From: Gloeobacter kilaueensis JS1
GTDB taxonomy: Bacteria > Cyanobacteriota > Cyanobacteriia > Gloeobacterales > Gloeobacteraceae
Assembly (NCBI RefSeq): GCF_000484535.1
Contig: NC_022600.1
Coordinates: 496,001 to 560,000 of the forward strand
Direction of reading: 5' to 3'
Length of the DNA stretch: 64,000 nucleotides
Shown here: positions 1-64,000 of the stretch, piece after piece
Numbering within the stretch: the stretch's first letter is position 1
Layout of the letters: each line of letters starts with the position of its first letter
Translations under genes and position numbers: made by a program
Notes under the pieces: generated by a model
What the model was told of the DNA's origin: nothing
Seen by the model: only the letters and a program-made list of their open reading frames with translations
Databases searched by the model: none

Positions 1-1724
1 CGAGCGCCACCAGCGGCCCGAACACTGGGGTGAGCTACCAGGCGAAGGTGCAGGACCAGTACGGCAACACGGTTACGACCGCCACCACCAGCGTTAGCTT
101 CTCAGCCAGTGGGGTGACGGGCAGCTTCAGCCCGAGTGCGGCGGTGAACGCCTCCGCCGGAATTGCCAGCGTCACCTTCACCACCGGCAGCAGCAGCGGC
201 AGCGGTACGATCACAGCCACCGCTTCGGGCCTCACCTCCGCCAGCGGCACGCTGACGGTGAGCACCGGCAACCCGATCTACCTCGAAAACCTCAAGCCGG
301 GCACCACCAACTGGCAGATCCCGAGCGGCAGCAAGTCGGGGGGTGAAATCGCTGGTTTTGCCGGAGCGCTCAGCGTCAACAAGGGCGAGGCTCTGCCTCT
401 GATGGTGAGCTTCGATGTCTACGGCAGCGGCGGCTCGCCCTCTCAGATTCTCGGCCAGTACACCGTCGAGGTCTACCGGCTCGGGTACTACGGCGGCACG
501 GGTGGCCGACTGATGACCACCCTGGGACCGATCAACGGCTACCGCCAGGCCGACTGCCTGATCGGAGACCAGGCAACGCGATTGGTCGAGTGCAAGTGGC
601 TGCAGAATGCCACGATCCAGACCGGCTCGGACTGGACGACGGGCCTGTACGCCGCCAAGCTCATCGACGGGCGCAACGGCAAGCAAGCCTACGTCTGGTT
701 CGTCGTCCGCGACGATGCCAGCCACTCGGATTTGCTCTTCCAGAGCAGCGTCAATACCTTCAACGCCTATAACTACTTCGGCGGCTACCAGGGCGGCTTC
801 AGCCTCTACCGGGGCAACGACGGCACCTACAACACCCGCGCCTTCAAGGTCTCCTTCGACCGGCCCTACGCCGATTCGATCGGCTCCACCGATCCGAACA
901 ACCCGATGGGCCAGGAGTACGGGATGGCGTACTGGCTGGAGCGCCAGAGCTACGACGTGTCGTACACGACCAACCTGGATGTCTCCTTGAACGCTTCGCT
1001 GTTGCAGCAGCACAAGGGCTTCCTGTCGGTCGGCCACGACGAGTACTGGACGATGGAGGAGCGCCAGGGGGTGCAGCAGGCCCGCGACGCCGGTATTCAC
1101 CTGGGCTTTTTTACAGCGAACGCCGCCTACTGGCGCGTGCGCTACGAGCCCTCGACCAGCGGCACGCCCAACCGGGTGATGGTCTGCTACAAAGAAGCCT
1201 GGGCCCAGGATCCGGTGGCTCCCACCACCCGCTTCCGCGACTATCCCAACTACCTGCCCGAGAACGCCCTGCTTGGCGTCATGTACATCGGCGACTACAA
1301 CGGCTCGGGCTACCCCTGGGTCGTGAGCAACGCCTCCGACCCCATCTTCGCCAATACCGGCGTCACCAACGGCAGCGCCTTCTACGGCATCGTCGGCTGG
1401 GAGTGGGACGCGGTGGTGAGTAACGGCCAGAGCCCGAGCGGTCTTGTCACCCTCTCCGCCTCGCCGGTGACGGCCACCACCCTCGCCCCCGCCGACCCCG
1501 GCGATCCGAATAACCCGAGCAACATCTCCACCAGCACCAGCCAGACCGCCAACGGCGTGCGCTACACCGCCGCGAGCGGGGCAAAGGTCTTTGCCTCCGG
1601 TGCTATCCAGTGGGCGAACGGATTATCGACCGGCGGCCTGCCCTTCCAGCAGCTCAACGTCAACATCCTCTCCAATATGGGCGTCAAGCCCTACACCCCC
1701 ACCTCCGGCCTGATCGTGCCTTAG
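1..1724 (+). CDS. Secreted Ig-like / N,N-dimethylformamidase-like protein, 5'-truncated
   Basis: The reading frame is open to the left edge of the window, so the N-terminus is missing; the GTG at 30 is only an internal codon. The first ~95 visible residues are a Ser/Thr/Gly-rich bacterial Ig-like (Big/invasin type) repeat. The remaining ~470 residues resemble the C-terminal domain of the N,N-dimethylformamidase large subunit, including a GHDEYW motif near base 1033 that corresponds to the His-x-Glu part of that enzyme's iron site (family knowledge). Enzyme activity on formamides is not implied; such domains occur in many large secreted proteins of unknown role. It is followed after 10 bases by a second secreted-protein gene. 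Confidence 0.75.
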   Translation, partial: SATSGPNTGVSYQAKVQDQYGNTVTTATTSVSFSASGVTGSFSPSAAVNASAGIASVTFTTGSSSGSGTITATASGLTSASGTLTVSTGNPIYLENLKPGTTNWQIPSGSKSGGEIAGFAGALSVNKGEALPLMVSFDVYGSGGSPSQILGQYTVEVYRLGYYGGTGGRLMTTLGPINGYRQADCLIGDQATRLVECKWLQNATIQTGSDWTTGLYAAKLIDGRNGKQAYVWFVVRDDASHSDLLFQSSVNTFNAYNYFGGYQGGFSLYRGNDGTYNTRAFKVSFDRPYADSIGSTDPNNPMGQEYGMAYWLERQSYDVSYTTNLDVSLNASLLQQHKGFLSVGHDEYWTMEERQGVQQARDAGIHLGFFTANAAYWRVRYEPSTSGTPNRVMVCYKEAWAQDPVAPTTRFRDYPNYLPENALLGVMYIGDYNGSGYPWVVSNASDPIFANTGVTNGSAFYGIVGWEWDAVVSNGQSPSGLVTLSASPVTATTLAPADPGDPNNPSNISTSTSQTANGVRYTAASGAKVFASGAIQWANGLSTGGLPFQQLNVNILSNMGVKPYTPTSGLIVP

Positions 1725-1734
1725 GAAGTGAACC

Positions 1735-2505
1735 ATGATACGCCCCATCGTCTCCAGCTTTTGCTTCCTGGCGCTCGCCGCCCTGCCGGTCTCTGCCGAG
1801 GTGCTCTACGCCGTCGGAAGCCCTGGCACTCTGCTCACCGTCGATCTAGACAGTGGCCGGATCGAGACCAGGAGCACCCTGGCTCTGCCCGACCAGAGCC
1901 GCCTGAACGGAGTGACGGTTCTCGCCGACGACACCGTGCTCCTCGCGGGCACGGTGCCGGGGGTGCGCACCCGCAACTACCTGGCTCTGCTGGGCAATGG
2001 ACGGGTCCAGACCCTCAACGTCACCGGCCTGGCCCAGCGCAGTGCGCTCTTGAGCGTTCTCGCCACCCGCCAGGGTGCGCTGTTGGGTGTCGCCAGCGCC
2101 CAGAGCGAAGGTGTCGCCCAGCGGCTGGTCACCATCGACCGCCAGACGGGTAAAGCCCTGCCCCTCGCCGACTTTGCCCTCTCAAAGAGTGTGCTGCTGA
2201 GCAACCTCACCCAGTGCCCGAATGGTCGCATCTACGGCACCACCTTCCCCCAGGAAGGCGGAGCGCATCTGGTCCGGGTAGACCTGCTGCAGCACAAACT
2301 GACCCGCCTGCCGGGCCTGCAGATCGCAGGTCAACCCTTTGGCGGTGGCATCAAGAGCCTTGCCTGCTCGGGGGCAAACGAACTGTTTGCCCTCTCTCCC
2401 AGCAGCACCGAGGGCCAGAGCGTCCTCTACCGGCTCGATGCTGCCAGCGGCAGCCTGAACGAGGTGCTCACCGCTGAGATCGAAAAGATCGCCTTCCGTC
2501 CCTGA
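1735..2505 (+). CDS. Secreted protein of unknown function, probable beta-propeller
   Basis: The 256-residue product starts with a clear Sec signal peptide (hydrophobic stretch up to about residue 21, ending VSAE). The mature part alternates short beta-strand-like segments with Asp/Gly turns (for example LLTVDLDSGR and LVRVDLLQHK), as in propeller or SMP30/gluconolactonase-like folds. No catalytic motif is recognised. It lies 10 bases after the dimethylformamidase-like gene on the same strand and is followed by a strong terminator, so the two probably form the end of one transcription unit. Function is unknown. Confidence 0.7.
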   Translation: MIRPIVSSFCFLALAALPVSAEVLYAVGSPGTLLTVDLDSGRIETRSTLALPDQSRLNGVTVLADDTVLLAGTVPGVRTRNYLALLGNGRVQTLNVTGLAQRSALLSVLATRQGALLGVASAQSEGVAQRLVTIDRQTGKALPLADFALSKSVLLSNLTQCPNGRIYGTTFPQEGGAHLVRVDLLQHKLTRLPGLQIAGQPFGGGIKSLACSGANELFALSPSSTEGQSVLYRLDAASGSLNEVLTAEIEKIAFRP

Positions 2506-2527
2506 GTTTGACCCTTCCTCGTTCTCG

Positions 2528-2554
2528 CCCCCCTCCTGCGAGGGGGGTCTTTTT
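2528..2554 (+). terminator. Rho-independent terminator
   Basis: A perfect 8-bp stem, CCCCCCTC and GAGGGGGG, with a CTGC loop is followed by TCTTTTT. It separates the secreted protein gene from the membrane glycosyltransferase gene and argues that the latter starts at the ATG at 2568, not at the TTG at 2508. Confidence 0.85.
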
Positions 2555-2567
2555 CTGGCTGCCGCCG

Positions 2568-4319
2568 ATGCTAATCAAAACCCTCTACACCCGGCGCTAC
2601 GCGATCTTGACAGCGGCGGTGTTTGTCTTCTTAGCCGTGCTCAGCTGGGGCAAACACTGGAATCTGCTGGTCGATGTCGGGCGCGACTTGGAGACGACGG
2701 TGCGCATCGCCGATGGGCAGTTGCTTTACCGCGACATCCAGTCGTACTACACGCCCTTTGCTTACTACTGCAATGCCTGGTTGGTCAACCTCTTTGGCCG
2801 CCACCTGGCCGTCTTTTATCTGATTAGCCTGGCGATCAAGGCGACGCTCGCCCTGGCCGTCTACAGGCTTGCCACCCGCCTGCTCAAAGAATCCTATGCC
2901 GCTGCAATCTGCTGCGGGGTGCTCGTTACCTTCGCCTTTACTCCCGGCAACGTCAACCAGTCCAGCTTCTCGATGCAGTACGCCGGTGCCTTTCTGGCCC
3001 TGGCATTGGTAGCGCTGCAGGCGTATCTGCTGCGTCCGCGCCCGTGGCTGTTGCCGCTGATGGGCGTCCTCAGTGCTCTGGGTGCCCTCAGCAAGCAGGA
3101 GTACGGCGTCGCCGCCGCCGCAGCGATACTCGCTGCCCTGCTCCTGCACCACCTCAGCGCTGAGCAAACGCCCTGGCCCATTCGGGTGCGCCAGTTGCTC
3201 ACAGCCTGGCTGCTCTTTGCTGGACCGCTGGCGGCAGTGACCTTCGTGCCGCTCTGGTGGTTCTTGAAGCAGGTGGGCTGGCAGGTGCTCGTCGAAGAAA
3301 GCCTCTACCCGCGCTCCCGGTTTCACCTGTTCACAAGTAGCGAGATGATGCAGGTCTCGCCGCTTAAAACGCTCTTCGTCTGGGGCCGCAGCGCGCTGTA
3401 CTTTTTACTCAGCTCTGCGCCGGTCATCGCGGTGCTGGTGCTGCTGCGCCGCCTGATCCGCGACCCGGCGGTGCTCGCAATCGCTGCTACGGCCATCGCC
3501 TTTCCGCTTTCGTACCTGTTCGCGCGGCTATCACACGTAAGCGACCTGCTGCCTTTTAACTACCTGCACTGGTCGATCGTTCTATTTATCGGTGCAGCAG
3601 CGTTCTACCGCCCGATTGTAAAAGCGATTGGAAAACCGGCGGCGCTGGTGCTCTTTGCCCTGAGCGTCGCCGTCGTCGTCCTCAACCTGCGCTGGCTATT
3701 CACCTTCGAGCTGTACGACAACTACGCGGTGCTATTGTTTGTCCTCTTCGGACTCGCCCTCGGATTGCTCGCACCGCACCTGCCCCAGAAAATCAGCCCG
3801 CTTCTTTACCTGGCGGTCTGCACCGGCGCAATGCTCCTGGCGCGCACGTGGGAGTTCGCCCGCTACGACGCGCCCGTGGAATCGCCCCGTGGCACCGTGC
3901 TCACCCCGGCCCGCCAGACTCGCTACCAACCAGCGGGCATGAGCGCAGCCTTCAACCAGGCCATCGCCTTTTTGGACTCGCACCTCGCACCTGCCGAGCG
4001 GGGCCGCGTCCTGGTGCTGCCGGACGGTACGCTGCTCAACTACCTGAGCGCTACCCATTCTCCGGCTAGGGAATTGACCTTTCTGCCCGGCACGATCGCC
4101 GGGCCTCAAGAAGAAGAAGCTTTCATCGAGCGCATGAAGCGGCAGACCCGCTTCATCGTGCTGGTGGACCGCACCTACGATGGCTGGGCCCAGAAGCGCT
4201 ACAGCCAAATTAATCCGCTCATCTACGAGTGGGTCACCCGCCAGAACCGGCTGGTTGCACGCTTTCCCGCCAACGCCGATCTCATCCGGATCTACCAGAC
4301 CGCTACCCCCCGCGATTAG
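2568..4319 (+). CDS. Polytopic membrane glycosyltransferase-like protein (GT-C / ArnT-like)
   Basis: About 583 residues with ten or more hydrophobic segments. An early loop carries an acidic GRDLE motif followed by a DGQLLYRDIQ segment, the arrangement seen in the first periplasmic loop of GT-C enzymes that use polyprenyl-phosphate sugars (family knowledge). The ATG at 2568 is chosen because a terminator lies between the upstream TTG and this codon. It is first in the polysaccharide locus, 10 bases before the nucleotide-sugar dehydrogenase gene. The gene at 14960 has a similar plan. The sugar donor and acceptor cannot be read from the sequence. Confidence 0.7.
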   Translation: MLIKTLYTRRYAILTAAVFVFLAVLSWGKHWNLLVDVGRDLETTVRIADGQLLYRDIQSYYTPFAYYCNAWLVNLFGRHLAVFYLISLAIKATLALAVYRLATRLLKESYAAAICCGVLVTFAFTPGNVNQSSFSMQYAGAFLALALVALQAYLLRPRPWLLPLMGVLSALGALSKQEYGVAAAAAILAALLLHHLSAEQTPWPIRVRQLLTAWLLFAGPLAAVTFVPLWWFLKQVGWQVLVEESLYPRSRFHLFTSSEMMQVSPLKTLFVWGRSALYFLLSSAPVIAVLVLLRRLIRDPAVLAIAATAIAFPLSYLFARLSHVSDLLPFNYLHWSIVLFIGAAAFYRPIVKAIGKPAALVLFALSVAVVVLNLRWLFTFELYDNYAVLLFVLFGLALGLLAPHLPQKISPLLYLAVCTGAMLLARTWEFARYDAPVESPRGTVLTPARQTRYQPAGMSAAFNQAIAFLDSHLAPAERGRVLVLPDGTLLNYLSATHSPARELTFLPGTIAGPQEEEAFIERMKRQTRFIVLVDRTYDGWAQKRYSQINPLIYEWVTRQNRLVARFPANADLIRIYQTATPRD

Positions 4320-4329
4320 GAGCCACATC

Positions 4330-5673
4330 ATGCATTCGCCTACCCTTCAACTCGATGTCAAATCGTCCCTGCTGCGCAAGATCCAGACCCGCACCGCCCG
4401 CATCGCCATCGTCGGCCTGGGCTACGTCGGCCTGCCTCTGGCTGTCCAGTTCGCCAAAAGCGGCTTTGCCGTCACCGGCATGGATGTCGATGAGAGCAAG
4501 CTCGCCCGCCTGAACGCCGGTACGTCTTACATTCAGGATGTCGAGAGCAGCGACCTGCGCCAGTTCGTCGCAGCCGAGCGCCTCACAGGCACCTCGGATT
4601 TTAGCCGCCTGCGCGAGGCGGATGCGATCATCGTCTGCGTTCCCACCCCCCTCGATCGCTCCAAAAAACCCGACATTTCCTACATCGTCGCCGCCGCCGA
4701 AAATATCCAGGCGTCGCTGCGTCCCGGCCAGATCATCGTGCTGGAGAGCACCACCTATCCGGGTACGACCGACGAGGTGCTGCTGCCGATGTTCGAGCAG
4801 ATGGGCCTCCAGATCGACCGCGACTTTTTCCTCGCCTTCTCGCCGGAGCGGGTCGATCCGGGCAACCCTACTTTTCGTACCGGGAATATCCCCAAGTTAG
4901 TTGGGGGCGTCAGCGCCGACAGCACCGAGGTGGCGACGGTTCTCTACCGCACCGTCGTGGGCCGGGTGCATTCAGTCTCTTCGGCGCGCACGGCTGAAAC
5001 CGCCAAGCTGCTCGAAAACACCTTTAGAAGCGTGAATATCGCCCTGGTGAACGAGATGGCCCAGCTCTGCCGCCACCTGGGCATCGACGTCTGGGAGGTG
5101 GTGGAGGCGGCGGGCACCAAGCCCTTCGGCTTTATGAAGTTCTATCCGGGGCCGGGCATCGGCGGCCACTGCATCCCCCTCGACCCGTACTACCTCTCGT
5201 GGAAAGCCCGGCTGCACGGCTACGAGCCGCGCTTCATCGAGCTGGCCGAAGAGGTCAACTCCCACATGCCCGACTATGTGCAGAGCCTGGTGGGCGAGGC
5301 GCTCAACAGCCAGCGCAAGTGCGTCAACGGCGCTGACATCTTGATTTTGGGTGTCGCCTACAAGCCCGACATCGACGATTACCGCGAGTCGCCCGCCCTC
5401 AGGCTGATGCAGAAGTTGCACCGCCAGGGAGCCCGGCTGCGCTACAGCGATCCCCACGTGCCGGTGCTGCCGTTTTTGGTCGATACCGAGAGCTACATCC
5501 TCCAGAGCCAGCCCCTCGACGCCGCTTCGATCGCCGCTGCCGATCTCGTCGTGGTCGTCACCGACCACCGCGCCTTCGACTGGCAACTGGTCGCGGACAA
5601 CGCGGCTCTGGTCGTCGATACGCGCAACGCCCTGGCCGCCCACCGCGACTGTTGCCCGACCTTCCACCTCTAG
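4330..5673 (+). CDS. wbpA: UDP-N-acetylglucosamine 6-dehydrogenase type nucleotide-sugar dehydrogenase (WbpA-like)
   Basis: A 447-residue UDP-glucose/GDP-mannose dehydrogenase family protein. The N-terminal Rossmann motif is GLGYVGLPLA, followed by the family's ESTTYPGTT segment, a long central helix, the catalytic cysteine region GPGIGGHCIP, and a C-terminal UDP-binding domain containing GVAYKPDIDD. It oxidises the C6 hydroxyl of a UDP-sugar to a uronic acid with two NAD+. The ATG at 4330 follows the previous stop by 10 bases. Four other genes in the window match the remaining steps to UDP-ManNAc(3NAc)A, so UDP-GlcNAc is the likely substrate. UDP-ManNAc or UDP-Glc dehydrogenase remains possible. 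Confidence 0.85.
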   Translation: MHSPTLQLDVKSSLLRKIQTRTARIAIVGLGYVGLPLAVQFAKSGFAVTGMDVDESKLARLNAGTSYIQDVESSDLRQFVAAERLTGTSDFSRLREADAIIVCVPTPLDRSKKPDISYIVAAAENIQASLRPGQIIVLESTTYPGTTDEVLLPMFEQMGLQIDRDFFLAFSPERVDPGNPTFRTGNIPKLVGGVSADSTEVATVLYRTVVGRVHSVSSARTAETAKLLENTFRSVNIALVNEMAQLCRHLGIDVWEVVEAAGTKPFGFMKFYPGPGIGGHCIPLDPYYLSWKARLHGYEPRFIELAEEVNSHMPDYVQSLVGEALNSQRKCVNGADILILGVAYKPDIDDYRESPALRLMQKLHRQGARLRYSDPHVPVLPFLVDTESYILQSQPLDAASIAAADLVVVVTDHRAFDWQLVADNAALVVDTRNALAAHRDCCPTFHL

Positions 5674-5685
5674 ACGGGAGCTACC

Positions 5686-6111
5686 ATGTCCTCTGCCACC
5701 TTCATCTTGATTCTCGCCGTCGTGCTCAACGCCCTCGGCAACGTGCTGATCAAAGTCGGTATGAACCAGGCTGGCCCGCTGGATCTGACGCAACCGCTGC
5801 GGACGATGGCGGCGATTTTTCTCAATCCCGGCGTCGCCTTTGGCATCGGCTTTTTTGTCGTCGCCCTGGCCGGTTACAGCTACACCCTGGCCCGGCTCAA
5901 TTTGAGCACGGCCTATCCGATCATGAGCAGCCTCAGCTTTATGGCGGTGCTGCTCATCTCGGTGGTCTTCCTGCAGGAGCGGGTGCAGCTGGTGCAACTG
6001 GCAGGCTGTGCCGTGATCTTGCTGGGCGTCTGGCTGGTCGCCTCCCAGATGGGACCGACTCCCGCTCCCCCGGTCAAAACCGCCGCGAGCACGCTGCCGG
6101 AGGTGCGATGA
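5686..6111 (+). CDS. Small four-helix DMT-superfamily (EamA/SMR-like) membrane protein
   Basis: The 141-residue protein has four predicted membrane helices and the small-multidrug-resistance/EmrE-like pattern, including STAYPIMSSLSFMAV in helix 3. Proteins of this type in envelope loci (ArnE/ArnF-like) are thought to move undecaprenyl-phosphate-linked sugars across the membrane; that role here is inference from position. It starts 12 bases after the dehydrogenase gene, and its stop overlaps the start of the phosphoglycosyl transferase gene by ATGA, which indicates translational coupling. Confidence 0.75.
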   Translation: MSSATFILILAVVLNALGNVLIKVGMNQAGPLDLTQPLRTMAAIFLNPGVAFGIGFFVVALAGYSYTLARLNLSTAYPIMSSLSFMAVLLISVVFLQERVQLVQLAGCAVILLGVWLVASQMGPTPAPPVKTAASTLPEVR

Positions 6112-6785
6112 ACACTTCCCAACTGCAGTCGGGGCGGCTCAGCTTTGCGCCGCCCCGGCCCGCTCCCCTCAGCTACCGGTTCTTGAAGCGGGCTTTCGAC
6201 TTCTGCGCGGCGGCCTTTGGGCTGCTGCTGCTCGCCCCTCTGCTCGTCCTCGTCGCCCTTGTTATTTGCCTCGATTCGCCGGGACCGATTTTCTTTCGGC
6301 AACAGCGTCTCGGGCGGGGCGGGCGGCCCTTTCGGATCTGGAAGTTCCGGACGATGGTAAAGGGTGCCGAGGCCCAGCTGGCCCGGCTCGAAAACTGCAA
6401 CGAGTCGGAGGGCGGCGTGCTCTTCAAGATGAAGGCCGACCCGCGCGTTACCCGACTGGGAGCGTTCTTGCGCCGCACCAGCCTCGATGAGTTGCCGCAG
6501 CTCATCAATGTGCTCGCAGGCCAGATGAGTCTGGTCGGTCCCCGCCCGCTGCAACTGCGCGACTGCGAACGGGCCCGCGAGCGCTACCCGGATGTCTTTG
6601 CCCATCGGCTCTCGGTGCTACCGGGCATCACTGGACCCTGGCAGGTGCGGGGCCGCAGCGAAGTCGCCTTCGAGCCCATGCTCCACCTCGACCTCGACTA
6701 CATTGCCCAGCGCAGCTTCTGGCTCGATCTGGTCATCCTCCAGCAGACGCTCGTCGTCGTGCTCGCCCGCAGAGGGGCTTACTGA
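6108..6785 (+). CDS. Undecaprenyl-phosphate sugar phosphotransferase (short, monotopic type)
   Basis: This 225-residue protein has the full catalytic domain of the bacterial sugar transferase family: one re-entrant hydrophobic segment (about residues 35-58), a KFRTM motif, the basic/acidic RRTSLDELPQ segment with catalytic Asp-Glu, and LVGPRP. It transfers a sugar-1-phosphate from a UDP-sugar to undecaprenyl phosphate and thus starts repeat-unit synthesis. The N-terminal membrane and Rossmann region of WbaP/WcaJ-type enzymes is absent, so it belongs to the PglC-like short form. The start codon overlaps the previous stop. Confidence 0.9.
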   Translation: MNTSQLQSGRLSFAPPRPAPLSYRFLKRAFDFCAAAFGLLLLAPLLVLVALVICLDSPGPIFFRQQRLGRGGRPFRIWKFRTMVKGAEAQLARLENCNESEGGVLFKMKADPRVTRLGAFLRRTSLDELPQLINVLAGQMSLVGPRPLQLRDCERARERYPDVFAHRLSVLPGITGPWQVRGRSEVAFEPMLHLDLDYIAQRSFWLDLVILQQTLVVVLARRGAY

Positions 6786-6790
6786 GCGCC

Positions 6791-8254
6791 ATGCTGTTCA
6801 ATTCTTACGAATTTATCCTGCTGTTTTTGCCCGTGAGCGTGGCCGTGTTCTACGGCCTGGGGAGTACGGGCCGCCCCCGCGCTGCCTGCCTCTGGCTGGT
6901 AATCGCTTCGCTTTTTTTCTACGGCTGGTGGAAGCCCGCGTACCTGCTGTTGCTGGTCTTTTCGATCGGCTTCAACTACGGGGTGGGCCTCGCCCTGGGC
7001 CGGATGGGTGGACCGGCCACTCGCCGCCGGGTGGTGCTGGCGCTGGGGATTGCGGTGAACCTTGGCCTTCTGGGCTACTTCAAGTACGCCAACTTCTTCG
7101 TCGCCAACTGGAACGAACTGGTGGGCAGCCACTGGTCGCTTGCGGCGATCGTCCTGCCGCTCGCCATTTCGTTTTTTACCTTCAACCAGATCGCTTATCT
7201 GGTCGATGCCTACCGGGGCATCGCCCGCGAATACGATCTGGTGAGCTACAGCCTGTTCATCAGCTTCTTTCCGCACCTGATCGCGGGACCCATCGTCCAT
7301 CACAAGGAGATGATTCCCCAGTTCCAGGAGCGCGACGGTCGCTTCAACGCCGAAGATCTGGCGGTGGGGCTTACCATCTTTTGCATCGGCCTCACCAAGA
7401 AAGTGCTGCTGGCGGACGGCATCGCCCCCTACGCCAACCAGGCGTTCGACATCGCCGCCCACGGCGGCAGCCTGCACTTTGCCGACGCCTGGATGGGAGC
7501 GCTCGCCTACACGCTGCAACTGTACTTTGACTTTTCCGGCTACTCGGACATGGCGATCGGCGCAGCGCGCCTCTTTGGCATTCGCTTTCCGAACAACTTC
7601 GATTCGCCCTACAAGGCGACGAACATCATCGACTTCTGGCGGCGCTGGCACATCACCCTCTCGAATTTTCTGCGCGACTACCTCTACATTCCTCTGGGCG
7701 GCAACCGCAAAGGACCGCTGCGCCGCTACGTCAACTTGCTTGCAACGATGCTGCTGGGCGGCCTCTGGCACGGTGCGGGCTGGACCTTCGTGATCTGGGG
7801 AGGATTGCATGGCTTCTATCTGGTTATCAACCACGCCTGGCGCACGTTCCGAAAGGCGCTGGGTCACGATCTGGGCCGTGTTTCTCCTCTGGGAACACTG
7901 GCGGGTCGCCTGGCGACCTTCCTGGCGGTGGTCGTCGCCTGGGTCTTTTTCCGCTCAGAGAATCTACCGGCGGCGCTCAAGATGCTGGCACTGATGGCGG
8001 GCACCGAAGGCATCTCGCTCCCGAATTATCTGCCGACGCAGTTGATTGCCCTGCTGCTCTTGTGCTGGTTCGCCCCCAATACCCAGCAGTGGATAGCCGC
8101 TTACCGGCCCGTCCTCGAAGCAGTCAGCTCCCCGGCCCGCTGGCAGTGGCGTCCCACCGTCGGTTTTGGCCTGCTGGTGGGTGTTCTGCTCTTTGTCTGG
8201 CTCAAGATCTCCTTCGAGGCCGCTCCCAGCCAGTTCCTCTACTTCAACTTCTAA
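6791..8254 (+). CDS. MBOAT-family membrane O-acyltransferase (AlgI-like)
   Basis: The 487-residue polytopic protein shows the AlgI/PatA pattern: an N-terminal NSYEFILLFLPV segment, a central FPHLIAGPIVH segment, DFWRRWHITLS, and the catalytic histidine in GGLWHGAGW. Such proteins pass acetyl groups across the inner membrane for O-acetylation of exported polysaccharide. It begins 5 bases after the sugar transferase gene and is followed after 5 bases by an SGNH-like protein, the usual partner in AlgI/AlgJ-type pairs. Confidence 0.9.
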   Translation: MLFNSYEFILLFLPVSVAVFYGLGSTGRPRAACLWLVIASLFFYGWWKPAYLLLLVFSIGFNYGVGLALGRMGGPATRRRVVLALGIAVNLGLLGYFKYANFFVANWNELVGSHWSLAAIVLPLAISFFTFNQIAYLVDAYRGIAREYDLVSYSLFISFFPHLIAGPIVHHKEMIPQFQERDGRFNAEDLAVGLTIFCIGLTKKVLLADGIAPYANQAFDIAAHGGSLHFADAWMGALAYTLQLYFDFSGYSDMAIGAARLFGIRFPNNFDSPYKATNIIDFWRRWHITLSNFLRDYLYIPLGGNRKGPLRRYVNLLATMLLGGLWHGAGWTFVIWGGLHGFYLVINHAWRTFRKALGHDLGRVSPLGTLAGRLATFLAVVVAWVFFRSENLPAALKMLALMAGTEGISLPNYLPTQLIALLLLCWFAPNTQQWIAAYRPVLEAVSSPARWQWRPTVGFGLLVGVLLFVWLKISFEAAPSQFLYFNF

Positions 8255-8259
8255 AATCT

Positions 8260-9306
8260 ATGTCTGCCACCGGCACCCGGACCACACCCGCACCAAAAGT
8301 TCTCCCTGCCGCTGCTGGAGAACGACTTGGCCGCTATTTCCTGGCGGTCGCCCTGGGTCTCATTGGCTCCTGCGCCGCATTTCTGGCACTGGTGGCCCTG
8401 CAATTTGGAGCCCCGACCGAAAGCTCGCGGCCCATCGATCAGGTCTACAACTTCAAATCCGCCCCGGCGGCCCATGGTGGAGCGCGGCTGGTGATTGTCT
8501 CGGGCTCAAACGCTTCCTTTGGTGTCAGTTGCCGCCAGATCCAAGAGCGGACCGGCGTCGATTGCGTGAATGGCGGGATGCACGCGGGCCTCGCCACCGA
8601 TTACCTGCTCAGGCGCGCCCGGCGCTTCCTCCATTCGGGGGACACGGTGCTGCTGCCCCTCGAATACGAGATGTACACCTTTGACGGCCAGCCCAACCAG
8701 GTGCTCATCGACTACGTCTTTGCCCGCGACCCTGGCTACTTTTTAGCCGCCGACCCGCTCACCCAGTTTCGCTTTGTGGCGGGCATCTCCTTCAAGCGCC
8801 TGCAGGCTGGACTCGCCGCCCGCCTCAAGCCCCCCCACGAAGTTGGGCGCGACGACTACCACGCCCGCGTCCTCGACCGCAACGGCGATCGCATCGACAA
8901 CGCCAGGGCAAAGATGACGGCGAAGCAACTGGGCAAGCTCGCCGCCATCCGCCCGATGACCATCGCCGACCCCCTTGAGGGCGAGACGCCCGGCCTGCGC
9001 TCGATTCGCGCTTTTATCGACTGGTGCCGCGAACGCCACATCCAGGTCGTCGCCACCTGGCCCAATACCCGGCGCTTCGCCCTTTACCAGCGGGCGGATT
9101 ACCGCCAATTTTTGGGTCGCATCGAGCGCTTCTATCGTGCCCAGGCCGTGCCCGTACTGGGCCAGCCGGACGAATTTATGTACGAGCTGCCGCTGATGTA
9201 CGACTCGATCTACCACCTCAACGACGAGGGGGTGCGCCTGCGCACCAGCCGCCTCATCGCCCTGCTCCACCCGTACCTTTCCACTCCCGGAGACTATCCC
9301 CAATGA
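8260..9306 (+). CDS. Membrane-anchored SGNH-like protein, probable MBOAT partner
   Basis: A 348-residue protein with one N-terminal membrane helix (about residues 27-48) followed by a periplasmic domain. A GSNASFG motif near residue 81 resembles SGNH block I with its serine, and a C-terminal YDSIYHLNDEGVRL segment supplies a possible Asp/His pair. Proteins like this usually follow MBOAT genes and complete transfer of acetyl groups to glycans (family knowledge). The ATG at 8260 gives a short Ala/Pro-rich cytoplasmic tail before the helix. Its stop overlaps the aminotransferase start by ATGA. Confidence 0.7.
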   Translation: MSATGTRTTPAPKVLPAAAGERLGRYFLAVALGLIGSCAAFLALVALQFGAPTESSRPIDQVYNFKSAPAAHGGARLVIVSGSNASFGVSCRQIQERTGVDCVNGGMHAGLATDYLLRRARRFLHSGDTVLLPLEYEMYTFDGQPNQVLIDYVFARDPGYFLAADPLTQFRFVAGISFKRLQAGLAARLKPPHEVGRDDYHARVLDRNGDRIDNARAKMTAKQLGKLAAIRPMTIADPLEGETPGLRSIRAFIDWCRERHIQVVATWPNTRRFALYQRADYRQFLGRIERFYRAQAVPVLGQPDEFMYELPLMYDSIYHLNDEGVRLRTSRLIALLHPYLSTPGDYPQ

Positions 9307-10415
9307 TTCCGATGCTCGATCTGCAGGCCCAGTACTGGGCGCTGGCCGATGAACTGAACGCCGCTGTCCAGCGGACGATGGCCGCCGGCCAGTACATCCT
9401 CGGCCCCGAGGTCAAAAAACTCGAAGCTGATATCGCCCGCTACTGCGGCACCCGCTTCGCTGTAGGCGTCAACTCCGGCACCGACGCGCTCTACCTGGCG
9501 CTGCGCGCCCTGGAGATTGGTCCGGGGGACGAGGTGATCACGACGCCTTTTACTTTTATCGCCACCACCGAGGCGATCGGGGCAGTCGGAGCGACGCCGG
9601 TCTTCGTCGATATCGATCCGCATACGTTCAACCTCGACGTTGCCCAGGTAGAAGCAAAGATCACCCCCCAGACCAGAGCCCTGCTGCCGGTCCACCTCTA
9701 CGGTCAGACCTGCGAGATGGACAGTCTTGTAGCTATTGCCCGCCGCCACGGACTGCGGATCGTCGAGGACTGCGCCCAGGCGATCGGGGCAAGCTGGCGC
9801 GGCCAGGCGGCAGGGGCGCTGGGCGACATCGGCTGCTTCAGCTTTTTTCCGAGCAAGAACCTCGGTTGCTACGGCGACGGCGGTATGGCGGTCACGAGCG
9901 ACCCGGTTCTGGCGGAGCGCATCGAGATCCTGCGCCGCCACGGGGGCAAAAAGAAGTACCACCATACCGAACTCGGGGTAAATAGCCGCCTCGACGAACT
10001 GCAGGCGGCGATCCTCAACGTCAAATTTCCCCACCTCGACGCCTGGAACGCCGCCCGCCGCGAGCGCGCCCGGACGTACAATCAGCTGCTCGCCGGCAGC
10101 GGCATCGCCTGTCCGGGAGAGCTTGCCGATAGCGAATGCGTCTACCACCAGTACACCGTGCGCGTGCCGGATCGCGAGCGGGTGCAGGCCGAGCTGAAGG
10201 CGGCGGGGGTGGCCTCGATGGTGTACTACCCGATTCCCCTGCACCTGCAGGAGGTGCATCGCAACCTGGGCTACGGCGCGGGCGATTTTCCGGTGGCCGA
10301 GCAGGCCGCCCGCGAGGTGCTCTCGCTGCCTATCTATCCGGAGATCAGCTTCGATGAGCAGTCGCTGGTCGCCCAGGCGCTCATCGCCGCCGTTCGCCAA
10401 CCGCTCGCCGTCTAA
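9303..10415 (+). CDS. wbpE: DegT/DnrJ/EryC1 sugar aminotransferase (WbpE-like)
   Basis: The 370-residue PLP enzyme has an N-terminal DLQAQY segment, NSGTDALYLAL around the phosphate site, VEDCAQAIGA with the ring-stacking Asp, and the lysine-bearing FFPSKNLGCYGDGG. These match the WbpE/DegT group that transaminates 3-keto-UDP sugars from glutamate. In the proposed pathway it converts 3-keto-UDP-GlcNAcA to the 3-amino sugar. The gene overlaps the preceding stop by 4 bases and lies about 13 kb from the wbpB/D/I-like genes, so the pathway is split. Confidence 0.87.
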   Translation: MIPMLDLQAQYWALADELNAAVQRTMAAGQYILGPEVKKLEADIARYCGTRFAVGVNSGTDALYLALRALEIGPGDEVITTPFTFIATTEAIGAVGATPVFVDIDPHTFNLDVAQVEAKITPQTRALLPVHLYGQTCEMDSLVAIARRHGLRIVEDCAQAIGASWRGQAAGALGDIGCFSFFPSKNLGCYGDGGMAVTSDPVLAERIEILRRHGGKKKYHHTELGVNSRLDELQAAILNVKFPHLDAWNAARRERARTYNQLLAGSGIACPGELADSECVYHQYTVRVPDRERVQAELKAAGVASMVYYPIPLHLQEVHRNLGYGAGDFPVAEQAAREVLSLPIYPEISFDEQSLVAQALIAAVRQPLAV

Positions 10416-10435
10416 TGTGAGGAGTTTTTTCGATC

Positions 10436-11446
10436 ATGACCAAACACATTTTGATTACCGGGGTGGCGGGCTTTTTGGGCTCCCACCTGGCGGACGCCCT
10501 GCTGGCTCGCGGCCACCGGGTGACAGGCGTCGATAACCTCTCGATGGGCAGCCTCGCCAACATCGCCCACAACATCGATCACCCGCGCTTTCGCTTCCAC
10601 CAGCTCGACATCCTCGATCTGGCCGCCTTTGAGGCGGTGGCGGGCGATATCGACGTGGTCATCCACATGGCCGCCTTCAAGATCCCCCGTTACGGCCATC
10701 GCCTCGACACGCTGCAGATCAACAGCCGAGGCACCGAGTACGCCCTCGAAGTCGCCCGCCGGGCCGGGGCAAAGTTCGTCTTTGCCTCGACCTCGGATGT
10801 CTACGGCAACAACCCCCACGTCCCCTTCAACGAAGAAGACCCGATCGTGCTCGGTTCGAGTGCGGTCGCCCGCTGGGCCTACGCCGCCTCGAAGCTCTAC
10901 GACGAGCACCTCTGCTGGGGCTATCAAGAAAAGTACGACATCCCCTGCACGGTGATCCGGATCTTCGGCTCCTACGGTCCGCGCCACCACCTGAGCTGGT
11001 GGGGTGGTCCCCAGTCGGTGTTTATCGACCAGCTCCTCAAAAACGAACCGATCACCCTCCACGGCGACGGCCTCCAGACCCGCAGCTTCACTTTTGTCGA
11101 GGACACAGTGAGCGGCTTCGTCGCAGCGGCGGAGCGGGCGGAGGCGAACGGCGAGCTGTTTAATGTCGGCGACGACCGCGAGATCGCGATCGTCGATCTG
11201 GCCCGGCTACTGCACGAGCTAATGGGCCGCCCCGGCGAACCGGAACTGCTGTTCATCCCCTACGACCAGATCGCCGGTGGCAGGCGCTACGAGGATGTGC
11301 GCCGCCGCGTGCCGGACAATCGCAAGGCGCGCCGCTTGCTCGGCTTTGACCCGCAGGTGAGCCTCGAAGAGGGGCTGACCCGCACCCTCACCTGGCAGTA
11401 CCAGGTGCGCCGCCAGCAGCGGCAACTGTTGTCCATCCCTTCCTGA
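10436..11446 (+). CDS. NAD-dependent sugar epimerase/dehydratase (extended SDR)
   Basis: A 336-residue extended short-chain dehydrogenase with GVAGFLGSHL near the N-terminus (GxxGxxG NAD site), a Ser-Thr-Ser triad region (FASTSDVYG), and the catalytic YAASK motif. The substrate-binding segment contains RSFTFVEDTV. It belongs with UDP-glucose 4-epimerase/UDP-glucuronate decarboxylase-like proteins; the exact reaction cannot be assigned from sequence alone. It is 20 bases after the aminotransferase and 10 bases before a glycosyltransferase gene, consistent with one operon. Confidence 0.8.
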   Translation: MTKHILITGVAGFLGSHLADALLARGHRVTGVDNLSMGSLANIAHNIDHPRFRFHQLDILDLAAFEAVAGDIDVVIHMAAFKIPRYGHRLDTLQINSRGTEYALEVARRAGAKFVFASTSDVYGNNPHVPFNEEDPIVLGSSAVARWAYAASKLYDEHLCWGYQEKYDIPCTVIRIFGSYGPRHHLSWWGGPQSVFIDQLLKNEPITLHGDGLQTRSFTFVEDTVSGFVAAAERAEANGELFNVGDDREIAIVDLARLLHELMGRPGEPELLFIPYDQIAGGRRYEDVRRRVPDNRKARRLLGFDPQVSLEEGLTRTLTWQYQVRRQQRQLLSIPS

Positions 11447-11456
11447 GGACACGGCC

Positions 11457-12248
11457 TTGAAAATCTACTTCGTCATCCCCGCCTTCAACGAGGCGCAAAA
11501 CGTTCCTTCGCTCCTGCGCAGCATCCAGGGCAAGATGGACGTCCTCGGCCTGCCCTTCCAGATCATCCTGGTCGATGACGGCAGCAGCGACGGCACCGCC
11601 GAGGCAGCCCTCACCAGCGATGCGCCGGTGATTGTCCTGCGCCAGTCCAACCAGGGGCCGGGAGCCGCCTTTCACAATGGCTTCCGCACCGCCTTGATGC
11701 TCGCCGACGACGAGGACCGGATCGTGAGCCTCGAAGCGGACAACACCAGCGACCTGAGCATTCTGCCCGCCCTGCTTGCCCTCATCGATCAGCGCCACGA
11801 CGTTGCCCTCGCCTCGGTCTACGCGCCCGGCGGCGAGATTGTCGGCGCTTCGGCTCTGCGCAAGGTGCTCAGCTGGGGAGCCAACCTGCTATTGATGAGC
11901 GCCCTCGGTACCCGGCAGATCCACACCTACAGCTCCTTTTTTAGAGCCTACCGGCCCGCGATCCTGCGCGCCGCCCTCGACGCCTACGACGAGGATCTGA
12001 TCACCGAGGCAGGCTTTGTCTGCATGGTCGAATTGCTCATCAAGCTGCTCTTTGTCAACGCCCGGATCGCCGAGGTGCCGATGGTCCTCGACAGCCGGAT
12101 GCGCATCGGGGCGAGCAAGATGAAAATTGCCCGCACGATCCGGGGCTATGGCCAGGTGCTCTGGCGCTTCTGGCGCGGTGACTACCAGCCTGAACCGGGT
12201 CTTATCGAACTGCCGGTCCGCTCCACTACCCTGGGACACCGCCCATGA
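11457..12248 (+). CDS. Family 2 glycosyltransferase
   Basis: The 263-residue protein begins with KIYFVIPAFNEAQNV and LVDDGSSDGT, the nucleotide-binding motifs of GT-A fold family 2 enzymes, and has SLEADNTSDL in place of the usual DADGQ metal motif. It lacks membrane helices apart from a weak hydrophobic stretch near residue 145. The start is TTG at 11457; no in-frame ATG precedes the conserved motif. Its end overlaps the FAD enzyme gene by 4 bases, so the two are probably coupled. Confidence 0.8.
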   Translation: MKIYFVIPAFNEAQNVPSLLRSIQGKMDVLGLPFQIILVDDGSSDGTAEAALTSDAPVIVLRQSNQGPGAAFHNGFRTALMLADDEDRIVSLEADNTSDLSILPALLALIDQRHDVALASVYAPGGEIVGASALRKVLSWGANLLLMSALGTRQIHTYSSFFRAYRPAILRAALDAYDEDLITEAGFVCMVELLIKLLFVNARIAEVPMVLDSRMRIGASKMKIARTIRGYGQVLWRFWRGDYQPEPGLIELPVRSTTLGHRP

Positions 12249-13591
12249 GAACTTCTTCTGATACGCCGGTGGCGATTATCGGCGGCGGCATTCTTGGCCT
12301 TTCTTTGGGTTGGCAATTGACCCGCTCCGGGGTAAAGGTGCAGATCTTCGAGCGCGACCGGACCCTGGGCGGTCTGGCGGCTTCGATGGATCTGGACGGC
12401 CTGCAGGTGGACCGCTTCTACCACGTCATCCTGCCCACCGACCGGCACGTGATCGACCTGGCGACAGAACTGGGCGTGGAGGAGCGGCTGCAGTTTCGCA
12501 ACACCAAAGTCGGCTACTTCGATCAAGGCCAGATGTACTCGCTCAGCTCACTGGTCGAATTTTTGCGCTTCAAGCCTTTGAGCCTCGTCGAGCGGCTGCG
12601 GCTCGCGGCCTTTGTGCTCTACTGCCAGCGGCTCACAGGCTGGCAAGCCCTCGATCGCATTGCGCTGGAGCAGTGGCTGGTCCGGCTGTGCGGCCAGAGC
12701 CTCTACCAGAAGATGTGGCTGCCCTTGCTGAAGTCAAAGTTCGACGACGACCCCAGCCACCTGCCCGCCACCTACCTCTGGGCGCGCACCCGCCGGATGT
12801 CCTCCAACCGCGACAGCTCCGCCGCCCGCGAGAGCATGGGCTGTCTGGTCGGTGGCTATCAGGTGCTCGCCGACGCCCTGGCAGAGGCGATCCGCTCGGC
12901 GGGCGGTGAGATTTTCACCGGTGTGAAAGTCAAAGAACTCGCCTGCGAGGCGGGACGGGTGACGGGCCTGCGCACCGACGCCGGTTCTTTTGCCTGCCGC
13001 TCAGTGATCTCGACCCTGTTGCCCGAGTACCTGCAGCCGCTTTTGCCCGGCAGCGTCCGCCTCGAACCCCAGCGCTACCTGGGGATTGTCTGCCTGGTGT
13101 TGAAACTGAGCGCCAGTGTCAGCCCCTACTACACGGTGAACATCACCGACCGCTCGATCCCGTTTACGACCGTCGTCGAGACCTCGCGGGTGATTGGCTC
13201 CGAGAACCTGGGGGGCCACAGCCTGCTCTACGTGCCGAAGTACGTCGCCCCCGACAGCCCCTACTTCGATCGCAGCGACGAGCAGATCCAGGCCGAATTT
13301 TTGCACCACCTGGGGCGGATGTTCCCGGACTTCCGGCCCGAGCAGATCGTCACAAGCCGGGTGATGCGCGCTCGGGCGATCGAACCGGTGCATGAACTGG
13401 AGGCGGGCTTGCGGGTGGAATCGGTGTACGCTCCCCTACCGGGCCTCTACCAGACCAGCACCGCCCAGATCTACCCGGCCCTCGTCAACTGCGAGGCGGT
13501 GATCGCCCTGGCAGAAAACGTCTTCGAGCGCCTGCGGCCCGATCTGGTTCTTTCCAACACCTCTTTTCAGGAAGCTTCCCATGTCCGATAA
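12245..13591 (+). CDS. FAD-dependent oxidoreductase of the amine-oxidase / UDP-galactopyranose mutase-like group
   Basis: The 448-residue protein opens with the dinucleotide-binding motif IIGGGILGLSLGW, then RTLGGLAAS as in protoporphyrinogen-oxidase-like flavoproteins, and a C-terminal segment IYPALVNCEAVI near the FAD site. Relatives are common between family 2 glycosyltransferase genes in polysaccharide loci, and their reaction is not established. It overlaps the upstream glycosyltransferase (4 bases) and the downstream GT2-GtrA gene (11 bases). Its substrate may be a lipid-linked or nucleotide sugar, which is inference. Confidence 0.75.
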   Translation: MRTSSDTPVAIIGGGILGLSLGWQLTRSGVKVQIFERDRTLGGLAASMDLDGLQVDRFYHVILPTDRHVIDLATELGVEERLQFRNTKVGYFDQGQMYSLSSLVEFLRFKPLSLVERLRLAAFVLYCQRLTGWQALDRIALEQWLVRLCGQSLYQKMWLPLLKSKFDDDPSHLPATYLWARTRRMSSNRDSSAARESMGCLVGGYQVLADALAEAIRSAGGEIFTGVKVKELACEAGRVTGLRTDAGSFACRSVISTLLPEYLQPLLPGSVRLEPQRYLGIVCLVLKLSASVSPYYTVNITDRSIPFTTVVETSRVIGSENLGGHSLLYVPKYVAPDSPYFDRSDEQIQAEFLHHLGRMFPDFRPEQIVTSRVMRARAIEPVHELEAGLRVESVYAPLPGLYQTSTAQIYPALVNCEAVIALAENVFERLRPDLVLSNTSFQEASHVR

Positions 13592-14771
13592 GTCCGTTGC
13601 CCGCTCCGTCTCGCTCGTGCTGCCCACCTACAACGAGGCGGCCAACCTCGAGCGGATGATCGCCCGCCTCGATGCGCTACTCAAAGAAAGTGGCCGCCCC
13701 TACGAGATCATCGTCGTCGATGACGACAGTCCTGACCGCACCTGGGAACTGGCTGAGCAGCTGGGGCGCGAGCGCTTTGCCCAGTTGCGGGTCGTGCGCC
13801 GCGTGGGCGAGCGGGGACTGGCAACCGCCGTCCTGCGCGGCTGGGAAGTTGCCAGTGGTGACATCCTGACGGTGATGGACGCCGACGGTCAGCATCCGCA
13901 CCTGACGCTGCTGGAATTGCTCGACGCCGTGGAGGCGGGAGCGGATATCGCCGTCGGTTCCCGGCACGTCAGCGGGGGCGGGGTGAGCGACTGGAGCGCT
14001 GTGCGCCGCTTTCTTTCGCGCGGTGCTCAATTTATTGGCCTGGTGCTCGCCCCCTCGGTGGTGCGCCGGGTGAGCGATCCGATGTCGGGCTTTTTTGCCC
14101 TGCGCCGTTCGGTGATCGAGGGGCGGACCCTCGATCCGGTAGGTTACAAGATCCTGCTGGAGGTGCTGGGCCGGGGCCGCTACCGGACGCTCGAAGAAAT
14201 CGGTTACGTCTTTCTGGAGCGCGAGGGGGGCGACAGCAAGGTCAGCGCCCGGCTCTACTGGGAGTACCTGCTGCATCTGGTGCGCCTCAGCCGCCAGACC
14301 GGCGATCTGCAGCGCTTCTTGCGCTTTGGCCTAGTGGGCGTCTCCGGCGTGCTGGTCAATCTCGCGGCCCTCTGGTTTTTCAAAGAAGTCGAGGCGTTGC
14401 CTCTGTGGCTGGCCGGGTGTCTGGCGGTCGAAATGGCGATCGTGAGCAACTTTGTTCTCAACGATGCCTGGACCTTCCGCAGCGAGGCCGAGCGTGCCCC
14501 CGGCCTTCAGCCGTGGCTGGGCCGCCTGTGGCGCTTCAACGTCATCTGCGGCGTCGGAGCTGTAATCAACGTCGCCTGCCTGCTCCTGCTCACCAATCTG
14601 CTGGGACTCTATTATCTGGTAGCTCAGCTGGTGGCCGTCGCTGTGAGCACCCTCTGGAACTACACGCTGAACGCGACCCTCAACTGGCAGGCCGAGGCGG
14701 GGGTGCCCCTCTCGCAGTTGCCAGGGCGGCTGCGCCGCCGGGTGGCGTTGGTGCTGAGCGGCAAAAGTTAG
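13581..14771 (+). CDS. Polyprenyl-phosphate glycosyltransferase fused to a GtrA-like domain
   Basis: A 396-residue two-domain protein. Residues ~8-235 form a family 2 dolichyl-phosphate-mannose-synthase-like domain with LPTYNEAANLERM, VDDDSPDRT, MDADGQHP and SDPMSGFFALRR. Residues ~245-380 form a four-helix GtrA-like domain beginning RFGLVGVSGVLVN. The first would load a sugar onto a polyprenyl phosphate and the second may help flip it; GT-C enzymes such as those at 2568 and 14960 would then use it outside (inference). The start overlaps the FAD gene by 11 bases. Confidence 0.87.
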   Translation: MSDKSVARSVSLVLPTYNEAANLERMIARLDALLKESGRPYEIIVVDDDSPDRTWELAEQLGRERFAQLRVVRRVGERGLATAVLRGWEVASGDILTVMDADGQHPHLTLLELLDAVEAGADIAVGSRHVSGGGVSDWSAVRRFLSRGAQFIGLVLAPSVVRRVSDPMSGFFALRRSVIEGRTLDPVGYKILLEVLGRGRYRTLEEIGYVFLEREGGDSKVSARLYWEYLLHLVRLSRQTGDLQRFLRFGLVGVSGVLVNLAALWFFKEVEALPLWLAGCLAVEMAIVSNFVLNDAWTFRSEAERAPGLQPWLGRLWRFNVICGVGAVINVACLLLLTNLLGLYYLVAQLVAVAVSTLWNYTLNATLNWQAEAGVPLSQLPGRLRRRVALVLSGKS

Positions 14772-14772
14772 A

Positions 14773-14915
14773 CCGCCCCCACCCCTCCACACCCCCCCTG
14801 CCCCCCGCTCTCCTCCTCCTGCCCCCCGAATGGGGGGCTGCCCCGCCGGGCAGAGGAGAAGAGGGGGGGTTCACTGTAACTGGGCTGCAGGTGGGATGGG
14901 TGAAGTCAGTTGCAG
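14773..14915. repeat. GC-rich dispersed palindromic repeat, copy A
   Basis: This C-run then G-run segment recurs at 58087-58209 almost base for base: both copies share CACCCCTCCACACCCCCC, a TCTCCTCC arm, GGGCAGAGGAGAAGAG, TTCACTGTAACTGGGCTGCA and TGAAGTCAGTTGCAG. Copy A carries about 22 extra bases (around 14818-14840) that form their own small hairpin. The segment folds into a long stem of TCTCCTC and GAGGAGA arms. It lies in the 188-base gap between two polysaccharide genes and has no gene of its own. Confidence 0.85.
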
Positions 14916-14959
14916 GCTTGTCTTCCCTTGTGGGAGAGGGCTAATCAGGAGACGACTTT

Positions 14960-16813
14960 ATGCAACTTTCTCGAAAACCTCTCGATCTGGCAGGTTACAT
15001 CGCCCTCGCCGCCGTCGGCTTCTACTGCATCTTTCAGTTGCCCTTCGGCTTTGCCGCCACGGTGCCGGTCGTCTCAGATTCGTATATCTTTGGCTTCAAC
15101 AACCGGGTGGCGGTGCTCAGCACCGTGGGCATCGTCGCCGTCCTCACCCTCTTGCGGCGCTACCTCAAAATTGCCGACTGGCTGGTTCTGCCGCTCTTCG
15201 GTGAAAAAACTGCGTCCTCCCAGCCGCTGGACCGCCGGTGGCTGGTGGGCTTCGTGCTCGCGAGCACCCTTGCCACTCTGGCGGTTTACCTGTTCGTCCA
15301 CGACGGCTACTTCGGCGAATCGGGCTACATCCTCAAACGAATGGACCTGCTCCTGCACTACGGCAGGCTGCCCTACAAAGATTTCGAGTTCGCCTACGGT
15401 CCGGCTCTTTTGTACCTGCCGGCGGGTTTTGCCAGTGCGCTCGCCGGGGTGGGCCTGGCGCTGCGCCCGAGCTACTACCTGTTTTTTGCCCTCACCAACG
15501 CGCTCTGCCTCGCGGCCCTCTTCTTTGTCGTGGATCAGGCCGACATCGCTAAAAAACACAAGGCTCTGATTTTTGCCCTCGTCGCCCTTGCGGCCCTGCC
15601 GGTTTTCAGTCTCGCCATCAACGGCTGGGCGCGGCACCTGACGCCCTATGCAAGTGTGATCGCCCTCTGGGTGTGGAGTGGCAAAAACAGTCCCTCGGTT
15701 GCAAAGCTGGCGCTGTTGGGGGCAGCGGCGAGCCTGCTCAATCTGGCGATCTCGCCGGAAGTGGGGGTGGCCTTCAGCGCGGCGCTGGCATTCTATCTCG
15801 TCGTGTTGAGCCTGACGGTCCACCGCCGGTTCATCCTCAATCTGCTGGTGCATCTCGTCTCGCTGCCGCTGTTTCTGTGGCTCATCTCACCCGATTACCT
15901 GCAGTCGGTCTTCAACTTTTTAGGCGGCGGCTACAACTTCCCGGTCGTCCCGGCGCTGCACATTCTGCTCTATCTACTCAGCTTCTTTGTGCTGCTGCCC
16001 AACTTGATCGGGGGGGTGCTGGACCGCAGCCGTCCGGACCGGCCCCTCGTCGCCGGATTGATCGTGCTCTGCCTGGCGATGCTCCCCGGTGCGCTCGGTC
16101 GCTGCGATTTCTGGCATGTGACGCTCTACGGCATCGGCGTGTTTTTGCTGACGCTGTTGGGCCTCGCAAAAGCGAGCGAGCAGGGGCGCATCCCGCGCCT
16201 GGCATTCTCCGGCTACGCTCTCGGTTACGCCCTCATCCTGGCGCTCGTGATCCGGGTCTTCGATGTCTACCCCTACCGCTACCTGCTTGCCAACGACCTC
16301 TACGCCCACGCCTACACGCTGTTGGGGCCGGAGCGCAGCCTGGCACTGGCGGGTAAGCGTCCCGCCCTCGCCGCTAAACTCCATAGCAAGTTTGCCCAGA
16401 TCGCCCACGCACCGGATTTCAGCAAACTGGACCCCTACGGGCCGATGCTTGCCCCCGTCGAGGTGAGTGCGCCCCTGGAGCGCTACTTAAAAGCCACAGG
16501 CAAGTTCCTCCCCGAGTACTACCCCGACAACCAGGGCATCTACTCGGACGCCCAGATCGCCCGCAAGCTCCAGGATGTGGAAAGCAGCCCCTACGTCCTT
16601 GTTCCTGCCCAGCCTGCGGTCTCGGGCGACTACGGTCGCGAGCGCCAGGCGTACCTGAGCCGCTATTTTCTCTACCCGTTTCGCCTGCCCCAGGTGCGCG
16701 ACAGCCTCAGCCTCGACGAGCGGCTGCAGGCTTATCTGACGGCCCACTTCCACAAAATTACCGAAGTCGAAGGCTACGTCCTCCTTGGGCGCAACAACAC
16801 CTCTGTCACCTGA
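14960..16813 (+). CDS. Polytopic membrane protein, GT-C-like, paralogue of the 2568 gene
   Basis: The 617-residue protein has about a dozen hydrophobic segments, a first outer loop with ESGYILKRMDLL then YGRLPYKDFEFAYG, and a soluble C-terminal domain of about 150 residues. This plan repeats that of the protein at 2568 (there DGQLLYRDIQSYY), so the two are probably distant paralogues. No donor or acceptor can be assigned. It follows the dispersed repeat and ends just upstream of a family 2 glycosyltransferase gene. Confidence 0.7.
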   Translation: MQLSRKPLDLAGYIALAAVGFYCIFQLPFGFAATVPVVSDSYIFGFNNRVAVLSTVGIVAVLTLLRRYLKIADWLVLPLFGEKTASSQPLDRRWLVGFVLASTLATLAVYLFVHDGYFGESGYILKRMDLLLHYGRLPYKDFEFAYGPALLYLPAGFASALAGVGLALRPSYYLFFALTNALCLAALFFVVDQADIAKKHKALIFALVALAALPVFSLAINGWARHLTPYASVIALWVWSGKNSPSVAKLALLGAAASLLNLAISPEVGVAFSAALAFYLVVLSLTVHRRFILNLLVHLVSLPLFLWLISPDYLQSVFNFLGGGYNFPVVPALHILLYLLSFFVLLPNLIGGVLDRSRPDRPLVAGLIVLCLAMLPGALGRCDFWHVTLYGIGVFLLTLLGLAKASEQGRIPRLAFSGYALGYALILALVIRVFDVYPYRYLLANDLYAHAYTLLGPERSLALAGKRPALAAKLHSKFAQIAHAPDFSKLDPYGPMLAPVEVSAPLERYLKATGKFLPEYYPDNQGIYSDAQIARKLQDVESSPYVLVPAQPAVSGDYGRERQAYLSRYFLYPFRLPQVRDSLSLDERLQAYLTAHFHKITEVEGYVLLGRNNTSVT

Positions 16814-16832
16814 ATCTGTGGAGTCTACCTGT

Positions 16833-17888
16833 ATGCAAGCGCTCGTATCGGCGATCCTCCCCGCCTACAACGCCGAAGCGTTTATCGCCCGCACCCTCGA
16901 TTCGGTACTGGGCCAGACCCACCGCGAGCTGGAGGTGATCGTCGTCGATGACGGCTCCCGCGATCGCACCCCGGCCATCGTCGAAGCATACTGCCGCCGC
17001 GATGCTCGGGTGGTGCTGCTGCAGCAAAAAAACGCCGGGGTGTCGGCGGCCCGCAACCTGGCGATTGCCCACGCCCAGGGCGCATTCATCGCCCCGATCG
17101 ATGCCGACGATCTCTGGTATCCCCAAAAGATCGAAAAGCAACTGCGCCGCTTCGGTGAGGCGAACAAAGCGGTCGGCCTGGTCTATACCTGGACGGCGAT
17201 GATCGATGAGACCGACGCCCTTACCGGGCGCTGGAGCGCCTGTCCCCTGGAGGGCAATGTCTGGTTGCCGCTGGTCTACCACAACTTCATCGGCAACGCC
17301 AGCGTACCCCTCATCCGCCGCGAGTGTCTGGAAGCGGTCGGCCCCTACAACTTGAAGCTCAAGATCGATAACACCCAGGGAGCCGAGGACTGGGATCTCT
17401 ACCTGCGCATCGCCGAGCGCTACCCTTTTGCCCTGGTGCCCGAATTTTTAACCGGCTACCGCCAGTTGCGCGGCAGCATGTCCCGCAACTACCGGGCGAT
17501 GGAGACGTTTGTCCGACTGGTGCTCGAAGGGGTGCGCGAGCGGCAGCCGGGGGTGCCCGAGCGGCTCCTGCGCTGGGCAATCGCCGATCTGTACTTTAAC
17601 TTTGCCAAGTCGAACCGGCAGGCGAACGATTACCGCGCCAGCCTCGGCTGGCTGGTGCGCTCGGCCCTCGCCGATCCAGCCCTGCTCGCGCGGCGCAGCT
17701 ATTACCGGCAGTTGGCGGCGGACCTGCTGCGGCTGCGGAGCAACCAGAACGCGCCGGAGGTGCCGCAGGCCGCCAGCCTGGACCTCGCCGAGTTGCACCA
17801 GAAGGTCCGCTCGGCGAGGCGGGGCAGGGGTGACCTGCAGGCGGTGCGCCTGCAGAAGCTGGCGCTTACTTCGGGGCGAGCAACTTGA
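16833..17888 (+). CDS. Family 2 glycosyltransferase
   Basis: The 351-residue protein carries SAILPAYNAEAFI, VVDDGSRDRT, a metal-binding DADDLW and a downstream GAEDWDLYLRI segment with the acidic ED pair, all typical of GT-A family 2 enzymes. The ATG at 16833 is preceded by a TGTGGAG ribosome-binding sequence; an upstream in-frame start would overlap the previous gene. Its last 23 bases overlap, tail to tail, the end of the convergent G8 protein gene. Confidence 0.85.
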   Translation: MQALVSAILPAYNAEAFIARTLDSVLGQTHRELEVIVVDDGSRDRTPAIVEAYCRRDARVVLLQQKNAGVSAARNLAIAHAQGAFIAPIDADDLWYPQKIEKQLRRFGEANKAVGLVYTWTAMIDETDALTGRWSACPLEGNVWLPLVYHNFIGNASVPLIRRECLEAVGPYNLKLKIDNTQGAEDWDLYLRIAERYPFALVPEFLTGYRQLRGSMSRNYRAMETFVRLVLEGVRERQPGVPERLLRWAIADLYFNFAKSNRQANDYRASLGWLVRSALADPALLARRSYYRQLAADLLRLRSNQNAPEVPQAASLDLAELHQKVRSARRGRGDLQAVRLQKLALTSGRAT

Positions 17889-20256
17889 GCTTCAGTACGT
17901 GGGGGTTCGCTTCGACGTTGCCCGCTGCGTCGCGGGCACTGGCGGTCACGGTGTAGGAACCGGCGGGCAGGCCGTTCAGGGTGACCTGCCACTGCGAGTA
18001 GTCGGAGACAAGGGGAGACGCAGCTACGCCGTTGACCGTCACGCTGCTAATCGTGCCGTTGTCGATCGAAAAACCGCGCAGGGTCAGTGAACCGCCGGAA
18101 CCGAGCTGCACCTGGGAAGGGTTCGCTCCCAGGTTGGTGATCGCGCTCGAAGGCGGCAGATCGTCGATCGGATTGGCAACGTTCAAAGTCGCGTTGGTGG
18201 TGTGGGCGACCGAGACGTTGTTGTTGCCGATCTTCGAGTCGTGGGCGTAGGAGAGGCCGTCTTTTTGGGAGCTGACCAGATCGGAGTAGACGACCTTGGC
18301 CGCTTGGCCCGGACCGTAGTAGTCGTTGATGATGATTGGCCCCGAGTAGCTGCCGCCCGCTGAGCCGCTGGTCGGGTTGATGTAGCTGCCGGTGTAGTTT
18401 TGCTTGAAACCGGAGATCACGACGCTCGAACCGGAAATTTCGTAGTTGCCGGTGGGCGGGGTAAAGAAAGTGTCCGGCGCGTAGGCGCTCTGGATGTTCA
18501 GGTTCTGGAAGGTGACGTTCGGCCCGCTTGCGAAGGTCTTCATCGCGTTGCCGGTGTTCGAGATCGTCATGTTCTTGAAGGTCAGATCGCGGGTGTACTG
18601 CTGGTTGTTGAGGGCGTACTCGTACATCACCTCAAAGCCATAGTTGCTGTTGGTGCTCGTCACCGTGTCGATGAGCATACCGTTGCTGCCGATCGAAAAG
18701 GGATAGTGGATACTCCAGGCGGTGAACTTTTTGATCTGACCGGGCCGCGACAGGGTCCAGTTGCCGCCGTAGAACTGGGAACACCAGCGGTGCTCGTTGT
18801 GGCAGCTGTTCCCCTCAAAGCGCAGCAGGGGCAGGCTGTTGACCAGGGTGGGCACCTCGCTGCCGGTGGAGTTGAGCACCGGGGCGGTGAGGGCGGTCGG
18901 TCCCGAAAAAGTCTGGTCGTAGTAGTAGGTGACAGGCTCGATGTCGAACAGATAGCCGAAGGCGTCGTTCTCTGCCGACTGGTTGTTGATCAAGGCGTTG
19001 CGGCCATTCGCCCACCAGAAACCAAAACCTTCGCCGCTCAGATACGAGAGCGATTCCTTCGAGGCAGCGGTGCCGTTGAAGGCGTTGACCGCCAGGTTGT
19101 GATCGAGGAGGTTGTAGACTTCCGAGCCGTCCTCCAAAAAAAAGCCCGCCGCGTTGGTCTTGTAGCCAACGTTGTCGCGCACCAGGGCGTAGTCGGTGTC
19201 GTGGATGGTGATGAACTTGAAGCCGCCGTTGGTGACGGCGTTACCGGTGATATAAAAGCCGCGCATGGTGTCGTTGACCATGTGCAGGTGAATCGGGTAG
19301 CGACCGATGTTGCCTTCCTTCCCCAGGCCGTCGAAGCGGGCATACTCGATGGAGCCACTGCTGTAGGCGTGGTACATCGTGTGGCCGCGCGCGGCGGTGC
19401 TGCTGGTGTCGGCGGACTGCACGACGATGTTGCGCGTCAGATTGGCGACTTCCGGGTAGTAGCCCGACAACCCGGAATGGTCGTAGCTCAAAGCCGAGCT
19501 GAGGGTGATCGTCTTGCCGCTGATGGCGCTGATCGTGCGCTGCTCGGTGGTGGTACCGCCGTATCGAAGACTCGACGGGTCGGAGGCAAAACCGGACTTG
19601 CCGTTGTTGACGCCGACGACGATGATGCTGTCGCCCACCTTCCAGTCGCTGATGTCATCGACCACCGTCACCTTGGTGTTGCCGACGACGGCGTTACCGC
19701 TCAGCCGCGTCCAGGTCTTCTTAAGGGGCTGGCCGTGCAGGTCGAGGCGACCGCCGCAGACAATGATGCCAGGGGCGTCGCTGCTACTAAAATCGCTGTA
19801 GGCCACCAGCTTGATCGTCGCTGTCACCCCCGCAGGCAGCGGTGCTCCCGGCAGACCGATATTCAGCGACCCCGATGTGGCCTTGGTCGGCTCGCTGCCG
19901 TTGCACGAAGCGGTCTTGTCCACAGTCGCATTGTCGCCAATCTTGAGGAGGCCGACGCCCAGGTAGGTGCTCGATTGGGTCGAAAACTTCAAACTGCCGA
20001 ACACGCTCAGCGTGTGCAGGTTGATCTGGGAGTTGCTGTTGTAGGTGACGCTGCGGCTGGAGGGAATCACGACGTTGTCGCCGCTCGCCGGAAGAGAGCC
20101 GCCCCAGACTTTCGTATCGGTCCACGAACCGCTGGCGACCGCAGTCACCGTCCGCCCACTTGGGCTGGCCGCCGCACGGGCGGCAGTAATGCTGACAGTT
20201 TGCGACAGAAAACAGGCGAGTGCCAGAGGCACCCAGCAAGATGCACGAAGGAGCAT
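17866..20256 (-). CDS. Secreted G8-domain / right-handed beta-helix protein (CEMIP-like)
   Basis: A 796-residue exported protein with a Sec signal peptide (residues ~1-29). A G8 domain follows (WTDTKVWGG, VVIPSSRSV and later a GRLDLHG segment). A long Asn/Gly-rich beta-helix region then contains RYPIHLHMV near residue 320, close to a motif conserved in the CEMIP/TMEM2 hyaluronidase-related family (recalled family knowledge). The last ~80 residues look like an Ig-like domain. It is antisense to and convergent with the surrounding polysaccharide genes. A glycan-binding or glycan-cleaving role is inference. Confidence 0.8.
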   Translation of the reverse strand: MLLRASCWVPLALACFLSQTVSITAARAAASPSGRTVTAVASGSWTDTKVWGGSLPASGDNVVIPSSRSVTYNSNSQINLHTLSVFGSLKFSTQSSTYLGVGLLKIGDNATVDKTASCNGSEPTKATSGSLNIGLPGAPLPAGVTATIKLVAYSDFSSSDAPGIIVCGGRLDLHGQPLKKTWTRLSGNAVVGNTKVTVVDDISDWKVGDSIIVVGVNNGKSGFASDPSSLRYGGTTTEQRTISAISGKTITLSSALSYDHSGLSGYYPEVANLTRNIVVQSADTSSTAARGHTMYHAYSSGSIEYARFDGLGKEGNIGRYPIHLHMVNDTMRGFYITGNAVTNGGFKFITIHDTDYALVRDNVGYKTNAAGFFLEDGSEVYNLLDHNLAVNAFNGTAASKESLSYLSGEGFGFWWANGRNALINNQSAENDAFGYLFDIEPVTYYYDQTFSGPTALTAPVLNSTGSEVPTLVNSLPLLRFEGNSCHNEHRWCSQFYGGNWTLSRPGQIKKFTAWSIHYPFSIGSNGMLIDTVTSTNSNYGFEVMYEYALNNQQYTRDLTFKNMTISNTGNAMKTFASGPNVTFQNLNIQSAYAPDTFFTPPTGNYEISGSSVVISGFKQNYTGSYINPTSGSAGGSYSGPIIINDYYGPGQAAKVVYSDLVSSQKDGLSYAHDSKIGNNNVSVAHTTNATLNVANPIDDLPPSSAITNLGANPSQVQLGSGGSLTLRGFSIDNGTISSVTVNGVAASPLVSDYSQWQVTLNGLPAGSYTVTASARDAAGNVEANPHVLKLKLLAPK

Positions 20257-20887
20257 ATTACCTCTGCTTGAACGGGAAAAAATGCAGCAGGAAGTGCTCG
20301 CCTCATAGGCGAATAGGGAGTCTACAAGCAGCCTTCAGACAGGCCAGGAGCAATGAACTCAGCCCGCTGAACAACTTAACTGCATAAGCTGTGTACTGGT
20401 GTTACTGATTTTGAGCTGTGGGGAGTCCGCCTTGAAGGAAACTTCAGGGCGGAATAGAAGCATTGGGTGGAAGTGCGTTACGGTTCTGTTTTTAGAACAC
20501 AAACACAATACCCTGACGCTCTAAAGTTTCTGACATAATCTCACCAATATTTGGGAGGAAAAATTTTGGACCCTGTCCGGTGAGTAGTAAGATGAATTTA
20601 CCAGAATCATCCATCGAGTAATACGGCCAGATGGCGAAAAAAAATGACAAACTGGCTAGCCGCCTGGATAGCCGCCAGAGCGCTTTCTGGCATTTGCAAA
20701 AAATATAAGAGCGATCCGCACGCAGGTGTGGCTACCGCTGGCAGAACAAAGAATTTATGCCGACCAAACTAGCATAAACTCCTCCACATGTTCAGCAATT
20801 TATGCTGGCCTGCAGGCATAAATGACCTGCTGGTACTTCGGAAGAAAAGCTGTTGCGTGACTGACCCCACAATAGAGCCGATTCGCC
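20257..20887. other. Gene-free 630-base region with an operator-like block
   Basis: No convincing coding frame is visible on either strand. The region is more AT-rich than its neighbours and separates the divergent G8 and methyltransferase genes, so it must hold both promoters. The only structured signal is the TTTATGC/GCATAAA block at 20754-20822, listed separately. Confidence 0.6.
20754..20822. promoter_or_regulatory. Two paired TTTATGC/GCATAAA inverted repeats (candidate operator)
   Basis: Four 7-base half-sites form two inverted repeats: TTTATGC at 20754-20760 with GCATAAA at 20772-20778 (11-base gap), and TTTATGC at 20799-20805 with GCATAAA at 20816-20822 (10-base gap). Their centres are about 44.5 bases apart, roughly four helical turns. 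The block ends 65 bases before the methyltransferase start. Such phased dyads usually bind dimeric regulators; the regulator is unknown. Confidence 0.5.
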
Positions 20888-21808
20888 ATGCTTGATCACA
20901 GTAACGTCAAACAATTCTACGAGCAACTGTACACCACCGACTACATGGGCGAGGACGGCTTCGCCTGCTGGAGTCAGAATGGCGTCGAGCTAGAGCGGGT
21001 CAGGGACGTGCTCTGCCAGGTACAGGGTCCGATCGCCTCGGTGCTCGACTACGGCTGCGGCCAGGGCCGCTGGGCAACGGTGCTGGCGGAGCAATTTCCT
21101 GCCGCCCAGGTAACGGGCATCGATATTTCCCAGACGGCGATTGCCAGAGCACAGCAGCGCTTTGCGATGCATCGCTTCGTCGCCTTCGACGGCGAGCGCG
21201 CCCCCTTCGCGGACGGGTCCTTCGATCTGCTGTTTTCGTACCACGTGCTGGAGCACGTCATCGACCTGGAGGCGGTCGTCGCCGACATGGCCCGGCTGGT
21301 CAAAAAAGGCGGATACCTGTGCATTATCTTTCCGTGCGCCAACGCGGGCTCCCTCGAAGAAAAGACGATGCGCCTGATCAAAGACGGCAAGGTGACGACG
21401 CCCCAGGGCGAGATGGTCTTTCATTTTGAGCGCTCCGCCGGTCACCTGCGCCGGTTAAGTAGCGCCCAGATAAGCGAGCGCTTCGCCTGCCAGGGAGCGC
21501 GGCTAAGGGAGCAATCCTTCGCCTGCCAGTTTTTTGGGGCGGTCGATTATCTGGTGCGCTCGACCGACGGCGGTTACATTCGCTCGTTCTGTGCCGTCGG
21601 ACGGGCGGTGCATCGGCTGGCCGCCCTCCGGCTCGGGGTGCTGCAGTACGCGCTGCTCGTCGTCGCCCGCCTCATCAAGTGGCGTCGGCTCGGGTGGCTA
21701 TCCTCCGGTTGCGAGGCACTCGTCACCTCCCTGGCGCGGCTGGAGTGGCGGCTGGGCCGCCATCGCCCGAACGGTTCCGCCCAATTTCTGCTGTTTGAAA
21801 AAATCTGA
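20888..21808 (+). CDS. Class I SAM-dependent methyltransferase
   Basis: The 306-residue protein has SAM-binding motif I VLDYGCGQGRW (near residue 55), a motif II region with VTGIDIS, and DLLFSYHVLEHV, as in small-molecule and glycan methyltransferases. A C-terminal extension of ~110 basic and hydrophobic residues is not part of the core fold and may contact the membrane. It lies inside the polysaccharide locus, so a sugar or lipid-linked glycan is the likely acceptor (inference). The tnpB gene starts 18 bases after it. Confidence 0.8.
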   Translation: MLDHSNVKQFYEQLYTTDYMGEDGFACWSQNGVELERVRDVLCQVQGPIASVLDYGCGQGRWATVLAEQFPAAQVTGIDISQTAIARAQQRFAMHRFVAFDGERAPFADGSFDLLFSYHVLEHVIDLEAVVADMARLVKKGGYLCIIFPCANAGSLEEKTMRLIKDGKVTTPQGEMVFHFERSAGHLRRLSSAQISERFACQGARLREQSFACQFFGAVDYLVRSTDGGYIRSFCAVGRAVHRLAALRLGVLQYALLVVARLIKWRRLGWLSSGCEALVTSLARLEWRLGRHRPNGSAQFLLFEKI

Positions 21809-21826
21809 TTGACCCCCTGTCTTTTT

Positions 21827-23008
21827 ATGCTCATTCTCGAAGTCAAACTCAAAGGCCGCCCCCAGCAATTTGAAGCGATCGACGGAGCGATCCGCGCCGC
21901 TCAATTCATTCGCAACAAGGCGGTCGAGTACTGGCAAAATCACACGACGGCGGGCAAGCACGATCTCAACAAGTACTGTGCTGTCCTCGCCCAGGAATTC
22001 GAGTGGGCGCAAAAACTCAATTCGATGGCCCGTCAGGCCAGCGCCGAGCGGGCCTGGTCCTCGATTGCGCGGTTTCTCGATAGCCGCAGGCGCAAGATTT
22101 CCGGCAAGAGACGCTTCCCCCGCTTCAAGCACAACAGTCGCACCGTCGAGTATAAATCGACGGGCTGGAAGCTCTCCGACGACCGCAAGAGTATCACCTT
22201 CACCGATGGGTTCCAGATCGGTCAACTGCGACTGATCGGCACCTACGACCTTTCGTACCAGCGGGATTTGATCAAGCGCGTGCGCCTGGTGCGCCGCGCC
22301 GACGGCTATTACTGCCAGTTCTGCGTCGATGTCGAGCGCCAGGTGAACCACACCTACAACGGCGCAATGGCGGGCCTCGACATGGGCCTCGACGACTTTT
22401 GCACGACGACGAGCGGTGAGCGAATCGCCAGTCCCGCTGGAATCGCTCGTTCAGAAAGGGGGTTCAGGCGATTGAGGCGCAGGCTCAATCGCAAGCAAAA
22501 AAAATCAAAAAACCGCTCCAAGCTCGTGCGCCGCCTCAACCGCAAATATCTCAAGTTGACCAGACAGCGTAAGGACTTTGCCATCAAATCGGCAAAGGCG
22601 CTATGTGAGTCAAACGATCTCATCGTCTACGAAAACTTGAAGATTCGGCCTCGCAGCCGCCGCTACCGCCAGTGCCGCAGTTTTTCAGACGACATCTGGC
22701 CGGTCTTTGCGCGCTGGCTCGAATACTACGCCCGACTGCACCGGATTGTCACCGTTGCGCTATCCCCTCGATTTTCCCGCACGCTCTGTCCACGCTGCGG
22801 CCATCCGCAGCAGCAGGCACTCAGCAGCCGCACCCACTGCTGCGTACAGTGTGGGCACCGCGAAACGCGAGCCGCGCAATTGCTCGCACGGGAAATTCTG
22901 GTAAGGGGGATACAGCAGCTCAGTACCGCGGGGCACGTGGAAACTGCCGGCCTTGAGCCGGAAAAAAGCCTGGGAAGAGAAGCACCCCTGCCTGGAACAG
23001 GTAACTGA
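21827..23008 (+). CDS. tnpB: IS605-type TnpB (OrfB), full length but with altered RuvC-III motif
   Basis: A 393-residue TnpB of the cyanobacterial type. It keeps the N-terminal region (SMARQASAERAW), RuvC-I GLDMGLDDF with the catalytic Asp, RuvC-II IVYENLKI with Glu, and a four-Cys zinc finger (CPRCGH and CVQCGH). The third motif, normally DRDxNAA, reads HRETRAA, so the last catalytic Asp is replaced by Glu and the Asn by Arg; the usual TSQxC segment is also changed to SRTLC. The ATG at 21827 is preferred to an upstream TTG. No tnpA is near. It may be a decaying element or a domesticated protein. Confidence 0.85.
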   Translation: MLILEVKLKGRPQQFEAIDGAIRAAQFIRNKAVEYWQNHTTAGKHDLNKYCAVLAQEFEWAQKLNSMARQASAERAWSSIARFLDSRRRKISGKRRFPRFKHNSRTVEYKSTGWKLSDDRKSITFTDGFQIGQLRLIGTYDLSYQRDLIKRVRLVRRADGYYCQFCVDVERQVNHTYNGAMAGLDMGLDDFCTTTSGERIASPAGIARSERGFRRLRRRLNRKQKKSKNRSKLVRRLNRKYLKLTRQRKDFAIKSAKALCESNDLIVYENLKIRPRSRRYRQCRSFSDDIWPVFARWLEYYARLHRIVTVALSPRFSRTLCPRCGHPQQQALSSRTHCCVQCGHRETRAAQLLAREILVRGIQQLSTAGHVETAGLEPEKSLGREAPLPGTGN

Positions 23009-23045
23009 ACCACGCAAGTGCGCTCGTTGAATCAGGAATTTCGTA

Positions 23046-23078
23046 ATCGCCGCCCAGCGGTGGTTGCGCAAGTGTCAA
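23046..23078 (+). ncRNA. Candidate right-end hairpin and 3' part of an omegaRNA
   Basis: Shortly after the tnpB stop, an 8-bp stem (46-53 paired with 57-64, two G-T pairs, CCA loop) is followed by TTGCGCAAGTG and TCAA. A subterminal hairpin close to a TCAA-like cleavage site is the known layout of IS200/IS605 right ends, where the guide RNA scaffold also ends. The boundary is a guess; no left end was found. Confidence 0.35.
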
Positions 23079-23090
23079 TGCTTGGAAACC

Positions 23091-23136
23091 TATTGCCTGG
23101 ACAGGCATACGCTAGAGTATGCCTGTCCCAGCAATA
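23091..23136. repeat. Long hairpin: 18 paired bases per side
   Basis: Outer arms TATTGC and GCAATA enclose, after a 2-base mismatch, perfect 12-base arms GGACAGGCATAC and GTATGCCTGTCC around a GCTAGA loop. It lies between tnpB and the oxidoreductase start at 23154 and has no T-run, so it is not a typical terminator. It may be part of a mobile-element end or an RNA leader structure. Confidence 0.8.
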
Positions 23137-23153
23137 CATCTGGACAATTCACC

Positions 23154-24212
23154 ATGCAAACAATCGATGTCGCGGTGGTCGGTGCGGGCAACTGGGGCTT
23201 TAACCACGTGCGCACCTTTGGCCAGTTGCCGGGCTGTCGGCTCAGGGCCGTGAGCGATCTCAGCGCCAAAAATTTAGACAAAGTCCGCCGCCAGTTTCCA
23301 GAAGTGTTCGTCAGCGAGGACTACGAGCAGGTGCTGGACCTGGCGGATCTGCAGGCGGTGGTGGTGGCGACGACCGCCGCCACGCATTACCCCATCGCCC
23401 GCGCCGCCCTGGAGCGGGGCAGGCACGTCCTGGTCGAAAAGCCGATGACCCTCGACATGGACGAGGCCCAGGCGCTCATCGAACTGGCGCGCTCAAAAAA
23501 CCGCGTGCTGATGGTCGGGCATATTCTGCTCTTCCATCCGGTCGTTACCGCCCTCAAGCGGGCGATCGAAGCCGGCACCCTGGGCAAGATCCACTACATC
23601 TACTCGCAGCGGGTCAACCTGGGCCAGGTGCGGACCGACGAAAATTCGCTCTGGAGCCTTGCTCCCCACGACATCTCGGTGATGCTCTATCTGTTGGGCC
23701 AGTACCCCGAGAGCGTCTCGGCCACAGGCCAGGCATTCATCAGCCAGGCGGTGCAGGACGTCGTCTTTTTTAGCCTCAAATTTCCCGAGGGCCAGCTCGG
23801 CCACGGCCACGCGAGCTGGCTCGACCCGAGCAAGATCCGCCAGTTTACGATCGTGGGCAGCCGCAAGATGGCGGTCTTCGACGACATGCAGCCGGTCGAA
23901 AAGCTGCGCCTCTACGACAAGGGCGTGGACATCGCCGAGAGCTACGACTCCTGGGGCGGTGCTTTGAGCCTGAGACAGGGCGACATCACGATCCCGGCCA
24001 TCCAGATGAGTGAACCCCTGCGCAACGAGGCGCTGCACTTTTTAGAGTGCGTGCGCGAGGGCAAACCTCCCCTCACCGACGGCATCAACGGCTTAGAAGT
24101 GCTGAGTCTCCTGCAGGCGGCCCAGCGCTCGCTCGAAGCGGGCGGCAGCGCCGTGCCCACCGTGCTCCCCGAGCGGGTACGCGAACTCAAGCTTGCTTCT
24201 TACCACAGGTAA
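23154..24212 (+). CDS. wbpB: Gfo/Idh/MocA oxidoreductase, UDP-sugar 3-dehydrogenase type (WbpB-like)
   Basis: The 352-residue protein has the NAD motif [13 protein letters not shown], the family's [19 protein letters not shown] and a [15 protein letters not shown] segment seen in WbpB/GnnA-like UDP-GlcNAc(A) 3-dehydrogenases. It would oxidise C3 of UDP-GlcNAcA so that the aminotransferase at 9303 can add nitrogen. The ATG at 23154 follows a long hairpin. The next two genes, spaced by 7 and 4 bases, match the remaining pathway steps, so the three form an operon. Confidence 0.87.
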
Positions 24213-24219
24213 CACTGCC

Positions 24220-24810
24220 GTGTCCGACAACGTCGAATACTTCGTCCATCCTTCGTCCTACGTCGATGCTCCGGCGACGATCGGAGCGGGTACGCAGATC
24301 TGGCATTTTTGTCACATCAGCGCTGGAGCCACACTGGGTGAGCGCTGCAAGCTCGGACAGAACGTCTTTGTCGCAGCGGGCGTGCGCATCGGCAACAACG
24401 TCAAGATCCAGAACAACGTCTCGATCTATGCCGGGGTGAGCCTCGAAGACGACGTTTTTTGCGGGCCGTCGATGGTCTTTACCAACGTCAAGACGCCCCG
24501 CTCCGCCTTCGTGCGCAACACCAGCGACGACTACCTGACCACCGTCGTGCGGCGAGGGGCGAGTATCGGGGCGAACGCCACGATCGTCTGCGGGATCACC
24601 GTCGGTGCCCACGCCCTCATCGGGGCCGGAGCGGTGGTCACAAAGGACGTGCCCGACTACGCGGTGATGGTGGGCAACCCGGCCCGCCGGCGGGGCTGGG
24701 CCTGCCAGTGCGGTGTGGGCCTCAAGCAAGAAGCCGAGAACTTCCGCTGTCCAGCCTGCGACCGGCACTACCGTCAGTCCAGCGATCACCTGCTTGTGTT
24801 GGAGAAATAG
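24220..24810 (+). CDS. wbpD: Left-handed beta-helix N-acetyltransferase (WbpD-like)
   Basis: A 196-residue hexapeptide-repeat acetyltransferase with [41 protein letters not shown] and [14 protein letters not shown], closely matching WbpD-type enzymes that acetylate the 3-amino group of UDP-GlcNAc(3NH2)A. After the helix, a short tail holds two Cys pairs (CQCG and CPAC), a possible zinc ribbon not needed for the core reaction. The start is GTG at 24220, 7 bases after the oxidoreductase stop; no closer ATG exists. Confidence 0.88.
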
Positions 24811-24814
24811 GTCC

Positions 24815-25903
24815 GTGCGTATCCTTACCGTCGTCGGGGCGCGCCCCCAGTTCGTCAAAGCCGCTGCTGTAAGCCGCATCCTCCGCCGCGAGCACCGCGA
24901 AATTCTCGTCCATACCGGCCAGCACTACGACCACGGCCTCTCGCAGGTGTTCTTCGACGAACTGGAGATGGCCCCGCCGGACTACAACTTAAAAGTCGGC
25001 TCCGGCTCCCACGGTCATCAGACTGGCCAGATGCTCGTGCGCATCGAAGACGTTCTCCTCCAGGAGCGGCCCGACGCGGTGCTCGTCTATGGCGACACCA
25101 ACTCGACTCTCGCCGCTGCCCTGGCGGCTGCCAAACTGCACATTCCGGTGGCCCACGTCGAGGCGGGCCTGCGCAGCTTCAACCCGGCGATGCCGGAAGA
25201 AATCAACCGCCGCCTCACCGACCACCTCTCCCAGATCCTCTTTGCGCCGACGGCTGCCGCCACCGCCCAGCTCGGGCGCGAGGGGATTGCAGCCGGTGTC
25301 CATCAGGTGGGCGATGTGATGTACGACATCTTGCAGGCCAACTTAGAGCGCTCCCGCGCCTGCTCCCGGTTGCGCGCCGCTCTCGGGCTGGAGGCGGGGC
25401 GGTACGTGCTCGCCACCATCCACCGCGCCGAAAATACCGACGACCCGGAGCGTCTGCGGGCGATCCTGGAGGCGTTCAGCGCCATCGATCTGCCGGTGCT
25501 CTGGCCAATGCACCCGCGCACCCGCGCCCGGATCGGCCAGTTTGGGCTGGAGCCCCTCCTGGCCGCTGCCCCCCAACTGCGGGTGGTGGAGCCGGTGGGC
25601 TACCTCGACATGCTCGCCCTCGAAGCGCAGGCGCGGCTGATTCTTACCGACTCGGGCGGCGTGCAAAAAGAAGCCTACCTGCTCGCTGTGCCCTGCCTGA
25701 CGGTGCGCGGCGAAACAGAGTGGATCGAAACGGTCAGCTCGGGCTGGAACCGGCTGGTGGCCGCCGAACCGGCGGCGATTGCCCTTGCGGTTACAGGCTG
25801 CACCCGCCCCGCCGAGCACCCGGCCCACTACGGCGATGGGAACGCCGCCCGGCGGATCGTCGAGGTGCTCGAACGGCACTTTGCCGTCGCCGTCCCCGCT
25901 TAA
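24815..25903 (+). CDS. wbpI: UDP-sugar 2-epimerase (WecB family, WbpI-like)
   Basis: The 362-residue protein shows the GT-B-fold epimerase pattern: VVGARPQFVKAAAV, HTGQHYD, VYGDTNSTLA, HVEAGLRSF, PEEINRRLTDH, and a C-terminal LTDSGGVQKEA near the UDP site. WbpI converts UDP-GlcNAc(3NAc)A to UDP-ManNAc(3NAc)A; WecB, which acts on UDP-GlcNAc, is the main alternative and cannot be excluded by sequence alone. The pathway context favours WbpI. The start is GTG at 24815, 4 bases after the acetyltransferase stop, and a strong terminator follows. Confidence 0.88.
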   Translation: MRILTVVGARPQFVKAAAVSRILRREHREILVHTGQHYDHGLSQVFFDELEMAPPDYNLKVGSGSHGHQTGQMLVRIEDVLLQERPDAVLVYGDTNSTLAAALAAAKLHIPVAHVEAGLRSFNPAMPEEINRRLTDHLSQILFAPTAAATAQLGREGIAAGVHQVGDVMYDILQANLERSRACSRLRAALGLEAGRYVLATIHRAENTDDPERLRAILEAFSAIDLPVLWPMHPRTRARIGQFGLEPLLAAAPQLRVVEPVGYLDMLALEAQARLILTDSGGVQKEAYLLAVPCLTVRGETEWIETVSSGWNRLVAAEPAAIALAVTGCTRPAEHPAHYGDGNAARRIVEVLERHFAVAVPA

Positions 25904-25925
25904 AGCTGTTCAGTCCCCTCGCCTC

Positions 25926-25962
25926 GGCGGCCCGGTTCGGTTGAACCGGGCCGCCATTTTTT
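25926..25962 (+). terminator. Rho-independent terminator
   Basis: A perfect 13-bp GC-rich stem (25926-25938 with 25943-25955) and GGTT loop precede ATTTTTT. It ends the wbpB-wbpD-wbpI operon. Confidence 0.92.
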
Positions 25963-25992
25963 CCTGCATTCTGCGCTTCGGAGCTTTCCCCC

Positions 25993-26982
25993 ATGACCTA
26001 CCAATCCGTCGTCACCGGCGCTGCCGGATTTATCGGTTCTCACCTGTGCGAGCGCCTGCTCGCCGAAGGACATCAAGTAACGGGCATCGACAGCTTCACC
26101 GATTACTACGACCCGGCGCTCAAGTGGCGCAACCTGACGACTGCCCTTGCCCATCCCAACTTCCGCTTGATCCAGGCGGACCTGCTCGATCTTGACTGCG
26201 CAGAACTGTTGCGCGACGTCGATTATCTCTTTCACCAGGCCGCCCAGGCCGGGGTGCGCGCCAGTTGGGGAGCGAACTTCCATCACTACTCCCACAACAA
26301 CATCGACGCCACCCAGGTGCTGCTCGAAGCCGCCCGCACCTCCCGCCAGTTGCGCCGCTTCGTCTTTGCCTCCACCTCGTCGATCTACGGCGACGCCGAG
26401 ACGTTTCCGACCGCCGAGACGGTCGCTCCCCGGCCCGTCTCGCCCTACGGGATCACCAAGCTGGCCGCCGAGCGCCTCGGGCAGCTGTACTGGGAAAATT
26501 TTGGCGTGCCCTTCGTGGCCCTGCGCTACTTTTCGGTCTATGGCCCCCGCCAGCGGCCAGACATGGGCTTTCACAAGTTCATCCGCTCGATTCTGGCGGG
26601 CCGGGAAATCGAAGTCTACGGCGACGGCCAGCAGACCCGCGACTTTACCTACGTCCTTGACATCGTCGAAGCGAATCTGCTCGCCGCCCTTGCGACGGGC
26701 CCGGTAGGGGGAGAAGTGATCAACGTCGGCGGCGGCAACCGCGTCGTGCTGAGCGAGGTGCTCGATTTGTTAGGCTCGCTTACCGGGCTGCCGGTTTATC
26801 GCCGCCAGCAAAATTGCCAGGCAGGCGATGCCCGCCACACCGCCGCCGATATCACCAAGGCCCAGAAGTTGCTGGGTTTTGCGCCCCGCTACGATCTCGC
26901 CCTCGGCCTCGCCCATCAGATCGCAAGCCTCAAACCCGCAGGCGAGCTGGTGCGCGTCGCATCCCTGGTCGGAGCAGCCTGA
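25993..26982 (+). CDS. NAD-dependent epimerase, UDP-glucuronate 4-epimerase-like
   Basis: A 329-residue extended SDR with GAAGFIGSHL, FASTSSIYG, the catalytic YGITK motif and LRYFSVYGPRQRPDM, which resembles UDP-glucuronate/UDP-glucose 4-epimerases. The latter motif, with DMGFHKFI after it, is typical of the UDP-GlcA 4-epimerase group (family knowledge). It starts after the wbpI terminator, with 26 bases separating it from the nucleotidyltransferase gene, and so belongs to a separate small unit. Confidence 0.82.
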   Translation: MTYQSVVTGAAGFIGSHLCERLLAEGHQVTGIDSFTDYYDPALKWRNLTTALAHPNFRLIQADLLDLDCAELLRDVDYLFHQAAQAGVRASWGANFHHYSHNNIDATQVLLEAARTSRQLRRFVFASTSSIYGDAETFPTAETVAPRPVSPYGITKLAAERLGQLYWENFGVPFVALRYFSVYGPRQRPDMGFHKFIRSILAGREIEVYGDGQQTRDFTYVLDIVEANLLAALATGPVGGEVINVGGGNRVVLSEVLDLLGSLTGLPVYRRQQNCQAGDARHTAADITKAQKLLGFAPRYDLALGLAHQIASLKPAGELVRVASLVGAA

Positions 26983-27008
26983 AACGTTGTTTAGGAGTGA
27001 AAGCCTGT

Positions 27009-27908
27009 ATGAGAGCCTATATCCTCGCCGCCGGCAACGGCAGCCGCCTGCGCCCCCTTACCGACCGGCTGCCCAAGCCGATGGTGCCCTTGATGAACCG
27101 GCCCCTGATCTCGCATCTGGTCGATCACATCCGGCCCCACGTCGATGCCTTGCGCCTGAACGTCTCCTACAACAAAGCGCCGCTCATCGCCTATCTGCAG
27201 ACCCAGCCGGGGGTGAGCTACTACGACGAGGGCGAGAAGCCCCTCGGCTCAGCGGCGACGATCGCCCGAGAGCGGGCCTACTGCAGCGCGGATCTGACCC
27301 TGGTGAGCTGCGGCGACCTGCTGTGCAACTGGGACATCGAGCAGATGGTCGCCTTTCACACCCAGCGCAACGCCCTTGTCACCGTCGCCGTGCGCAGGGT
27401 GGCCGACCCGCGCCGCTACGGCGTCGTGGTGAGCGATGCCCAGCAGCGGATCACCCGCTTTGTCGAAAAGCCCCAACTGCCGCCCAGTTCGCTGATTAGT
27501 TGCGGCATCTATCTATTTTCACCGGAGCTATTTGCGCACTGGAACGACCAGTGGCGCGACATCGGCGGCGACCTGCTGCCGGATCTGGTGGCGGCAAACC
27601 TGCCGGTCTACGCCTGGTCGATGGACGCTACGGCCTGCTGGAGCGACATCGGCAATCCGACGAGCTACCTGGAAGCGCACCTGCAGCTCACCGGCGGCAC
27701 CAACACGATCGCCCCCGAAGCGCAGATCGACCCGCAGGCGGTGCTCGAGCGCTCTGTGGTGGGAGCCGGGGCAATCATCGCCGGCCCCTCGCGCCTCGAG
27801 CGCTGCGTGGTCTGGCCGGGGGCCGTTGTGCAGGGGTTAACCCTGAGGGACAGCATCGTCACCCCCGAAGCGGTGGTAGCGGTGCAGAGGGTCTGCCAGG
27901 CGGTCTGA
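27009..27908 (+). CDS. Sugar nucleotidyltransferase with C-terminal beta-helix tail
   Basis: The 299-residue protein begins with AAGNGSRLRPLTDRLPKPMVPL, the nucleotide-binding and uridylyl/guanylyl transfer signature, followed by VSCGDLLCNWD as the metal-binding region and FVEKPQ. Residues ~240-299 look like hexapeptide turns. Proteins of this kind include mannose-1-phosphate guanylyltransferase and glucose/GlcNAc-1-P transferases; the nucleotide and sugar cannot be fixed. It ends the polysaccharide locus and is followed by a strong hairpin facing psaD. Confidence 0.82.
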   Translation: MRAYILAAGNGSRLRPLTDRLPKPMVPLMNRPLISHLVDHIRPHVDALRLNVSYNKAPLIAYLQTQPGVSYYDEGEKPLGSAATIARERAYCSADLTLVSCGDLLCNWDIEQMVAFHTQRNALVTVAVRRVADPRRYGVVVSDAQQRITRFVEKPQLPPSSLISCGIYLFSPELFAHWNDQWRDIGGDLLPDLVAANLPVYAWSMDATACWSDIGNPTSYLEAHLQLTGGTNTIAPEAQIDPQAVLERSVVGAGAIIAGPSRLERCVVWPGAVVQGLTLRDSIVTPEAVVAVQRVCQAV

Positions 27909-27934
27909 AACAGCAATAAAACCGAATACAAGAC

Positions 27935-27969
27935 GCCGGGGGCGCAGCGTTCGCTGCGCCCCCGGCTTT
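27935..27969. terminator. Hairpin terminator between convergent genes
   Basis: Perfect 15-bp arms (27935-27949 and 27952-27966) flank TT, with a short TTT after the stem. It lies between the nucleotidyltransferase stop and the convergent psaD stop, so it may serve both. Confidence 0.75.
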
Positions 27970-27982
27970 GCTGCGAGTATTT

Positions 27983-28417
27983 TTAAACGTCGTAGGTGCC
28001 CTTGCCGGTGAACTTGACATCGACCGGGTTGGGGTTGTCGCCGATCTTGCGCGGCACGTAACCCACCGGTTCGCGGCCAGGGTTGGATTTTTCGGAGGCG
28101 ACACCGTCCATCGGAAAAATCAGCACCTGCTCGCCGTCCGGAAAGACGCGGTAGATCTTGGAGTCGCGGATCTTGAAGTTGGCGACCAGCTGCCGGTGCA
28201 GGGCGTGGCACTGCTCCTTGCGGGCGAGGTAGAGGACGTTTGTACCCGCCACCATCGTCGCCGCACCGCCGGTGGGCATCTCGAAGACCTGCTCCTCTTT
28301 GCTGTTCCAGACGATTAAATACTTTTCTTCGGTCTGTGCGCTGCGGAGCAACCCTCCGGTGCTGCCACCGAAAAGGGGCGTGCTACCACCGAAAGGCAAC
28401 TCCCTGACGTCCGCCAT
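27983..28417 (-). CDS. psaD: Photosystem I subunit II (PsaD)
   Basis: The 144-residue protein matches PsaD: an N-terminal [18 protein letters not shown], the core [29 protein letters not shown], and the C-terminal [16 protein letters not shown]. PsaD sits on the stromal/cytoplasmic face of photosystem I and helps dock ferredoxin. A GGAG sequence precedes the ATG. The gene is transcribed divergently from petN, from which it is separated by 176 bases that must contain both promoters. Confidence 0.97.
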
Positions 28418-28593
28418 AGCCTGGTTTCTCCTCCTGTATGGGGTTCATCATAGGCGCGGCCAGATCGCGCTGGCAAGGGCTTTGCAGCCTTTTGCCCCCC
28501 GGCGGGAGTAAAGAAATATGTCGGGAGATGGGCGGTCGGTCCCTTGGTTTGTAACTATGGCATGATAAATCTGTAACGTTCTGTATTGCTTCG

Positions 28594-28677
28594 ATGGCCA
28601 CAATCGGTTGGGTTTCGCTGCTGACTTTCTTCGTCGTCTCGATCGCTCTGGTGGTCTGGGGGCGCAACGGTTTTTAA
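28594..28677 (+). CDS. petN: Cytochrome b6f complex subunit VIII (PetN)
   Basis: A 27-codon open frame encodes a single membrane helix ending VVWGRNGF, the invariant C-terminus of PetN, after an N-terminal MATIGWVSLL. PetN is a tiny integral subunit needed for a stable b6f complex. The neighbourhood (psaD, cp12) is photosynthetic. The next gene begins 6 bases downstream. Confidence 0.93.
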   Translation: MATIGWVSLLTFFVVSIALVVWGRNGF

Positions 28678-28683
28678 GAAGCG

Positions 28684-28878
28684 ATGATCGAGCAGGCTCT
28701 CATCGTCGTTTTATTTGGGCTGCTGCTGGCAATCACCGGTGGTGTCGTCTATCTAAGCTGGATAGAGTTTCGAGACCGCAGACGGCGAAAGGCAAACAAG
28801 TCGGTGGCCCCCCCGCCGCCACCGGCTCGCCGCCAGGGCAAGAATAAGCCAAAAGGCAAGACAAGGGGCGGGCGCTGA
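28684..28878 (+). CDS. Small single-helix membrane protein with basic tail
   Basis: The 64-residue product has one N-terminal helix (about residues 4-26) followed by RDRRRRK, a Pro-rich linker and a Lys/Arg-rich tail. It starts 6 bases after petN and ends just before a strong terminator, so it is almost certainly co-transcribed with petN. No family is recognised; a role in b6f or membrane organisation is only suggested by position. Confidence 0.65.
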   Translation: MIEQALIVVLFGLLLAITGGVVYLSWIEFRDRRRRKANKSVAPPPPPARRQGKNKPKGKTRGGR

Positions 28879-28883
28879 ACAAC

Positions 28884-28912
28884 AAAAAAGCAGGCAAGTA
28901 GCCTGCTTTTTT
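28884..28912. terminator. Bidirectional terminator
   Basis: Arms AAAAAAGCAGGC and GCCTGCTTTTTT around AAGTA give a stem with an A-tract on one side and a T-tract on the other, serving both the petN unit and the convergent cp12 gene. Confidence 0.92.
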
Positions 28913-28936
28913 GTAGATAGTACTGGAGGACAATAC

Positions 28937-29164
28937 TTAGTCTTCGTAGATCCGGCACTCGATCGCATCCGGATTGTCGGCGCAGTAGCTCTGCAGAGAA
29001 TTAGGCTTTTTCTCTTTGCTCTGGACGTGGGAGGCAGCGGCCTGCACTTCTTCAACAGCGTCCCAGGCAGCTGCGCACTGGGGAGAACCATCGCCGTTGA
29101 TCGAGCAGATCTGCTTGGCCTCGGCTTTTTCTTGTTCGATCAGCTTGTCATAATCAGTCGTCAT
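28937..29164 (-). CDS. CP12 regulatory protein
   Basis: A 75-residue protein with both CP12 cysteine pairs (Cys20/Cys30 and Cys61/Cys70), the central AWDAVEEV motif and a C-terminus NPDAIECRIYED. Oxidised CP12 bridges GAPDH and phosphoribulokinase and shuts down the Calvin cycle in the dark. It is mostly hydrophilic and expected to be disordered when reduced. The gene ends at a shared bidirectional terminator and lies among photosynthesis genes. Confidence 0.95.
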   Translation of the reverse strand: MTTDYDKLIEQEKAEAKQICSINGDGSPQCAAAWDAVEEVQAAASHVQSKEKKPNSLQSYCADNPDAIECRIYED

Positions 29165-29237
29165 GGTTTCGCCTTCATGAATCAGGACAGCTTGCTAGCC
29201 CTGTGCGCCTCTCAGTATGACTGAGGGGCCGGCTCAC

Positions 29238-29822
29238 TCAGTCATTCATAACATTTTCTTGAGGGTTTGCGGCTACTTCCTGGGACGGAGAAGGGATGTC
29301 CACGAGAATCTGGGCGTAGCTTTTCACTTCCTGCCAGGCCGGATCGAGGCCAAGTTCTCCCTCGAAGCTGCGGATAGTGGCCTGGGCCGATTCACGATCG
29401 GTTCCGAGCACTTCCAGTTCGACGAACGGTTGATCCGGCAGGGCGTCGAGGTCATCGATGACGATTTCGGCCTGCTCGGCAATTTTCCAGACCGAGCGCG
29501 TCCGGCGCATCGCTGGGAGCGGCTCGATGGTGAGCAGTTCGACGAGGTGACGGGCCGCCTCGAAGGCCGCCCCCTCGATGGGCACCTCGTACTCTGGGCG
29601 AATCCGGATGCCGTCGCTGCTCAATTGGGTCGGGCCTTTGGCGATGAGCTTTGTGCTCTCGCCGCTGGTGCGCAGGCGCAGGTAGTGCTTCTGGGCGCTG
29701 GTAAAGCCGTGGACGTCCTCCTCGCGCAACCGCCGGGCGGCTCCGTAACGCTCGACGAGGCGCTTTTCCAGCAGGGGCCGCTGTTCGGGAGGAAGCCGAT
29801 ATTTCTTTTCGATTTCAAACAT
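29238..29822 (-). CDS. CYTH-domain protein (triphosphate tunnel fold)
   Basis: The 194-residue protein opens with the CYTH signature FEIEKKY and continues with alternating charged strands such as HYLRLRTSG, IRPEYEVPI and PFVELEVLG, which line the triphosphate tunnel. Members include thiamine triphosphatases, inorganic triphosphatases and class IV adenylate cyclases. The substrate cannot be assigned. It lies 73 bases beyond cp12 on the same strand. Confidence 0.85.
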   Translation of the reverse strand: MFEIEKKYRLPPEQRPLLEKRLVERYGAARRLREEDVHGFTSAQKHYLRLRTSGESTKLIAKGPTQLSSDGIRIRPEYEVPIEGAAFEAARHLVELLTIEPLPAMRRTRSVWKIAEQAEIVIDDLDALPDQPFVELEVLGTDRESAQATIRSFEGELGLDPAWQEVKSYAQILVDIPSPSQEVAANPQENVMND

Positions 29823-29879
29823 GCCGGTGTGTCAGGCTCACGAGTACCAGTATGGCCCGCGAGCCTGACCTCACCTGGG

Positions 29880-31217
29880 TTAGAAGCCAAAGAAATCGCC
29901 GATGTCGTCGGCCACATCCCCGACTGCATCGCCCACATCGCTTACCGCGTCGCCCACGTCGTCGGCTACATCCCCGACAGCGTCACCTACATCGTCGGCC
30001 ACATCGCCGACCGCACCGCCAATGTCGTCGGTAAAGTCGCCGACACCTGAGAACACATCGCCAAAACCGCCGCCGATGCCGGAGAAAATATCTTCGGCTC
30101 CTGAAAAAGCGTCACCCAGCCCGTCGGAGAAAAAGTCCGTCGCCTCCCCAAGGCCGTCGGAGAGAAAGTCCGTCGCTTCTCCCAGGCCATCGGAGAAGAC
30201 ATCGCCCACGTCTCCCACAGTGTCCCAGGCGGCGTTGCCCAGGCCGTCCGCTACATCCCAGGCCGCTTCACCCGCGCCGCTCGCCACATCCCAGGCCGCA
30301 CTACCGGCACCACTCGCCACATCCCAGGCCGCACCGCCGATGTCGCCGTCGGCCAGATCCGATCCGGCATCGCCAAATCCATCGATCAGATCGCCCACGC
30401 CGTCACTGACGCCGCCGATCGCGTCGCCCACGCCGGAGCCGATACCGGCGACGGCATCGCCCACGAAGTCGGGAGCCGGAACACTCAGATCAAAGTTGAG
30501 GTCCGCACCGAGGCCGAGGGCCAGACCCAGATCGCCGCCCAGCTGCAGGTTGCCGTCTTCATAACCCGCATCGAAGCCGATCTGCGCTCCGACTCCGGCG
30601 ATCACCGAAGCGCCGTAGTCGCCCGTAACGCCCCCGACATCGAAGCCCGCATCGAAACCGGCACTTGCCCCGGCCATCGCTCCCGCGTCGGCAGAAAAAT
30701 AAGCATTCTCGCCGTCGAGGGCAAAACCGGCACCGGCCTGGGCGCTGGCTCCCGCTTCGGCTTCGCCCTCAGCGTGGCCGCTTGCGATCTCGGTGCCACC
30801 GAAGGACAGCGTACCGTCGGCGCTGGCCGAAGCGCTCGCCTCGGCGGAAGCACTCGCCTCCGCTTCGCCGTAGATGCCGCTGGAAGAAAATCCGCCCTGG
30901 GCACCGGCCTCCGCTTCGGCGGAGATGGCCGCCTGGGCGCTCGCCTGCCCGGCGAGGCTCGCATCGCCGTAGGCAAGACTGCCCTCGGCTTCGGCGTAGG
31001 CGGAAGCTCCGGCAGCTACTCCGGTATGGGCGGCAAATTCGCCGCTATCACCTGTGAAGCTGCCCTCGGCTTCGGCGCTGCCCTGGCCATAGACGGCTGC
31101 CCCGGCTCTCGCCTCGCCCTCGGCCTCGATGCCGCCAAAATTGCTGCGGCCCTCGGTGCGGGTAGAGGCGGCTTCTCGAAAATTAAAATCTGCGCGGTTC
31201 CGGTCATTCGCTGCCAT
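29880..31217 (-). CDS. Ala/Gly/Asp-rich low-complexity protein with 11-residue repeats
   Basis: The 445-residue product is very poor in Lys, Arg and Cys and very acidic. Its first half is Ala/Glu/Ser/Gly-rich (EAEASASAEASASAS region). Its second half is built from ~11-residue units: four tandem AAWDVASGAG-like copies, then FLSDGLGEATD-like copies, then VGDVADDVGDA-like copies, ending DFFGF. The ATG at 31217 has a GAGGA ribosome-binding site, so 24 upstream codons were dropped. There is no signal peptide. Function unknown; 11-mer repeats often form amphipathic surface-binding helices. Confidence 0.75.
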   Translation of the reverse strand: MAANDRNRADFNFREAASTRTEGRSNFGGIEAEGEARAGAAVYGQGSAEAEGSFTGDSGEFAAHTGVAAGASAYAEAEGSLAYGDASLAGQASAQAAISAEAEAGAQGGFSSSGIYGEAEASASAEASASASADGTLSFGGTEIASGHAEGEAEAGASAQAGAGFALDGENAYFSADAGAMAGASAGFDAGFDVGGVTGDYGASVIAGVGAQIGFDAGYEDGNLQLGGDLGLALGLGADLNFDLSVPAPDFVGDAVAGIGSGVGDAIGGVSDGVGDLIDGFGDAGSDLADGDIGGAAWDVASGAGSAAWDVASGAGEAAWDVADGLGNAAWDTVGDVGDVFSDGLGEATDFLSDGLGEATDFFSDGLGDAFSGAEDIFSGIGGGFGDVFSGVGDFTDDIGGAVGDVADDVGDAVGDVADDVGDAVSDVGDAVGDVADDIGDFFGF

Positions 31218-31318
31218 GAAAGAATCCTCAAAGGGGGTGTGGTTGCCTGTGTCAGCTAATAGGCTGAAATGGATGCGAGTATGCGGCACACTTGTAAAGA
31301 AGTTCTAAGGGCACGCTC

Positions 31319-32194
31319 ATGGGTCTGCTGGTCAACTACAACGGCACGATTGCACCGGAGGCGAGCGTTTCGGTGCTCGATCGCAGCTTTTTGTACGGCG
31401 ATGGCGTCTACGAGGTGACCCGCACCCTCGCTGGCCGCCCGGTTGCTCTAGGAGAACACCTGGAGCGGCTGCGGGCCTCGGCGCGCTATCTCTACCTGGA
31501 TGTGCCCTGGAGCGACGCGCAGATCGAAGCGCAGGTCGAGCGCACCCTGGAGGCTGCCGACAATGCCGAGTCCTATATTCGGATCGTCGTGAGCCGGGGC
31601 GCAGAAGAAGAGATCAGCCTCCTGCCCGGCCCGGAGATTGCGCCCGCGCTGGTGATCGTCGTCCGGGCGATTGCCGCTGAGCCCGTCCTCGACGAGCGGG
31701 GCGTACAACTGGTAGTGGTGCCCCGCCTGCGCAACGACGCCGAGGCGCTCTCCCCTGCGGCCAAGACCGGCAACTACCTCAACAACATCCTTGCCCTCAT
31801 CGAAGCGCGCCAACTGGGGGCCGACGACGCGGTGCTCCTTAACCGCCGGGGCGAACTGACCGAGGCGACCACCAGCAACCTCTGGCTGGTGCGCGAAGGT
31901 GTCGTGCTCACCCCTGCTACCGGTGCGGGCATCCTGCACGGCATCACCCGCCACTTTTTGCTGGAGTTGCTCTCGCAGTGGCAACTGCCCCACACCGAGA
32001 CGACCCTGCACCGCGAAGATCTCTATACAGCGGACGAAGCGTTCTTGAGTTCGTCGGTGCGGCTGATTGCCCCGGTGCGCCGCTTCGACGACTATCTACT
32101 GCCCGCCTGCCCCGGAGCGCTCACCCGGCGGCTCTGGCAGGGTCTACTTGACAAGCTGCGCGCCTCGGTGGGCGTGGAAGCCGTATCCATCTGA
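31319..32194 (+). CDS. Class IV PLP aminotransferase (IlvE / aminodeoxychorismate lyase family)
   Basis: A 291-residue fold-type IV PLP enzyme with DRSFLYGDGVYEV near the N-terminus, a KTGNYLNNI segment whose Lys binds PLP, and the family signature ELTEATTSNLWLV. Both branched-chain aminotransferases and aminodeoxychorismate lyases show these; the latter or a D-amino acid transaminase are equally possible. It is transcribed away from the low-complexity protein gene, with about 100 bases between them holding both promoters. Confidence 0.85.
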   Translation: MGLLVNYNGTIAPEASVSVLDRSFLYGDGVYEVTRTLAGRPVALGEHLERLRASARYLYLDVPWSDAQIEAQVERTLEAADNAESYIRIVVSRGAEEEISLLPGPEIAPALVIVVRAIAAEPVLDERGVQLVVVPRLRNDAEALSPAAKTGNYLNNILALIEARQLGADDAVLLNRRGELTEATTSNLWLVREGVVLTPATGAGILHGITRHFLLELLSQWQLPHTETTLHREDLYTADEAFLSSSVRLIAPVRRFDDYLLPACPGALTRRLWQGLLDKLRASVGVEAVSI

Positions 32195-32436
32195 AAAACA
32201 AAAAGTCAAAAAATCGCTGCAATCCGCTCCAGAAGAGCGTTTGCAAAACTGTATCCTTGTCGAACATTTTGAAAAATGTCCCGGTAGCATCAGGATGGCA
32301 CCCAAACTACCAGCCAGTCCCTCAGCCTCGCCGTAGCAGATCGCAGCGAACCACCAGGAGGACCACTTTTGGGCCTTCATTGGATTTCAGGTAAAGAGAA
32401 TAACAGGTGCAGAATCTCCCCATCCACGAACAGTTT

Positions 32437-33420
32437 CTAGATCAAGACCACGGCAGAACCTTTGATTCGGCCCCTGCGCACCGCCTCCAGAGCTTCGTTG
32501 GTCTGGGAGAGTGCAAATTCGGTGACTTCGGAGCGCACCGGTATCTGGGGAGCGAGGGCGAGAAATTCTGTCGCGTCCTGCCGGGTCAGGTTGGCGACCG
32601 AGCGCAGCGTCCGCTCCTCCCACAGCCAGGCGTAGGGAAAGCCCGGTATATCGCTCATGTGGATGCCCGCGCAGATGACCGCTCCGCCTCGGGCCAGAGC
32701 CTGCAGCGCCTGGGGTACCAGCGCTCCCACCGGCGCAAAGATAATTGCAGCGTCAAGTTTTTCGGGCGGCAGCTGGTCGGAGCCACCTGCCCAGACGGCC
32801 CCGAGGCTGCGGGCGAACGCCTGGCCCGCTGCATCTCCCGGTCGGGTAAAGGCGTAGACCCGGCGGCCCTGGTAGCTCGCTACCTGGATCTGGATGTGGG
32901 CCGAAGAACCAAAGCCGTAGAAGCCGATCGTTTCGGCTTCGCCGGTCATCTTGAGCGAGCGGTAGCCGATGAGCCCCGCACATAAAAGCGGAGCCACCTG
33001 CAGGTCGGGGTAGCCCTCCGGCAACGGGCAGACATAATCCTGGTGGGCGACGGTGTACTCGGCGTAGCCGCCGTCGATCTGATAGCCGGTGAAGCGGGCG
33101 TTGTCGCAGAGGTTTTCGCGCCCACTCCGGCAGTAGCGGCAACTGCCGTCGGTCCAGCCCAGCCAGGGCACCCCGACCCGATCGCCGGGCTTAAAGCGCG
33201 TAACTTTTGCGCCGAGCGCCTCGACGGTGCCCACGATCTGGTGGCCGGGAATGAGGGGCAACCTGGGATCGTTCAGCTCGCCTTCTACGATGTGCAGGTC
33301 GGTGCGGCAGACGCCACAGGCATGAACGCGGATGCGCACCTCATCGCTTGCGGGAATCGGAACGGGCAGATCCTGCTCCTGCAGGGGTTGACCCGGCCTG
33401 ACCAGTACCATCGCCCGCAT
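32437..33420 (-). CDS. Zinc-type alcohol dehydrogenase (MDR family)
   Basis: The 327-residue protein has the catalytic-zinc cysteine in HACGVCRTDLH, GHQIVG, the structural-zinc lobe CRYCRSGRENLC and a Rossmann region GFYGFGSSAH. It oxidises alcohols or reduces aldehydes with NAD(P); the substrate is unknown. The ATG at 33420 has a strong GGAGGGGAG site and gives the conserved N-terminus, so the upstream in-frame region is not coding for this protein. It lies 31 bases after the M13 peptidase. Confidence 0.87.
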   Translation of the reverse strand: MRAMVLVRPGQPLQEQDLPVPIPASDEVRIRVHACGVCRTDLHIVEGELNDPRLPLIPGHQIVGTVEALGAKVTRFKPGDRVGVPWLGWTDGSCRYCRSGRENLCDNARFTGYQIDGGYAEYTVAHQDYVCPLPEGYPDLQVAPLLCAGLIGYRSLKMTGEAETIGFYGFGSSAHIQIQVASYQGRRVYAFTRPGDAAGQAFARSLGAVWAGGSDQLPPEKLDAAIIFAPVGALVPQALQALARGGAVICAGIHMSDIPGFPYAWLWEERTLRSVANLTRQDATEFLALAPQIPVRSEVTEFALSQTNEALEAVRRGRIKGSAVVLI

Positions 33421-33451
33421 CGCGTTTCTCCCCTCCGGTTGTCCTTTCTTC

Positions 33452-35332
33452 TTACCAGATCCAGCAGCGCTGCGCCGGAGGGCGGGCCATCGCGGCACCC
33501 TCCCGGCAGCGAAAAGTCCGGGCAAAGCCGGGAAAATTTGCCAGGGGCAGATTCACCCGCCACCGCGCCGGGGCGTAGCTCGTGCTCGATCCAGGCGGTT
33601 CGCTGGCAGCCCAGAGGCGGGCGTAGCTCACATAAAAGCGCTGCTCCTGCCGGTTGCCGGTGCGCTGCAGGGCGGCATGGGCCATCCGCATCCCCTCGAA
33701 GTCGGCGACGGTTTCTGCCAGAGCCCGCCTGCCATCTACACCGGCGGCGGTGAGTTGCTGCCTGAGGCAATGGGCGCGCCGGGTAAAGCGCTGCCCATCG
33801 GCGGCGGGCCACCAGTGCTCGTAGGGATTGTCGAGCTGATCGAGGGGGCTGACGGCGTGGGTGATTTCGTGGCCGATGATGCTCCCGAGGGCACCGTAGT
33901 TGGTGGCCGCGTCCGCCAGCGGATCGAAGATGGGCGGCTGCAGGAGGCCAGCCGGTAGGGCAATCGTGTTGGTGATCGGATCGTAGGAGCTGTTGACCTC
34001 CGCCAGGCTCAGATCCCACTCGTTGCGGTCGGGCAGCCTGCCGATGCGCTCCAGGCCGCTCTGGGTAACCAGTTGCCAGGCGCGCAGGACGTTCAGGCTG
34101 TAATCGCGGCGATCGATGATCAAGCTTGAGTAGTCCCGCCAGCGATCCGGCCTGCCCACCTGGATTTGGAGGCTTACCAGCCGGTCGTGGGCGCGTTGCC
34201 GCGTCGTTTTTGAAAGCCAGGACTGGCGGGCAATCGCCTCGTCCGTCGCTGCCTTGAGATTGGCGGCGATGGTCTTAATCTGGGCCAGGGCGCGCCTGTC
34301 GAAGTAGGCGTCCACAAACGCTTCTCCCAGCGCGTCACCCAGGTAGGCATCGATCTCATCTATGCAGCGCTGCTGGCGCGGTTGGGGAGCTGTCCGTTGC
34401 TCGAATTCGTCGCTGAAGCGCTCGCCTGCACTGCGAAAGCGCGATCCAAGATACAGCGCCAGCGCGTCGAGCAGCCGCCAGCGCAAATAGACTCTCCAGC
34501 GCTCCACAGGCACGGTCTTAAGCAATCGATCGATCGCAGGGAGCAGGGCGGGCTGCTCCACCCGAAAGGCCGCCAGCCTCCCGAGCCCCCGCACCTGGAA
34601 GTACCGTCGCCAGTCGAAGCGGGGAGCGGATCTTGTCAGTTGTGCCGGGGTCATCTGCCGCGCCCGGCCACCGGAAACACCCGCCAGCTGCGCTTCGATC
34701 GCCAGCACTGTCCTGGCATCGGCGGCGGCAGTAGCCGCCGGCGCGCCGGCCAGCCTCAAAAGTTCTGAGGCGTAGCCCGCCAGAATGCGCCGCCGATCGG
34801 TGGTGGGATCGTCCAGGATCACGTTTGCCGGAGCGAGGAGCGCCCCCACTGCTCCCGTACTCTGCTCGTCGTCCGCCGTCAGACTAAAAAGCACGTCGAT
34901 GCCGTAGCTGTGCAGGCGGGTGATCACCTCCTGCAACTCGGCGCGGGTGTGAATGGCGGCGATGCGGGCCAGTTCAGGAACAATCGGCGTCAGGCCGGCG
35001 GCTTCGATCTGCTGGGTAGCGAGACAACTGGCGTAATAATCCCCCAGCTTCTGGCGGTTGCTGCCGGGCTGTCCCCGGTGGGCCGCCGCCCCTTGCAGCA
35101 ACTGCCGCAGGCGCTGTTCGTTCTGCCTGTCCAGCTCATCGAAGCGATCCCAGCTCTCATAACCGGCGGGAATCGGGTGGGTCTGCCGCCACTGGCGGTT
35201 GACAAAGCGATCGAAGTCGCGGCAGGGGGCGCAGTCACCCACTGCCTGCCTGAGCTTGCGGGGAACTGCAGCTACTGGCGCTGCAGCCAGAAGCGCAACA
35301 GCAAGAACGACAGGCAACCCGCCCCCCCTCAA
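33452..35332 (-). CDS. M13-family metallopeptidase (neprilysin-like), exported
   Basis: About 626 residues with a hydrophobic N-terminal signal, Cys-rich CAPCRDFDRFVN typical of M13 N-termini, the VNSSYDPITNTIALPAG segment, the zinc motif HEITH near residue 487 and ETVADFEG holding the third ligand. M13 enzymes cut small exported peptides. The start is uncertain: TTG at 35332, which overlaps the previous stop (TTGA), gives the best signal peptide; TTG at 35317 has a purine-rich leader. It is in a run of leftward genes that starts with a sulfotransferase cluster. Confidence 0.85.
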   Translation of the reverse strand: MRGGGLPVVLAVALLAAAPVAAVPRKLRQAVGDCAPCRDFDRFVNRQWRQTHPIPAGYESWDRFDELDRQNEQRLRQLLQGAAAHRGQPGSNRQKLGDYYASCLATQQIEAAGLTPIVPELARIAAIHTRAELQEVITRLHSYGIDVLFSLTADDEQSTGAVGALLAPANVILDDPTTDRRRILAGYASELLRLAGAPAATAAADARTVLAIEAQLAGVSGGRARQMTPAQLTRSAPRFDWRRYFQVRGLGRLAAFRVEQPALLPAIDRLLKTVPVERWRVYLRWRLLDALALYLGSRFRSAGERFSDEFEQRTAPQPRQQRCIDEIDAYLGDALGEAFVDAYFDRRALAQIKTIAANLKAATDEAIARQSWLSKTTRQRAHDRLVSLQIQVGRPDRWRDYSSLIIDRRDYSLNVLRAWQLVTQSGLERIGRLPDRNEWDLSLAEVNSSYDPITNTIALPAGLLQPPIFDPLADAATNYGALGSIIGHEITHAVSPLDQLDNPYEHWWPAADGQRFTRRAHCLRQQLTAAGVDGRRALAETVADFEGMRMAHAALQRTGNRQEQRFYVSYARLWAASEPPGSSTSYAPARWRVNLPLANFPGFARTFRCREGAAMARPPAQRCWIW

Positions 35333-35553
35333 GGATCGGTTGGGTTGGTGCGCAGATAAAATTCTTCGACCTGGGCCAAAAAATTGGCGGCCTCGATCGG
35401 ATCGTCCTTGCGGTACTGGGCGGCGAAGCACAGGCGGCAACCTTCGCGGACAAGCTGGCCCTTAGCGGTGAAGACCGGCCAGAATCCCCGCGTCGGCTGG
35501 GTGCAGACCGGGCAGGGATGAACGGGCAGCGCCTTCTGGGGCAGGTACCTCAT
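35329..35553 (-). CDS. Small protein with two CxxC motifs
   Basis: The 74-residue frame has CPVC and CRLC pairs (a likely small zinc ribbon) and a C-terminal amphipathic helix ending YLRTNPTDP. The GGAGG sequence directly abuts the ATG, which is closer than usual, so initiation is uncertain. It sits 29 bases after the dioxygenase stop and overlaps the peptidase start. No family is recognised. Confidence 0.5.
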   Translation of the reverse strand: MRYLPQKALPVHPCPVCTQPTRGFWPVFTAKGQLVREGCRLCFAAQYRKDDPIEAANFLAQVEEFYLRTNPTDP

Positions 35554-35582
35554 CCTCCAAGGCTACCCCCTGGCCTGTGAGT

Positions 35583-36479
35583 CTACAACGCAAAGGCTGC
35601 GTCTCCGAGCCGGACGTAGATGTCGCGCTGGTCGTCGGCAAAACTGCGGCGGCCATGCATGGCACGGGTGTTGTTGATCATCGCGATGTCGCCGCTCTTC
35701 CAGGGCACATCGATCGTGATTCGGCCCGCAACGGCGACCAGGTCGGCGAGCACCGCGTCGGGGATCGGCGAATCGTCCTCCAGGCGCACCAGGCTCGCCT
35801 TCGAGCCCGCCCGCTCCTGGCCCACCACCGGCAGGATGTTGTTGATAAAGGCGTCGTGCTCGCCATAGGGTGTCTTGACGACGGCGGAGGTGACGTACTC
35901 GGTGATCACCTGGCGCTCGGTCCCGACTTTGAAGGTCATCTGGTTTGCAGCACAGACCCTGGCCACCTCTTCGAGGTCGTCGCTCTGGTAGATGCCCTGC
36001 CAGGTGCCGTCGGGATAGGTGCGAATGTACTTGATGCGCTGCTCGCTAAAAAGTTGCCGCGAAGCGGAACTCAGTTCGCGCCAGAAGCGCACGCCGTCGG
36101 CGACCGTCGTCTCGCCGTCTTTGAGCGCCGGGGTGGCGCAGTAGAACCAGAGGACGCTCGGGTGCTCTTTTAGATAGTACATTTCGCCGTGCAACGGAAC
36201 GGCAAAGCGCAACTTGCCCCCGGTCACCGACATCAAGGTCTTGTTGCCGCCAATGGACTCGCGGCTGTAGGCACCGCCGACGTAGGCGCGAAAGTCGGTG
36301 CAGTAGCGGGCGGTGAACGCTAAAAAAGCCTCGGTGTCAGGCGCAAAGCCGGTGATGTAGACGTAGCCGGTCCGGCGAAAAGCGTCGATCACCGTATCGC
36401 GGTCGAGGTCGAGGGGGCTGGCAGCAGCGGTCCCCTGGAGGGTCGTACCGAACGTGTCTGTGGGAGTCTGGGTTGTCAT
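35583..36479 (-). CDS. TauD/TfdA-like Fe(II)/2-oxoglutarate dioxygenase
   Basis: A 298-residue protein with an HGE metal motif (His97-x-Glu99), the distal metal His275 in NTRAMHGRR, and the 2-oxoglutarate-binding Arg (~290, YVRLGD). Glu instead of Asp in the facial triad is typical of the clavaminate-synthase/SyrP-like branch that hydroxylates amino acids or peptides (family knowledge). The ATG at 36479 is 46 bases after the propeller-like gene. It is the last clear tailoring-type enzyme of the leftward unit. Confidence 0.85.
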   Translation of the reverse strand: MTTQTPTDTFGTTLQGTAAASPLDLDRDTVIDAFRRTGYVYITGFAPDTEAFLAFTARYCTDFRAYVGGAYSRESIGGNKTLMSVTGGKLRFAVPLHGEMYYLKEHPSVLWFYCATPALKDGETTVADGVRFWRELSSASRQLFSEQRIKYIRTYPDGTWQGIYQSDDLEEVARVCAANQMTFKVGTERQVITEYVTSAVVKTPYGEHDAFINNILPVVGQERAGSKASLVRLEDDSPIPDAVLADLVAVAGRITIDVPWKSGDIAMINNTRAMHGRRSFADDQRDIYVRLGDAAFAL

Positions 36480-36525
36480 GTCGTTATGCCTACACAGCTT
36501 TTGAACTCGATAAACGGGCGGATCT

Positions 36526-37875
36526 TCAAGATGGGCCGGGCACCAGCCAGACTTCGAGGGCGACCGGCGGGGCCGGTGCATCGGAAGCTGAATCCGACGA
36601 CAGCTGGCCCTGGGGGTTGAAGACCAGTACCAGCCCCTCCGGCGTCGAGAGGGCCGATACCAGTTCGCCCGCAGGCTGGATGCCCCACTGGTCTAGAGGC
36701 AGGCGGGTCCACTCCTCGCCGTCGCCCGTGGCAAAGAGGACGAAGGTATCTTTGATCTGCAGCCCGGCCACCAGCTGTCCCCGGTGCAGCAAAAAGCACT
36801 GCAGCACAGCGGTGGGCGCGTCGAAGCCCCGGCCCAGGGCAGCGAGGGGCACCTTCAGGCCGGTGGGCGAAAAGCGCGGTTTGCCGACGAGCAGATCCCA
36901 GCTTTGATCCGGGTAGATCCGGAAGATCTCGGGGGCGAGCACCTGGTGGCTGCGCAAGGCTGGATCGGCGCTGCCCGCGACGACGTAGAGGCAGCCATTC
37001 AACTCCGCCAGGGCTGCCACCTGCTGATTTTCAGTAAAGATATAGGCACCGCTTGTGAGCACCGCCCGGCAGTCCTGGCCGTCGGGGGTGCCCAGCCGCA
37101 AAAGTTGAAAGCCGCGATCGAGGTTGCGGGTGCCGAGGTAGAGCCCCTGCTCGAAGGAAGCAGCCTGGCTTGCGAGGATGTTGCCCTGGTCTTTGAAATT
37201 GGGTAGACGCAGCGCTTCCCAATGAGCGGCGGTGGGCGAAGGCGCTTTTAAGAGCGGCGGCGGATCTTTGCCGAGCCCGGTCGAGAGCGCCAGCCAGCTT
37301 TCGGCGAACGGCAAGATCTGATGAAAAGTAAAGGCACCGACCGCCGGGTTGCCCTCGAAGTGGGTCTGCCAGGTGCCGCCGTTTTCGCTGGTGAGCACGG
37401 TGCCGCCAAAGGGCGAGGAGAGGCTTGCCAGCAGAAGACCGCCGGGGAGCGCCAGGAGCGAGCAGAAGACGCTGCGGCCAGACCAGATCGCCTGTTCGCT
37501 CGCCAGACTCACCCCGAGCGCGTCGCTCAGCTTGTCCTTGGACTGCTCCTCGGCGACGCTGTCGGGAAAGAAGATGTCGAGCATGTCCTTTGGGCGCTTG
37601 CGCGCACTCGGATTGATCGTCGTGTTGATCGCGATCGAAGCGTGGACGGTGCGCCATTCGCCCGTCGCCGCCTCGAAGCGGACGATCCGCCGAAAATCTT
37701 GAATGTCGCGGTCGATGTAGATGCCCGCAAAGTAGAGCGTCCCCTGGTAAAAGGCGAGGGCACCGACCACCTGCTGGAGGTCGGCGAGATCTTCTTGCAC
37801 GATGCGGCCCAAAAAGTAAGGATTGTTGCCGCTGCGGGTGCCGGTGTGGCTGCTGGTCTGCGCAGAGTAGATCAC
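36526..37875 (-). CDS. Propeller-like protein of unknown function
   Basis: The 449-residue protein has no signal peptide and repeats beta-strand/Trp-rich blades (GGTWQTHFEGN, EEWTRLPLDQWG, QSWDLLVGKPRF), resembling Kelch or Asp-box propellers. It is translationally close to the sulfotransferase gene (4-base gap). No catalytic motif is evident. Its tight linkage to the sulfotransferase suggests a shared process. Confidence 0.65.
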   Translation of the reverse strand: MIYSAQTSSHTGTRSGNNPYFLGRIVQEDLADLQQVVGALAFYQGTLYFAGIYIDRDIQDFRRIVRFEAATGEWRTVHASIAINTTINPSARKRPKDMLDIFFPDSVAEEQSKDKLSDALGVSLASEQAIWSGRSVFCSLLALPGGLLLASLSSPFGGTVLTSENGGTWQTHFEGNPAVGAFTFHQILPFAESWLALSTGLGKDPPPLLKAPSPTAAHWEALRLPNFKDQGNILASQAASFEQGLYLGTRNLDRGFQLLRLGTPDGQDCRAVLTSGAYIFTENQQVAALAELNGCLYVVAGSADPALRSHQVLAPEIFRIYPDQSWDLLVGKPRFSPTGLKVPLAALGRGFDAPTAVLQCFLLHRGQLVAGLQIKDTFVLFATGDGEEWTRLPLDQWGIQPAGELVSALSTPEGLVLVFNPQGQLSSDSASDAPAPPVALEVWLVPGPS

Positions 37876-37879
37876 AGCC

Positions 37880-38842
37880 TCAGTACCCCATCTGCTGGGC
37901 CATCTCCTGGATGCCCTGGGCCGTCTCCGCGTCCACCGCCCACTCGTAGGTGCCCTTGAGAGGCGGAATGGGTACTTTGCTGTTGCGCAACTTTGGATTG
38001 GAAAGAAACTTGGGATCGTTGCCGAAGGGAGCGTTGAGCGGTCCCATCCGGGCGTAGGGCGATTTTTCGGGCGTCTTCATCTGCTCGATCGCCTCTTCGT
38101 CGGTGCGGATGCCCAGCCACTCGGCGATCTGCGGCAAATAAATATCGAGGTCCGAAAGCAAATCTTCGCCCCGGATGCGCATCCCCTGCCCCAGAGGCAG
38201 CCGCTCCATAAAAGCATTGATCTTTTGATGGGCGGTGAACCAGAGCTTGAGGGGACTGATCTTGACCCGCTTTTTGGGTTCTGGATCTTCTTCGTCGTCG
38301 ATAAAGGCCGGGTCGATGCGCCAGCCGACTTTGGCCTGCATCTCGCCCACCTGCTCGCGGGTCTGAAAGATGACGGCGATAAATTCTTGAATCGACTTGG
38401 CGGTGCCCACCGGATGGCGGGTCAGGTGCAAAAAGCGCGCCCTCGGAAACATCTGAAAGGCCCGCTCCATATTCTCGATTTTGAGAATCGTCGTGGGCGA
38501 TTTGTCTACGCCGATCTGGGGCGATACGTTGTCGAGCAGATAGTTAAAGACCTGCTCGCAGCTCATGTGCATGTGTTCGTTGATCCAGAGGCGGGCGCGG
38601 TGGACGCTCAATTCTGTCTGTACCCCTTCGTGAATCTGGGCGAGGGAGCGGGCAAGGCCGTCCATCGCCGTCGGCCAGCGCCGCTGGATGCGGGCGACGT
38701 TGAGATCTTCGAGGGTGTCGGTCTTAAACAAGTTCAGCTCCGGAAAGCCGTACAGGTCCGGATGCCGTCCGAGCAACGTCCCGACCACCGAGGAGAAGGA
38801 CCGGGGCGGCGTCAGGATGATCAGGGGCGCATAGTTTGACAC
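37880..38842 (-). CDS. Sulfotransferase (PAPS-dependent), motifs intact
   Basis: A 320-residue sulfotransferase-family protein. The 5'-phosphosulfate loop is TPPRSFSSV (residues 11-19, with Arg14), a VDKSPTT segment contains the catalytic-region Lys (about 114), and the 3'-phosphate site RHPVGTAKS gives Arg142 and Ser150. No membrane helix is present. Acceptor unknown; related enzymes sulfate polyketide-peptides, sugars or tyrosines. It is the second gene of the leftward unit and diverges from a paralogue that has lost these residues. Confidence 0.88.
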   Translation of the reverse strand: MSNYAPLIILTPPRSFSSVVGTLLGRHPDLYGFPELNLFKTDTLEDLNVARIQRRWPTAMDGLARSLAQIHEGVQTELSVHRARLWINEHMHMSCEQVFNYLLDNVSPQIGVDKSPTTILKIENMERAFQMFPRARFLHLTRHPVGTAKSIQEFIAVIFQTREQVGEMQAKVGWRIDPAFIDDEEDPEPKKRVKISPLKLWFTAHQKINAFMERLPLGQGMRIRGEDLLSDLDIYLPQIAEWLGIRTDEEAIEQMKTPEKSPYARMGPLNAPFGNDPKFLSNPKLRNSKVPIPPLKGTYEWAVDAETAQGIQEMAQQMGY

Positions 38843-38870
38843 GGGTATTTCAGCAGGGAAGTAAGCGTCG

Positions 38871-39242
38871 TTATTTTATCACTCCGTTCAGTTCGCCCAG
38901 CCGCTGCTCGACGCGGGCAAACTCGTCGGCGGTCATCTGAACGAGGGCGACCAGGGTCTTGTACTGCTGCTGCAGTTGCCGCCGGTACTCCTCAAGCTCC
39001 TCGCGATCCGAGCAGTCCATCGAAAAATCTGGAGCCTTAAACCAGTCCTGCATCCGCTTGAGAAAATCGAGGGGCAGACTGTTTTGGGGCGTCGGCGGCA
39101 TCGGTGCCACCTCCTGCTGGCGGACCGAAGGCAGCACGGGGGCGGGCCTGAGCGGCTCGGCCAGCTGCCCCTGATCGCGCCGATCGCGTATCTTCTGTAA
39201 GATGGCCTGCCGCTTTTGGGCGTCGATACTGGAGTCTGGCAT
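38871..39242 (-). CDS. Coiled-coil protein of unknown function
   Basis: The 123-residue protein has a basic N-terminal helix, a Pro-rich middle, a short DWFKAPDFSMDC segment and a C-terminal coiled coil (EELEEYRRQLQQQYKTL). It is the first gene of the leftward unit, 28 bases ahead of the sulfotransferase. No family is recognised; it lacks the double-Gly or Tyr-rich core of an exported peptide precursor. Confidence 0.6.
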   Translation of the reverse strand: MPDSSIDAQKRQAILQKIRDRRDQGQLAEPLRPAPVLPSVRQQEVAPMPPTPQNSLPLDFLKRMQDWFKAPDFSMDCSDREELEEYRRQLQQQYKTLVALVQMTADEFARVEQRLGELNGVIK

Positions 39243-39311
39243 GGTCGTACCTGGCGGTCCGTCTATCCGGACCCGAGAAAACCCATCCGATATTCTACAG
39301 TTACTGCAAAG

Positions 39312-40220
39312 ATGTCATTTGCCCAGCCGATCTTCATCCTTTCTGCCAACTGCAGCGGCAGTTCTCAACTCTCAGCGATGCTCGGCCAGCACCCCGAGAC
39401 CTACGGCCTGCCCCAGATCAACCTGCTGATGCTCGATACGGTCGAACAACTCAACTTGCTCCTGCAGGGGCCGCGCCAGTTTCAGGTCCACGGGCTCTTG
39501 CGGGCGGTCGCCCAACTCTACAGCGGCGAACAGACGATCAACGCCGTCGCGATGGCCCGCCGCTGGATCTCCAACCGCTTTTATGCCGACAGTGCCAGCG
39601 TCTACCGCCAGCTGTGCCGGCGCGTCGCCCCCCTGCGCCTCGTCGATCCGAGCACGACCTACTGTGCGGGCCGCGAACGGCTCGAACGGCTCTATGCCGC
39701 TTTTCCGGAGGCCCATTTTTTGCACCTGGTCCGCCATCCCCGCTCCCAGGGCGAGGCGGTGATCGGTATCGGCGAGGGGGCGCTCGCCATCCAGGACGGC
39801 TCGCTCGAATTTCGCACCAAAGAAGATGTGCTCGTTGACCCGCAGTACGCCTGGTACCGCTACAACGCCAACATCCGCCGCTTTTTTGGCCAACTGGCCC
39901 CCTGGCAAAAGTACACCGTGCAGTGGGAGGCGATCGTCTCTGAACCGGGCACCCACCTTGAGGCGATCTGCCGCTGGTTGGGGCTGGAATGGAACGAAGC
40001 GCTCGCAGCGGCCCTATTGCACCCGGAGCGATCGTCCTACGCGGGCTTTGGCCCCTACAGCTGCCAGCTGGGCCACGACCCCTACTTTTTGCGCCATCCG
40101 GCCTTCGTGAGCCGGCCATTGCCGCTGCCCTCCCTGAGCGGCCCCCTTTCCTGGCGCGACGACGGCCAGGAATTTTTGCCCGAGGTTCTGACCCTCGCTC
40201 GTGAATTGGGCTACAACTAA
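39312..40220 (+). CDS. Sulfotransferase-like protein with degenerate PAPS motifs
   Basis: The 302-residue protein aligns with the gene at 37880 (QHPETYGLPQINL against RHPDLYGFPELNL), but the PAPS loop reads SANCSGSSQ with no Arg/Lys, VDKSPTT is VDPSTTY, and RHPVGTAKS is RHPRSQGEA. All three substrate-binding Lys/Arg/Ser positions are altered, so it may be inactive, regulatory, or use another donor. The ATG at 39312 lies 69 bases from the divergent coiled-coil gene. Paired active/degenerate enzymes often form heterodimers (inference). Confidence 0.78.
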   Translation: MSFAQPIFILSANCSGSSQLSAMLGQHPETYGLPQINLLMLDTVEQLNLLLQGPRQFQVHGLLRAVAQLYSGEQTINAVAMARRWISNRFYADSASVYRQLCRRVAPLRLVDPSTTYCAGRERLERLYAAFPEAHFLHLVRHPRSQGEAVIGIGEGALAIQDGSLEFRTKEDVLVDPQYAWYRYNANIRRFFGQLAPWQKYTVQWEAIVSEPGTHLEAICRWLGLEWNEALAAALLHPERSSYAGFGPYSCQLGHDPYFLRHPAFVSRPLPLPSLSGPLSWRDDGQEFLPEVLTLARELGYN

Positions 40221-40282
40221 TCCTGATTGTCAGGGTGTGCCCACAGACTGTGCTTTTCTGTCATATAGTACACACAATCCGG

Positions 40283-40311
40283 TTGACAGGCGGTTGCAAA
40301 GCTGATACTAT
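40283..40311 (+). promoter_or_regulatory. Sigma-70-type promoter for the TPR gene
   Basis: TTGACA at 40283-40288 and TACTAT at 40306-40311 are separated by 17 bases, an almost ideal housekeeping promoter, with a predicted start about 25 bases before the ATG at 40345. Confidence 0.75.
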
Positions 40312-40344
40312 CGCAGTCGCGTAAGAGCCTTACTAAGTAACTGA

Positions 40345-41340
40345 ATGGCTAGTTTTACTCCCAAGGTTAATAAAGTCACTAAGACTGGACTGCGCGATCG
40401 GCTGAAGCTGGCGGCTGCATTCTTAAAAGAAAAGCGTTTCGACGAAGCTCTGCGCGAGACGAACGCCGTCCTGCAGGCTGAGCCCAATTCGGCCCAGGCG
40501 CTGTCGCTTTTAGGCAGTATTCATCTCAAGTGTCGGCGCTACGACGAAGCGCTGGCTGCCTGCCACAAGGCGCTCACCATCGACCCTCTTTCGGTGAGTG
40601 CCTGCCTCGGCGTCGGCATGGCCTACCTGCGCAAAAAAGACTTCAAGCAGGCGATGGCCGCCTTTGAAAATGCGGTCAAACTCGATCCCAAGCAGCCCAA
40701 GGTTTATATCAGCCTCGGACTTGCGATGTTCGGCCAGGAAAGATTCGACGATGCAATTCAGTACTTTTATCGGGCCCTGCGCTTTTCTCCCCAGACAGAG
40801 CTTCCTTACATCCTGATCGCGCGGGCCTGCCGCAAGCAGGGGCGCACCGCCGATGCGATCACAGCGCTTGAAGACTTGATAAAGATTCGCCCCGAAAGTT
40901 TCATCGCCCACGCGACCCTTGCCAGCATCTACCTCGACAAAAAAAACTACGAGGCCGCCGAGCAGATCTTGAACCGGGCCCTCGAGATCAAGGGCGATAA
41001 GCCCGCTCCGGCGATTTTACTCTCCCTTGCCGAGCTTTATATCGAGACCGACAGACTCGCCCCCGCCGCCGACCTCCTCCGTAGCCTGCCCTCCGCCAAA
41101 AAGATCCTGCCCCAAAAGCACAAGCTCTGGGGCGATCTCTACAGCAAGCAAAATCTCGTGCGCGAGGCCGCCGAAGAATATCGCACCGCCAGCCTGCTCG
41201 CCGCCGAAGACGACAAGGGCGACGACATCGAGATGGAGAGTCTGGTCGAAGCGGGCTCCACCAGTTGGGAGGAGCTGGCCACCACCTACCGGGCGATGGT
41301 GGGTGAGTCGCTCCTCAAGGCGCGCAAGACCCGAAACTAG
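40345..41340 (+). CDS. TPR-repeat protein
   Basis: The 331-residue protein is almost entirely tetratricopeptide repeats: about seven units such as AQALSLLGSIHLKCRRYDEA, SACLGVGMAYLRKKDFKQA and VYISLGLAMFGQERFDDA. It has no signal peptide and probably scaffolds a cytoplasmic complex. It has its own strong promoter and starts a three-gene rightward unit with the sulfatase-fold enzyme and the M50-HlyD fusion. Confidence 0.87.
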   Translation: MASFTPKVNKVTKTGLRDRLKLAAAFLKEKRFDEALRETNAVLQAEPNSAQALSLLGSIHLKCRRYDEALAACHKALTIDPLSVSACLGVGMAYLRKKDFKQAMAAFENAVKLDPKQPKVYISLGLAMFGQERFDDAIQYFYRALRFSPQTELPYILIARACRKQGRTADAITALEDLIKIRPESFIAHATLASIYLDKKNYEAAEQILNRALEIKGDKPAPAILLSLAELYIETDRLAPAADLLRSLPSAKKILPQKHKLWGDLYSKQNLVREAAEEYRTASLLAAEDDKGDDIEMESLVEAGSTSWEELATTYRAMVGESLLKARKTRN

Positions 41341-41393
41341 TTGTTTTTCTCCTGCCCACTCCACCACTACAACCGGCCAGACCGGACAGACAC

Positions 41394-42221
41394 ATGCCCA
41401 ATCACCTTGTCCAGATCGTCATGGATAGCTGCCGCTTCGACAGCTACCAGGCAGCGACCACCCCCAACATGGACCGCCTCGGCCAGGCCGAGCAGCGCTA
41501 CAGCTACGCCTCGTGGACCTCGCCCTCGCACTACACGATGTTGATGGGCATGGTGCCCCATACCAGTCCCAAAAACGTCTTCGCCTCCGAAGTCTACAAG
41601 CAGGACTTTGCCCGCTGGATCGACAGGCTCGACGTCGCGGATCTGTCTTTTAAGACTTTCGTGCCGTACCTGTCGCTACCCAAGGTGCTGCAGGATCTGG
41701 GCTACGAGACGATCGCCCGCGTCTCGATGCCGGTGCTCAACCAGACGACGAGCATGAACCGCTACTTCGACGACTACAAGCTGATGCCCAACCACAACGA
41801 CTTCAAGTCGATGGTGGCGGAGGTCGAATTTGAAGAGGACGAACCGCGCTTTTACTTTTTTAATCTGGGCGAGACCCACTATCCCTACATGCTCAACGGC
41901 GAAGACATGCCCAGAGTCTCCGGGGTCCACGGCGTCTTCAAAGAGATGGACGCGATGCTCAAAAGCGGCCAGGGGGCGGTGGCGAGCAAGTTCTTCGACG
42001 AAGGGGAGATGCAGCGGCTCCACAAGCAGCAGATCCACTGCGTCGAATATATCGACGAATTGCTCGGCCAGCTCTACCAAAAGTGTCCCGAAAACACCTA
42101 CTTTATCGTCACCGCCGACCACGGCGAGTTGTTCGGTGAGGAGGGCTACTTTGGCCACGGCCCGGTGATGCATCCCAAGTGCTTCGAGGTGCCCTTCCTC
42201 GAAGGTCTGCGTCCAGGTTAA
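41394..42221 (+). CDS. Alkaline-phosphatase/sulfatase-fold hydrolase without a formylglycine site
   Basis: A short (275 residues) member of the superfamily: MDSCRFDSY gives the first metal Asp (11), TPNMDRLG follows, and TADHGELFG plus GHG supply the second metal site. The nucleophile position, where sulfatases have Cys/Ser-x-Pro-Ser-Arg, reads TSPSH (Thr42), so it cannot form formylglycine and is more likely a phosphatase, phosphodiesterase or phosphotransferase. It is 5 bases upstream of the fusion protein. Confidence 0.78.
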   Translation: MPNHLVQIVMDSCRFDSYQAATTPNMDRLGQAEQRYSYASWTSPSHYTMLMGMVPHTSPKNVFASEVYKQDFARWIDRLDVADLSFKTFVPYLSLPKVLQDLGYETIARVSMPVLNQTTSMNRYFDDYKLMPNHNDFKSMVAEVEFEEDEPRFYFFNLGETHYPYMLNGEDMPRVSGVHGVFKEMDAMLKSGQGAVASKFFDEGEMQRLHKQQIHCVEYIDELLGQLYQKCPENTYFIVTADHGELFGEEGYFGHGPVMHPKCFEVPFLEGLRPG

Positions 42222-42226
42222 AAGCG

Positions 42227-44815
42227 ATGTACGAGCCCACCCAGAACTGCTTCAGGCGGGATCTGGTCATCGACCAGACTCTTAAAGACGGCCAGATGTG
42301 TTATCTGGTCAAAGATCCGCGCACGGGCGAAACTTACGAGTTTGGCGAAGAGGAATATTATCTCTGCCGGCTGATGGACGGCAAGCGCACCCCCCGCCAG
42401 ATCCTCTCCGATTTTGAGTCGCGCTTTGGTCTCACCATCAGCGAGGCCGACTTCGAGCCGTTTTCTCACCAGATCGCCACCTACGGTCTGCTCGAAACCT
42501 GCGGCAGCGGCGGCGTCGCCGTCGCTGCCAGACCCAAAAGCGACTCGTCCATCGCCTTCAAAGACGCCGACGGCTCCGAGCAGACCAAAAAGGCTTACAA
42601 GTGGTACTTCCCCTGGATGGCCCCGGTATTCACCGTGGTCGCCCAGGGGCTCTCGCCCTTTCATCTGATCTTCAAGTTCATCTCGCTTTTGCTCATCCCG
42701 GCGCTGCCCCTCGCGGTGCTGACGCTGCTCAACAACCAGACGGTCTTCTTTCGCGATTTCAACAACTACGTCTCGCCGGTGGGTGGTTTTGTCCGCCACT
42801 TCGTCAACATGCTCGCGGTCAACTTTTTGGCCAAGACCTCGATGGCGATCGTCGTCGCCCACTACGGCGTGCCGATGCGCAAGTTTGGTCTGCAGCTGGT
42901 GTTTGGCTTCTTTCCGCGCTTTAACGTCGCCAAGGACCCGATCTTTCGCTACTTGAGCCGCGAAGAGCAGATGTGGACGTTTGCGACGCCGCTGTTGCTG
43001 CGGGCTGTAATCTTTTGCCTGGGCATTTTCTTGTGGTTTCTCAATCGCGGCGGCGGCAACAGTCTGGCGGCCTGGGCGGTGTCGTGGAGCTTTTTGGCCT
43101 TTATCGACATCGTCATCGATATCAACCCGCTTTTGCCGGGGGACGCCTACGGCTGGGTGGTCAACTACTTTCGCTGGCCGCCCAACCTCTACAAGCGCAA
43201 CCTGCAGATTATCGAGCGGATGATCCGCTTCCAGGGTCTGCCCAGCACGATCGCCCTTGGCGAGCGGATCAGGCTGCTGGTGGCGGCAATTGCCATCGGC
43301 ATCTCGTGGTCCGCCCTGTTTATCTTTATTACGCTCCACAGCGCCGAGTCGTTGATGGAACTGATCCCAGGGCTTTTGGGCCAGGGCCTGGGAGTACTAT
43401 TGTTTTGCCTGCCTTTTCCTCTCGCTTTACGTTGGTGGTTTGTCGTGCGCGATCGAACGAACAGTCAGAACACGTCCTCGAACCTGGGCAACGATAGCCC
43501 CGGTGCCATTGCGCCTACCAGTGGCGAGGGCAATCTCCAGTACACCGGTGCGAGCACGGCCCTCCAGCGCCCGGCTCCCCCCGCCGATCCCTGGGTAACA
43601 GTGCGCAAGATCCTGCCCTGGGCTCTGCTGGTCCTGTTTATAATCGTCCTTCTGCTGCCTTACACCTATCACTACGGCGGGGCGATTCAGCTGTTGCCCC
43701 CGCGCCAGGAGAAGATCACTCCCGAAGTCGAGGGCACCCTCGAAAAGATCTACTTCAAAGGGGGCGATCCGGCCTACATCAAAGCCGGGACGCCGCTCGC
43801 GGTGCTGCACTCCTCCGACACCGACAACAAAGTCAAGACCACCCTCCAGCAGGTGAGTATGCAGCAGGCGGCCCTGGCCAAGGACCAGCAGGAACTGGAA
43901 AAGCTCCTGCACACGCCCAGGCCAGAAGATGTCCAGGTCGCCCTCCAGCAGGTCGAGGTCGCCAAAAAAGACCTGACCGTTGCCCAGGCCCAACTGCAGA
44001 CCGACCAGAGCCAGGCGGCCTTTGAAGACCGCAACGCCAGCCGCCAGCTCGCCCTCTATCAAGATGGCGCTGCCGCCTTCGAGACCTACGACAACGCCAA
44101 AAAGCAGGCGGAGACTGCCCGCATCCAGGTGCTCAAGTCCCAGCAGGCGGTGGCGAGCGCCCAGCAGTCCGTCAGCCGCGCCGAGGCCAACCTCCGCCAG
44201 GTCAAGGCCGGTCCCTACCCCCAGGAGATCGAGGCGGCCCGCAAACAGGTCGATCAAGACGCCGCCGATCTGAGGCGGCTGGAGCAGGAGCTGACCTACT
44301 GGAAGCAGCAGTTCGCCTACACGACGATCAAGATGCCCTTCGACGGCTATCTGGTCACCCCCAACCTCGACTTCAAAGTCGGCAGCCGCCTCAAGCAGGG
44401 GGATGTACTGGCGGTGGCCGAGAGTGCGCGCAAGATCGTCGGCACCCTCCAGATGCCCGAGTACCAGGTGGGCGAGGGGGGCTTCAAAGTCGGCAACGAG
44501 GTCGAGGTCAAGCTCTGGGCCTACCCCAACGAATCGTTCAAAGGCAAAGTCACGTCGATCGAGCCGGTCGCCACGGCCCTCGACGATCCGAACAAATCGG
44601 GCCGGGTCAGCTACGGCGCGGACCCGAACGCCGATGTGACGAGCACCGCCCGCTACGTCAACGTAAATGTCGAGGTGCCCAACGCCAAAGGTCTGATGAA
44701 ATCGGGCATGACCGGCTACGCCAAGATCACCGGCAACACCGAGACGGTGATCCAGGCGTTTACCCACCCGGTGGTGCGCTTCTTCAAGATCGAGCTGTGG
44801 AGCTGGTTGCCGTAG
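42227..44815 (+). CDS. PqqD-like / pseudo-M50 protease / HlyD adaptor fusion
   Basis: An 862-residue protein with three parts. Residues ~1-85 match the PqqD-like winged domain found on peptide zinc metalloprotease homologues (FGEEEYYLCRLMDGKRT). Residues ~125-440 form a polytopic M50/site-2-protease-like domain, but the expected HExxH is AKTSM (202-206) while the late NPLL-D motif survives (Asp306). From ~455 a membrane helix leads to a HlyD adaptor: EVEGTLEKIYFKGGD, a long coiled coil (~530-720) and a beta-barrel. It would link an inner-membrane exporter to an outer channel. No ABC ATPase lies nearby. Confidence 0.8.
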   Translation: MYEPTQNCFRRDLVIDQTLKDGQMCYLVKDPRTGETYEFGEEEYYLCRLMDGKRTPRQILSDFESRFGLTISEADFEPFSHQIATYGLLETCGSGGVAVAARPKSDSSIAFKDADGSEQTKKAYKWYFPWMAPVFTVVAQGLSPFHLIFKFISLLLIPALPLAVLTLLNNQTVFFRDFNNYVSPVGGFVRHFVNMLAVNFLAKTSMAIVVAHYGVPMRKFGLQLVFGFFPRFNVAKDPIFRYLSREEQMWTFATPLLLRAVIFCLGIFLWFLNRGGGNSLAAWAVSWSFLAFIDIVIDINPLLPGDAYGWVVNYFRWPPNLYKRNLQIIERMIRFQGLPSTIALGERIRLLVAAIAIGISWSALFIFITLHSAESLMELIPGLLGQGLGVLLFCLPFPLALRWWFVVRDRTNSQNTSSNLGNDSPGAIAPTSGEGNLQYTGASTALQRPAPPADPWVTVRKILPWALLVLFIIVLLLPYTYHYGGAIQLLPPRQEKITPEVEGTLEKIYFKGGDPAYIKAGTPLAVLHSSDTDNKVKTTLQQVSMQQAALAKDQQELEKLLHTPRPEDVQVALQQVEVAKKDLTVAQAQLQTDQSQAAFEDRNASRQLALYQDGAAAFETYDNAKKQAETARIQVLKSQQAVASAQQSVSRAEANLRQVKAGPYPQEIEAARKQVDQDAADLRRLEQELTYWKQQFAYTTIKMPFDGYLVTPNLDFKVGSRLKQGDVLAVAESARKIVGTLQMPEYQVGEGGFKVGNEVEVKLWAYPNESFKGKVTSIEPVATALDDPNKSGRVSYGADPNADVTSTARYVNVNVEVPNAKGLMKSGMTGYAKITGNTETVIQAFTHPVVRFFKIELWSWLP

Positions 44816-44819
44816 CGCT

Positions 44820-45782
44820 CTAGCGCACAGCGATCGTCGCCTGCCCCACACTTTCAGCTTCGAGCCGTCCGGAACGCAGGTACTCCTGGGCCGGGCGGTT
44901 CGCTTTAAGATAGGCGTCCCAGAAAGCGAGGGTCGCCGTCGCCGTGTAGGCGTGGATCTGCTCGGGAGCAATCGCCGGACGGGCTCCCCGCCGGGCCGCC
45001 CCGGCGCGCATCAGCCCTCCGAGCCGGGCGCGCACGCCGCTCGCCTCCCCTTCGCCGGGAGCCTGGCCCGAGAAACCAAAGTGGGGCGCTCCCTCGATCA
45101 CGATCAGGTACTTGTCCCCCGGCGGCATGTTGTAGAAAGGCTCCATGCGCCACTCGGGGGGTTGGCCGCCCCGGCCCCGGTCCTCGCTGCCGGTAATCGT
45201 GAGCACCGGCTTTGTCATTGCCCGCCAGGAATTGGGCCTCAAGCCATTGAGGCCGGAGCCCTGGGGGGAGATGGTCACAAACGCCTGGGCGCGTTCGTCT
45301 CGAAAACTGGAGGCCGGCGCACCGGGCAGGTCCACCAGCGCCCCTGCGAGCATCGTCGCCGTAAATGCCCCAAAAGAATGGCCACCGATACCGATGCAGC
45401 CGGTGTCGAGCTTACCAACGAGTTCCTCCACCTGCCGGTTGAGCGATCCCAATTCGTCCAGCAAAAAGCGCATATCCTCGACCCGGTTGAGCCACTGCAC
45501 CGGATCGTCGTTGGTCTCGATGACGCCCCTCAAGCCCCCGGTGCGGTATACGGACGTATCGCTGCCGTAGTGGGTCGGATGGACGCTCACGTAGCCGTGG
45601 GCGGCCAGGTAGCGGCCCAGGTAATCGTAGGAATCTTTTGATCCGCCGGAACCGTGGGAAAAAAGCACCACCGGAAAGACGCCCTCCGGCGATGGATAAA
45701 AGATCTTGACGGGCACCTCCCGACTGCGCTTCCCATCGACCAGTTCCAACGCCTCGATCACACCCACTTCGCTCATTTGCAT
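44820..45782 (-). CDS. Alpha/beta hydrolase (dienelactone-hydrolase / PAF-acetylhydrolase-like)
   Basis: A 320-residue hydrolase with oxyanion segment FSHGSGGS, nucleophile elbow GHSFG (Ser), and a C-terminal GAPHFGF His. The Asp is probably in TITGSEDRG. No signal peptide is seen. It is convergent with the M50-HlyD gene (4 bases between stops) and divergent from rpiB. The substrate is unknown. Confidence 0.85.
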   Translation of the reverse strand: MQMSEVGVIEALELVDGKRSREVPVKIFYPSPEGVFPVVLFSHGSGGSKDSYDYLGRYLAAHGYVSVHPTHYGSDTSVYRTGGLRGVIETNDDPVQWLNRVEDMRFLLDELGSLNRQVEELVGKLDTGCIGIGGHSFGAFTATMLAGALVDLPGAPASSFRDERAQAFVTISPQGSGLNGLRPNSWRAMTKPVLTITGSEDRGRGGQPPEWRMEPFYNMPPGDKYLIVIEGAPHFGFSGQAPGEGEASGVRARLGGLMRAGAARRGARPAIAPEQIHAYTATATLAFWDAYLKANRPAQEYLRSGRLEAESVGQATIAVR

Positions 45783-45877
45783 GTCCGCTCGATCTTGAGA
45801 GCTTTGCGATCTCCCAGCTTAAAGCAATGGAGCCAGCCGGTATGATACGGGAGATGGCAGTCTGGGAGGTAACGGCG

Positions 45878-46342
45878 ATGAAACTGGTGATTGGCAGCGA
45901 CCACGGCGCTTACGAACTCAAAGAAGAACTCAAGCAGTGGCTCAGCGCCCACGACTACAGCTTTGAAGACGTCGGTACCTTCAACGGCGAGCGCTGCGAC
46001 TATCCCCAGGTAGCAAGGACCGTCGCCCAAAAAATTCAATCCGGGGAGGCCAACCGTGGCATTCTCCTCTGCGGCACCGGCATCGGCATCTCGATCGCCG
46101 CCAACAAATTTGCCGGTATCCGGGCCGCCCTTGCCCACGACCACTACACAGCCAAGATGAGCCGCGAGCACAACGACGCCAACGTGCTTGCCATGGGCGG
46201 GCGGGTGCTCGGCCCCGAAGTCGCCAAGGATGTGCTCGCCACCTGGCTCACTACCGAGTTCGAGGGCGAACGCCACCAGCGCCGCCTCGATCAGATCCAG
46301 AGCTTCGAGACAGTCCAGACCCGCCAACCGGTCCCCAGTTGA
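45878..46342 (+). CDS. rpiB: Ribose-5-phosphate isomerase B
   Basis: The 154-residue protein shows RpiB/LacAB hallmarks: SDHGAYELK with the active-site residues, LCGTGIGISIAANK with the base-forming Cys, and REHNDANVLAMGGRV. It interconverts ribose-5-P and ribulose-5-P in the pentose phosphate and Calvin cycles. GGGAGGT 7 bases before the ATG at 45878 fixes the start and excludes upstream in-frame codons. Confidence 0.95.
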   Translation: MKLVIGSDHGAYELKEELKQWLSAHDYSFEDVGTFNGERCDYPQVARTVAQKIQSGEANRGILLCGTGIGISIAANKFAGIRAALAHDHYTAKMSREHNDANVLAMGGRVLGPEVAKDVLATWLTTEFEGERHQRRLDQIQSFETVQTRQPVPS

Positions 46343-46376
46343 AGCGATTCCGCTTGAAAGAGCAGGAGGCTGTGCA

Positions 46377-47147
46377 ATGACGATGCGTCGCCGGACTGTC
46401 TTAGCAGGGTTAAGTGCCAGCGGTGCAGCTCTCACCCGCACGACCGCCGAAGCAGGCTCCGTTCCTCGCGCCCGCAACGTTGTGCTGGTGCACGGTGCCT
46501 ACGCGGACGGCTCCAGCTGGGCGGACGTTATCGGCCTTCTGCAGCGCGAAGGGCTGAAAGTCGCATCGGTCCAAAATCCGCTGACCTCGCTGGCTGACGA
46601 TGTCGCAGCGACACGGCGCGTACTCGCCCTGCAGGACGGTCCAACCGTTCTTGCGGCTCATTCCTGGGGAGGAACCGTCATCTCTGAGGCCGGTATGGAC
46701 CCGAAAGTTTCTGCCCTCGTCTACGTTGCTGCCCGTGCGCCGGACGCCAACGAAGACTATGCAGCCCTGGCCAAACGCTTCCCCACTCCGCCCGCCAATG
46801 CTGGCCTCGTCTACTCGGGAGGCTTTGGCCAGTTGAGCGAGGAGGCATTTCTTCGTGACTTTGCCGGTGGCGTCGATCCGGCGAGAGCGCAGGTGCTTTA
46901 CGCAGTTCAGGGACGCATCTCCGACGAGCTGTTTAGTGGCAAGACGACGGTGGCCGCCTGGCGATCGAAGCCGTGCTGGTACGCTGTATCCAGGCAGGAC
47001 CGGACCACCGCGCCGGAGCTTGAGCGCTTTCTCGCCGAACGGATGAAGGCGAAGACCATCGAACTCAACTCCAGTCATCTGTCCCTCGTTACCCAGCCGC
47101 AAGCGATCGCTAACCTGATCTTGGAGGCAGCAGGACTACGAGGGTGA
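46377..47147 (+). CDS. Alpha/beta hydrolase with Tat-like N-terminus
   Basis: A 256-residue hydrolase with HGAYADGSSW near the oxyanion hole, nucleophile AHSWGGT (Ser), and a C-terminal SSHLSL His; its closest relatives in memory are proteobacterial esterases. The N-terminus MRRRTVLAGLSASGAAL resembles a twin-arginine signal, suggesting export when folded. GGAGG precedes the ATG. It lies beside tRNA-Arg, and proteobacterial origin is possible (inference). Confidence 0.82.
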   Translation: MTMRRRTVLAGLSASGAALTRTTAEAGSVPRARNVVLVHGAYADGSSWADVIGLLQREGLKVASVQNPLTSLADDVAATRRVLALQDGPTVLAAHSWGGTVISEAGMDPKVSALVYVAARAPDANEDYAALAKRFPTPPANAGLVYSGGFGQLSEEAFLRDFAGGVDPARAQVLYAVQGRISDELFSGKTTVAAWRSKPCWYAVSRQDRTTAPELERFLAERMKAKTIELNSSHLSLVTQPQAIANLILEAAGLRG

Positions 47148-47220
47148 GCATGATTGGTCGTTGTTCGTTCCAGTGGCCGGCTTGAAGCCCCTAAAGCAGC
47201 GGTGCTATCATTGGCAGGCT

Positions 47221-47294
47221 GGGCACGTCGCCTAGTGGATATGGCACCTGACTACGGATCAGGACTAACGGGGGTTCGAATCCCTCCGTGCCCG
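47221..47294 (+). tRNA. tRNA-Arg (anticodon ACG)
   Basis: The 74-base cloverleaf has acceptor arms GGGCACG and CGTGCCC with discriminator G, an anticodon stem CCTGA/TCAGG enclosing CTACGGA (anticodon ACG, read as ICG after deamination), and a TTCGAAT T-loop. CCA is not encoded. A terminator follows. Confidence 0.95.
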
Positions 47295-47303
47295 CTTCAT
47301 CAG

Positions 47304-47325
47304 CCCGCCCCCAGGCGGGTTTTTT
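47304..47325 (+). terminator. Terminator after tRNA-Arg
   Basis: CCCGCC and GGCGGG around a CCCA loop are followed by TTTTTT. Confidence 0.88.
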
Positions 47326-47856
47326 GTTGGTCGGCACAACGAGCAATCTACTGAATTTTTGAAACAAGGAATGCAAATTGAATTTTTTATCATTTCTTAA
47401 CTAAGCATTTGCATATTGATTTTGTATTTTATTGTCGGTTCTCGTATGGTTGCCGTTGCTTGCCTCCTGCTGGAGAGCGGACTGGACGGACGGATCGCTG
47501 TTTCAGTGCTTCTGCGACGATTTTTCGATGCGCTTACCGACCAGCGTAGATTCCCGTCTTTCCTAGTTGTTTGAAGTTGGTAGCTCAACTGCAAATCCTC
47601 AAATCCTGGAATCTACAACCGTTGCTCCATGTAGGTTTCAGAAATTTTTGTTTCAGAAAATTTCTGCCAGCCTGGCGACAACAACACTGAAATCCTCTGA
47701 TCAATAAGTAGCTAAAGTAACAAATTGCTGCGATTTTGTTGCACAGAACACTCTTAGTCAAACTTTGTAATGGGTTGACTTTCCAATGGGAAACAGCGCG
47801 TGGTAGGTTCATCTGGGCATTCTGCCCGGCCCTCAACAAGAGGTTAAAAGCAAAGC
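47326..47856. other. AT-rich 530-base intergenic region
   Basis: The stretch between the tRNA terminator and the peptidase gene is clearly more AT-rich than the genes around it. Only short, implausible frames occur. No repeat of the tRNA 3' end, attachment site or integrase was found, so there is no positive evidence for an island. The peptidase promoter must be here. Confidence 0.6.
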
Positions 47857-49953
47857 ATGTTGTCGAAAATCTGGCCTTCGACACTCAGCCTCGCTCTTGT
47901 GGCTGGTGTATTTTCTTGTGCAGCTGCTCTGGCAGCGCCCGTAGGGGACCGCGTGGTTCTTTCCGGCAGTGTCAAACCGTTTTCGGAGCGCGTCCAGGTG
48001 CTCGATGCCGCCGATTCAGCTGCATTTATCGAGTTCGATGTCGCCCTCAAGATGCGCAATTACGACACTCTGCGCTCCCGGATCGATCGGGGCGAAGTGC
48101 TCGCCAACCGTGAGCTGGAGAGCGATCACTTCCCGCTGGCATCGGACTACAGCTATCTGGTGAACTGGCTGCGCGATCATGGTCTGGCGGTCGAGCGCAC
48201 CTACTCCAACCGGTTGAGCCTGCGGGTGCGCGGCAGCGTCGCCCAGGTGGCGGAGGTGCTCGGAGTCGAGCTACTCAACGTCAAAGTAGACGGCAAATCG
48301 TACATCGCCGCCCGCAACGCCCCTTCGTTGCCTCCTGAACTGACCCGCTTTGTCCTGGGCATCAACGGCCTGCAGCCCTATCAGAAGGCCCATTACCTGA
48401 ACACGGGCCTCCAGCCCCAGAGCCCAACTTCGCCCTACGTGCCGCCCTACTCGGTGAGCGACATCAAAAAAGCCTACAACGCGACGGGTGTCACCACCAC
48501 CGGCTCCGGCCAGCGCATTGCGATCTTGATCGACACTTTCCCGAGCGACAGCGATCTGACCAGTTTCTGGTCGGCGAACGGCGTCGGCCAGAGTCTGAGC
48601 AACATCGAAAAGATCCAGGCGGTGAGCGGTACCCTGCCGCCCCTTTCTGGCGAGGAGAGCCTCGATGCCCAGTGGACGAGCGGCATCGCCTCGGGAGCAA
48701 AAATCCGCATCTATGCAAGCCAGAGCCTCGCGTTTTCTAACCTCGATCAGGCTTTCCAGCGGATCATCAACGACCTGAACGGCGGCACAGCGATCAGCGT
48801 GCTATCGATCAGCCTCGGAGCCTGCGAGAAGGATCTTTCCAGCTCACAACTCTCGACCGACAACAACTACCTCTCGACGATCGCCGCCAAGGGCGTGAGC
48901 ATCTTTGTCTCCAGCGGCGACAGCGGCTCGCAGGGGGGCTGCAGCAGCGGCTCCGGCGTTGACTTTTATGCCAGCAGCCCGAGCGTTACTGGCGTGGGCG
49001 GCACCAAGCTCAGCCTCAACTCCTCCGGCAGCGTGACGAGCGAAACCGGCTGGACCGGCAGCGGCGGCGGCAACAGTTCCTTCAGCCGCCCGAGCTGGCA
49101 GGTAGGTTCGGGGGTGCCCTCCGGCACGACCCGCCTGGTGCCGGATGTCGCCCTCAACGCCGATCCGAACACCGGCTTTTATGTCGTCGTCAACGGCCAG
49201 GTTCAGCAAATTGGCGGCACCAGCGCCTCGGCCCCGACCTGGGCCGGTTTTACGGCTCTGATTAACCAGGGCCGTGCCGCCGCCGGCAAAGGCACCCTCG
49301 GTCTACTGAACCCGACTTTGTATCCGCTTCTGGGCACGAGCAACTTCCGCGACATCACCTCGGGCAGCAACGGCGGCTACAGCGCCGCCACGGGCTACGA
49401 CCGGGTGACGGGCATCGGTGTGCCCAACGTCGGTAACCTCTACACCACCCTGGTCGGCTCCAGTGGCGGTGGCGGCGGTTCCAGCAACCTGCTGGGCAAC
49501 CCCGGCTTCGAGAACGGTTCGAGCAATCCCTCGCCCTGGGTGACCACGAGCGGGGTGATCGACAGCTCCACCAACCCGCCGCCCCACTCGGGCACCTGGA
49601 AAGCCTGGCTGGACGGCTACGGCACCACCCACACCGATACGCTCTACCAGCAGGTGGCGATCCCTTCTAACGTCACCTCCGCCAGCTTGAGCTTCTGGCT
49701 CTACATCTCGACTGCCGAGACGACGACCACCACCGCCTACGACACCCTCAAGGTGCAGGTGCGCAACAGCTCCGGGACGGTGCTCGCCACCCTCGCCACC
49801 TACTCGAACCTCAACAAGGGCGGCTACGTGCAAAAGAGCTTCAGCCTCTCGGCCTACAAGGGCCAGACTGTCCAGATCTATCTGGTCGGCACCGAGGACA
49901 GCTCGCTGCAGACTTCCTTCGTCGTCGATGACTTTGTTCTCAGTACCCAGTAA
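47857..49953 (+). CDS. Secreted S53 peptidase (sedolisin / kumamolisin-like)
   Basis: A 698-residue protein: Sec signal (~1-27), pro-kumamolisin activation domain (~28-190), and S53 catalytic domain (~195-540) with the Glu/Asp pair in GEESLDAQW, the oxyanion Asp in SSGDSG, the catalytic serine in [12 protein letters not shown], and the calcium-site FRDITSG region. A Gly/Ser linker leads to a ~150-residue beta-sandwich C-terminal domain of carbohydrate-binding type. S53 enzymes are acid endopeptidases that self-activate outside the cell. A terminator follows. Confidence 0.93.
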
Positions 49954-49975
49954 CGGCGAACCGCAATAAACCGCC

Positions 49976-50008
49976 TGCCCCGTTCGGTTCGAGCGGGGCA
50001 TTTTTTTT
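49976..50008 (+). terminator. Terminator of the S53 peptidase gene
   Basis: Arms TGCCCCG and CGGGGCA are followed by eight T residues. Confidence 0.88.
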
Positions 50009-50099
50009 GCAGCAGCGGTCCAGACTGCGTTTAATCTTAAGATCCGTCCTTTTTACTTGCACACGTTCGCACGTTCGCACTCGCAAAAGGGGTACTGGC

Positions 50100-50426
50100 A
50101 TGGAACCGGAAGTGACGCGCCGCCGCTGGACTGTCAATATCGCGGGCTATGACAAGCCGCCCCAGATCGCCGTCGGTCTTGAGCCGACCCGGCTGGACGT
50201 GGACCCGGCCCGGCGGGGTCTGACCGTCTACGAGTACGACTGGCAGCGGATGATCAAGCTTTCGGCCTCCGAAGCGCTGGAGCTGTTGAACTTCCTGCGC
50301 GAGAGCGAAGGGGCCCTCGCTGAGATGGCCCGCGAGGACGCCGCCGCTCTCCTGGAGGCCCAGCGCCAGCTAGCGGAGCGCGCCTGGCAGGCCGAACCTG
50401 CCGAAGCTTTTTATCTTGAGCAATAG
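50100..50426 (+). CDS. Small conserved-looking cytoplasmic protein, function unknown
   Basis: The 108-residue product has a beta-rich N-terminal half (WTVNIAGYD, RGLTVYEYDWQRMIKL) and a helical C-terminal half (LLNFLRESEGALAEM). An AAAAGGGG sequence precedes the ATG at 50100. Upstream bases hold two tandem GTTCGCAC units (about 50065-50080). It is convergent with the pseudouridine synthase gene. No family is recognised. Confidence 0.65.
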   Translation: MEPEVTRRRWTVNIAGYDKPPQIAVGLEPTRLDVDPARRGLTVYEYDWQRMIKLSASEALELLNFLRESEGALAEMAREDAAALLEAQRQLAERAWQAEPAEAFYLEQ

Positions 50427-50435
50427 ACCCACCGC

Positions 50436-51365
50436 TCAGTGGGTGCGCCTGCGCAGGACTTCGAGCAACTTTGTCATCTCAGCCGGCAGGGGCGCTTCAA
50501 AACAGAGCCGCTCCCCGCTGAGGGGATGGTCGAAGGCGAGGCGGTAGGCGTGCAGTGCCTGACCTTCGAGGTTGACTGGACTTTTAGCGGAGCCGTAGAG
50601 CGGATCGCCCAGTATGGGCCAGCCCTTGTGCAGGCAGTGGACCCGGATCTGGTGGGTGCGGCCCGTCTCCAGGCCAAATTCGACCAGACTAAAATTTCCC
50701 AACCTTTCGACCACCCGCCAGCGGGTGATCGCTACTCGGCCCTTCGGTTGGACGGCCATCTTCTGGCGGTGGACCGGGTGGCGACCGATCGGCGCGTCGA
50801 TCGTGCCTTCGATTTGAGCCGGTGCCCCAGCGACGATTGCCAGATAGTCGCGGCGGGCGGTCTTAGCCTGGATCTGGGCCTGCAGGCTCTGGTGGGCGCG
50901 GTCGGTCTTGGCGACGACCAGCAGGCCGGTCGTATCCTTGTCGAGGCGGTGGACGATGCCGGGCCGCTGGGTACCGTTGATGCCCGAAAGATTCTCGCAG
51001 TGGGCAAGCAGGGCGTTGACCAGCGTATCGTCGCTGTGGCCGGGAGCCGGGTGGACCACCAGACCCTTTGGCTTGTCGATCACAAGTAACTCGGCATCTT
51101 CGTAGATCACATCGAGGGCCATCGCCCGCGCCTCGATACCGGACGGCTCCGGAACCGGGATCGTAAGCTCAAGGGCGTCCCCGGCTCGTACCGGATCGCG
51201 GGGCCGGCAGGGCAGGCCGTTGCGCAGCACCAGTCCCCGGTCGATCAGATCTTGAATGCGGCCCCGCGAGAGATCTGTCACCTGCAGCGCCAGCCAGCGG
51301 TCGAGCCGCTCACCGGCAGCCTCCGGCGGCACCGCCAGGGTGATCGTCGAAGCAATTTCTGACAC
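50436..51365 (-). CDS. RluA-family pseudouridine synthase (RluD-like)
   Basis: The 309-residue protein has an N-terminal S4 RNA-binding domain (ERLDRWLAL, SRGRIQDLIDRG), the catalytic HRLDKDTTG motif with its Asp, and the C-terminal GRTHQIRVH. It isomerises uridine in 23S rRNA. The presence of S4 and length favour RluD over RluA or RluC, but the exact site is not provable from the sequence. Confidence 0.93.
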   Translation of the reverse strand: MSEIASTITLAVPPEAAGERLDRWLALQVTDLSRGRIQDLIDRGLVLRNGLPCRPRDPVRAGDALELTIPVPEPSGIEARAMALDVIYEDAELLVIDKPKGLVVHPAPGHSDDTLVNALLAHCENLSGINGTQRPGIVHRLDKDTTGLLVVAKTDRAHQSLQAQIQAKTARRDYLAIVAGAPAQIEGTIDAPIGRHPVHRQKMAVQPKGRVAITRWRVVERLGNFSLVEFGLETGRTHQIRVHCLHKGWPILGDPLYGSAKSPVNLEGQALHAYRLAFDHPLSGERLCFEAPLPAEMTKLLEVLRRRTH

Positions 51366-51408
51366 CGATTAAACGCACGATCGTTCTACTCGATCTTAAA
51401 GGGCAGCG

Positions 51409-54354
51409 TCAGAGATCGCCGACTGGCCGCCAGTCTCCGGAAGGGATGAACGCCGCCCAATAAAAAGGATGGGCGTACTCCCTGCTCCCCAGCATCCGCA
51501 ACTGGGCGGTGCGCAGCGCAGCAGCGCGGCCCGCCTGCAAGCTGAGCTGGCGGTAGTAATCTACCATCAGCGCCTTCGTCGGCTCGTCCGCCACCTTCCA
51601 GAGGCTCAGCAACTGACTTTCTGCCCCCGCCAGGGTGAGTGCCCGCTTCAGGCCGTAGACGCCCTCGCCGTCCGCCACCTCCCCCAGTCCGGTATCGCAG
51701 GCAGAAAGAACGACCAGTTGGGTCCCCTGCAGGTCCAGGCCAGACACTTCGAGGGCGGTGAGCACGCCGTCGTCGCTGCCGCTCTTGCGGGTGTTGAATC
51801 CGGCGAGGGCGAGCCCCGAGCGCAACAGCGGGTTTTCGACCCGGCGGGAGGCTCCCAGAAAAAAGCCGTGGGTGGCGATGTGCAGGATGCGCGGGCCATG
51901 CACCTGCTTGATCGCACTTTCGGTAGCGGCAGGGCCGCTCAGCAGTTGGGCGGCAGGCAGTTGGGCGGCGATGGCGGCGGCCTCCTCGCGGCTGGCGGGT
52001 AGAGCGACAAAGTGCAACTTCGCCAGATCGATCGATCGCAGGTTGGTGGCAGAGGCCGGTTGCGTCGTCGATTGGCTGTCCTGCTCGAAGTCGGGGTTGG
52101 CGACGATGAGCGGCGGTTGCTGGGAATGCGAAAGGTGGGCCAGCCGCAGCAGGTCGCGTCCGGAGCCCAGGTAATCGAAGCTGTAGCGCTCCACCAGAAA
52201 GTGGTTCTCACCATCGACCAGGGCGGCGAAGGGCACCAGATTCAACTGGCTGTCAGGGGCGATGAGCACCTGCTGCACTGCTCGCAGTTCGCGCTCCAGA
52301 GGCTGGACGAGGAGCCGGGCCAGCCGCGCCGCAGCCGGCTTTAATCGCTCCACCGCCAGCGTGCGGTCCCGCACGGCGTCGCGAAAAGCGGCGATCGCCG
52401 CCTCGATCGACGCCGCATCGCCCAGGTCTGCCCAGCGCAACCGGCCCCGGCGATCGAGCAGGTAGGCGGCGTAGCGGGGGGGAGCGAAGCGCTCAGAAAG
52501 CCGGGTGGCTCTCAGGTTGAGGGGCCGATAGCGCGCCAGCTCGACAAGAAGCGTACCGGCGGGGATCTGTCCCTGCACCGCCTCGGTCGTGGCTGGGACG
52601 GACTCGCTCTCGAAGAGGGCGCTGCGGCGGCTGAGCGTTGCTTCCAGCTCTTCGGTGCGCGCCTGGAGGGAGGCGAGTTGGGCCTTGTACTGGGCGGGCG
52701 GATTGCTGCCCCCGAAGCCCGCAAAGGTGAGGGTAGCAAGCTGGCTGCGGGTGTCGTTCAGTTCGTCGAGCAGCGATTGCTCCGGTGGATTGAGGTGCCG
52801 GCGCAGAACGACCATGTTGCCGCTCGTCGCCTCCAGCACCCGGCCCTTGCGCCGCAGGAGGGTGGTGAGCGCCAGCCTGGCCCATCTGCTGTCCTTCGGT
52901 GCGTTCTGCAGGTGCAGCGAGAGGGCAACATCCAGTGACTCTGCGAAGGTGGCGAGGTAAGCGCGCTTCTGGGCCTCGGAGCCGGAGGCGAGGGTGAGGG
53001 CCAGGTTGTGCTCCTGAATATCGAGGCTGCGGGCAAGCAGTTGCCTGGATTGGGCCGGATCGCCCTTTCTGGCCGCCAGAATCGCCATGCCAGTCAGCGT
53101 GTTGCTCAGCTCGGGGTGAAAAGCGCCTAAAGTTGCTTCGCGGATACTGAGGGCGCGCCGGTACAGGCGCTCACTTCTTGCATACTCGCCCCGGTCGCGG
53201 TAGAGGTCCGCCAGGTTGTCGAGGCTGCGGGCCACGTCGGGACTCTGGGGGCCGACCGCTTTTTCGGAGATTGCCATGGCGCGCCGGTACAGCCGCTCCG
53301 CTTCCGCAGAGTTGCCTTCTTTTTCAGTCAGGCTCGCCAGGTTGAACAGGCTGGAGGCGACGACCGGGTGCTCGGCTCCGAGTGCTTTTTCTTTGATCGC
53401 AAGGGAACGGCGGTAGAGGGGTTCTGCCCGGCTGTAGTCTCCTTGATCTTCGTACAGAAGCGCCAGGTTGTTGAGCACGCGGGCGACCAGGCCGCTCTCG
53501 GGGCCAATCGCCTGTTGCCAGATCACCAGAGCCCGCTCGAACAGCGCTTCAGCCTGTGGGTAATTGCCCTCCAGATAATAGACGCCCGCCAGGTTGTTGA
53601 GGCTGTTGGCCACGTCGGGGTGGTCGCTGCCCAGGGCTGCCTCCCGCAGGGCAAGCCCCTGCCGGCAGAGGGCTTCTGCTTCGGTGTAGCGGCCCTGTTC
53701 TTTGTAGAGCAGTCCGAGATTGTCGAGGGTCTGGGCGATCTCCGGGTTGTCCGGCCCCAGCACTTTCTGGCGGATCGCGAGGGCGCGCAGGTAGGCTGCT
53801 TCTGCCTGGGCGTATTGGCCCGCCGAGGAGTACGTATTGGCCAGATTGTTGTAGCTGCGGGCCACATCCAGGTGCTCCGGTCCGAAAGCCTTTGTGCGGA
53901 TGGCGATGGCGCGCCGGTGAAATGTTTCGGCCTGGGCGTATTGGCCCGCCTCCATATAAAGGTTGCCGAGGTTGTTATACATCTGACCGACCGCCGGATC
54001 CTCCGGCCCAAGCAGCGCGGTACGAATCGTGAGGGCGCGCTGCAAAAAAGGTTCCGCCTCGGCGTAGCGGCCCTGCTGATAGTGCAATAGACCCACCAGG
54101 CGCAAGGCGGTGGCCACTTCGAGCGAACTGGAACCGGCAGTCTTCTCCCAGAGTGCGAGGGATTGCTGGGCAAGCGGCAGCGCCTCGCCGTACTTACCGG
54201 CGTCGAGCAATTTCTGGGCCTGCTCGCCTGAACTCAGAGCCTGCTGCCGCTCGGGAGAAAGGGGCAATTGCTGGCATCCGGCAGGCGAAATAGAGAAAGG
54301 GAGGAAACCGAGCACCGATGCCAGCACCAGCGCGAGGGAGAATTTTTTGGACAT
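51409..54354 (-). CDS. TPR-CHAT protein (caspase-like peptidase domain)
   Basis: The 981-residue protein has an N-terminal signal-like hydrophobic segment, about ten 42-residue TPR units of the kinesin-light-chain type (EPLYRRSLAIKEKALGAEHP and similar), a linking helical region, and a C-terminal CHAT domain with the catalytic pair His829 (HIATHGFFLG) and Cys886 (LSACDTGLGE). CHAT proteins are clan CD proteases; some act in TPR-regulated defence or cell-death pathways. No defence partner genes adjoin it. The signal sequence suggests export, which is unusual for a defence role. Confidence 0.9.
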   Translation of the reverse strand: MSKKFSLALVLASVLGFLPFSISPAGCQQLPLSPERQQALSSGEQAQKLLDAGKYGEALPLAQQSLALWEKTAGSSSLEVATALRLVGLLHYQQGRYAEAEPFLQRALTIRTALLGPEDPAVGQMYNNLGNLYMEAGQYAQAETFHRRAIAIRTKAFGPEHLDVARSYNNLANTYSSAGQYAQAEAAYLRALAIRQKVLGPDNPEIAQTLDNLGLLYKEQGRYTEAEALCRQGLALREAALGSDHPDVANSLNNLAGVYYLEGNYPQAEALFERALVIWQQAIGPESGLVARVLNNLALLYEDQGDYSRAEPLYRRSLAIKEKALGAEHPVVASSLFNLASLTEKEGNSAEAERLYRRAMAISEKAVGPQSPDVARSLDNLADLYRDRGEYARSERLYRRALSIREATLGAFHPELSNTLTGMAILAARKGDPAQSRQLLARSLDIQEHNLALTLASGSEAQKRAYLATFAESLDVALSLHLQNAPKDSRWARLALTTLLRRKGRVLEATSGNMVVLRRHLNPPEQSLLDELNDTRSQLATLTFAGFGGSNPPAQYKAQLASLQARTEELEATLSRRSALFESESVPATTEAVQGQIPAGTLLVELARYRPLNLRATRLSERFAPPRYAAYLLDRRGRLRWADLGDAASIEAAIAAFRDAVRDRTLAVERLKPAAARLARLLVQPLERELRAVQQVLIAPDSQLNLVPFAALVDGENHFLVERYSFDYLGSGRDLLRLAHLSHSQQPPLIVANPDFEQDSQSTTQPASATNLRSIDLAKLHFVALPASREEAAAIAAQLPAAQLLSGPAATESAIKQVHGPRILHIATHGFFLGASRRVENPLLRSGLALAGFNTRKSGSDDGVLTALEVSGLDLQGTQLVVLSACDTGLGEVADGEGVYGLKRALTLAGAESQLLSLWKVADEPTKALMVDYYRQLSLQAGRAAALRTAQLRMLGSREYAHPFYWAAFIPSGDWRPVGDL

Positions 54355-54478
54355 TGACGCGTTCGGGGAGTTGGGGTCTTCGGCGATCGAAGGTGCTGGT
54401 AGAAATTAGAGGGTTCTGCAGCTATTCATGCAGTTCTATTGCACCATCTGCGGCGAGCGGCGGCGATTAAACAGGCGA

Positions 54479-55120
54479 TTAAACAAATGCGGCGGCCCGC
54501 TCCCAGCCCAGTCCCTCGCGCACGATCACCGGTTCATCGCCCGTCAGGTCGATCACCGTCGATACCTGGCCGGGGGTGGTCGGTGGGGCAGCGATCGGAT
54601 CGATTTCAAGGATCAGATCCACCAGCGGATCGAGCGATTCAAACAGTTCGTAGTCGTACTGTGCCGCGCTGCCGTCGCTGAGTCGGGCAGTCGTCGAGAT
54701 GAGCGGATTGGCCAGCCCCGCAAGCAATGCCTGGCACAGGCGGTTGTCAGGCACCCGGATGCCGGTGGTGCGCCGCTTTGGATCGAGCACCATCTTTGGC
54801 AGCACCCTGGTGGCCGGGAGCAAGAACGTGTAGGGGCCAGGGATGAGGTGGCGCATCAGGCGGTAGGCGCTGTCGCTGACGCGGGCGTAGGTGGCCACGT
54901 TCGAGAGCGACGGGCACAAAAATGTCAGCGGCTTGTTGTTGCTCAGGCGCTTGATGCGCTGCACCCGCTCGATCGCTGCTTTGCTCGCCAGATCGCAGCC
55001 GATCGCGTAGGCCGTGTCGGTGGGATAAAGAATCACCGCTCCGGCTCTCAGCGCCTGGACGATCCTGTCGAGGCGGTCGGGCTGGGGATCTTTGGGATGG
55101 AGATAGTACGTGCGCGCCAT
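54479..55120 (-). CDS. Sua5/YciO/YrdC-family protein
   Basis: The 213-residue protein contains ILYPTDTAYAIGCD, KRLSNNKPLTFLC and GIRVPDNR, the KxR/SxN-type substrate motifs of YrdC-like proteins that make threonylcarbamoyl-AMP for tRNA t6A. The YciO branch, which lacks full activity, is an alternative. The ATG at 55120 leaves about 110 bases to the divergent HAD gene. Confidence 0.87.
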   Translation of the reverse strand: MARTYYLHPKDPQPDRLDRIVQALRAGAVILYPTDTAYAIGCDLASKAAIERVQRIKRLSNNKPLTFLCPSLSNVATYARVSDSAYRLMRHLIPGPYTFLLPATRVLPKMVLDPKRRTTGIRVPDNRLCQALLAGLANPLISTTARLSDGSAAQYDYELFESLDPLVDLILEIDPIAAPPTTPGQVSTVIDLTGDEPVIVREGLGWERAAAFV

Positions 55121-55229
55121 AGACGATCTGCTCGGCCTGCCGAACTTCAGTATGCGGGATGGAGCGAGCCAGTGAAACCCCACCGGGGTATGGGAACGCA
55201 CTTGTGGAGCGCGGCCTGCTTGTGTCACG

Positions 55230-55937
55230 ATGCCGGGCATGGGCAAACTTGTGCTGTTTGACATCGACGGAACGATCTTGAACGTCCACGGCGCGGGTTC
55301 GCGCTCGCTGCTCGCGGCACTGGAGGAGGTGTTCTCCCAGACGATTCCTGTAGACGGCTACTCGATGAGCGGCAAGACCGACACCCAGATCGTCATCGAG
55401 CTGGTGGCGCGGGTGGGTGTACCGGCTGCCGAGGCACTGCCGCTTTTACCTGAAATCTGGCGGCGCTATATCGAACGCTTCGGACCGGCCCTCGCCGCCG
55501 TCGAACCCCACGTCTACTCAGGCATCCCAGAACTGCTCGGTGCCCTCAGCCAGAGGCCCGAAGTCCTCGTCGGCCTGCTCACCGGCAACGTCGAAGCGGC
55601 TGCCTGGCTCAAATTGCGCCGGGTGGACCTTATCGATCACTTTCAGTTGGGCGCTTTTGGCGATGAATCGCCGGAGCGCTGTCTGCTGCCGGACATTGCC
55701 CTCAAAGCGGCCCACGAAAAGACCGGCAAAGCTTTCAGCGGCAAAGACATCGTGATCATCGGCGACACGCCCAACGACATCCTCTGTGGCCGCCACCTGG
55801 GTGTGCATTCGATCGCCGTCGCCACTGGCCGCTTCAGCCAGACCGACCTCGCCGCCCACGACCCGGATCACACCTTCGCCGATCTATCCGCTACCAATCA
55901 GGTGCTGGAAGCCGTCTTGAGCAGCAGTCCTGCCTGA
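55230..55937 (+). CDS. HAD-superfamily hydrolase (phosphoglycolate-phosphatase-like)
   Basis: About 235 residues with motif I FDIDGTIL, a helical cap, motif II LLTGN and motif IV IGDTPNDIL. These mark a subclass I HAD phosphatase near Gph/PGMB. An alternative ATG at 55239 removes three residues. It is divergent from the Sua5-type gene and convergent with a Uma2 gene. Confidence 0.87.
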   Translation: MPGMGKLVLFDIDGTILNVHGAGSRSLLAALEEVFSQTIPVDGYSMSGKTDTQIVIELVARVGVPAAEALPLLPEIWRRYIERFGPALAAVEPHVYSGIPELLGALSQRPEVLVGLLTGNVEAAAWLKLRRVDLIDHFQLGAFGDESPERCLLPDIALKAAHEKTGKAFSGKDIVIIGDTPNDILCGRHLGVHSIAVATGRFSQTDLAAHDPDHTFADLSATNQVLEAVLSSSPA

Positions 55938-55950
55938 AGGGTCGATCGAC

Positions 55951-56541
55951 CTATTCTTCCTTGAAGCGAGCCACAGTCAGCAGAAAACCCGGTAAGACCG
56001 ATTCACCGGAAAGTTCGGTGGGCAGGGAGCGGACCTCCGACGGCACCCCCGGACGATAAATTTCGACCTGCTGTGCCTGGGGATTGAATAGCCAGCCCAG
56101 TCGCACGCCGCTGTCCATGTATTCCTGCATCTTTGAATGCAACCATTCCAGTGAGTCGGTGCGTGAGCGCAGCTCCATGACAAAATCTGGGGCGATCGGT
56201 GGAAACTTCTGACGGTCTTCCGGACTCAGGGCCAGCCAGCGCGACTGCTCTACCCAGGCCGCATCTGGGGAACGATCGCCACCGTTCGGTAGCCGGAATA
56301 GTGTTGAGGAGCTGAAAACCGTCCCCAACCGCGTGCGCCGGTTCCAGAGCCCGAGGTCGATGCCAAATTCCAGTTCACGACTGCCACTATTTCCACCGAC
56401 GGGTGCCATGACAATCAAGGCTCCTCTGGCATCGCGTTCGAGGGGAATGTCGGGATTGCTGAGACAGAGTTGGTAGAACTGCTCATCGCTCAGCTGCACC
56501 CCGCTCATATCCAGAACCAGAGGGAGAGTCAGTAAAGTCAT
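55951..56541 (-). CDS. Uma2-family (PD-(D/E)XK-like) protein
   Basis: A 196-residue Uma2/DUF820 protein with ALIVMAPVGG, RSPDAAWVE and FVMELRSRTDSLEWL, which place Asp and Glu-x-Arg at the nuclease-fold metal site. The family is expanded in cyanobacteria and its function is unknown. GAGG precedes the ATG at 56541. It is divergent from a second Uma2 gene. Confidence 0.88.
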   Translation of the reverse strand: MTLLTLPLVLDMSGVQLSDEQFYQLCLSNPDIPLERDARGALIVMAPVGGNSGSRELEFGIDLGLWNRRTRLGTVFSSSTLFRLPNGGDRSPDAAWVEQSRWLALSPEDRQKFPPIAPDFVMELRSRTDSLEWLHSKMQEYMDSGVRLGWLFNPQAQQVEIYRPGVPSEVRSLPTELSGESVLPGFLLTVARFKEE

Positions 56542-56694
56542 GGAGCGACCCTCGATAGACGCCTTTATCGTATCCGGCCTCTGTAGGGGTTTTGCCCGTT
56601 CCTTACTATCCAGCCCGCGCTTCTTGTGAAAGCGGTTGCAATGCTGTAGCTGTCTGTCCACCCGTACAATGGGACATCGCACGAAGGCCACACC

Positions 56695-57354
56695 ATGACG
56701 GCTATTTCTCCCCTGCAGGTGAGTCCACCGCTGCGCCAGTGGACGCGAGCAAGCTGGCAGGAATATATAGCTCTACGCGATGCTCCGGTGCAGGAGCGGA
56801 TGAAACTGGCCTTCGATTGTGGCTGGATGTGGGTGGAGATGGGCGGAGAAGGTATCAATCACGCGGCGGTATGTGACCTGTTCACGATGCTGCTCACCTT
56901 CTGGGCCATTCAGCACCCGGAGGAGACGTTCACCTCCCTGGGCCGCTGCCTGCTGGAGAAGCCTGAAACTCAAGCCGCTGCGCCGGATCTGGTGCTTTAC
57001 AGAGGAGCTGAGTATCCGCGCTGGGAGCCGGGCAGGCCGCGCTGGGTTGATCTCGACCGCACCCGCGTCCCTGATCTGGTCGGAGAAGTATCCGACACCA
57101 CCCTGGCTTCGGACCTCGACGAACAGAAGCACCTGTACGCCGCTCTCGGCATAGCGGAGTATTGGGTGGTGGATGTGCAGGGACAGCGCGTGTTCGCTTT
57201 TCAATTGCAAGCAAACGGACAGTATCAGGCTATCGACACTTCCAGCGCCCTCGCTGGTCTTCCCGTTGGGCTACTGGCAGAAGCGTTGCAGCGGCTGGGG
57301 GAGAGTACGAACACGGCTGTAGCCGCCTGGTTTGCTGGGCAGATTGTCAAGTAA
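56695..57354 (+). CDS. Uma2-family (PD-(D/E)XK-like) protein
   Basis: The 219-residue protein has AAPDLVLYRG, PDLVGEVSDTTLASDL and EYWVVDVQ, the same nuclease-fold core as its divergent neighbour but in a different subgroup (EVSDTTL rather than ELRSRTD). A promoter must lie in the 153 bases between the two. Confidence 0.88.
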   Translation: MTAISPLQVSPPLRQWTRASWQEYIALRDAPVQERMKLAFDCGWMWVEMGGEGINHAAVCDLFTMLLTFWAIQHPEETFTSLGRCLLEKPETQAAAPDLVLYRGAEYPRWEPGRPRWVDLDRTRVPDLVGEVSDTTLASDLDEQKHLYAALGIAEYWVVDVQGQRVFAFQLQANGQYQAIDTSSALAGLPVGLLAEALQRLGESTNTAVAAWFAGQIVK

Positions 57355-57476
57355 CTGTGCAGTGGCCATCGATGTGCGGCGATATCTGTACCTTTGCTGG
57401 CACCGGAAGCACAAACCCCCATCCACTCAAAACCTGTCCTATCGGACGATAAACAACGTCTGAACTGGCAACCAGA

Positions 57477-57983
57477 TCAGACGCTCGGGCACTCATCGCG
57501 CAACGAGTTCAAATCCGTTTCTGTGAGATGGTCGGGAGGTGGAGAAGGATGAGAATACGTGAAAGCGTGTGCGCTCTCGCCCATTATCTGCAGGTACTCC
57601 AGGCGTTCTTTGGCCTCCGCCACCGAAGGAATATGGCCTGCAGGAATCCACCATAGAACGTAGTACGAGGCTTCCATGCGTTCAAACCATTCGCGGCGTC
57701 GCCGCATGACTTCGCTATGCAGGCTGCGGTAGACATATTCGCGCAGTGCATCCAGGCCCTGCCAGACAGAAAGGTTGACAATGATTCGATCGTCCTGGTA
57801 GGGGCGCATGGCAGTGGCATCGCCGGCTTCGGTCCTCAATCGCCAGATGAAGCCGGAGTAAGCATCGGCGAGGGCGTTGATTTCGTCAAGGCGAGCGACA
57901 AAGTCCGCCATCACCGGCGAATCGAGGCTCCCTTTCATCCGTCCAATGTTGAACTGGGCCAGATGGTACCTGTGGGATTGCAT
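57477..57983 (-). CDS. DUF3291-type protein
   Basis: The 168-residue protein has LAQFNIGRMKGSLDSP, an FIWRLRTEAGD segment, VNLSVWQGLDAL and VLWWIPAGHIPSV, matching my memory of the DUF3291 family (dimeric alpha-beta-barrel-like). Its biological role is unknown. It stands alone, convergent with the second Uma2 gene. Confidence 0.82.
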   Translation of the reverse strand: MQSHRYHLAQFNIGRMKGSLDSPVMADFVARLDEINALADAYSGFIWRLRTEAGDATAMRPYQDDRIIVNLSVWQGLDALREYVYRSLHSEVMRRRREWFERMEASYYVLWWIPAGHIPSVAEAKERLEYLQIMGESAHAFTYSHPSPPPDHLTETDLNSLRDECPSV

Positions 57984-58086
57984 AGCTGTGTTTCCCAGAT
58001 CGAGAGCTACTCTAAGTAGATGGAGCTAGATAAGCATAAGGTTTTGGGCTGGAGTGGGGGAAGCGGATTTTTGAGTACTTCTAAAA

Positions 58087-58209
58087 CCGTCCCCACCCCT
58101 CCACACCCCCCCTGCCCCCCGCTCTCCTCCCCTGCCCCGCTGGGCAGAGGAGAAGAGGGGGGGTTCACTGTAACTGGGCTGCAGAGGGGATGGGTGAAGT
58201 CAGTTGCAG
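58087..58209. repeat. GC-rich dispersed palindromic repeat, copy B
   Basis: This is the second copy of the 14773-14915 element, here without the ~22-base insertion. CTCTCCTCCCCTGCCC pairs with GGGCAGAGGAGA plus AGAG across a CGCT loop. It occupies much of the 330-base gap between the DUF3291-type and hemB genes, which contains no gene. Confidence 0.88.
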
Positions 58210-58313
58210 ACTCGACTTATTTTTCTTCTGCTGCAAGGGACGTAGGGCTGCTTGGAGCTGACGTTGAATGACCTTCGGTTACTTAGCAGTTTGAATTTGC
58301 AACCAGAGCCGAT

Positions 58314-59300
58314 TTAACTGCGGGCAAGCCAGCGGGCTGCGTCCTTGGCGTGGTAGGTGAGGAGCAGATCTGCGCCGGCCCGCTTCATAGATAGGAGCGT
58401 TTCGAGTACCACCCGCTCTTCATCGATCCAGCCATTGAGGCTGGCGGCTTTGACCATCGCGTACTCGCCCGAGACGTTGTAGGCGGCTAGAGGCAGGTTG
58501 GTCGCCGCTTTCACCTGCTGGATGATGTCGAGGTAGGCGAGGGCTGGTTTGACCATCAGCATGTCGGCTCCCTCGGCAACGTCGAGGGCGACTTCTTTGA
58601 GCGCCTCGCGGCTGTTGGCTGGGTCCATCTGGTAGGTGCGCCGGTCGCCAAACTGCGGTGTCGATTCGGCGGCATCCCGAAATGGACCGTAGTAGGCCGA
58701 GGCGTACTTGGCGGCGTAAGAAAGGACGGGAGTGTCGGTAAAACCAGCCTCGTCGAGGGCGGTGCGGATCGCCCGCACCATGCCGTCCATCATCCCAGAA
58801 GGAGCGATGATGTCTGCTCCTGCCTGGGCCTGGGCGACGGCTGTCCTGCCCAACAGTTCTAGAGTCGGATCGTTGAGGACGTGGCCTACCGCGTCCGCCT
58901 CGGCGATCACGCCGCAGTGGCCGTGGTCCGTGTACTCGCACAGGCAGGTGTCGGCGATCACCACCAGTTGCGGCAGCGCTTCTTTAAGGGCACTGCTCGC
59001 CTGCTGAACGATGCCGTGGTCGTGCCAGGCTCCGGTTGCACCGGCGTCCTTCTGCTCGGGGATGCCAAAAAGAATCACCGACGGAATGCCCAGATCCAGC
59101 ACTTCGCGCGCTTCTTCGACGGCTTTGTCGATCGAGAGCTGGAAGACGCCGGGCATCGAACTCACCTCGCGGGCAAAGCCGCTGCCGGGCACGACAAAAA
59201 TCGGGCTGACCAGATCGTCGGTGCGCAGGTGATTTTCGCGCACCATCCGGCGCAGCACAGGCGAGGTGCGCAGGCGACGCGGGCGGACGGACGGATACAT
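58314..59300 (-). CDS. hemB: Delta-aminolevulinic acid dehydratase (porphobilinogen synthase)
   Basis: The 328-residue enzyme begins [15 protein letters not shown] and carries the Schiff-base lysines in [18 protein letters not shown] and [10 protein letters not shown]. It condenses two aminolevulinates on the route to haem, chlorophyll and bilins. The metal site reads [12 protein letters not shown], the three-Cys zinc type, rather than the Asp-rich site of plastid enzymes. Confidence 0.97.
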
Positions 59301-59416
59301 GGCGGACTCTCCTGATACTCCTGCTCACCTTAACACCCTACCTGGAGGTCTTGCTCAGAGCGGCGATTGCGCCTGTAATGATCGGCAGGGGGAGGCTGTC
59401 GAACTGGAAAGGCACC

Positions 59417-60022
59417 GTGGACAAAGACAGATTCGGCCCCAAGGCGCGTTACTTCGATCGCTGGGCGGCGCGTTACGACTCGGTGCTCACCGGCTGGGCC
59501 TACTGGTGGCTGCATCGGCGGTTGCTTGCCTGGGTTCCGCCAATGCCGGAAGCCACCGTCCTCGATCTGGGCTGCGGCACCGGACGGCTGCTCGAACGGC
59601 TGGCCGCCCGCGAGACCGCTCTAAGGGGAATCGGAGTGGACCTGTCGGAGGCGATGATCCAGCAGGCCCAACAGCGCAACCCCTGCCCAGAGCGGCTGCA
59701 GTTCGTCCAGGGCAAGGCGGAGAGGCTGATTTTTGCGGACGCCACTTTCGATGTGGTCTTCTGCACCTTCAGCTTTCAGCACTATCCGTATCCGGAGGCG
59801 GTCCTCCAGCAGATCCGCCGCGTCCTGCGGCCTGGCGGACATTTTTACTGGCTCGATCTGAGCGTCGGCAACCGGACGGGTGAGTTGCTGGTGCCGGTGA
59901 CGCCCGGCGGGCTCAGGCTCTACAGCCCGGCCCTGCGGCAGCAACTGGCAGGCGAGGCCGAACTTTTTTGCACCGCCCACCGCACCCTCTTTCCGGCCCT
60001 GCTCAGCGTCTTTGTGAGTTAA
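59417..60022 (+). CDS. Class I SAM-dependent methyltransferase
   Basis: About 201 residues with motif I VLDLGCGTGRLLERL, GVDLSEAMI, FDVVFCTFSFQHYPYP and RRVLRPGGHFYW. It is close to the UbiE/MenG-like small-molecule group. The start is uncertain: GTG at 59417 has GGAAAGG just upstream; an ATG at 59378 is the alternative. Its end overlaps the convergent TonB receptor stop by 4 bases. Confidence 0.82.
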   Translation: MDKDRFGPKARYFDRWAARYDSVLTGWAYWWLHRRLLAWVPPMPEATVLDLGCGTGRLLERLAARETALRGIGVDLSEAMIQQAQQRNPCPERLQFVQGKAERLIFADATFDVVFCTFSFQHYPYPEAVLQQIRRVLRPGGHFYWLDLSVGNRTGELLVPVTPGGLRLYSPALRQQLAGEAELFCTAHRTLFPALLSVFVS

Positions 60023-62355
60023 AACTTGCTTGCCAGGCCGAGGCGAAAGTTAAAGCCCGGTCCGGCGTTGCCGTAGGAGCGCTCGTAGTAGGTGCCCAGC
60101 AGATTGTCGAGGTAGCCCGTGAGGGTGAGCGTATTGCCCAGGGGCACACCGAAGGTGAGTTCGAGGGTGGTGTAGCCGGGCAAGAGCGAGCCGGGGGGCA
60201 GGCGGGCCGGATGGGTGGTGTCGAAGGGGCCGACATGGTTGACATCGACGGACCTGCCGCCGGAGATGTTGCCAAAAAGACTCACCCGCAGGCCATTCGG
60301 GTCTTCGTAGTTGAAGCCGAGGCGGGTGGTGGAGAAGGGAACGAGCGGATACTGGGTCTGGATGAGGGCGTTGCGCTCGCCTTCATCGACTCTATAGAAG
60401 CCCTCGTTCGAGCCGTTGATCACACCGATCTGCTGCAGTTGCGAGTCGGTGATCTGGGCGCTGGGAGGCTGCACCACCCGCGAGTCGGTAAGCGTCTCGG
60501 TGGCAAAGACCGACCAGCTCGGGGCAAATTGCCAGTTGAAGGCAGCCTCGATGCCGGAGGTGCTGACGGACGGGTAGCCCACCCGGAAGCGCTGGGCGTT
60601 GGTGCGCGGGTCGTTGTCGTATTTGCCGTTGGGGTTGGCCTCGGTGATGAGGTTGTTTGCGCACTCGGGCGCATTGTCCGCAAGGCCATTGGCAGCACAG
60701 GAGTTGCGCACCAGCAGATAGTCCACCAGATTGCTGATATCTGAATGAAAGTAGGTGAGGCGCAGCAAGCTGGTGTTGCCGGTCTGCCAGTCGAGGCCGA
60801 TGTCGTAGGCGGTGCCGGTCTCAGGATCTAAAAAAGGATTGCCGATGTGGGTGGTGCGACCGAACAGGTCGTTGAAGTTGGGAGCGCGGTAGACCTGCTG
60901 AAAGTTGGCGCGCACCGCCAGGCCCGGCGCAATCTGATAGCGGATACCCAGGCTCGGATCGAAGGAGCCGGGGATGCTGCGCACCAGACCTTTGGCGGTA
61001 ATCGGGTCGGGGAAGGTCTCGCGTGCGCCGACGGTGAGCAAGAGCGGCTCAAAGGGCTTCCAGGTGTAGAGCGCAAAGAAGGCGGGGCGGGCGGCGGCGG
61101 TGTCGAAGTTGAAGATGCTGTTGTCGTTGGCTCCTGAGCGACCAAATTCGCGGATGTAATCGAAGCCGTAGGTGAGGTTGTTGCTCGGGTTGAGCTGCCA
61201 GTTGTGGCGGATCTGGATGTTGAGGGCAGACACGTCGGTGTAGGTGCCGAGGTCGGCTGGGTCGGTGGCTGAAGCTTCGACTACCAGATTGCGGTCGATC
61301 GCCGCCATCACCTGCAACTCGGAGTCGTTGCCCTGGCCGAGTTTGCTGTCGTAGGTAAGGGCAATGCCGTGGGCCTGGTTGTTGAGGCGGGTCAGTTCAA
61401 ATTGCTGCTCGCCCGTCACCGGGTCCACCAGCGGCAGATCGGGATTGACGATCGAGAAGGGGGCGACGCCCTTGGTGACGCCGCGCAGGTAGCTGTCGAG
61501 CCGGAGCCGGTTGCGATCGTCGAAGTCGTAGCTCAAGTTGAGGTCGTAGTACTTGGCGTGGACGTAGCCGTTGGGCCGCACGCCGGTAAACAACCGCCCC
61601 GGACGCGGCACCTCGTAGTAGTAGTCGTTGCTGGTGTCAAACTGGCGGTAGCCAAAGTGATAGCCCAGCTGGTCGGTCTTGCCGCTGTAGTTGAGGATGT
61701 AGTTGCTGTAGCCGTAGCTGCCAAATTCGACTTTGATCTCGCCTTCGAGCGGTTTGGTGGGCTGGCGGGTAATCACGTTTACCACGCCGCCTACGGCGTT
61801 GGAGCCGTAGAGCGTCGCTCCGCTGCCGGTCAAGACCTCGACGCGCTCGACGTTATAAACTGGCAGATCCGCCAGGTCGAAGTGTTCCTGGTTGAGGTTG
61901 GTAATCAGTCGGCCATCCACCAGGATGCCCAGGCCAGAATTGGGCAGGCCGCGCACAAAGTAGTTGCCGTGTACGTCCGACCCGGCACCAAACAGATTGC
62001 TCTGTACCCCTGGCACCCCCCGGATCGCCTCGCCGACGCTGTTGGCCCCCTTGCGCTCCAGCTCCTTGCGATCGACGATGTAGACCGTGCTGGAGGTGTC
62101 CTTGAGTCTGACCGCTCGGCGGTTGCTGGTCACCGTCACCTCGTCGAGCAGATAATTGCCGCCGCTGGAGTCGGCTCCCGTTGTCTTCAATACTGGCTGC
62201 TGAGCAAGCAGCGGATCGCTGAGCAGGCGGGCACTGGTGGGCACAAGAAGATCCGCTTTTTTGGTGAGAGCCACTTCTGTCGGCTCAGCCAGAAGCGGCA
62301 TCGCGGCCAATCCACTGCAGCCGAGCACGAGCAGGACAAGGCGACTGTTAAACAT
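60019..62355 (-). CDS. TonB-dependent outer-membrane receptor
   Basis: The 778-residue protein has a signal peptide (~1-23), a plug domain with SSTVYIVDRKELERKGANSV and VERVEVLTGSGATLYGSNAVGGVVNVITRQP, a 22-strand-type barrel and a C-terminal FRLGLASKF. Receptors of this type import iron-siderophores, cobalamin or metals. No transport gene or clear metal operator lies beside it, so the ligand is unknown. Confidence 0.92.
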   Translation of the reverse strand: MFNSRLVLLVLGCSGLAAMPLLAEPTEVALTKKADLLVPTSARLLSDPLLAQQPVLKTTGADSSGGNYLLDEVTVTSNRRAVRLKDTSSTVYIVDRKELERKGANSVGEAIRGVPGVQSNLFGAGSDVHGNYFVRGLPNSGLGILVDGRLITNLNQEHFDLADLPVYNVERVEVLTGSGATLYGSNAVGGVVNVITRQPTKPLEGEIKVEFGSYGYSNYILNYSGKTDQLGYHFGYRQFDTSNDYYYEVPRPGRLFTGVRPNGYVHAKYYDLNLSYDFDDRNRLRLDSYLRGVTKGVAPFSIVNPDLPLVDPVTGEQQFELTRLNNQAHGIALTYDSKLGQGNDSELQVMAAIDRNLVVEASATDPADLGTYTDVSALNIQIRHNWQLNPSNNLTYGFDYIREFGRSGANDNSIFNFDTAAARPAFFALYTWKPFEPLLLTVGARETFPDPITAKGLVRSIPGSFDPSLGIRYQIAPGLAVRANFQQVYRAPNFNDLFGRTTHIGNPFLDPETGTAYDIGLDWQTGNTSLLRLTYFHSDISNLVDYLLVRNSCAANGLADNAPECANNLITEANPNGKYDNDPRTNAQRFRVGYPSVSTSGIEAAFNWQFAPSWSVFATETLTDSRVVQPPSAQITDSQLQQIGVINGSNEGFYRVDEGERNALIQTQYPLVPFSTTRLGFNYEDPNGLRVSLFGNISGGRSVDVNHVGPFDTTHPARLPPGSLLPGYTTLELTFGVPLGNTLTLTGYLDNLLGTYYERSYGNAGPGFNFRLGLASKF

Positions 62356-62579
62356 GATGAACTTCCCTATGTAGGAAGATTTTCAGCACAAACCTTCTTA
62401 ACGCGATATGCCCCCCTGGGGGATCCGTGTTTCCTCACAACAAATACTCACCCATCTCACGCCAGCCCCCATCGGGCCAGAATCACTGCCGCATTGCTGA
62501 GAGAAGTTGTATTTTCTTCGTCCTTTCTCTCCCGTATACCCCCGGCGGGGATAGACAGGCTTCGTCGAGCTGCAGTATA

Positions 62580-62611
62580 GTTAAGTTGTGTTACAAAGCG
62601 TTAATTAATAT
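62580..62611 (+). promoter_or_regulatory. HLR1-like direct-repeat array in the hli promoter
   Basis: Three units spaced exactly 10 bases apart, GTTAAGTT (62580), GTTACAAA (62590) and GTTAATTA (62600), match the HLR1 form of 8-base repeats with a 2-base gap that binds the response regulator RpaB in cyanobacterial high-light genes; the middle unit is a full match. A TAATAT -10-like box follows at 62606-62611. Confidence 0.6.
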
Positions 62612-62626
62612 TTCAGGGGCAGAATC

Positions 62627-62809
62627 ATGACTCGCAATTCGAGCACCGAGACGAACGGACAGGATCGCAATGCCTGGCTTACGGGCTTTACTCCCCAAGC
62701 TGAGATCTGGAACGGGCGGCTCGCGATGATTGGGTTTGTTGCCTATGTGCTGTGGGATCTAGCCGGGGCGAGCGTCCTGCGCGATGTTCTCCATCTTTTG
62801 CCCCGCTGA
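62627..62809 (+). CDS. High-light-inducible protein (HLIP / one-helix CAB-like)
   Basis: The 60-residue protein has the single chlorophyll-binding helix motif AEIWNGRLAMIGF with Glu and Asn/Arg ligands. HLIPs bind chlorophyll and carotenoid and protect photosystem assembly under excess light. AGGGGC lies before the ATG, and an HLR1-like array lies upstream. It is 27 bases ahead of another small membrane protein gene. Confidence 0.95.
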   Translation: MTRNSSTETNGQDRNAWLTGFTPQAEIWNGRLAMIGFVAYVLWDLAGASVLRDVLHLLPR

Positions 62810-62836
62810 GCTTTCACCTGATTTTCGAGGTCAATA

Positions 62837-63004
62837 ATGCTTCTGTACTTTGGACTGCTGACTGTCGGTTTCATCGCCTGCGTCGTTCTCGGATCGCTGG
62901 CCTGGTACGCTTCCAAGCGTCCGGCGGGCTGGGAAAACGCCGAGACGCCGGGCTGGGTCAAAAAGCTCGGGGTGGCGCAGATCCAGACGACCGGCGCTGA
63001 GTGA
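62837..63004 (+). CDS. Small single-helix membrane protein downstream of hli
   Basis: A 55-residue frame: helix at about residues 2-22 (LLYFGLLTVGFIACVVLGS), then LAWYASKRPAGWENAETPGWVKKLGV. The sequence and its position after hli recall the photosystem II assembly factor Psb35, which stabilises HLIPs on the CP47 module, but I am not certain of that match. Coding is supported by operon position and biased codon use. It ends before the convergent SDR. Confidence 0.7.
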   Translation: MLLYFGLLTVGFIACVVLGSLAWYASKRPAGWENAETPGWVKKLGVAQIQTTGAE

Positions 63005-63040
63005 TGCTGCTATTTGCTGTACTGGGCAAAAGTTGAGCGC

Positions 63041-63736
63041 TCAACTGCCGCCGTAGACGGGCACCGCTGCACCGCTCACATCCGCAGCGGCCTCGGAGGC
63101 GAGAAAGCAGATGACCTCAGCGAGGGAGGCGGGGGTGACCCACTTCGAGGCGTTCTGCTCGCCCATCGCTGCCCGGTTGGCTGGTGTGTCGATGATGCTG
63201 GGCAGGACCGTGTTTGCTGTGATGCCTGTGCCTTTGGTTTCAGCGGCGATTGCTCTGGTAAAGGCGACGACCCCGGCTTTTGCCGCCGAGTAAGCGGCCA
63301 GTTGCGCCGCCGGTTCCACAGCACCCCGCGAACCGACCGTGACAATGCGGCCATAGTTTTGCGGCAGCATCCGGGCAAGGCAGTGCTTGGACACTAAAAA
63401 AGTAGTGGACAGGTTCAGCTCGAAGTTGTGCTGCCAGTCGGCGTAGCTGTACTGGGCCGTCGGTCCCATGCTGAAGCCGCCGACCAGATGGATCAAGACA
63501 TCGACCCGCTCCATCGAGGCGACCAGATTTTCGACGCTCCCCTCGTCGGTCAGATTCGCTTCGACGAGCCGCACCCGCGTCCACTGGGCCGGGGAGAGGT
63601 GGCTTTTGAACCGCTCGACTTCCCGCTGCTCAATATAAGGAATCGTCAGCCAGCCGCCCCGTTCGAGCACCGCCAAAGCGACGCCCAACCCCAGACCGCC
63701 CGTGCCGCCGGTGAGCAGTACCTGTTTGCCCTGCAT
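63041..63736 (-). CDS. Classical short-chain dehydrogenase/reductase
   Basis: The 231-residue SDR has TGGTGGLGLG, LIHLVGG in place of the usual NNAG, VTVGSRGAVEP with the catalytic Ser, and AYSAAKAGV (Tyr-x3-Lys). The substrate is unknown. It is convergent with the hli unit. Confidence 0.9.
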   Translation of the reverse strand: MQGKQVLLTGGTGGLGLGVALAVLERGGWLTIPYIEQREVERFKSHLSPAQWTRVRLVEANLTDEGSVENLVASMERVDVLIHLVGGFSMGPTAQYSYADWQHNFELNLSTTFLVSKHCLARMLPQNYGRIVTVGSRGAVEPAAQLAAYSAAKAGVVAFTRAIAAETKGTGITANTVLPSIIDTPANRAAMGEQNASKWVTPASLAEVICFLASEAAADVSGAAVPVYGGS

Positions 63737-63754
63737 TCTCGATTTCTCCTTCTT

Positions 63755-64000
63755 TCAAGATGGGGCGCAACTGCCGCTTAGATGCACCGCGAAGGTCAGC
63801 GTGCGGGGCACAGGTGTGCGCAGGGCACTGACGATGACAGGAATACCCCGCTGGCCGATCGCCGGTTGGATGTCGGTGAGCGGCTGCTGGCCTGGCGGCA
63901 GAACGTCCGAGAGCGACTGCAGGCCGTGGCCGAATAAATTGTATTCGACCGCCTCGCCAGTCCTATCTGCTGAACGATAGCGGGGACGCATCTGCAGGCT
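63755..64000 (-). CDS. C-terminal part of an unidentified protein, cut by the window edge
   Basis: The frame is open to the right edge and ends at a TGA at 63755, 19 bases before the SDR start on the same strand. The ~81 visible residues (GQQPLTDIQPAIGQ, VPRTLTFAVHLSG) show no recognised motif. The spacing suggests an operon with the SDR. Confidence 0.45.
   Translation of the reverse strand, partial: SLQMRPRYRSADRTGEAVEYNLFGHGLQSLSDVLPPGQQPLTDIQPAIGQRGIPVIVSALRTPVPRTLTFAVHLSGSCAPS

Follow-up and report, generated by a model that had tools for sequence, protein, structure and literature searches.

A conserved sulfotransferase and HlyD-type adaptor gene block of Gloeobacter kilaueensis and its co-occurrence with a Pfa-like polyketide synthase

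Gene content and conservation of the block

The region analyzed, hereafter the window, is a 64,000-nucleotide stretch of the Gloeobacter kilaueensis JS1 genome (GCF_000484535.1, NC_022600.1, positions 496,001-560,000), and its numbering is used for the block throughout. Eight genes occupy positions 35583-44815 and form two divergent, back-to-back units, as proposed in a preliminary description of this DNA and confirmed here with respect to the genes, their places and their divergence (Table 1). The intergenic gaps within the block measure 4-124 bp. The esterase gene abhX, which is convergent with the HlyD gene, lies just beyond the region first delineated, yet it is a member of the system, with homologues within six clusters of related genes (L083, L105, L106, L107, L109 and L111) and near the Gloeobacter polyketide synthase (PKS) loci (L077, L081 and L102). 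An M13 peptidase and a small CxxC open reading frame that had also been counted as members were excluded from the system, as neither has a relative beside the block in other Gloeobacter genomes.

Table 1 Features of the block (window coordinates) and of the partner synthase locus
Feature	Position	Strand	Basis
TauD-type Fe(II)/2OG dioxygenase	35583-36479	-	Pfam TauD, 5e-37
Beta-propeller protein propB	36526-37875	-	AlphaFold model and propeller structure matches
Sulfotransferase ST1	37880-38842	-	Pfam Sulfotransfer_3, 6e-18
Coiled-coil protein, 123 aa	38871-39242	-	Homologues at equivalent places
Divergent intergenic region, 69 bp, start codons of the coiled-coil and ST2 genes at its edges	39243-39311	.	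Lies between both units
Sulfotransferase ST2, motif-degenerate	39312-40220	+	Pfam Sulfotransfer_3, 2e-27
TPR protein	40345-41340	+	Pfam TPR
Alkaline-phosphatase-superfamily (sulfatase-fold) enzyme	41394-42221	+	Pfam Sulfatase, 3e-12
PqqD-like/TM/HlyD exporter adaptor	42227-44815	+	Pfam HlyD_D23, 2e-11
Adaptor, N-terminal PqqD-like domain	about 42227-42500	+	Sub-threshold Pfam match
Adaptor, membrane region	about 42620-43483	+	Pseudo-M50 likeness, no Pfam match
Adaptor, EmrA/HlyD-type periplasmic part	about 43589-44815	+	HlyD_D23 and fold match
Esterase abhX (ninth gene)	44820-45782	-	Pfam
Partner Pfa-like iterative type I FAS/PKS, with its own ACP, type I phosphodiesterase and propA	G. kilaueensis (G000 C1), about 3.845-3.861 Mb		

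Gene content and order of the block are kept in all four Gloeobacter-genus genomes examined. Symplocastrum torsivum carries nearly the same set, comprising the TauD-type dioxygenase, propeller, two ST1 proteins, coiled-coil protein, TPR protein, HlyD protein, esterase and ST2; some of the compared loci come from metagenome bins. Homologues of the block genes recur together and are not scattered, which supports the view that the block represents one conserved system, as judged from gene neighborhoods.

The propeller and coiled-coil proteins have no convincing match in Pfam. For propB, the propeller-like character noted earlier agrees with an AlphaFold model (pLDDT 78, pTM 0.80), whose predicted beta-propeller fold matches propeller structures with Z of about 22. 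A role as a CylK-like biosynthetic enzyme was considered for propB (Z 21.6), but the match is tied with many unrelated propellers, and therefore no function is drawn from it. The gene adjoins ST1 wherever it is seen (L035-L037, L096, L106 and L113), and a longer paralogue, propA, is found in PKS loci. The coiled-coil protein, a conserved accessory, has homologues in the corresponding position in L035-L037 and L106, with weaker ones in L083, L105, L111 and L113. The TPR protein has a conserved N-terminus (FTPKxKKx) and homologues in most clusters.

Sulfotransferases, tailoring enzymes and the adaptor

The preliminary description of one intact and one degenerate sulfotransferase is borne out by alignment. 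ST1 retains the 5' and 3' PAPS-binding motifs (PRSFSS, DKSPT and RHPx5S), which identify it as a predicted PAPS-dependent sulfotransferase. In Gloeobacter ST2, compared with its intact orthologues, PRS is changed to NCS, DKS to DPS and the Ser of the 3' motif to Ala, so that the R, K and S of the PAPS-binding motifs are replaced by C, P and A; the orthologues in G008, G015, G339, G345 and G361 keep intact motifs. Gloeobacter ST2 is thus probably non-catalytic.

The solved structures closest to the block sulfotransferases are the CurM (1e-36) and OLS (3e-31) sulfotransferases, with ST1 matching the CurM structure 4gbm at 3e-16, whereas tyrosine sulfotransferases match much more weakly (about 1e-10). 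The CurM and OLS ST-TE proteins belong to the same sulfotransferase family as ST1, share its PAPS motifs and act on polyketide or fatty acyl substrates. This likeness raises the possibility that sulfate serves here as a leaving group, as in the curacin and OLS pathways: a beta-hydroxyacyl-ACP would be sulfated and then released by a thioesterase with loss of CO2 and sulfate, yielding a terminal alkene. A thioesterase-like hydrolase does lie beside PKS/ACP genes in many clusters, and in two loci (L109 and L113) a true ACP-ST fusion, which in L109 matches the CurM sulfotransferase at 1e-62, is followed by such a hydrolase. However, ST1 and ST2 are free-standing and not embedded in the ACP-then-ST-then-TE order of the CurM and OLS assembly lines; in the tree, ST1 forms a clade with 100/98 support, and the ST1/ST2 group is separated from the ACP-ST/NRPS-ST type with 98/97 support. 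Both types coexist in L109 and L113, so ST1 and ST2 are not needed for the alkene step. No thioesterase-like hydrolase was found at the Gloeobacter block or PKS locus, and alkene formation would leave the two sulfotransferases and the exporter unexplained. We consider this route unlikely.

The presence of an HxE-type Fe/2OG dioxygenase, claimed previously, is upheld by the TauD match and by the triad H97-x-E99...H275, which is invariant in four homologues; the one from Symplocastrum among them is 54% identical. On this evidence the enzyme is likely a hydroxylase. The sulfatase-fold protein was correctly described as lacking a formylglycine residue: Thr occupies that position, within a TxPxH motif (T42-x-P-x-H in 9/9 homologues). 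The core residues D11, T42, D242, H243 and H255, invariant in nine homologues, place the protein in the alkaline phosphatase superfamily, and homologues in G056, G413 and G345 are 72-78% identical. Assignment as a sulfatase proper was rejected, the C/S-x-P-x-R maturation motif being absent from all nine homologues. By Pfam, abhX encodes an alpha/beta hydrolase resembling chlorophyllase and PAF-acetylhydrolase esterases.

The adaptor had been described as a PqqD-like/pseudo-M50/HlyD protein, and the HlyD part of this description is borne out. Its HlyD_D23 match exceeds the Pfam cut-off, and residues 479-837 align with EmrA (4tko) over 323 residues (Z 17.3, rmsd 11.4); the C-terminal part is a membrane fusion protein fold of the HlyD/EmrA type. 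Structure matches covered residues 460-842, the HlyD part, and not the PqqD-like and membrane halves. PqqD is the best or near-best match in four adaptor homologues at sub-threshold values (E 0.016-0.18, 13-16 bits vs 23.4), and no sequence match to the PqqD-like region was found in the PDB. The M50 likeness is uncertain: the adaptor has no Pfam M50 match, and its membrane region lacks the HExxH zinc motif in the alignment. The two halves of the protein are encoded separately in G306 and partly so in G007. EmrA-type membrane fusion proteins of EmrAB-TolC systems fold like the C-terminal 400 residues of the adaptor, which differs from them in having the additional N-terminal PqqD-like and multi-helix membrane regions and a near-invariant C-terminal WSWxP.

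Co-occurrence with a Pfa-like synthase

The partner PKS is an iterative FAS/PKS of the PfaD/PfaA-like kind, and its Pfam domain composition, determined for the L078 and L081 proteins, is ER(NMO)-KS-MAT-ACPx3-KR-DH together with KS-AT-DH-PPTase. The ER, KS, MAT, tandem ACPs, KR, DH and PPTase are those of Pfa/hgl-type synthases. Among one sample of 386 cyanobacterial genomes, the PKS is present in 7 and the PqqD-like/HlyD protein in 8, with an overlap of 7 (hypergeometric P 3e-14, with no correction for ancestry). Of the 386, 5 have close sulfotransferase relatives, and all 5 belong to the 7 PKS genomes (hypergeometric P 3e-10, again with no correction for ancestry); propA occurs in 6 PKS genomes and in one other genome of 367. 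A PKS match in G216 (39%) was excluded from the count as hgl-like. Among 13 genomes queried individually, every one with the HlyD-type fusion also has the orthologous PKS. A candidate PKS of G. violaceus at 2.07-2.10 Mb was set aside, its KS matching at only about 28-45%; the true orthologue lies at 4.43 Mb.

The HlyD gene is close to the PKS in 6 of the 7 genomes (G056, G306, G339, G345, G361 and G413). Gloeobacter is the only one in which the two are far apart, at about 3.3 Mb, so that their connection in Gloeobacter is based on co-occurrence and orthology. Outside Gloeobacteria, chain-building enzymes adjoin block-type genes in several distant cyanobacteria, and in G008 the PKS is immediately preceded by the TPR and sulfatase-fold genes. 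An APS kinase gene, whose product supplies PAPS, is found in three clusters (G413, G056 and G339). We regard the linkage of the block to the PKS pathway as strong.

This partnership bears on the substrate, which was initially proposed to be a peptide or glycan. RaxST and RaxA of Xanthomonas are a sulfotransferase with an HlyD-type adaptor, and the co-existence of a sub-threshold PqqD-like N-terminus, an HlyD adaptor, a sulfotransferase and a dioxygenase would fit a comparable system in which a ribosomal peptide is hydroxylated, sulfated and exported, the PqqD-like domain binding its leader. With gaps of at most 124 bp, however, no precursor peptide gene is possible between the block genes, and none was found in the block, although a precursor could be encoded remotely. 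The block also contains no peptidase-containing ABC transporter of the RaxB kind and no radical-SAM/YcaO gene, and its sulfotransferases are of the CurM kind, far from tyrosine sulfotransferases. Given also the near-perfect partnership with a lipid/polyketide synthase, a Rax-like peptide pathway is very improbable, and the RaxST/RaxA analogy drawn earlier is not sustained. We hold the production and export of a sulfated polysaccharide to be equally improbable. Sugar-polymer genes are present in the same window (a glycosyltransferase/sugar-nucleotide region spanning about 2.5-28 kb and lying about 8 kb from the block), but they are not found with the block in other Gloeobacter genomes, the block itself has no glycosyltransferase gene, and the recurrent partner is the PKS.

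A proposed lipid pathway and related systems

Our favored explanation, which we consider somewhat probable, is a secondary-lipid pathway in which the products of the block tailor, sulfate and export a PKS-made long-chain lipid. The Pfa-like FAS/PKS with its ACP would build a long hydroxylated acyl chain, and the HxE dioxygenase would add or oxidize a hydroxyl. ST1 would transfer sulfate from PAPS to a hydroxyl, and ST2 may assist it without being catalytic itself. Groups may be trimmed or transferred by the esterase and by the alkaline-phosphatase-superfamily enzyme of the Thr type. The PqqD-like/HlyD protein, working with an inner-membrane pump and outer-membrane channel encoded elsewhere, would deliver the product into the outer envelope or out of the cell. 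The gene set and its conservation, the partnership with the PKS, the intact or degenerate state of the motifs and the fold of the adaptor are observed; we infer the lipid nature of the product, the order of the steps, the retention of sulfate in the product and the direction of transport.

Several observations count against a sulfated, exported lipid. The nearest characterized sulfotransferases use sulfate as a leaving group, ST2 is degenerate and the block contains no pump gene. The PKS clusters of G056 and G306 contain no close sulfotransferase relative, so sulfation is not invariant. These clusters, the unlinked pump and the presence of two phosphatase/sulfatase-fold enzymes in the pathway would also suit a version in which the final product is unsulfated or unexported, the sulfotransferase and phosphatase-superfamily steps being transient activation and deactivation and the HlyD protein having a structural or sensing role. 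The recurrence of APS kinase, multiple sulfotransferases and a full EmrA-like adaptor argues against this version, which we judge quite unlikely.

The partner PKS shares its ER(PfaD-like)-KS-MAT-ACPs-KR-DH and KS-AT-DH-PPTase organization with secondary lipid synthases of the Pfa-like/hgl type, which include those of heterocyst glycolipid islands and the types of Shulse and Allen. Hgl-like islands whose product is unknown have been reported in G. violaceus (PMC11804610), as has a type O cluster (PMC3098273) that may or may not correspond to the partner PKS locus; the main texts of these two papers mention neither sulfotransferases nor the present export and tailoring set. In the adipostatin cluster of Streptomyces davaonensis, the available text describes a polyketide synthase, the sulfotransferase AdpST and a PAPS cassette that yield sulfated lipids, with synthase, sulfotransferase and PAPS-supply genes clustered (PMC12135136). 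That system differs in its type III PKS and its sulfotransferase, and the same portion of text does not mention HlyD, propeller, TPR or alkaline-phosphatase-superfamily genes. Our literature search, which covered few subscription journals, returned nothing on Gloeobacter with sulfotransferase and HlyD or on PqqD with HlyD and M50, in keeping with the earlier statement that no described system with this gene set was known.

More broadly, one may envisage that O-sulfated long-chain polyketide lipids destined for export form an ancient class in cyanobacteria, extending from Gloeobacterales to Prochloron, Symplocastrum and Chroococcus. Such a class would be defined by a distinct Pfa-like synthase, a stand-alone branch of CurM-family sulfotransferases (a catalytic/degenerate pair in Gloeobacter) and a new adaptor in which PqqD-like carrier recognition is combined with an EmrA-like protein and with a membrane domain that is protease-like but inactive; we offer this generalization as tentative and rather doubtful. 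A 2025 survey of heterocyst-glycolipid evolution treats as an open question which lipids are present in basal cyanobacteria, for example G. violaceus (PMC11804610). Our analysis provides a specific PKS with a sulfation/export set, the product of which could be sought in culturable Gloeobacter strains. For enzymologists and natural-product chemists, interest would lie in the fused adaptor and in the degenerate partner of the sulfotransferase pair. If the proposal is true, thylakoid-less cyanobacteria would have a sulfated lipid in their envelope, which would represent a surface molecule of a new type and might serve as a biomarker.

A divergent gene block conserved in Gloeobacter

All eight genes of the block were found at the place claimed in the preliminary description, on the single contig (4,724,791 bases) of the host genome, and they belong to the families named there except for the PqqD and M50 parts of the HlyD-type adaptor. 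When each gene was searched against 18-kb regions of three other Gloeobacter-genus genomes, the eight-gene set was recovered in identical order and orientation in 3/3. Identities in the leftward unit were 68–72% (TauD dioxygenase), 55–56% (propeller), 80% (the intact-motif sulfotransferase, ST1) and 56–57% (coiled-coil protein), and in the rightward unit 64% (the motif-degenerate sulfotransferase, ST2), 59% (TPR), 83% (sulfatase-fold) and 54% (HlyD). The M13 peptidase, the CxxC ORF and the adjoining alcohol dehydrogenase had no relative in these regions, so the conserved unit stops at the TauD gene, and the first two, initially counted in the leftward unit, fall outside it. Since the flanks vary, the block itself rather than the wider region is conserved; its recognition as one gene unit was correct. 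Homologues of the esterase gene downstream of the HlyD gene lie inside other clusters and near Gloeobacter polyketide synthase (PKS) loci, and it is therefore counted as the ninth gene.

The M13 frame overlaps the 74-aa CxxC frame on the same strand, and the start of one of them probably lies further in. A TTGACA-17-TACTAT element, with TG preceding the second hexamer, lies within the 124-bp intergenic stretch that precedes the TPR gene and is a possible separate promoter for the TPR, sulfatase-fold and HlyD genes, such elements being no more frequent in this region than expected by chance. Elsewhere in the window, genes of sugar-nucleotide, glycosyltransferase and O-acyltransferase-like types follow one another over a long stretch and probably specify a surface polysaccharide.

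Coordinates of the block and of related features (G, genomes, G000 being the host; L, DNA loci)
Feature	Sequence	Positions	Strand
Eight-gene block	window	35583–44815	
Leftward unit: coiled-coil, ST1, propeller, TauD dioxygenase	window	within block	-
Rightward unit: ST2, TPR, sulfatase-fold, PqqD-like/TM/HlyD	window	within block	+
M13 peptidase frame	window	33452–35553	
CxxC frame	window	35329–35553	
Promoter-like element	window	40283–40311	
Sugar-gene run	window	2508–27908	
PKS orthologue	host genome, C1	3,853,083–3,857,870	
panD-like gene	L102 (G003)	4743–5120	
panD-like gene	L101 (G186)	3618–4028	
HlyD/TPR/NRPS	L100 (G186)	18379–19501	
HlyD/TPR/NRPS	L101 (G186)	39–3146; 4048–8460	
ACP-sulfotransferase, hydrolase	L109	1639–2973	
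ACP-sulfotransferase, hydrolase	L113	1210–2505	
Sulfatase-fold relatives	L058; L059	8989–9888; 9965–10861	
Distant HlyD-type relative	L114	405–12232	
Distant HlyD-type relative	L112	328–2781	

Association with Pfa-like synthases

The DNA neighbourhoods of sulfatase-fold matches are large clusters that hold TPR, HlyD, ST2-like and propeller-like genes and also carry PfaD/PfaA-like PKS genes, ACP, type I phosphodiesterase, SDRs, alpha/beta hydrolase and APS kinase. With PKS genes in these surroundings, tailoring of a lipid or polyketide became a more pertinent question than export of a peptide; the substrate first proposed, a peptide or glycan, was probably a wrong guess. Orthologues of a 1671-aa PKS protein of the G413 cluster (50–64% over at least the KS-AT part) were present in every queried genome with the HlyD-type fusion (G000–G003, G007, G008, G015, G021, G056, G345 and G413). 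The host orthologue lies ~3.3 Mb from the block, beside the first PKS gene, ACP, phosphodiesterase and propA, a longer paralogue of the block propeller propB. The first PKS protein has the domain order ER(NMO)-KS-MAT-ACPx3-KR-DH and the second KS-AT-DH-PPTase, and the partner is a Pfa-like secondary lipid synthase as defined by Shulse and Allen (PMC3098273). Genes resembling panD lie near the G003 PKS locus and next to the cluster of G186, either by chance or perhaps as a source of pantetheine precursor.

In a sample of 386 genomes from the phylum, seven carry the PKS at >50% identity (G000, G056, G306, G339, G345, G361 and G413, spread over five families) and eight the HlyD-type protein, namely the same seven and G186. 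Close sulfotransferase relatives (identity ≥37%, E ≤2e-49; one 31% match in G228 omitted) occur in five (G000, G339, G345, G361 and G413). The hypergeometric P values, 3e-14 for PKS–HlyD and 3e-10 for PKS–sulfotransferase, overstate the association, since shared ancestry makes the genomes non-independent observations. When 367 genomes were sampled, propA turned up in six of the seven PKS genomes and in G228. The HlyD and PKS genes adjoin each other or are separated by a few kb in G056, G306, G339, G345, G361 and G413; the TPR and sulfatase-fold genes of G008 lead directly into the PKS, and in G345 the pathway genes are divided between two sites ~20–30 kb apart. We regard the link between block and PKS as very probable.

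Putative tailoring enzymes and the adaptor

The nearest solved structures to the sulfotransferases are those of CurM (1e-36) and OLS (3e-31), with tyrosine sulfotransferases at ~1e-10. ST1 has intact motifs (PRSFSS, DKSPT and RHPx5S); all three are lost in Gloeobacter ST2 and retained in its orthologues of G008, G015, G339, G345 and G361. In the tree, ST1 forms a single clade (100/98) and ST2 an adjacent, weakly supported group, while ACP- and NRPS-fused sulfotransferases form their own group (98/97). Because the stand-alone enzymes group apart and coexist with ACP-sulfotransferases in L109 (1e-62 to CurM) and L113, their role is probably other than alkene-forming sulfation; we infer lasting O-sulfation of a hydroxyl. 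The L109 and L113 fusions, of CurM/OLS type, free and followed by a thioesterase-like hydrolase beside a Pfa-like PKS, may represent a new way of making terminal alkenes.

The TauD protein retains HxE...H in alignment and is thus likely an active hydroxylase. Three PhyH-like genes in L109 and Rieske oxygenases in several clusters make additional oxidation a recurrent theme. The sulfatase-fold protein is highly conserved (72–78% identity in G056, G345 and G413) yet patchily distributed, with only 7 matches in 386 genomes. With Thr at the formylglycine position and metal ligands kept, it is more likely a Thr-type phospho- or sulfo-hydrolase or transferase. Relatives 55% identical occur in two related genomes (G036 and G012) that have neither the PKS nor the HlyD-type fusion, so the enzyme can occur in another context. 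The modelled block propeller is a genuine propeller, and its structure search gave no specific functional match.

The HlyD assignment of the adaptor stands, its C-terminal 400 residues being EmrA-like by structure comparison (Z 17.3). PqqD recurs consistently but below threshold as a match to the N-terminal 90 residues. The M50 likeness of the membrane region, with a YGxxVxxFGxxxxFGFxPRF stretch and NxxSK at the place of HExxH, was seen by eye and found no support in a profile search. In G306, and in part also in G007, one gene encodes the PqqD and membrane portion and another the HlyD portion, a split that speaks for joint action of the two. WSWxP is the C-terminal sequence of almost all homologues.

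Further loci and a proposed pathway

Scanning the HlyD alignment against 84,980 species genomes gave eleven loci. L106 (Symplocastrum torsivum) holds propA, TauD (54%), propB, two ST1, coiled-coil and TPR genes, then HlyD, esterase and ST2, that is, the Gloeobacter block minus the sulfatase-fold gene. L113 (a Prochloron bin) holds ACP-sulfotransferase, hydrolase, propA, HlyD, propB, two ST1, a coiled-coil-like gene, TPR and the PKS start. In a profile survey, G339 had ST2-HlyD-PKS at one site and propB-ST1-APS kinase ~34 kb off. In G186, the place of the PKS beside HlyD and TPR is taken by an NRPS with C-A-PCP-ST-TE as its final protein; this suggests that the export pair travels with assembly-line products generally and may serve different assembly lines. 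Distant HlyD-type relatives occur beyond cyanobacteria in Desulfobulbaceae (L114, where the propeller, a TPR protein and also a CoA-transferase end are encoded) and Parvularculaceae (L112). The L105 cluster, from a bin labelled Tatlockia sp., is almost identical to that of Chroococcus (L111) and is probably cyanobacterial sequence in a misassigned bin.

In the pathway that we moderately favour as a whole, the PKS would make a long-chain lipid, which would be hydroxylated, then O-sulfated and finally exported. Against it stand the lack of a pump gene linked to the block, two PKS clusters without close sulfotransferase relatives, and the separation of the Gloeobacter PKS from the block. A PNAS 2025 survey (PMC11804610) left the lipids of basal cyanobacteria open, and sulfotransferases are unmentioned in its main text and in that of Shulse and Allen (PMC3098273). 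A literature search, with subscription journals mostly outside its scope, returned no paper describing the gene set. We conclude that the block is a genuine and conserved module of a pathway that seems not to have been described before. Its general type, a sulfated lipid from an assembly line with export, is known, and unusual parts are among its components.
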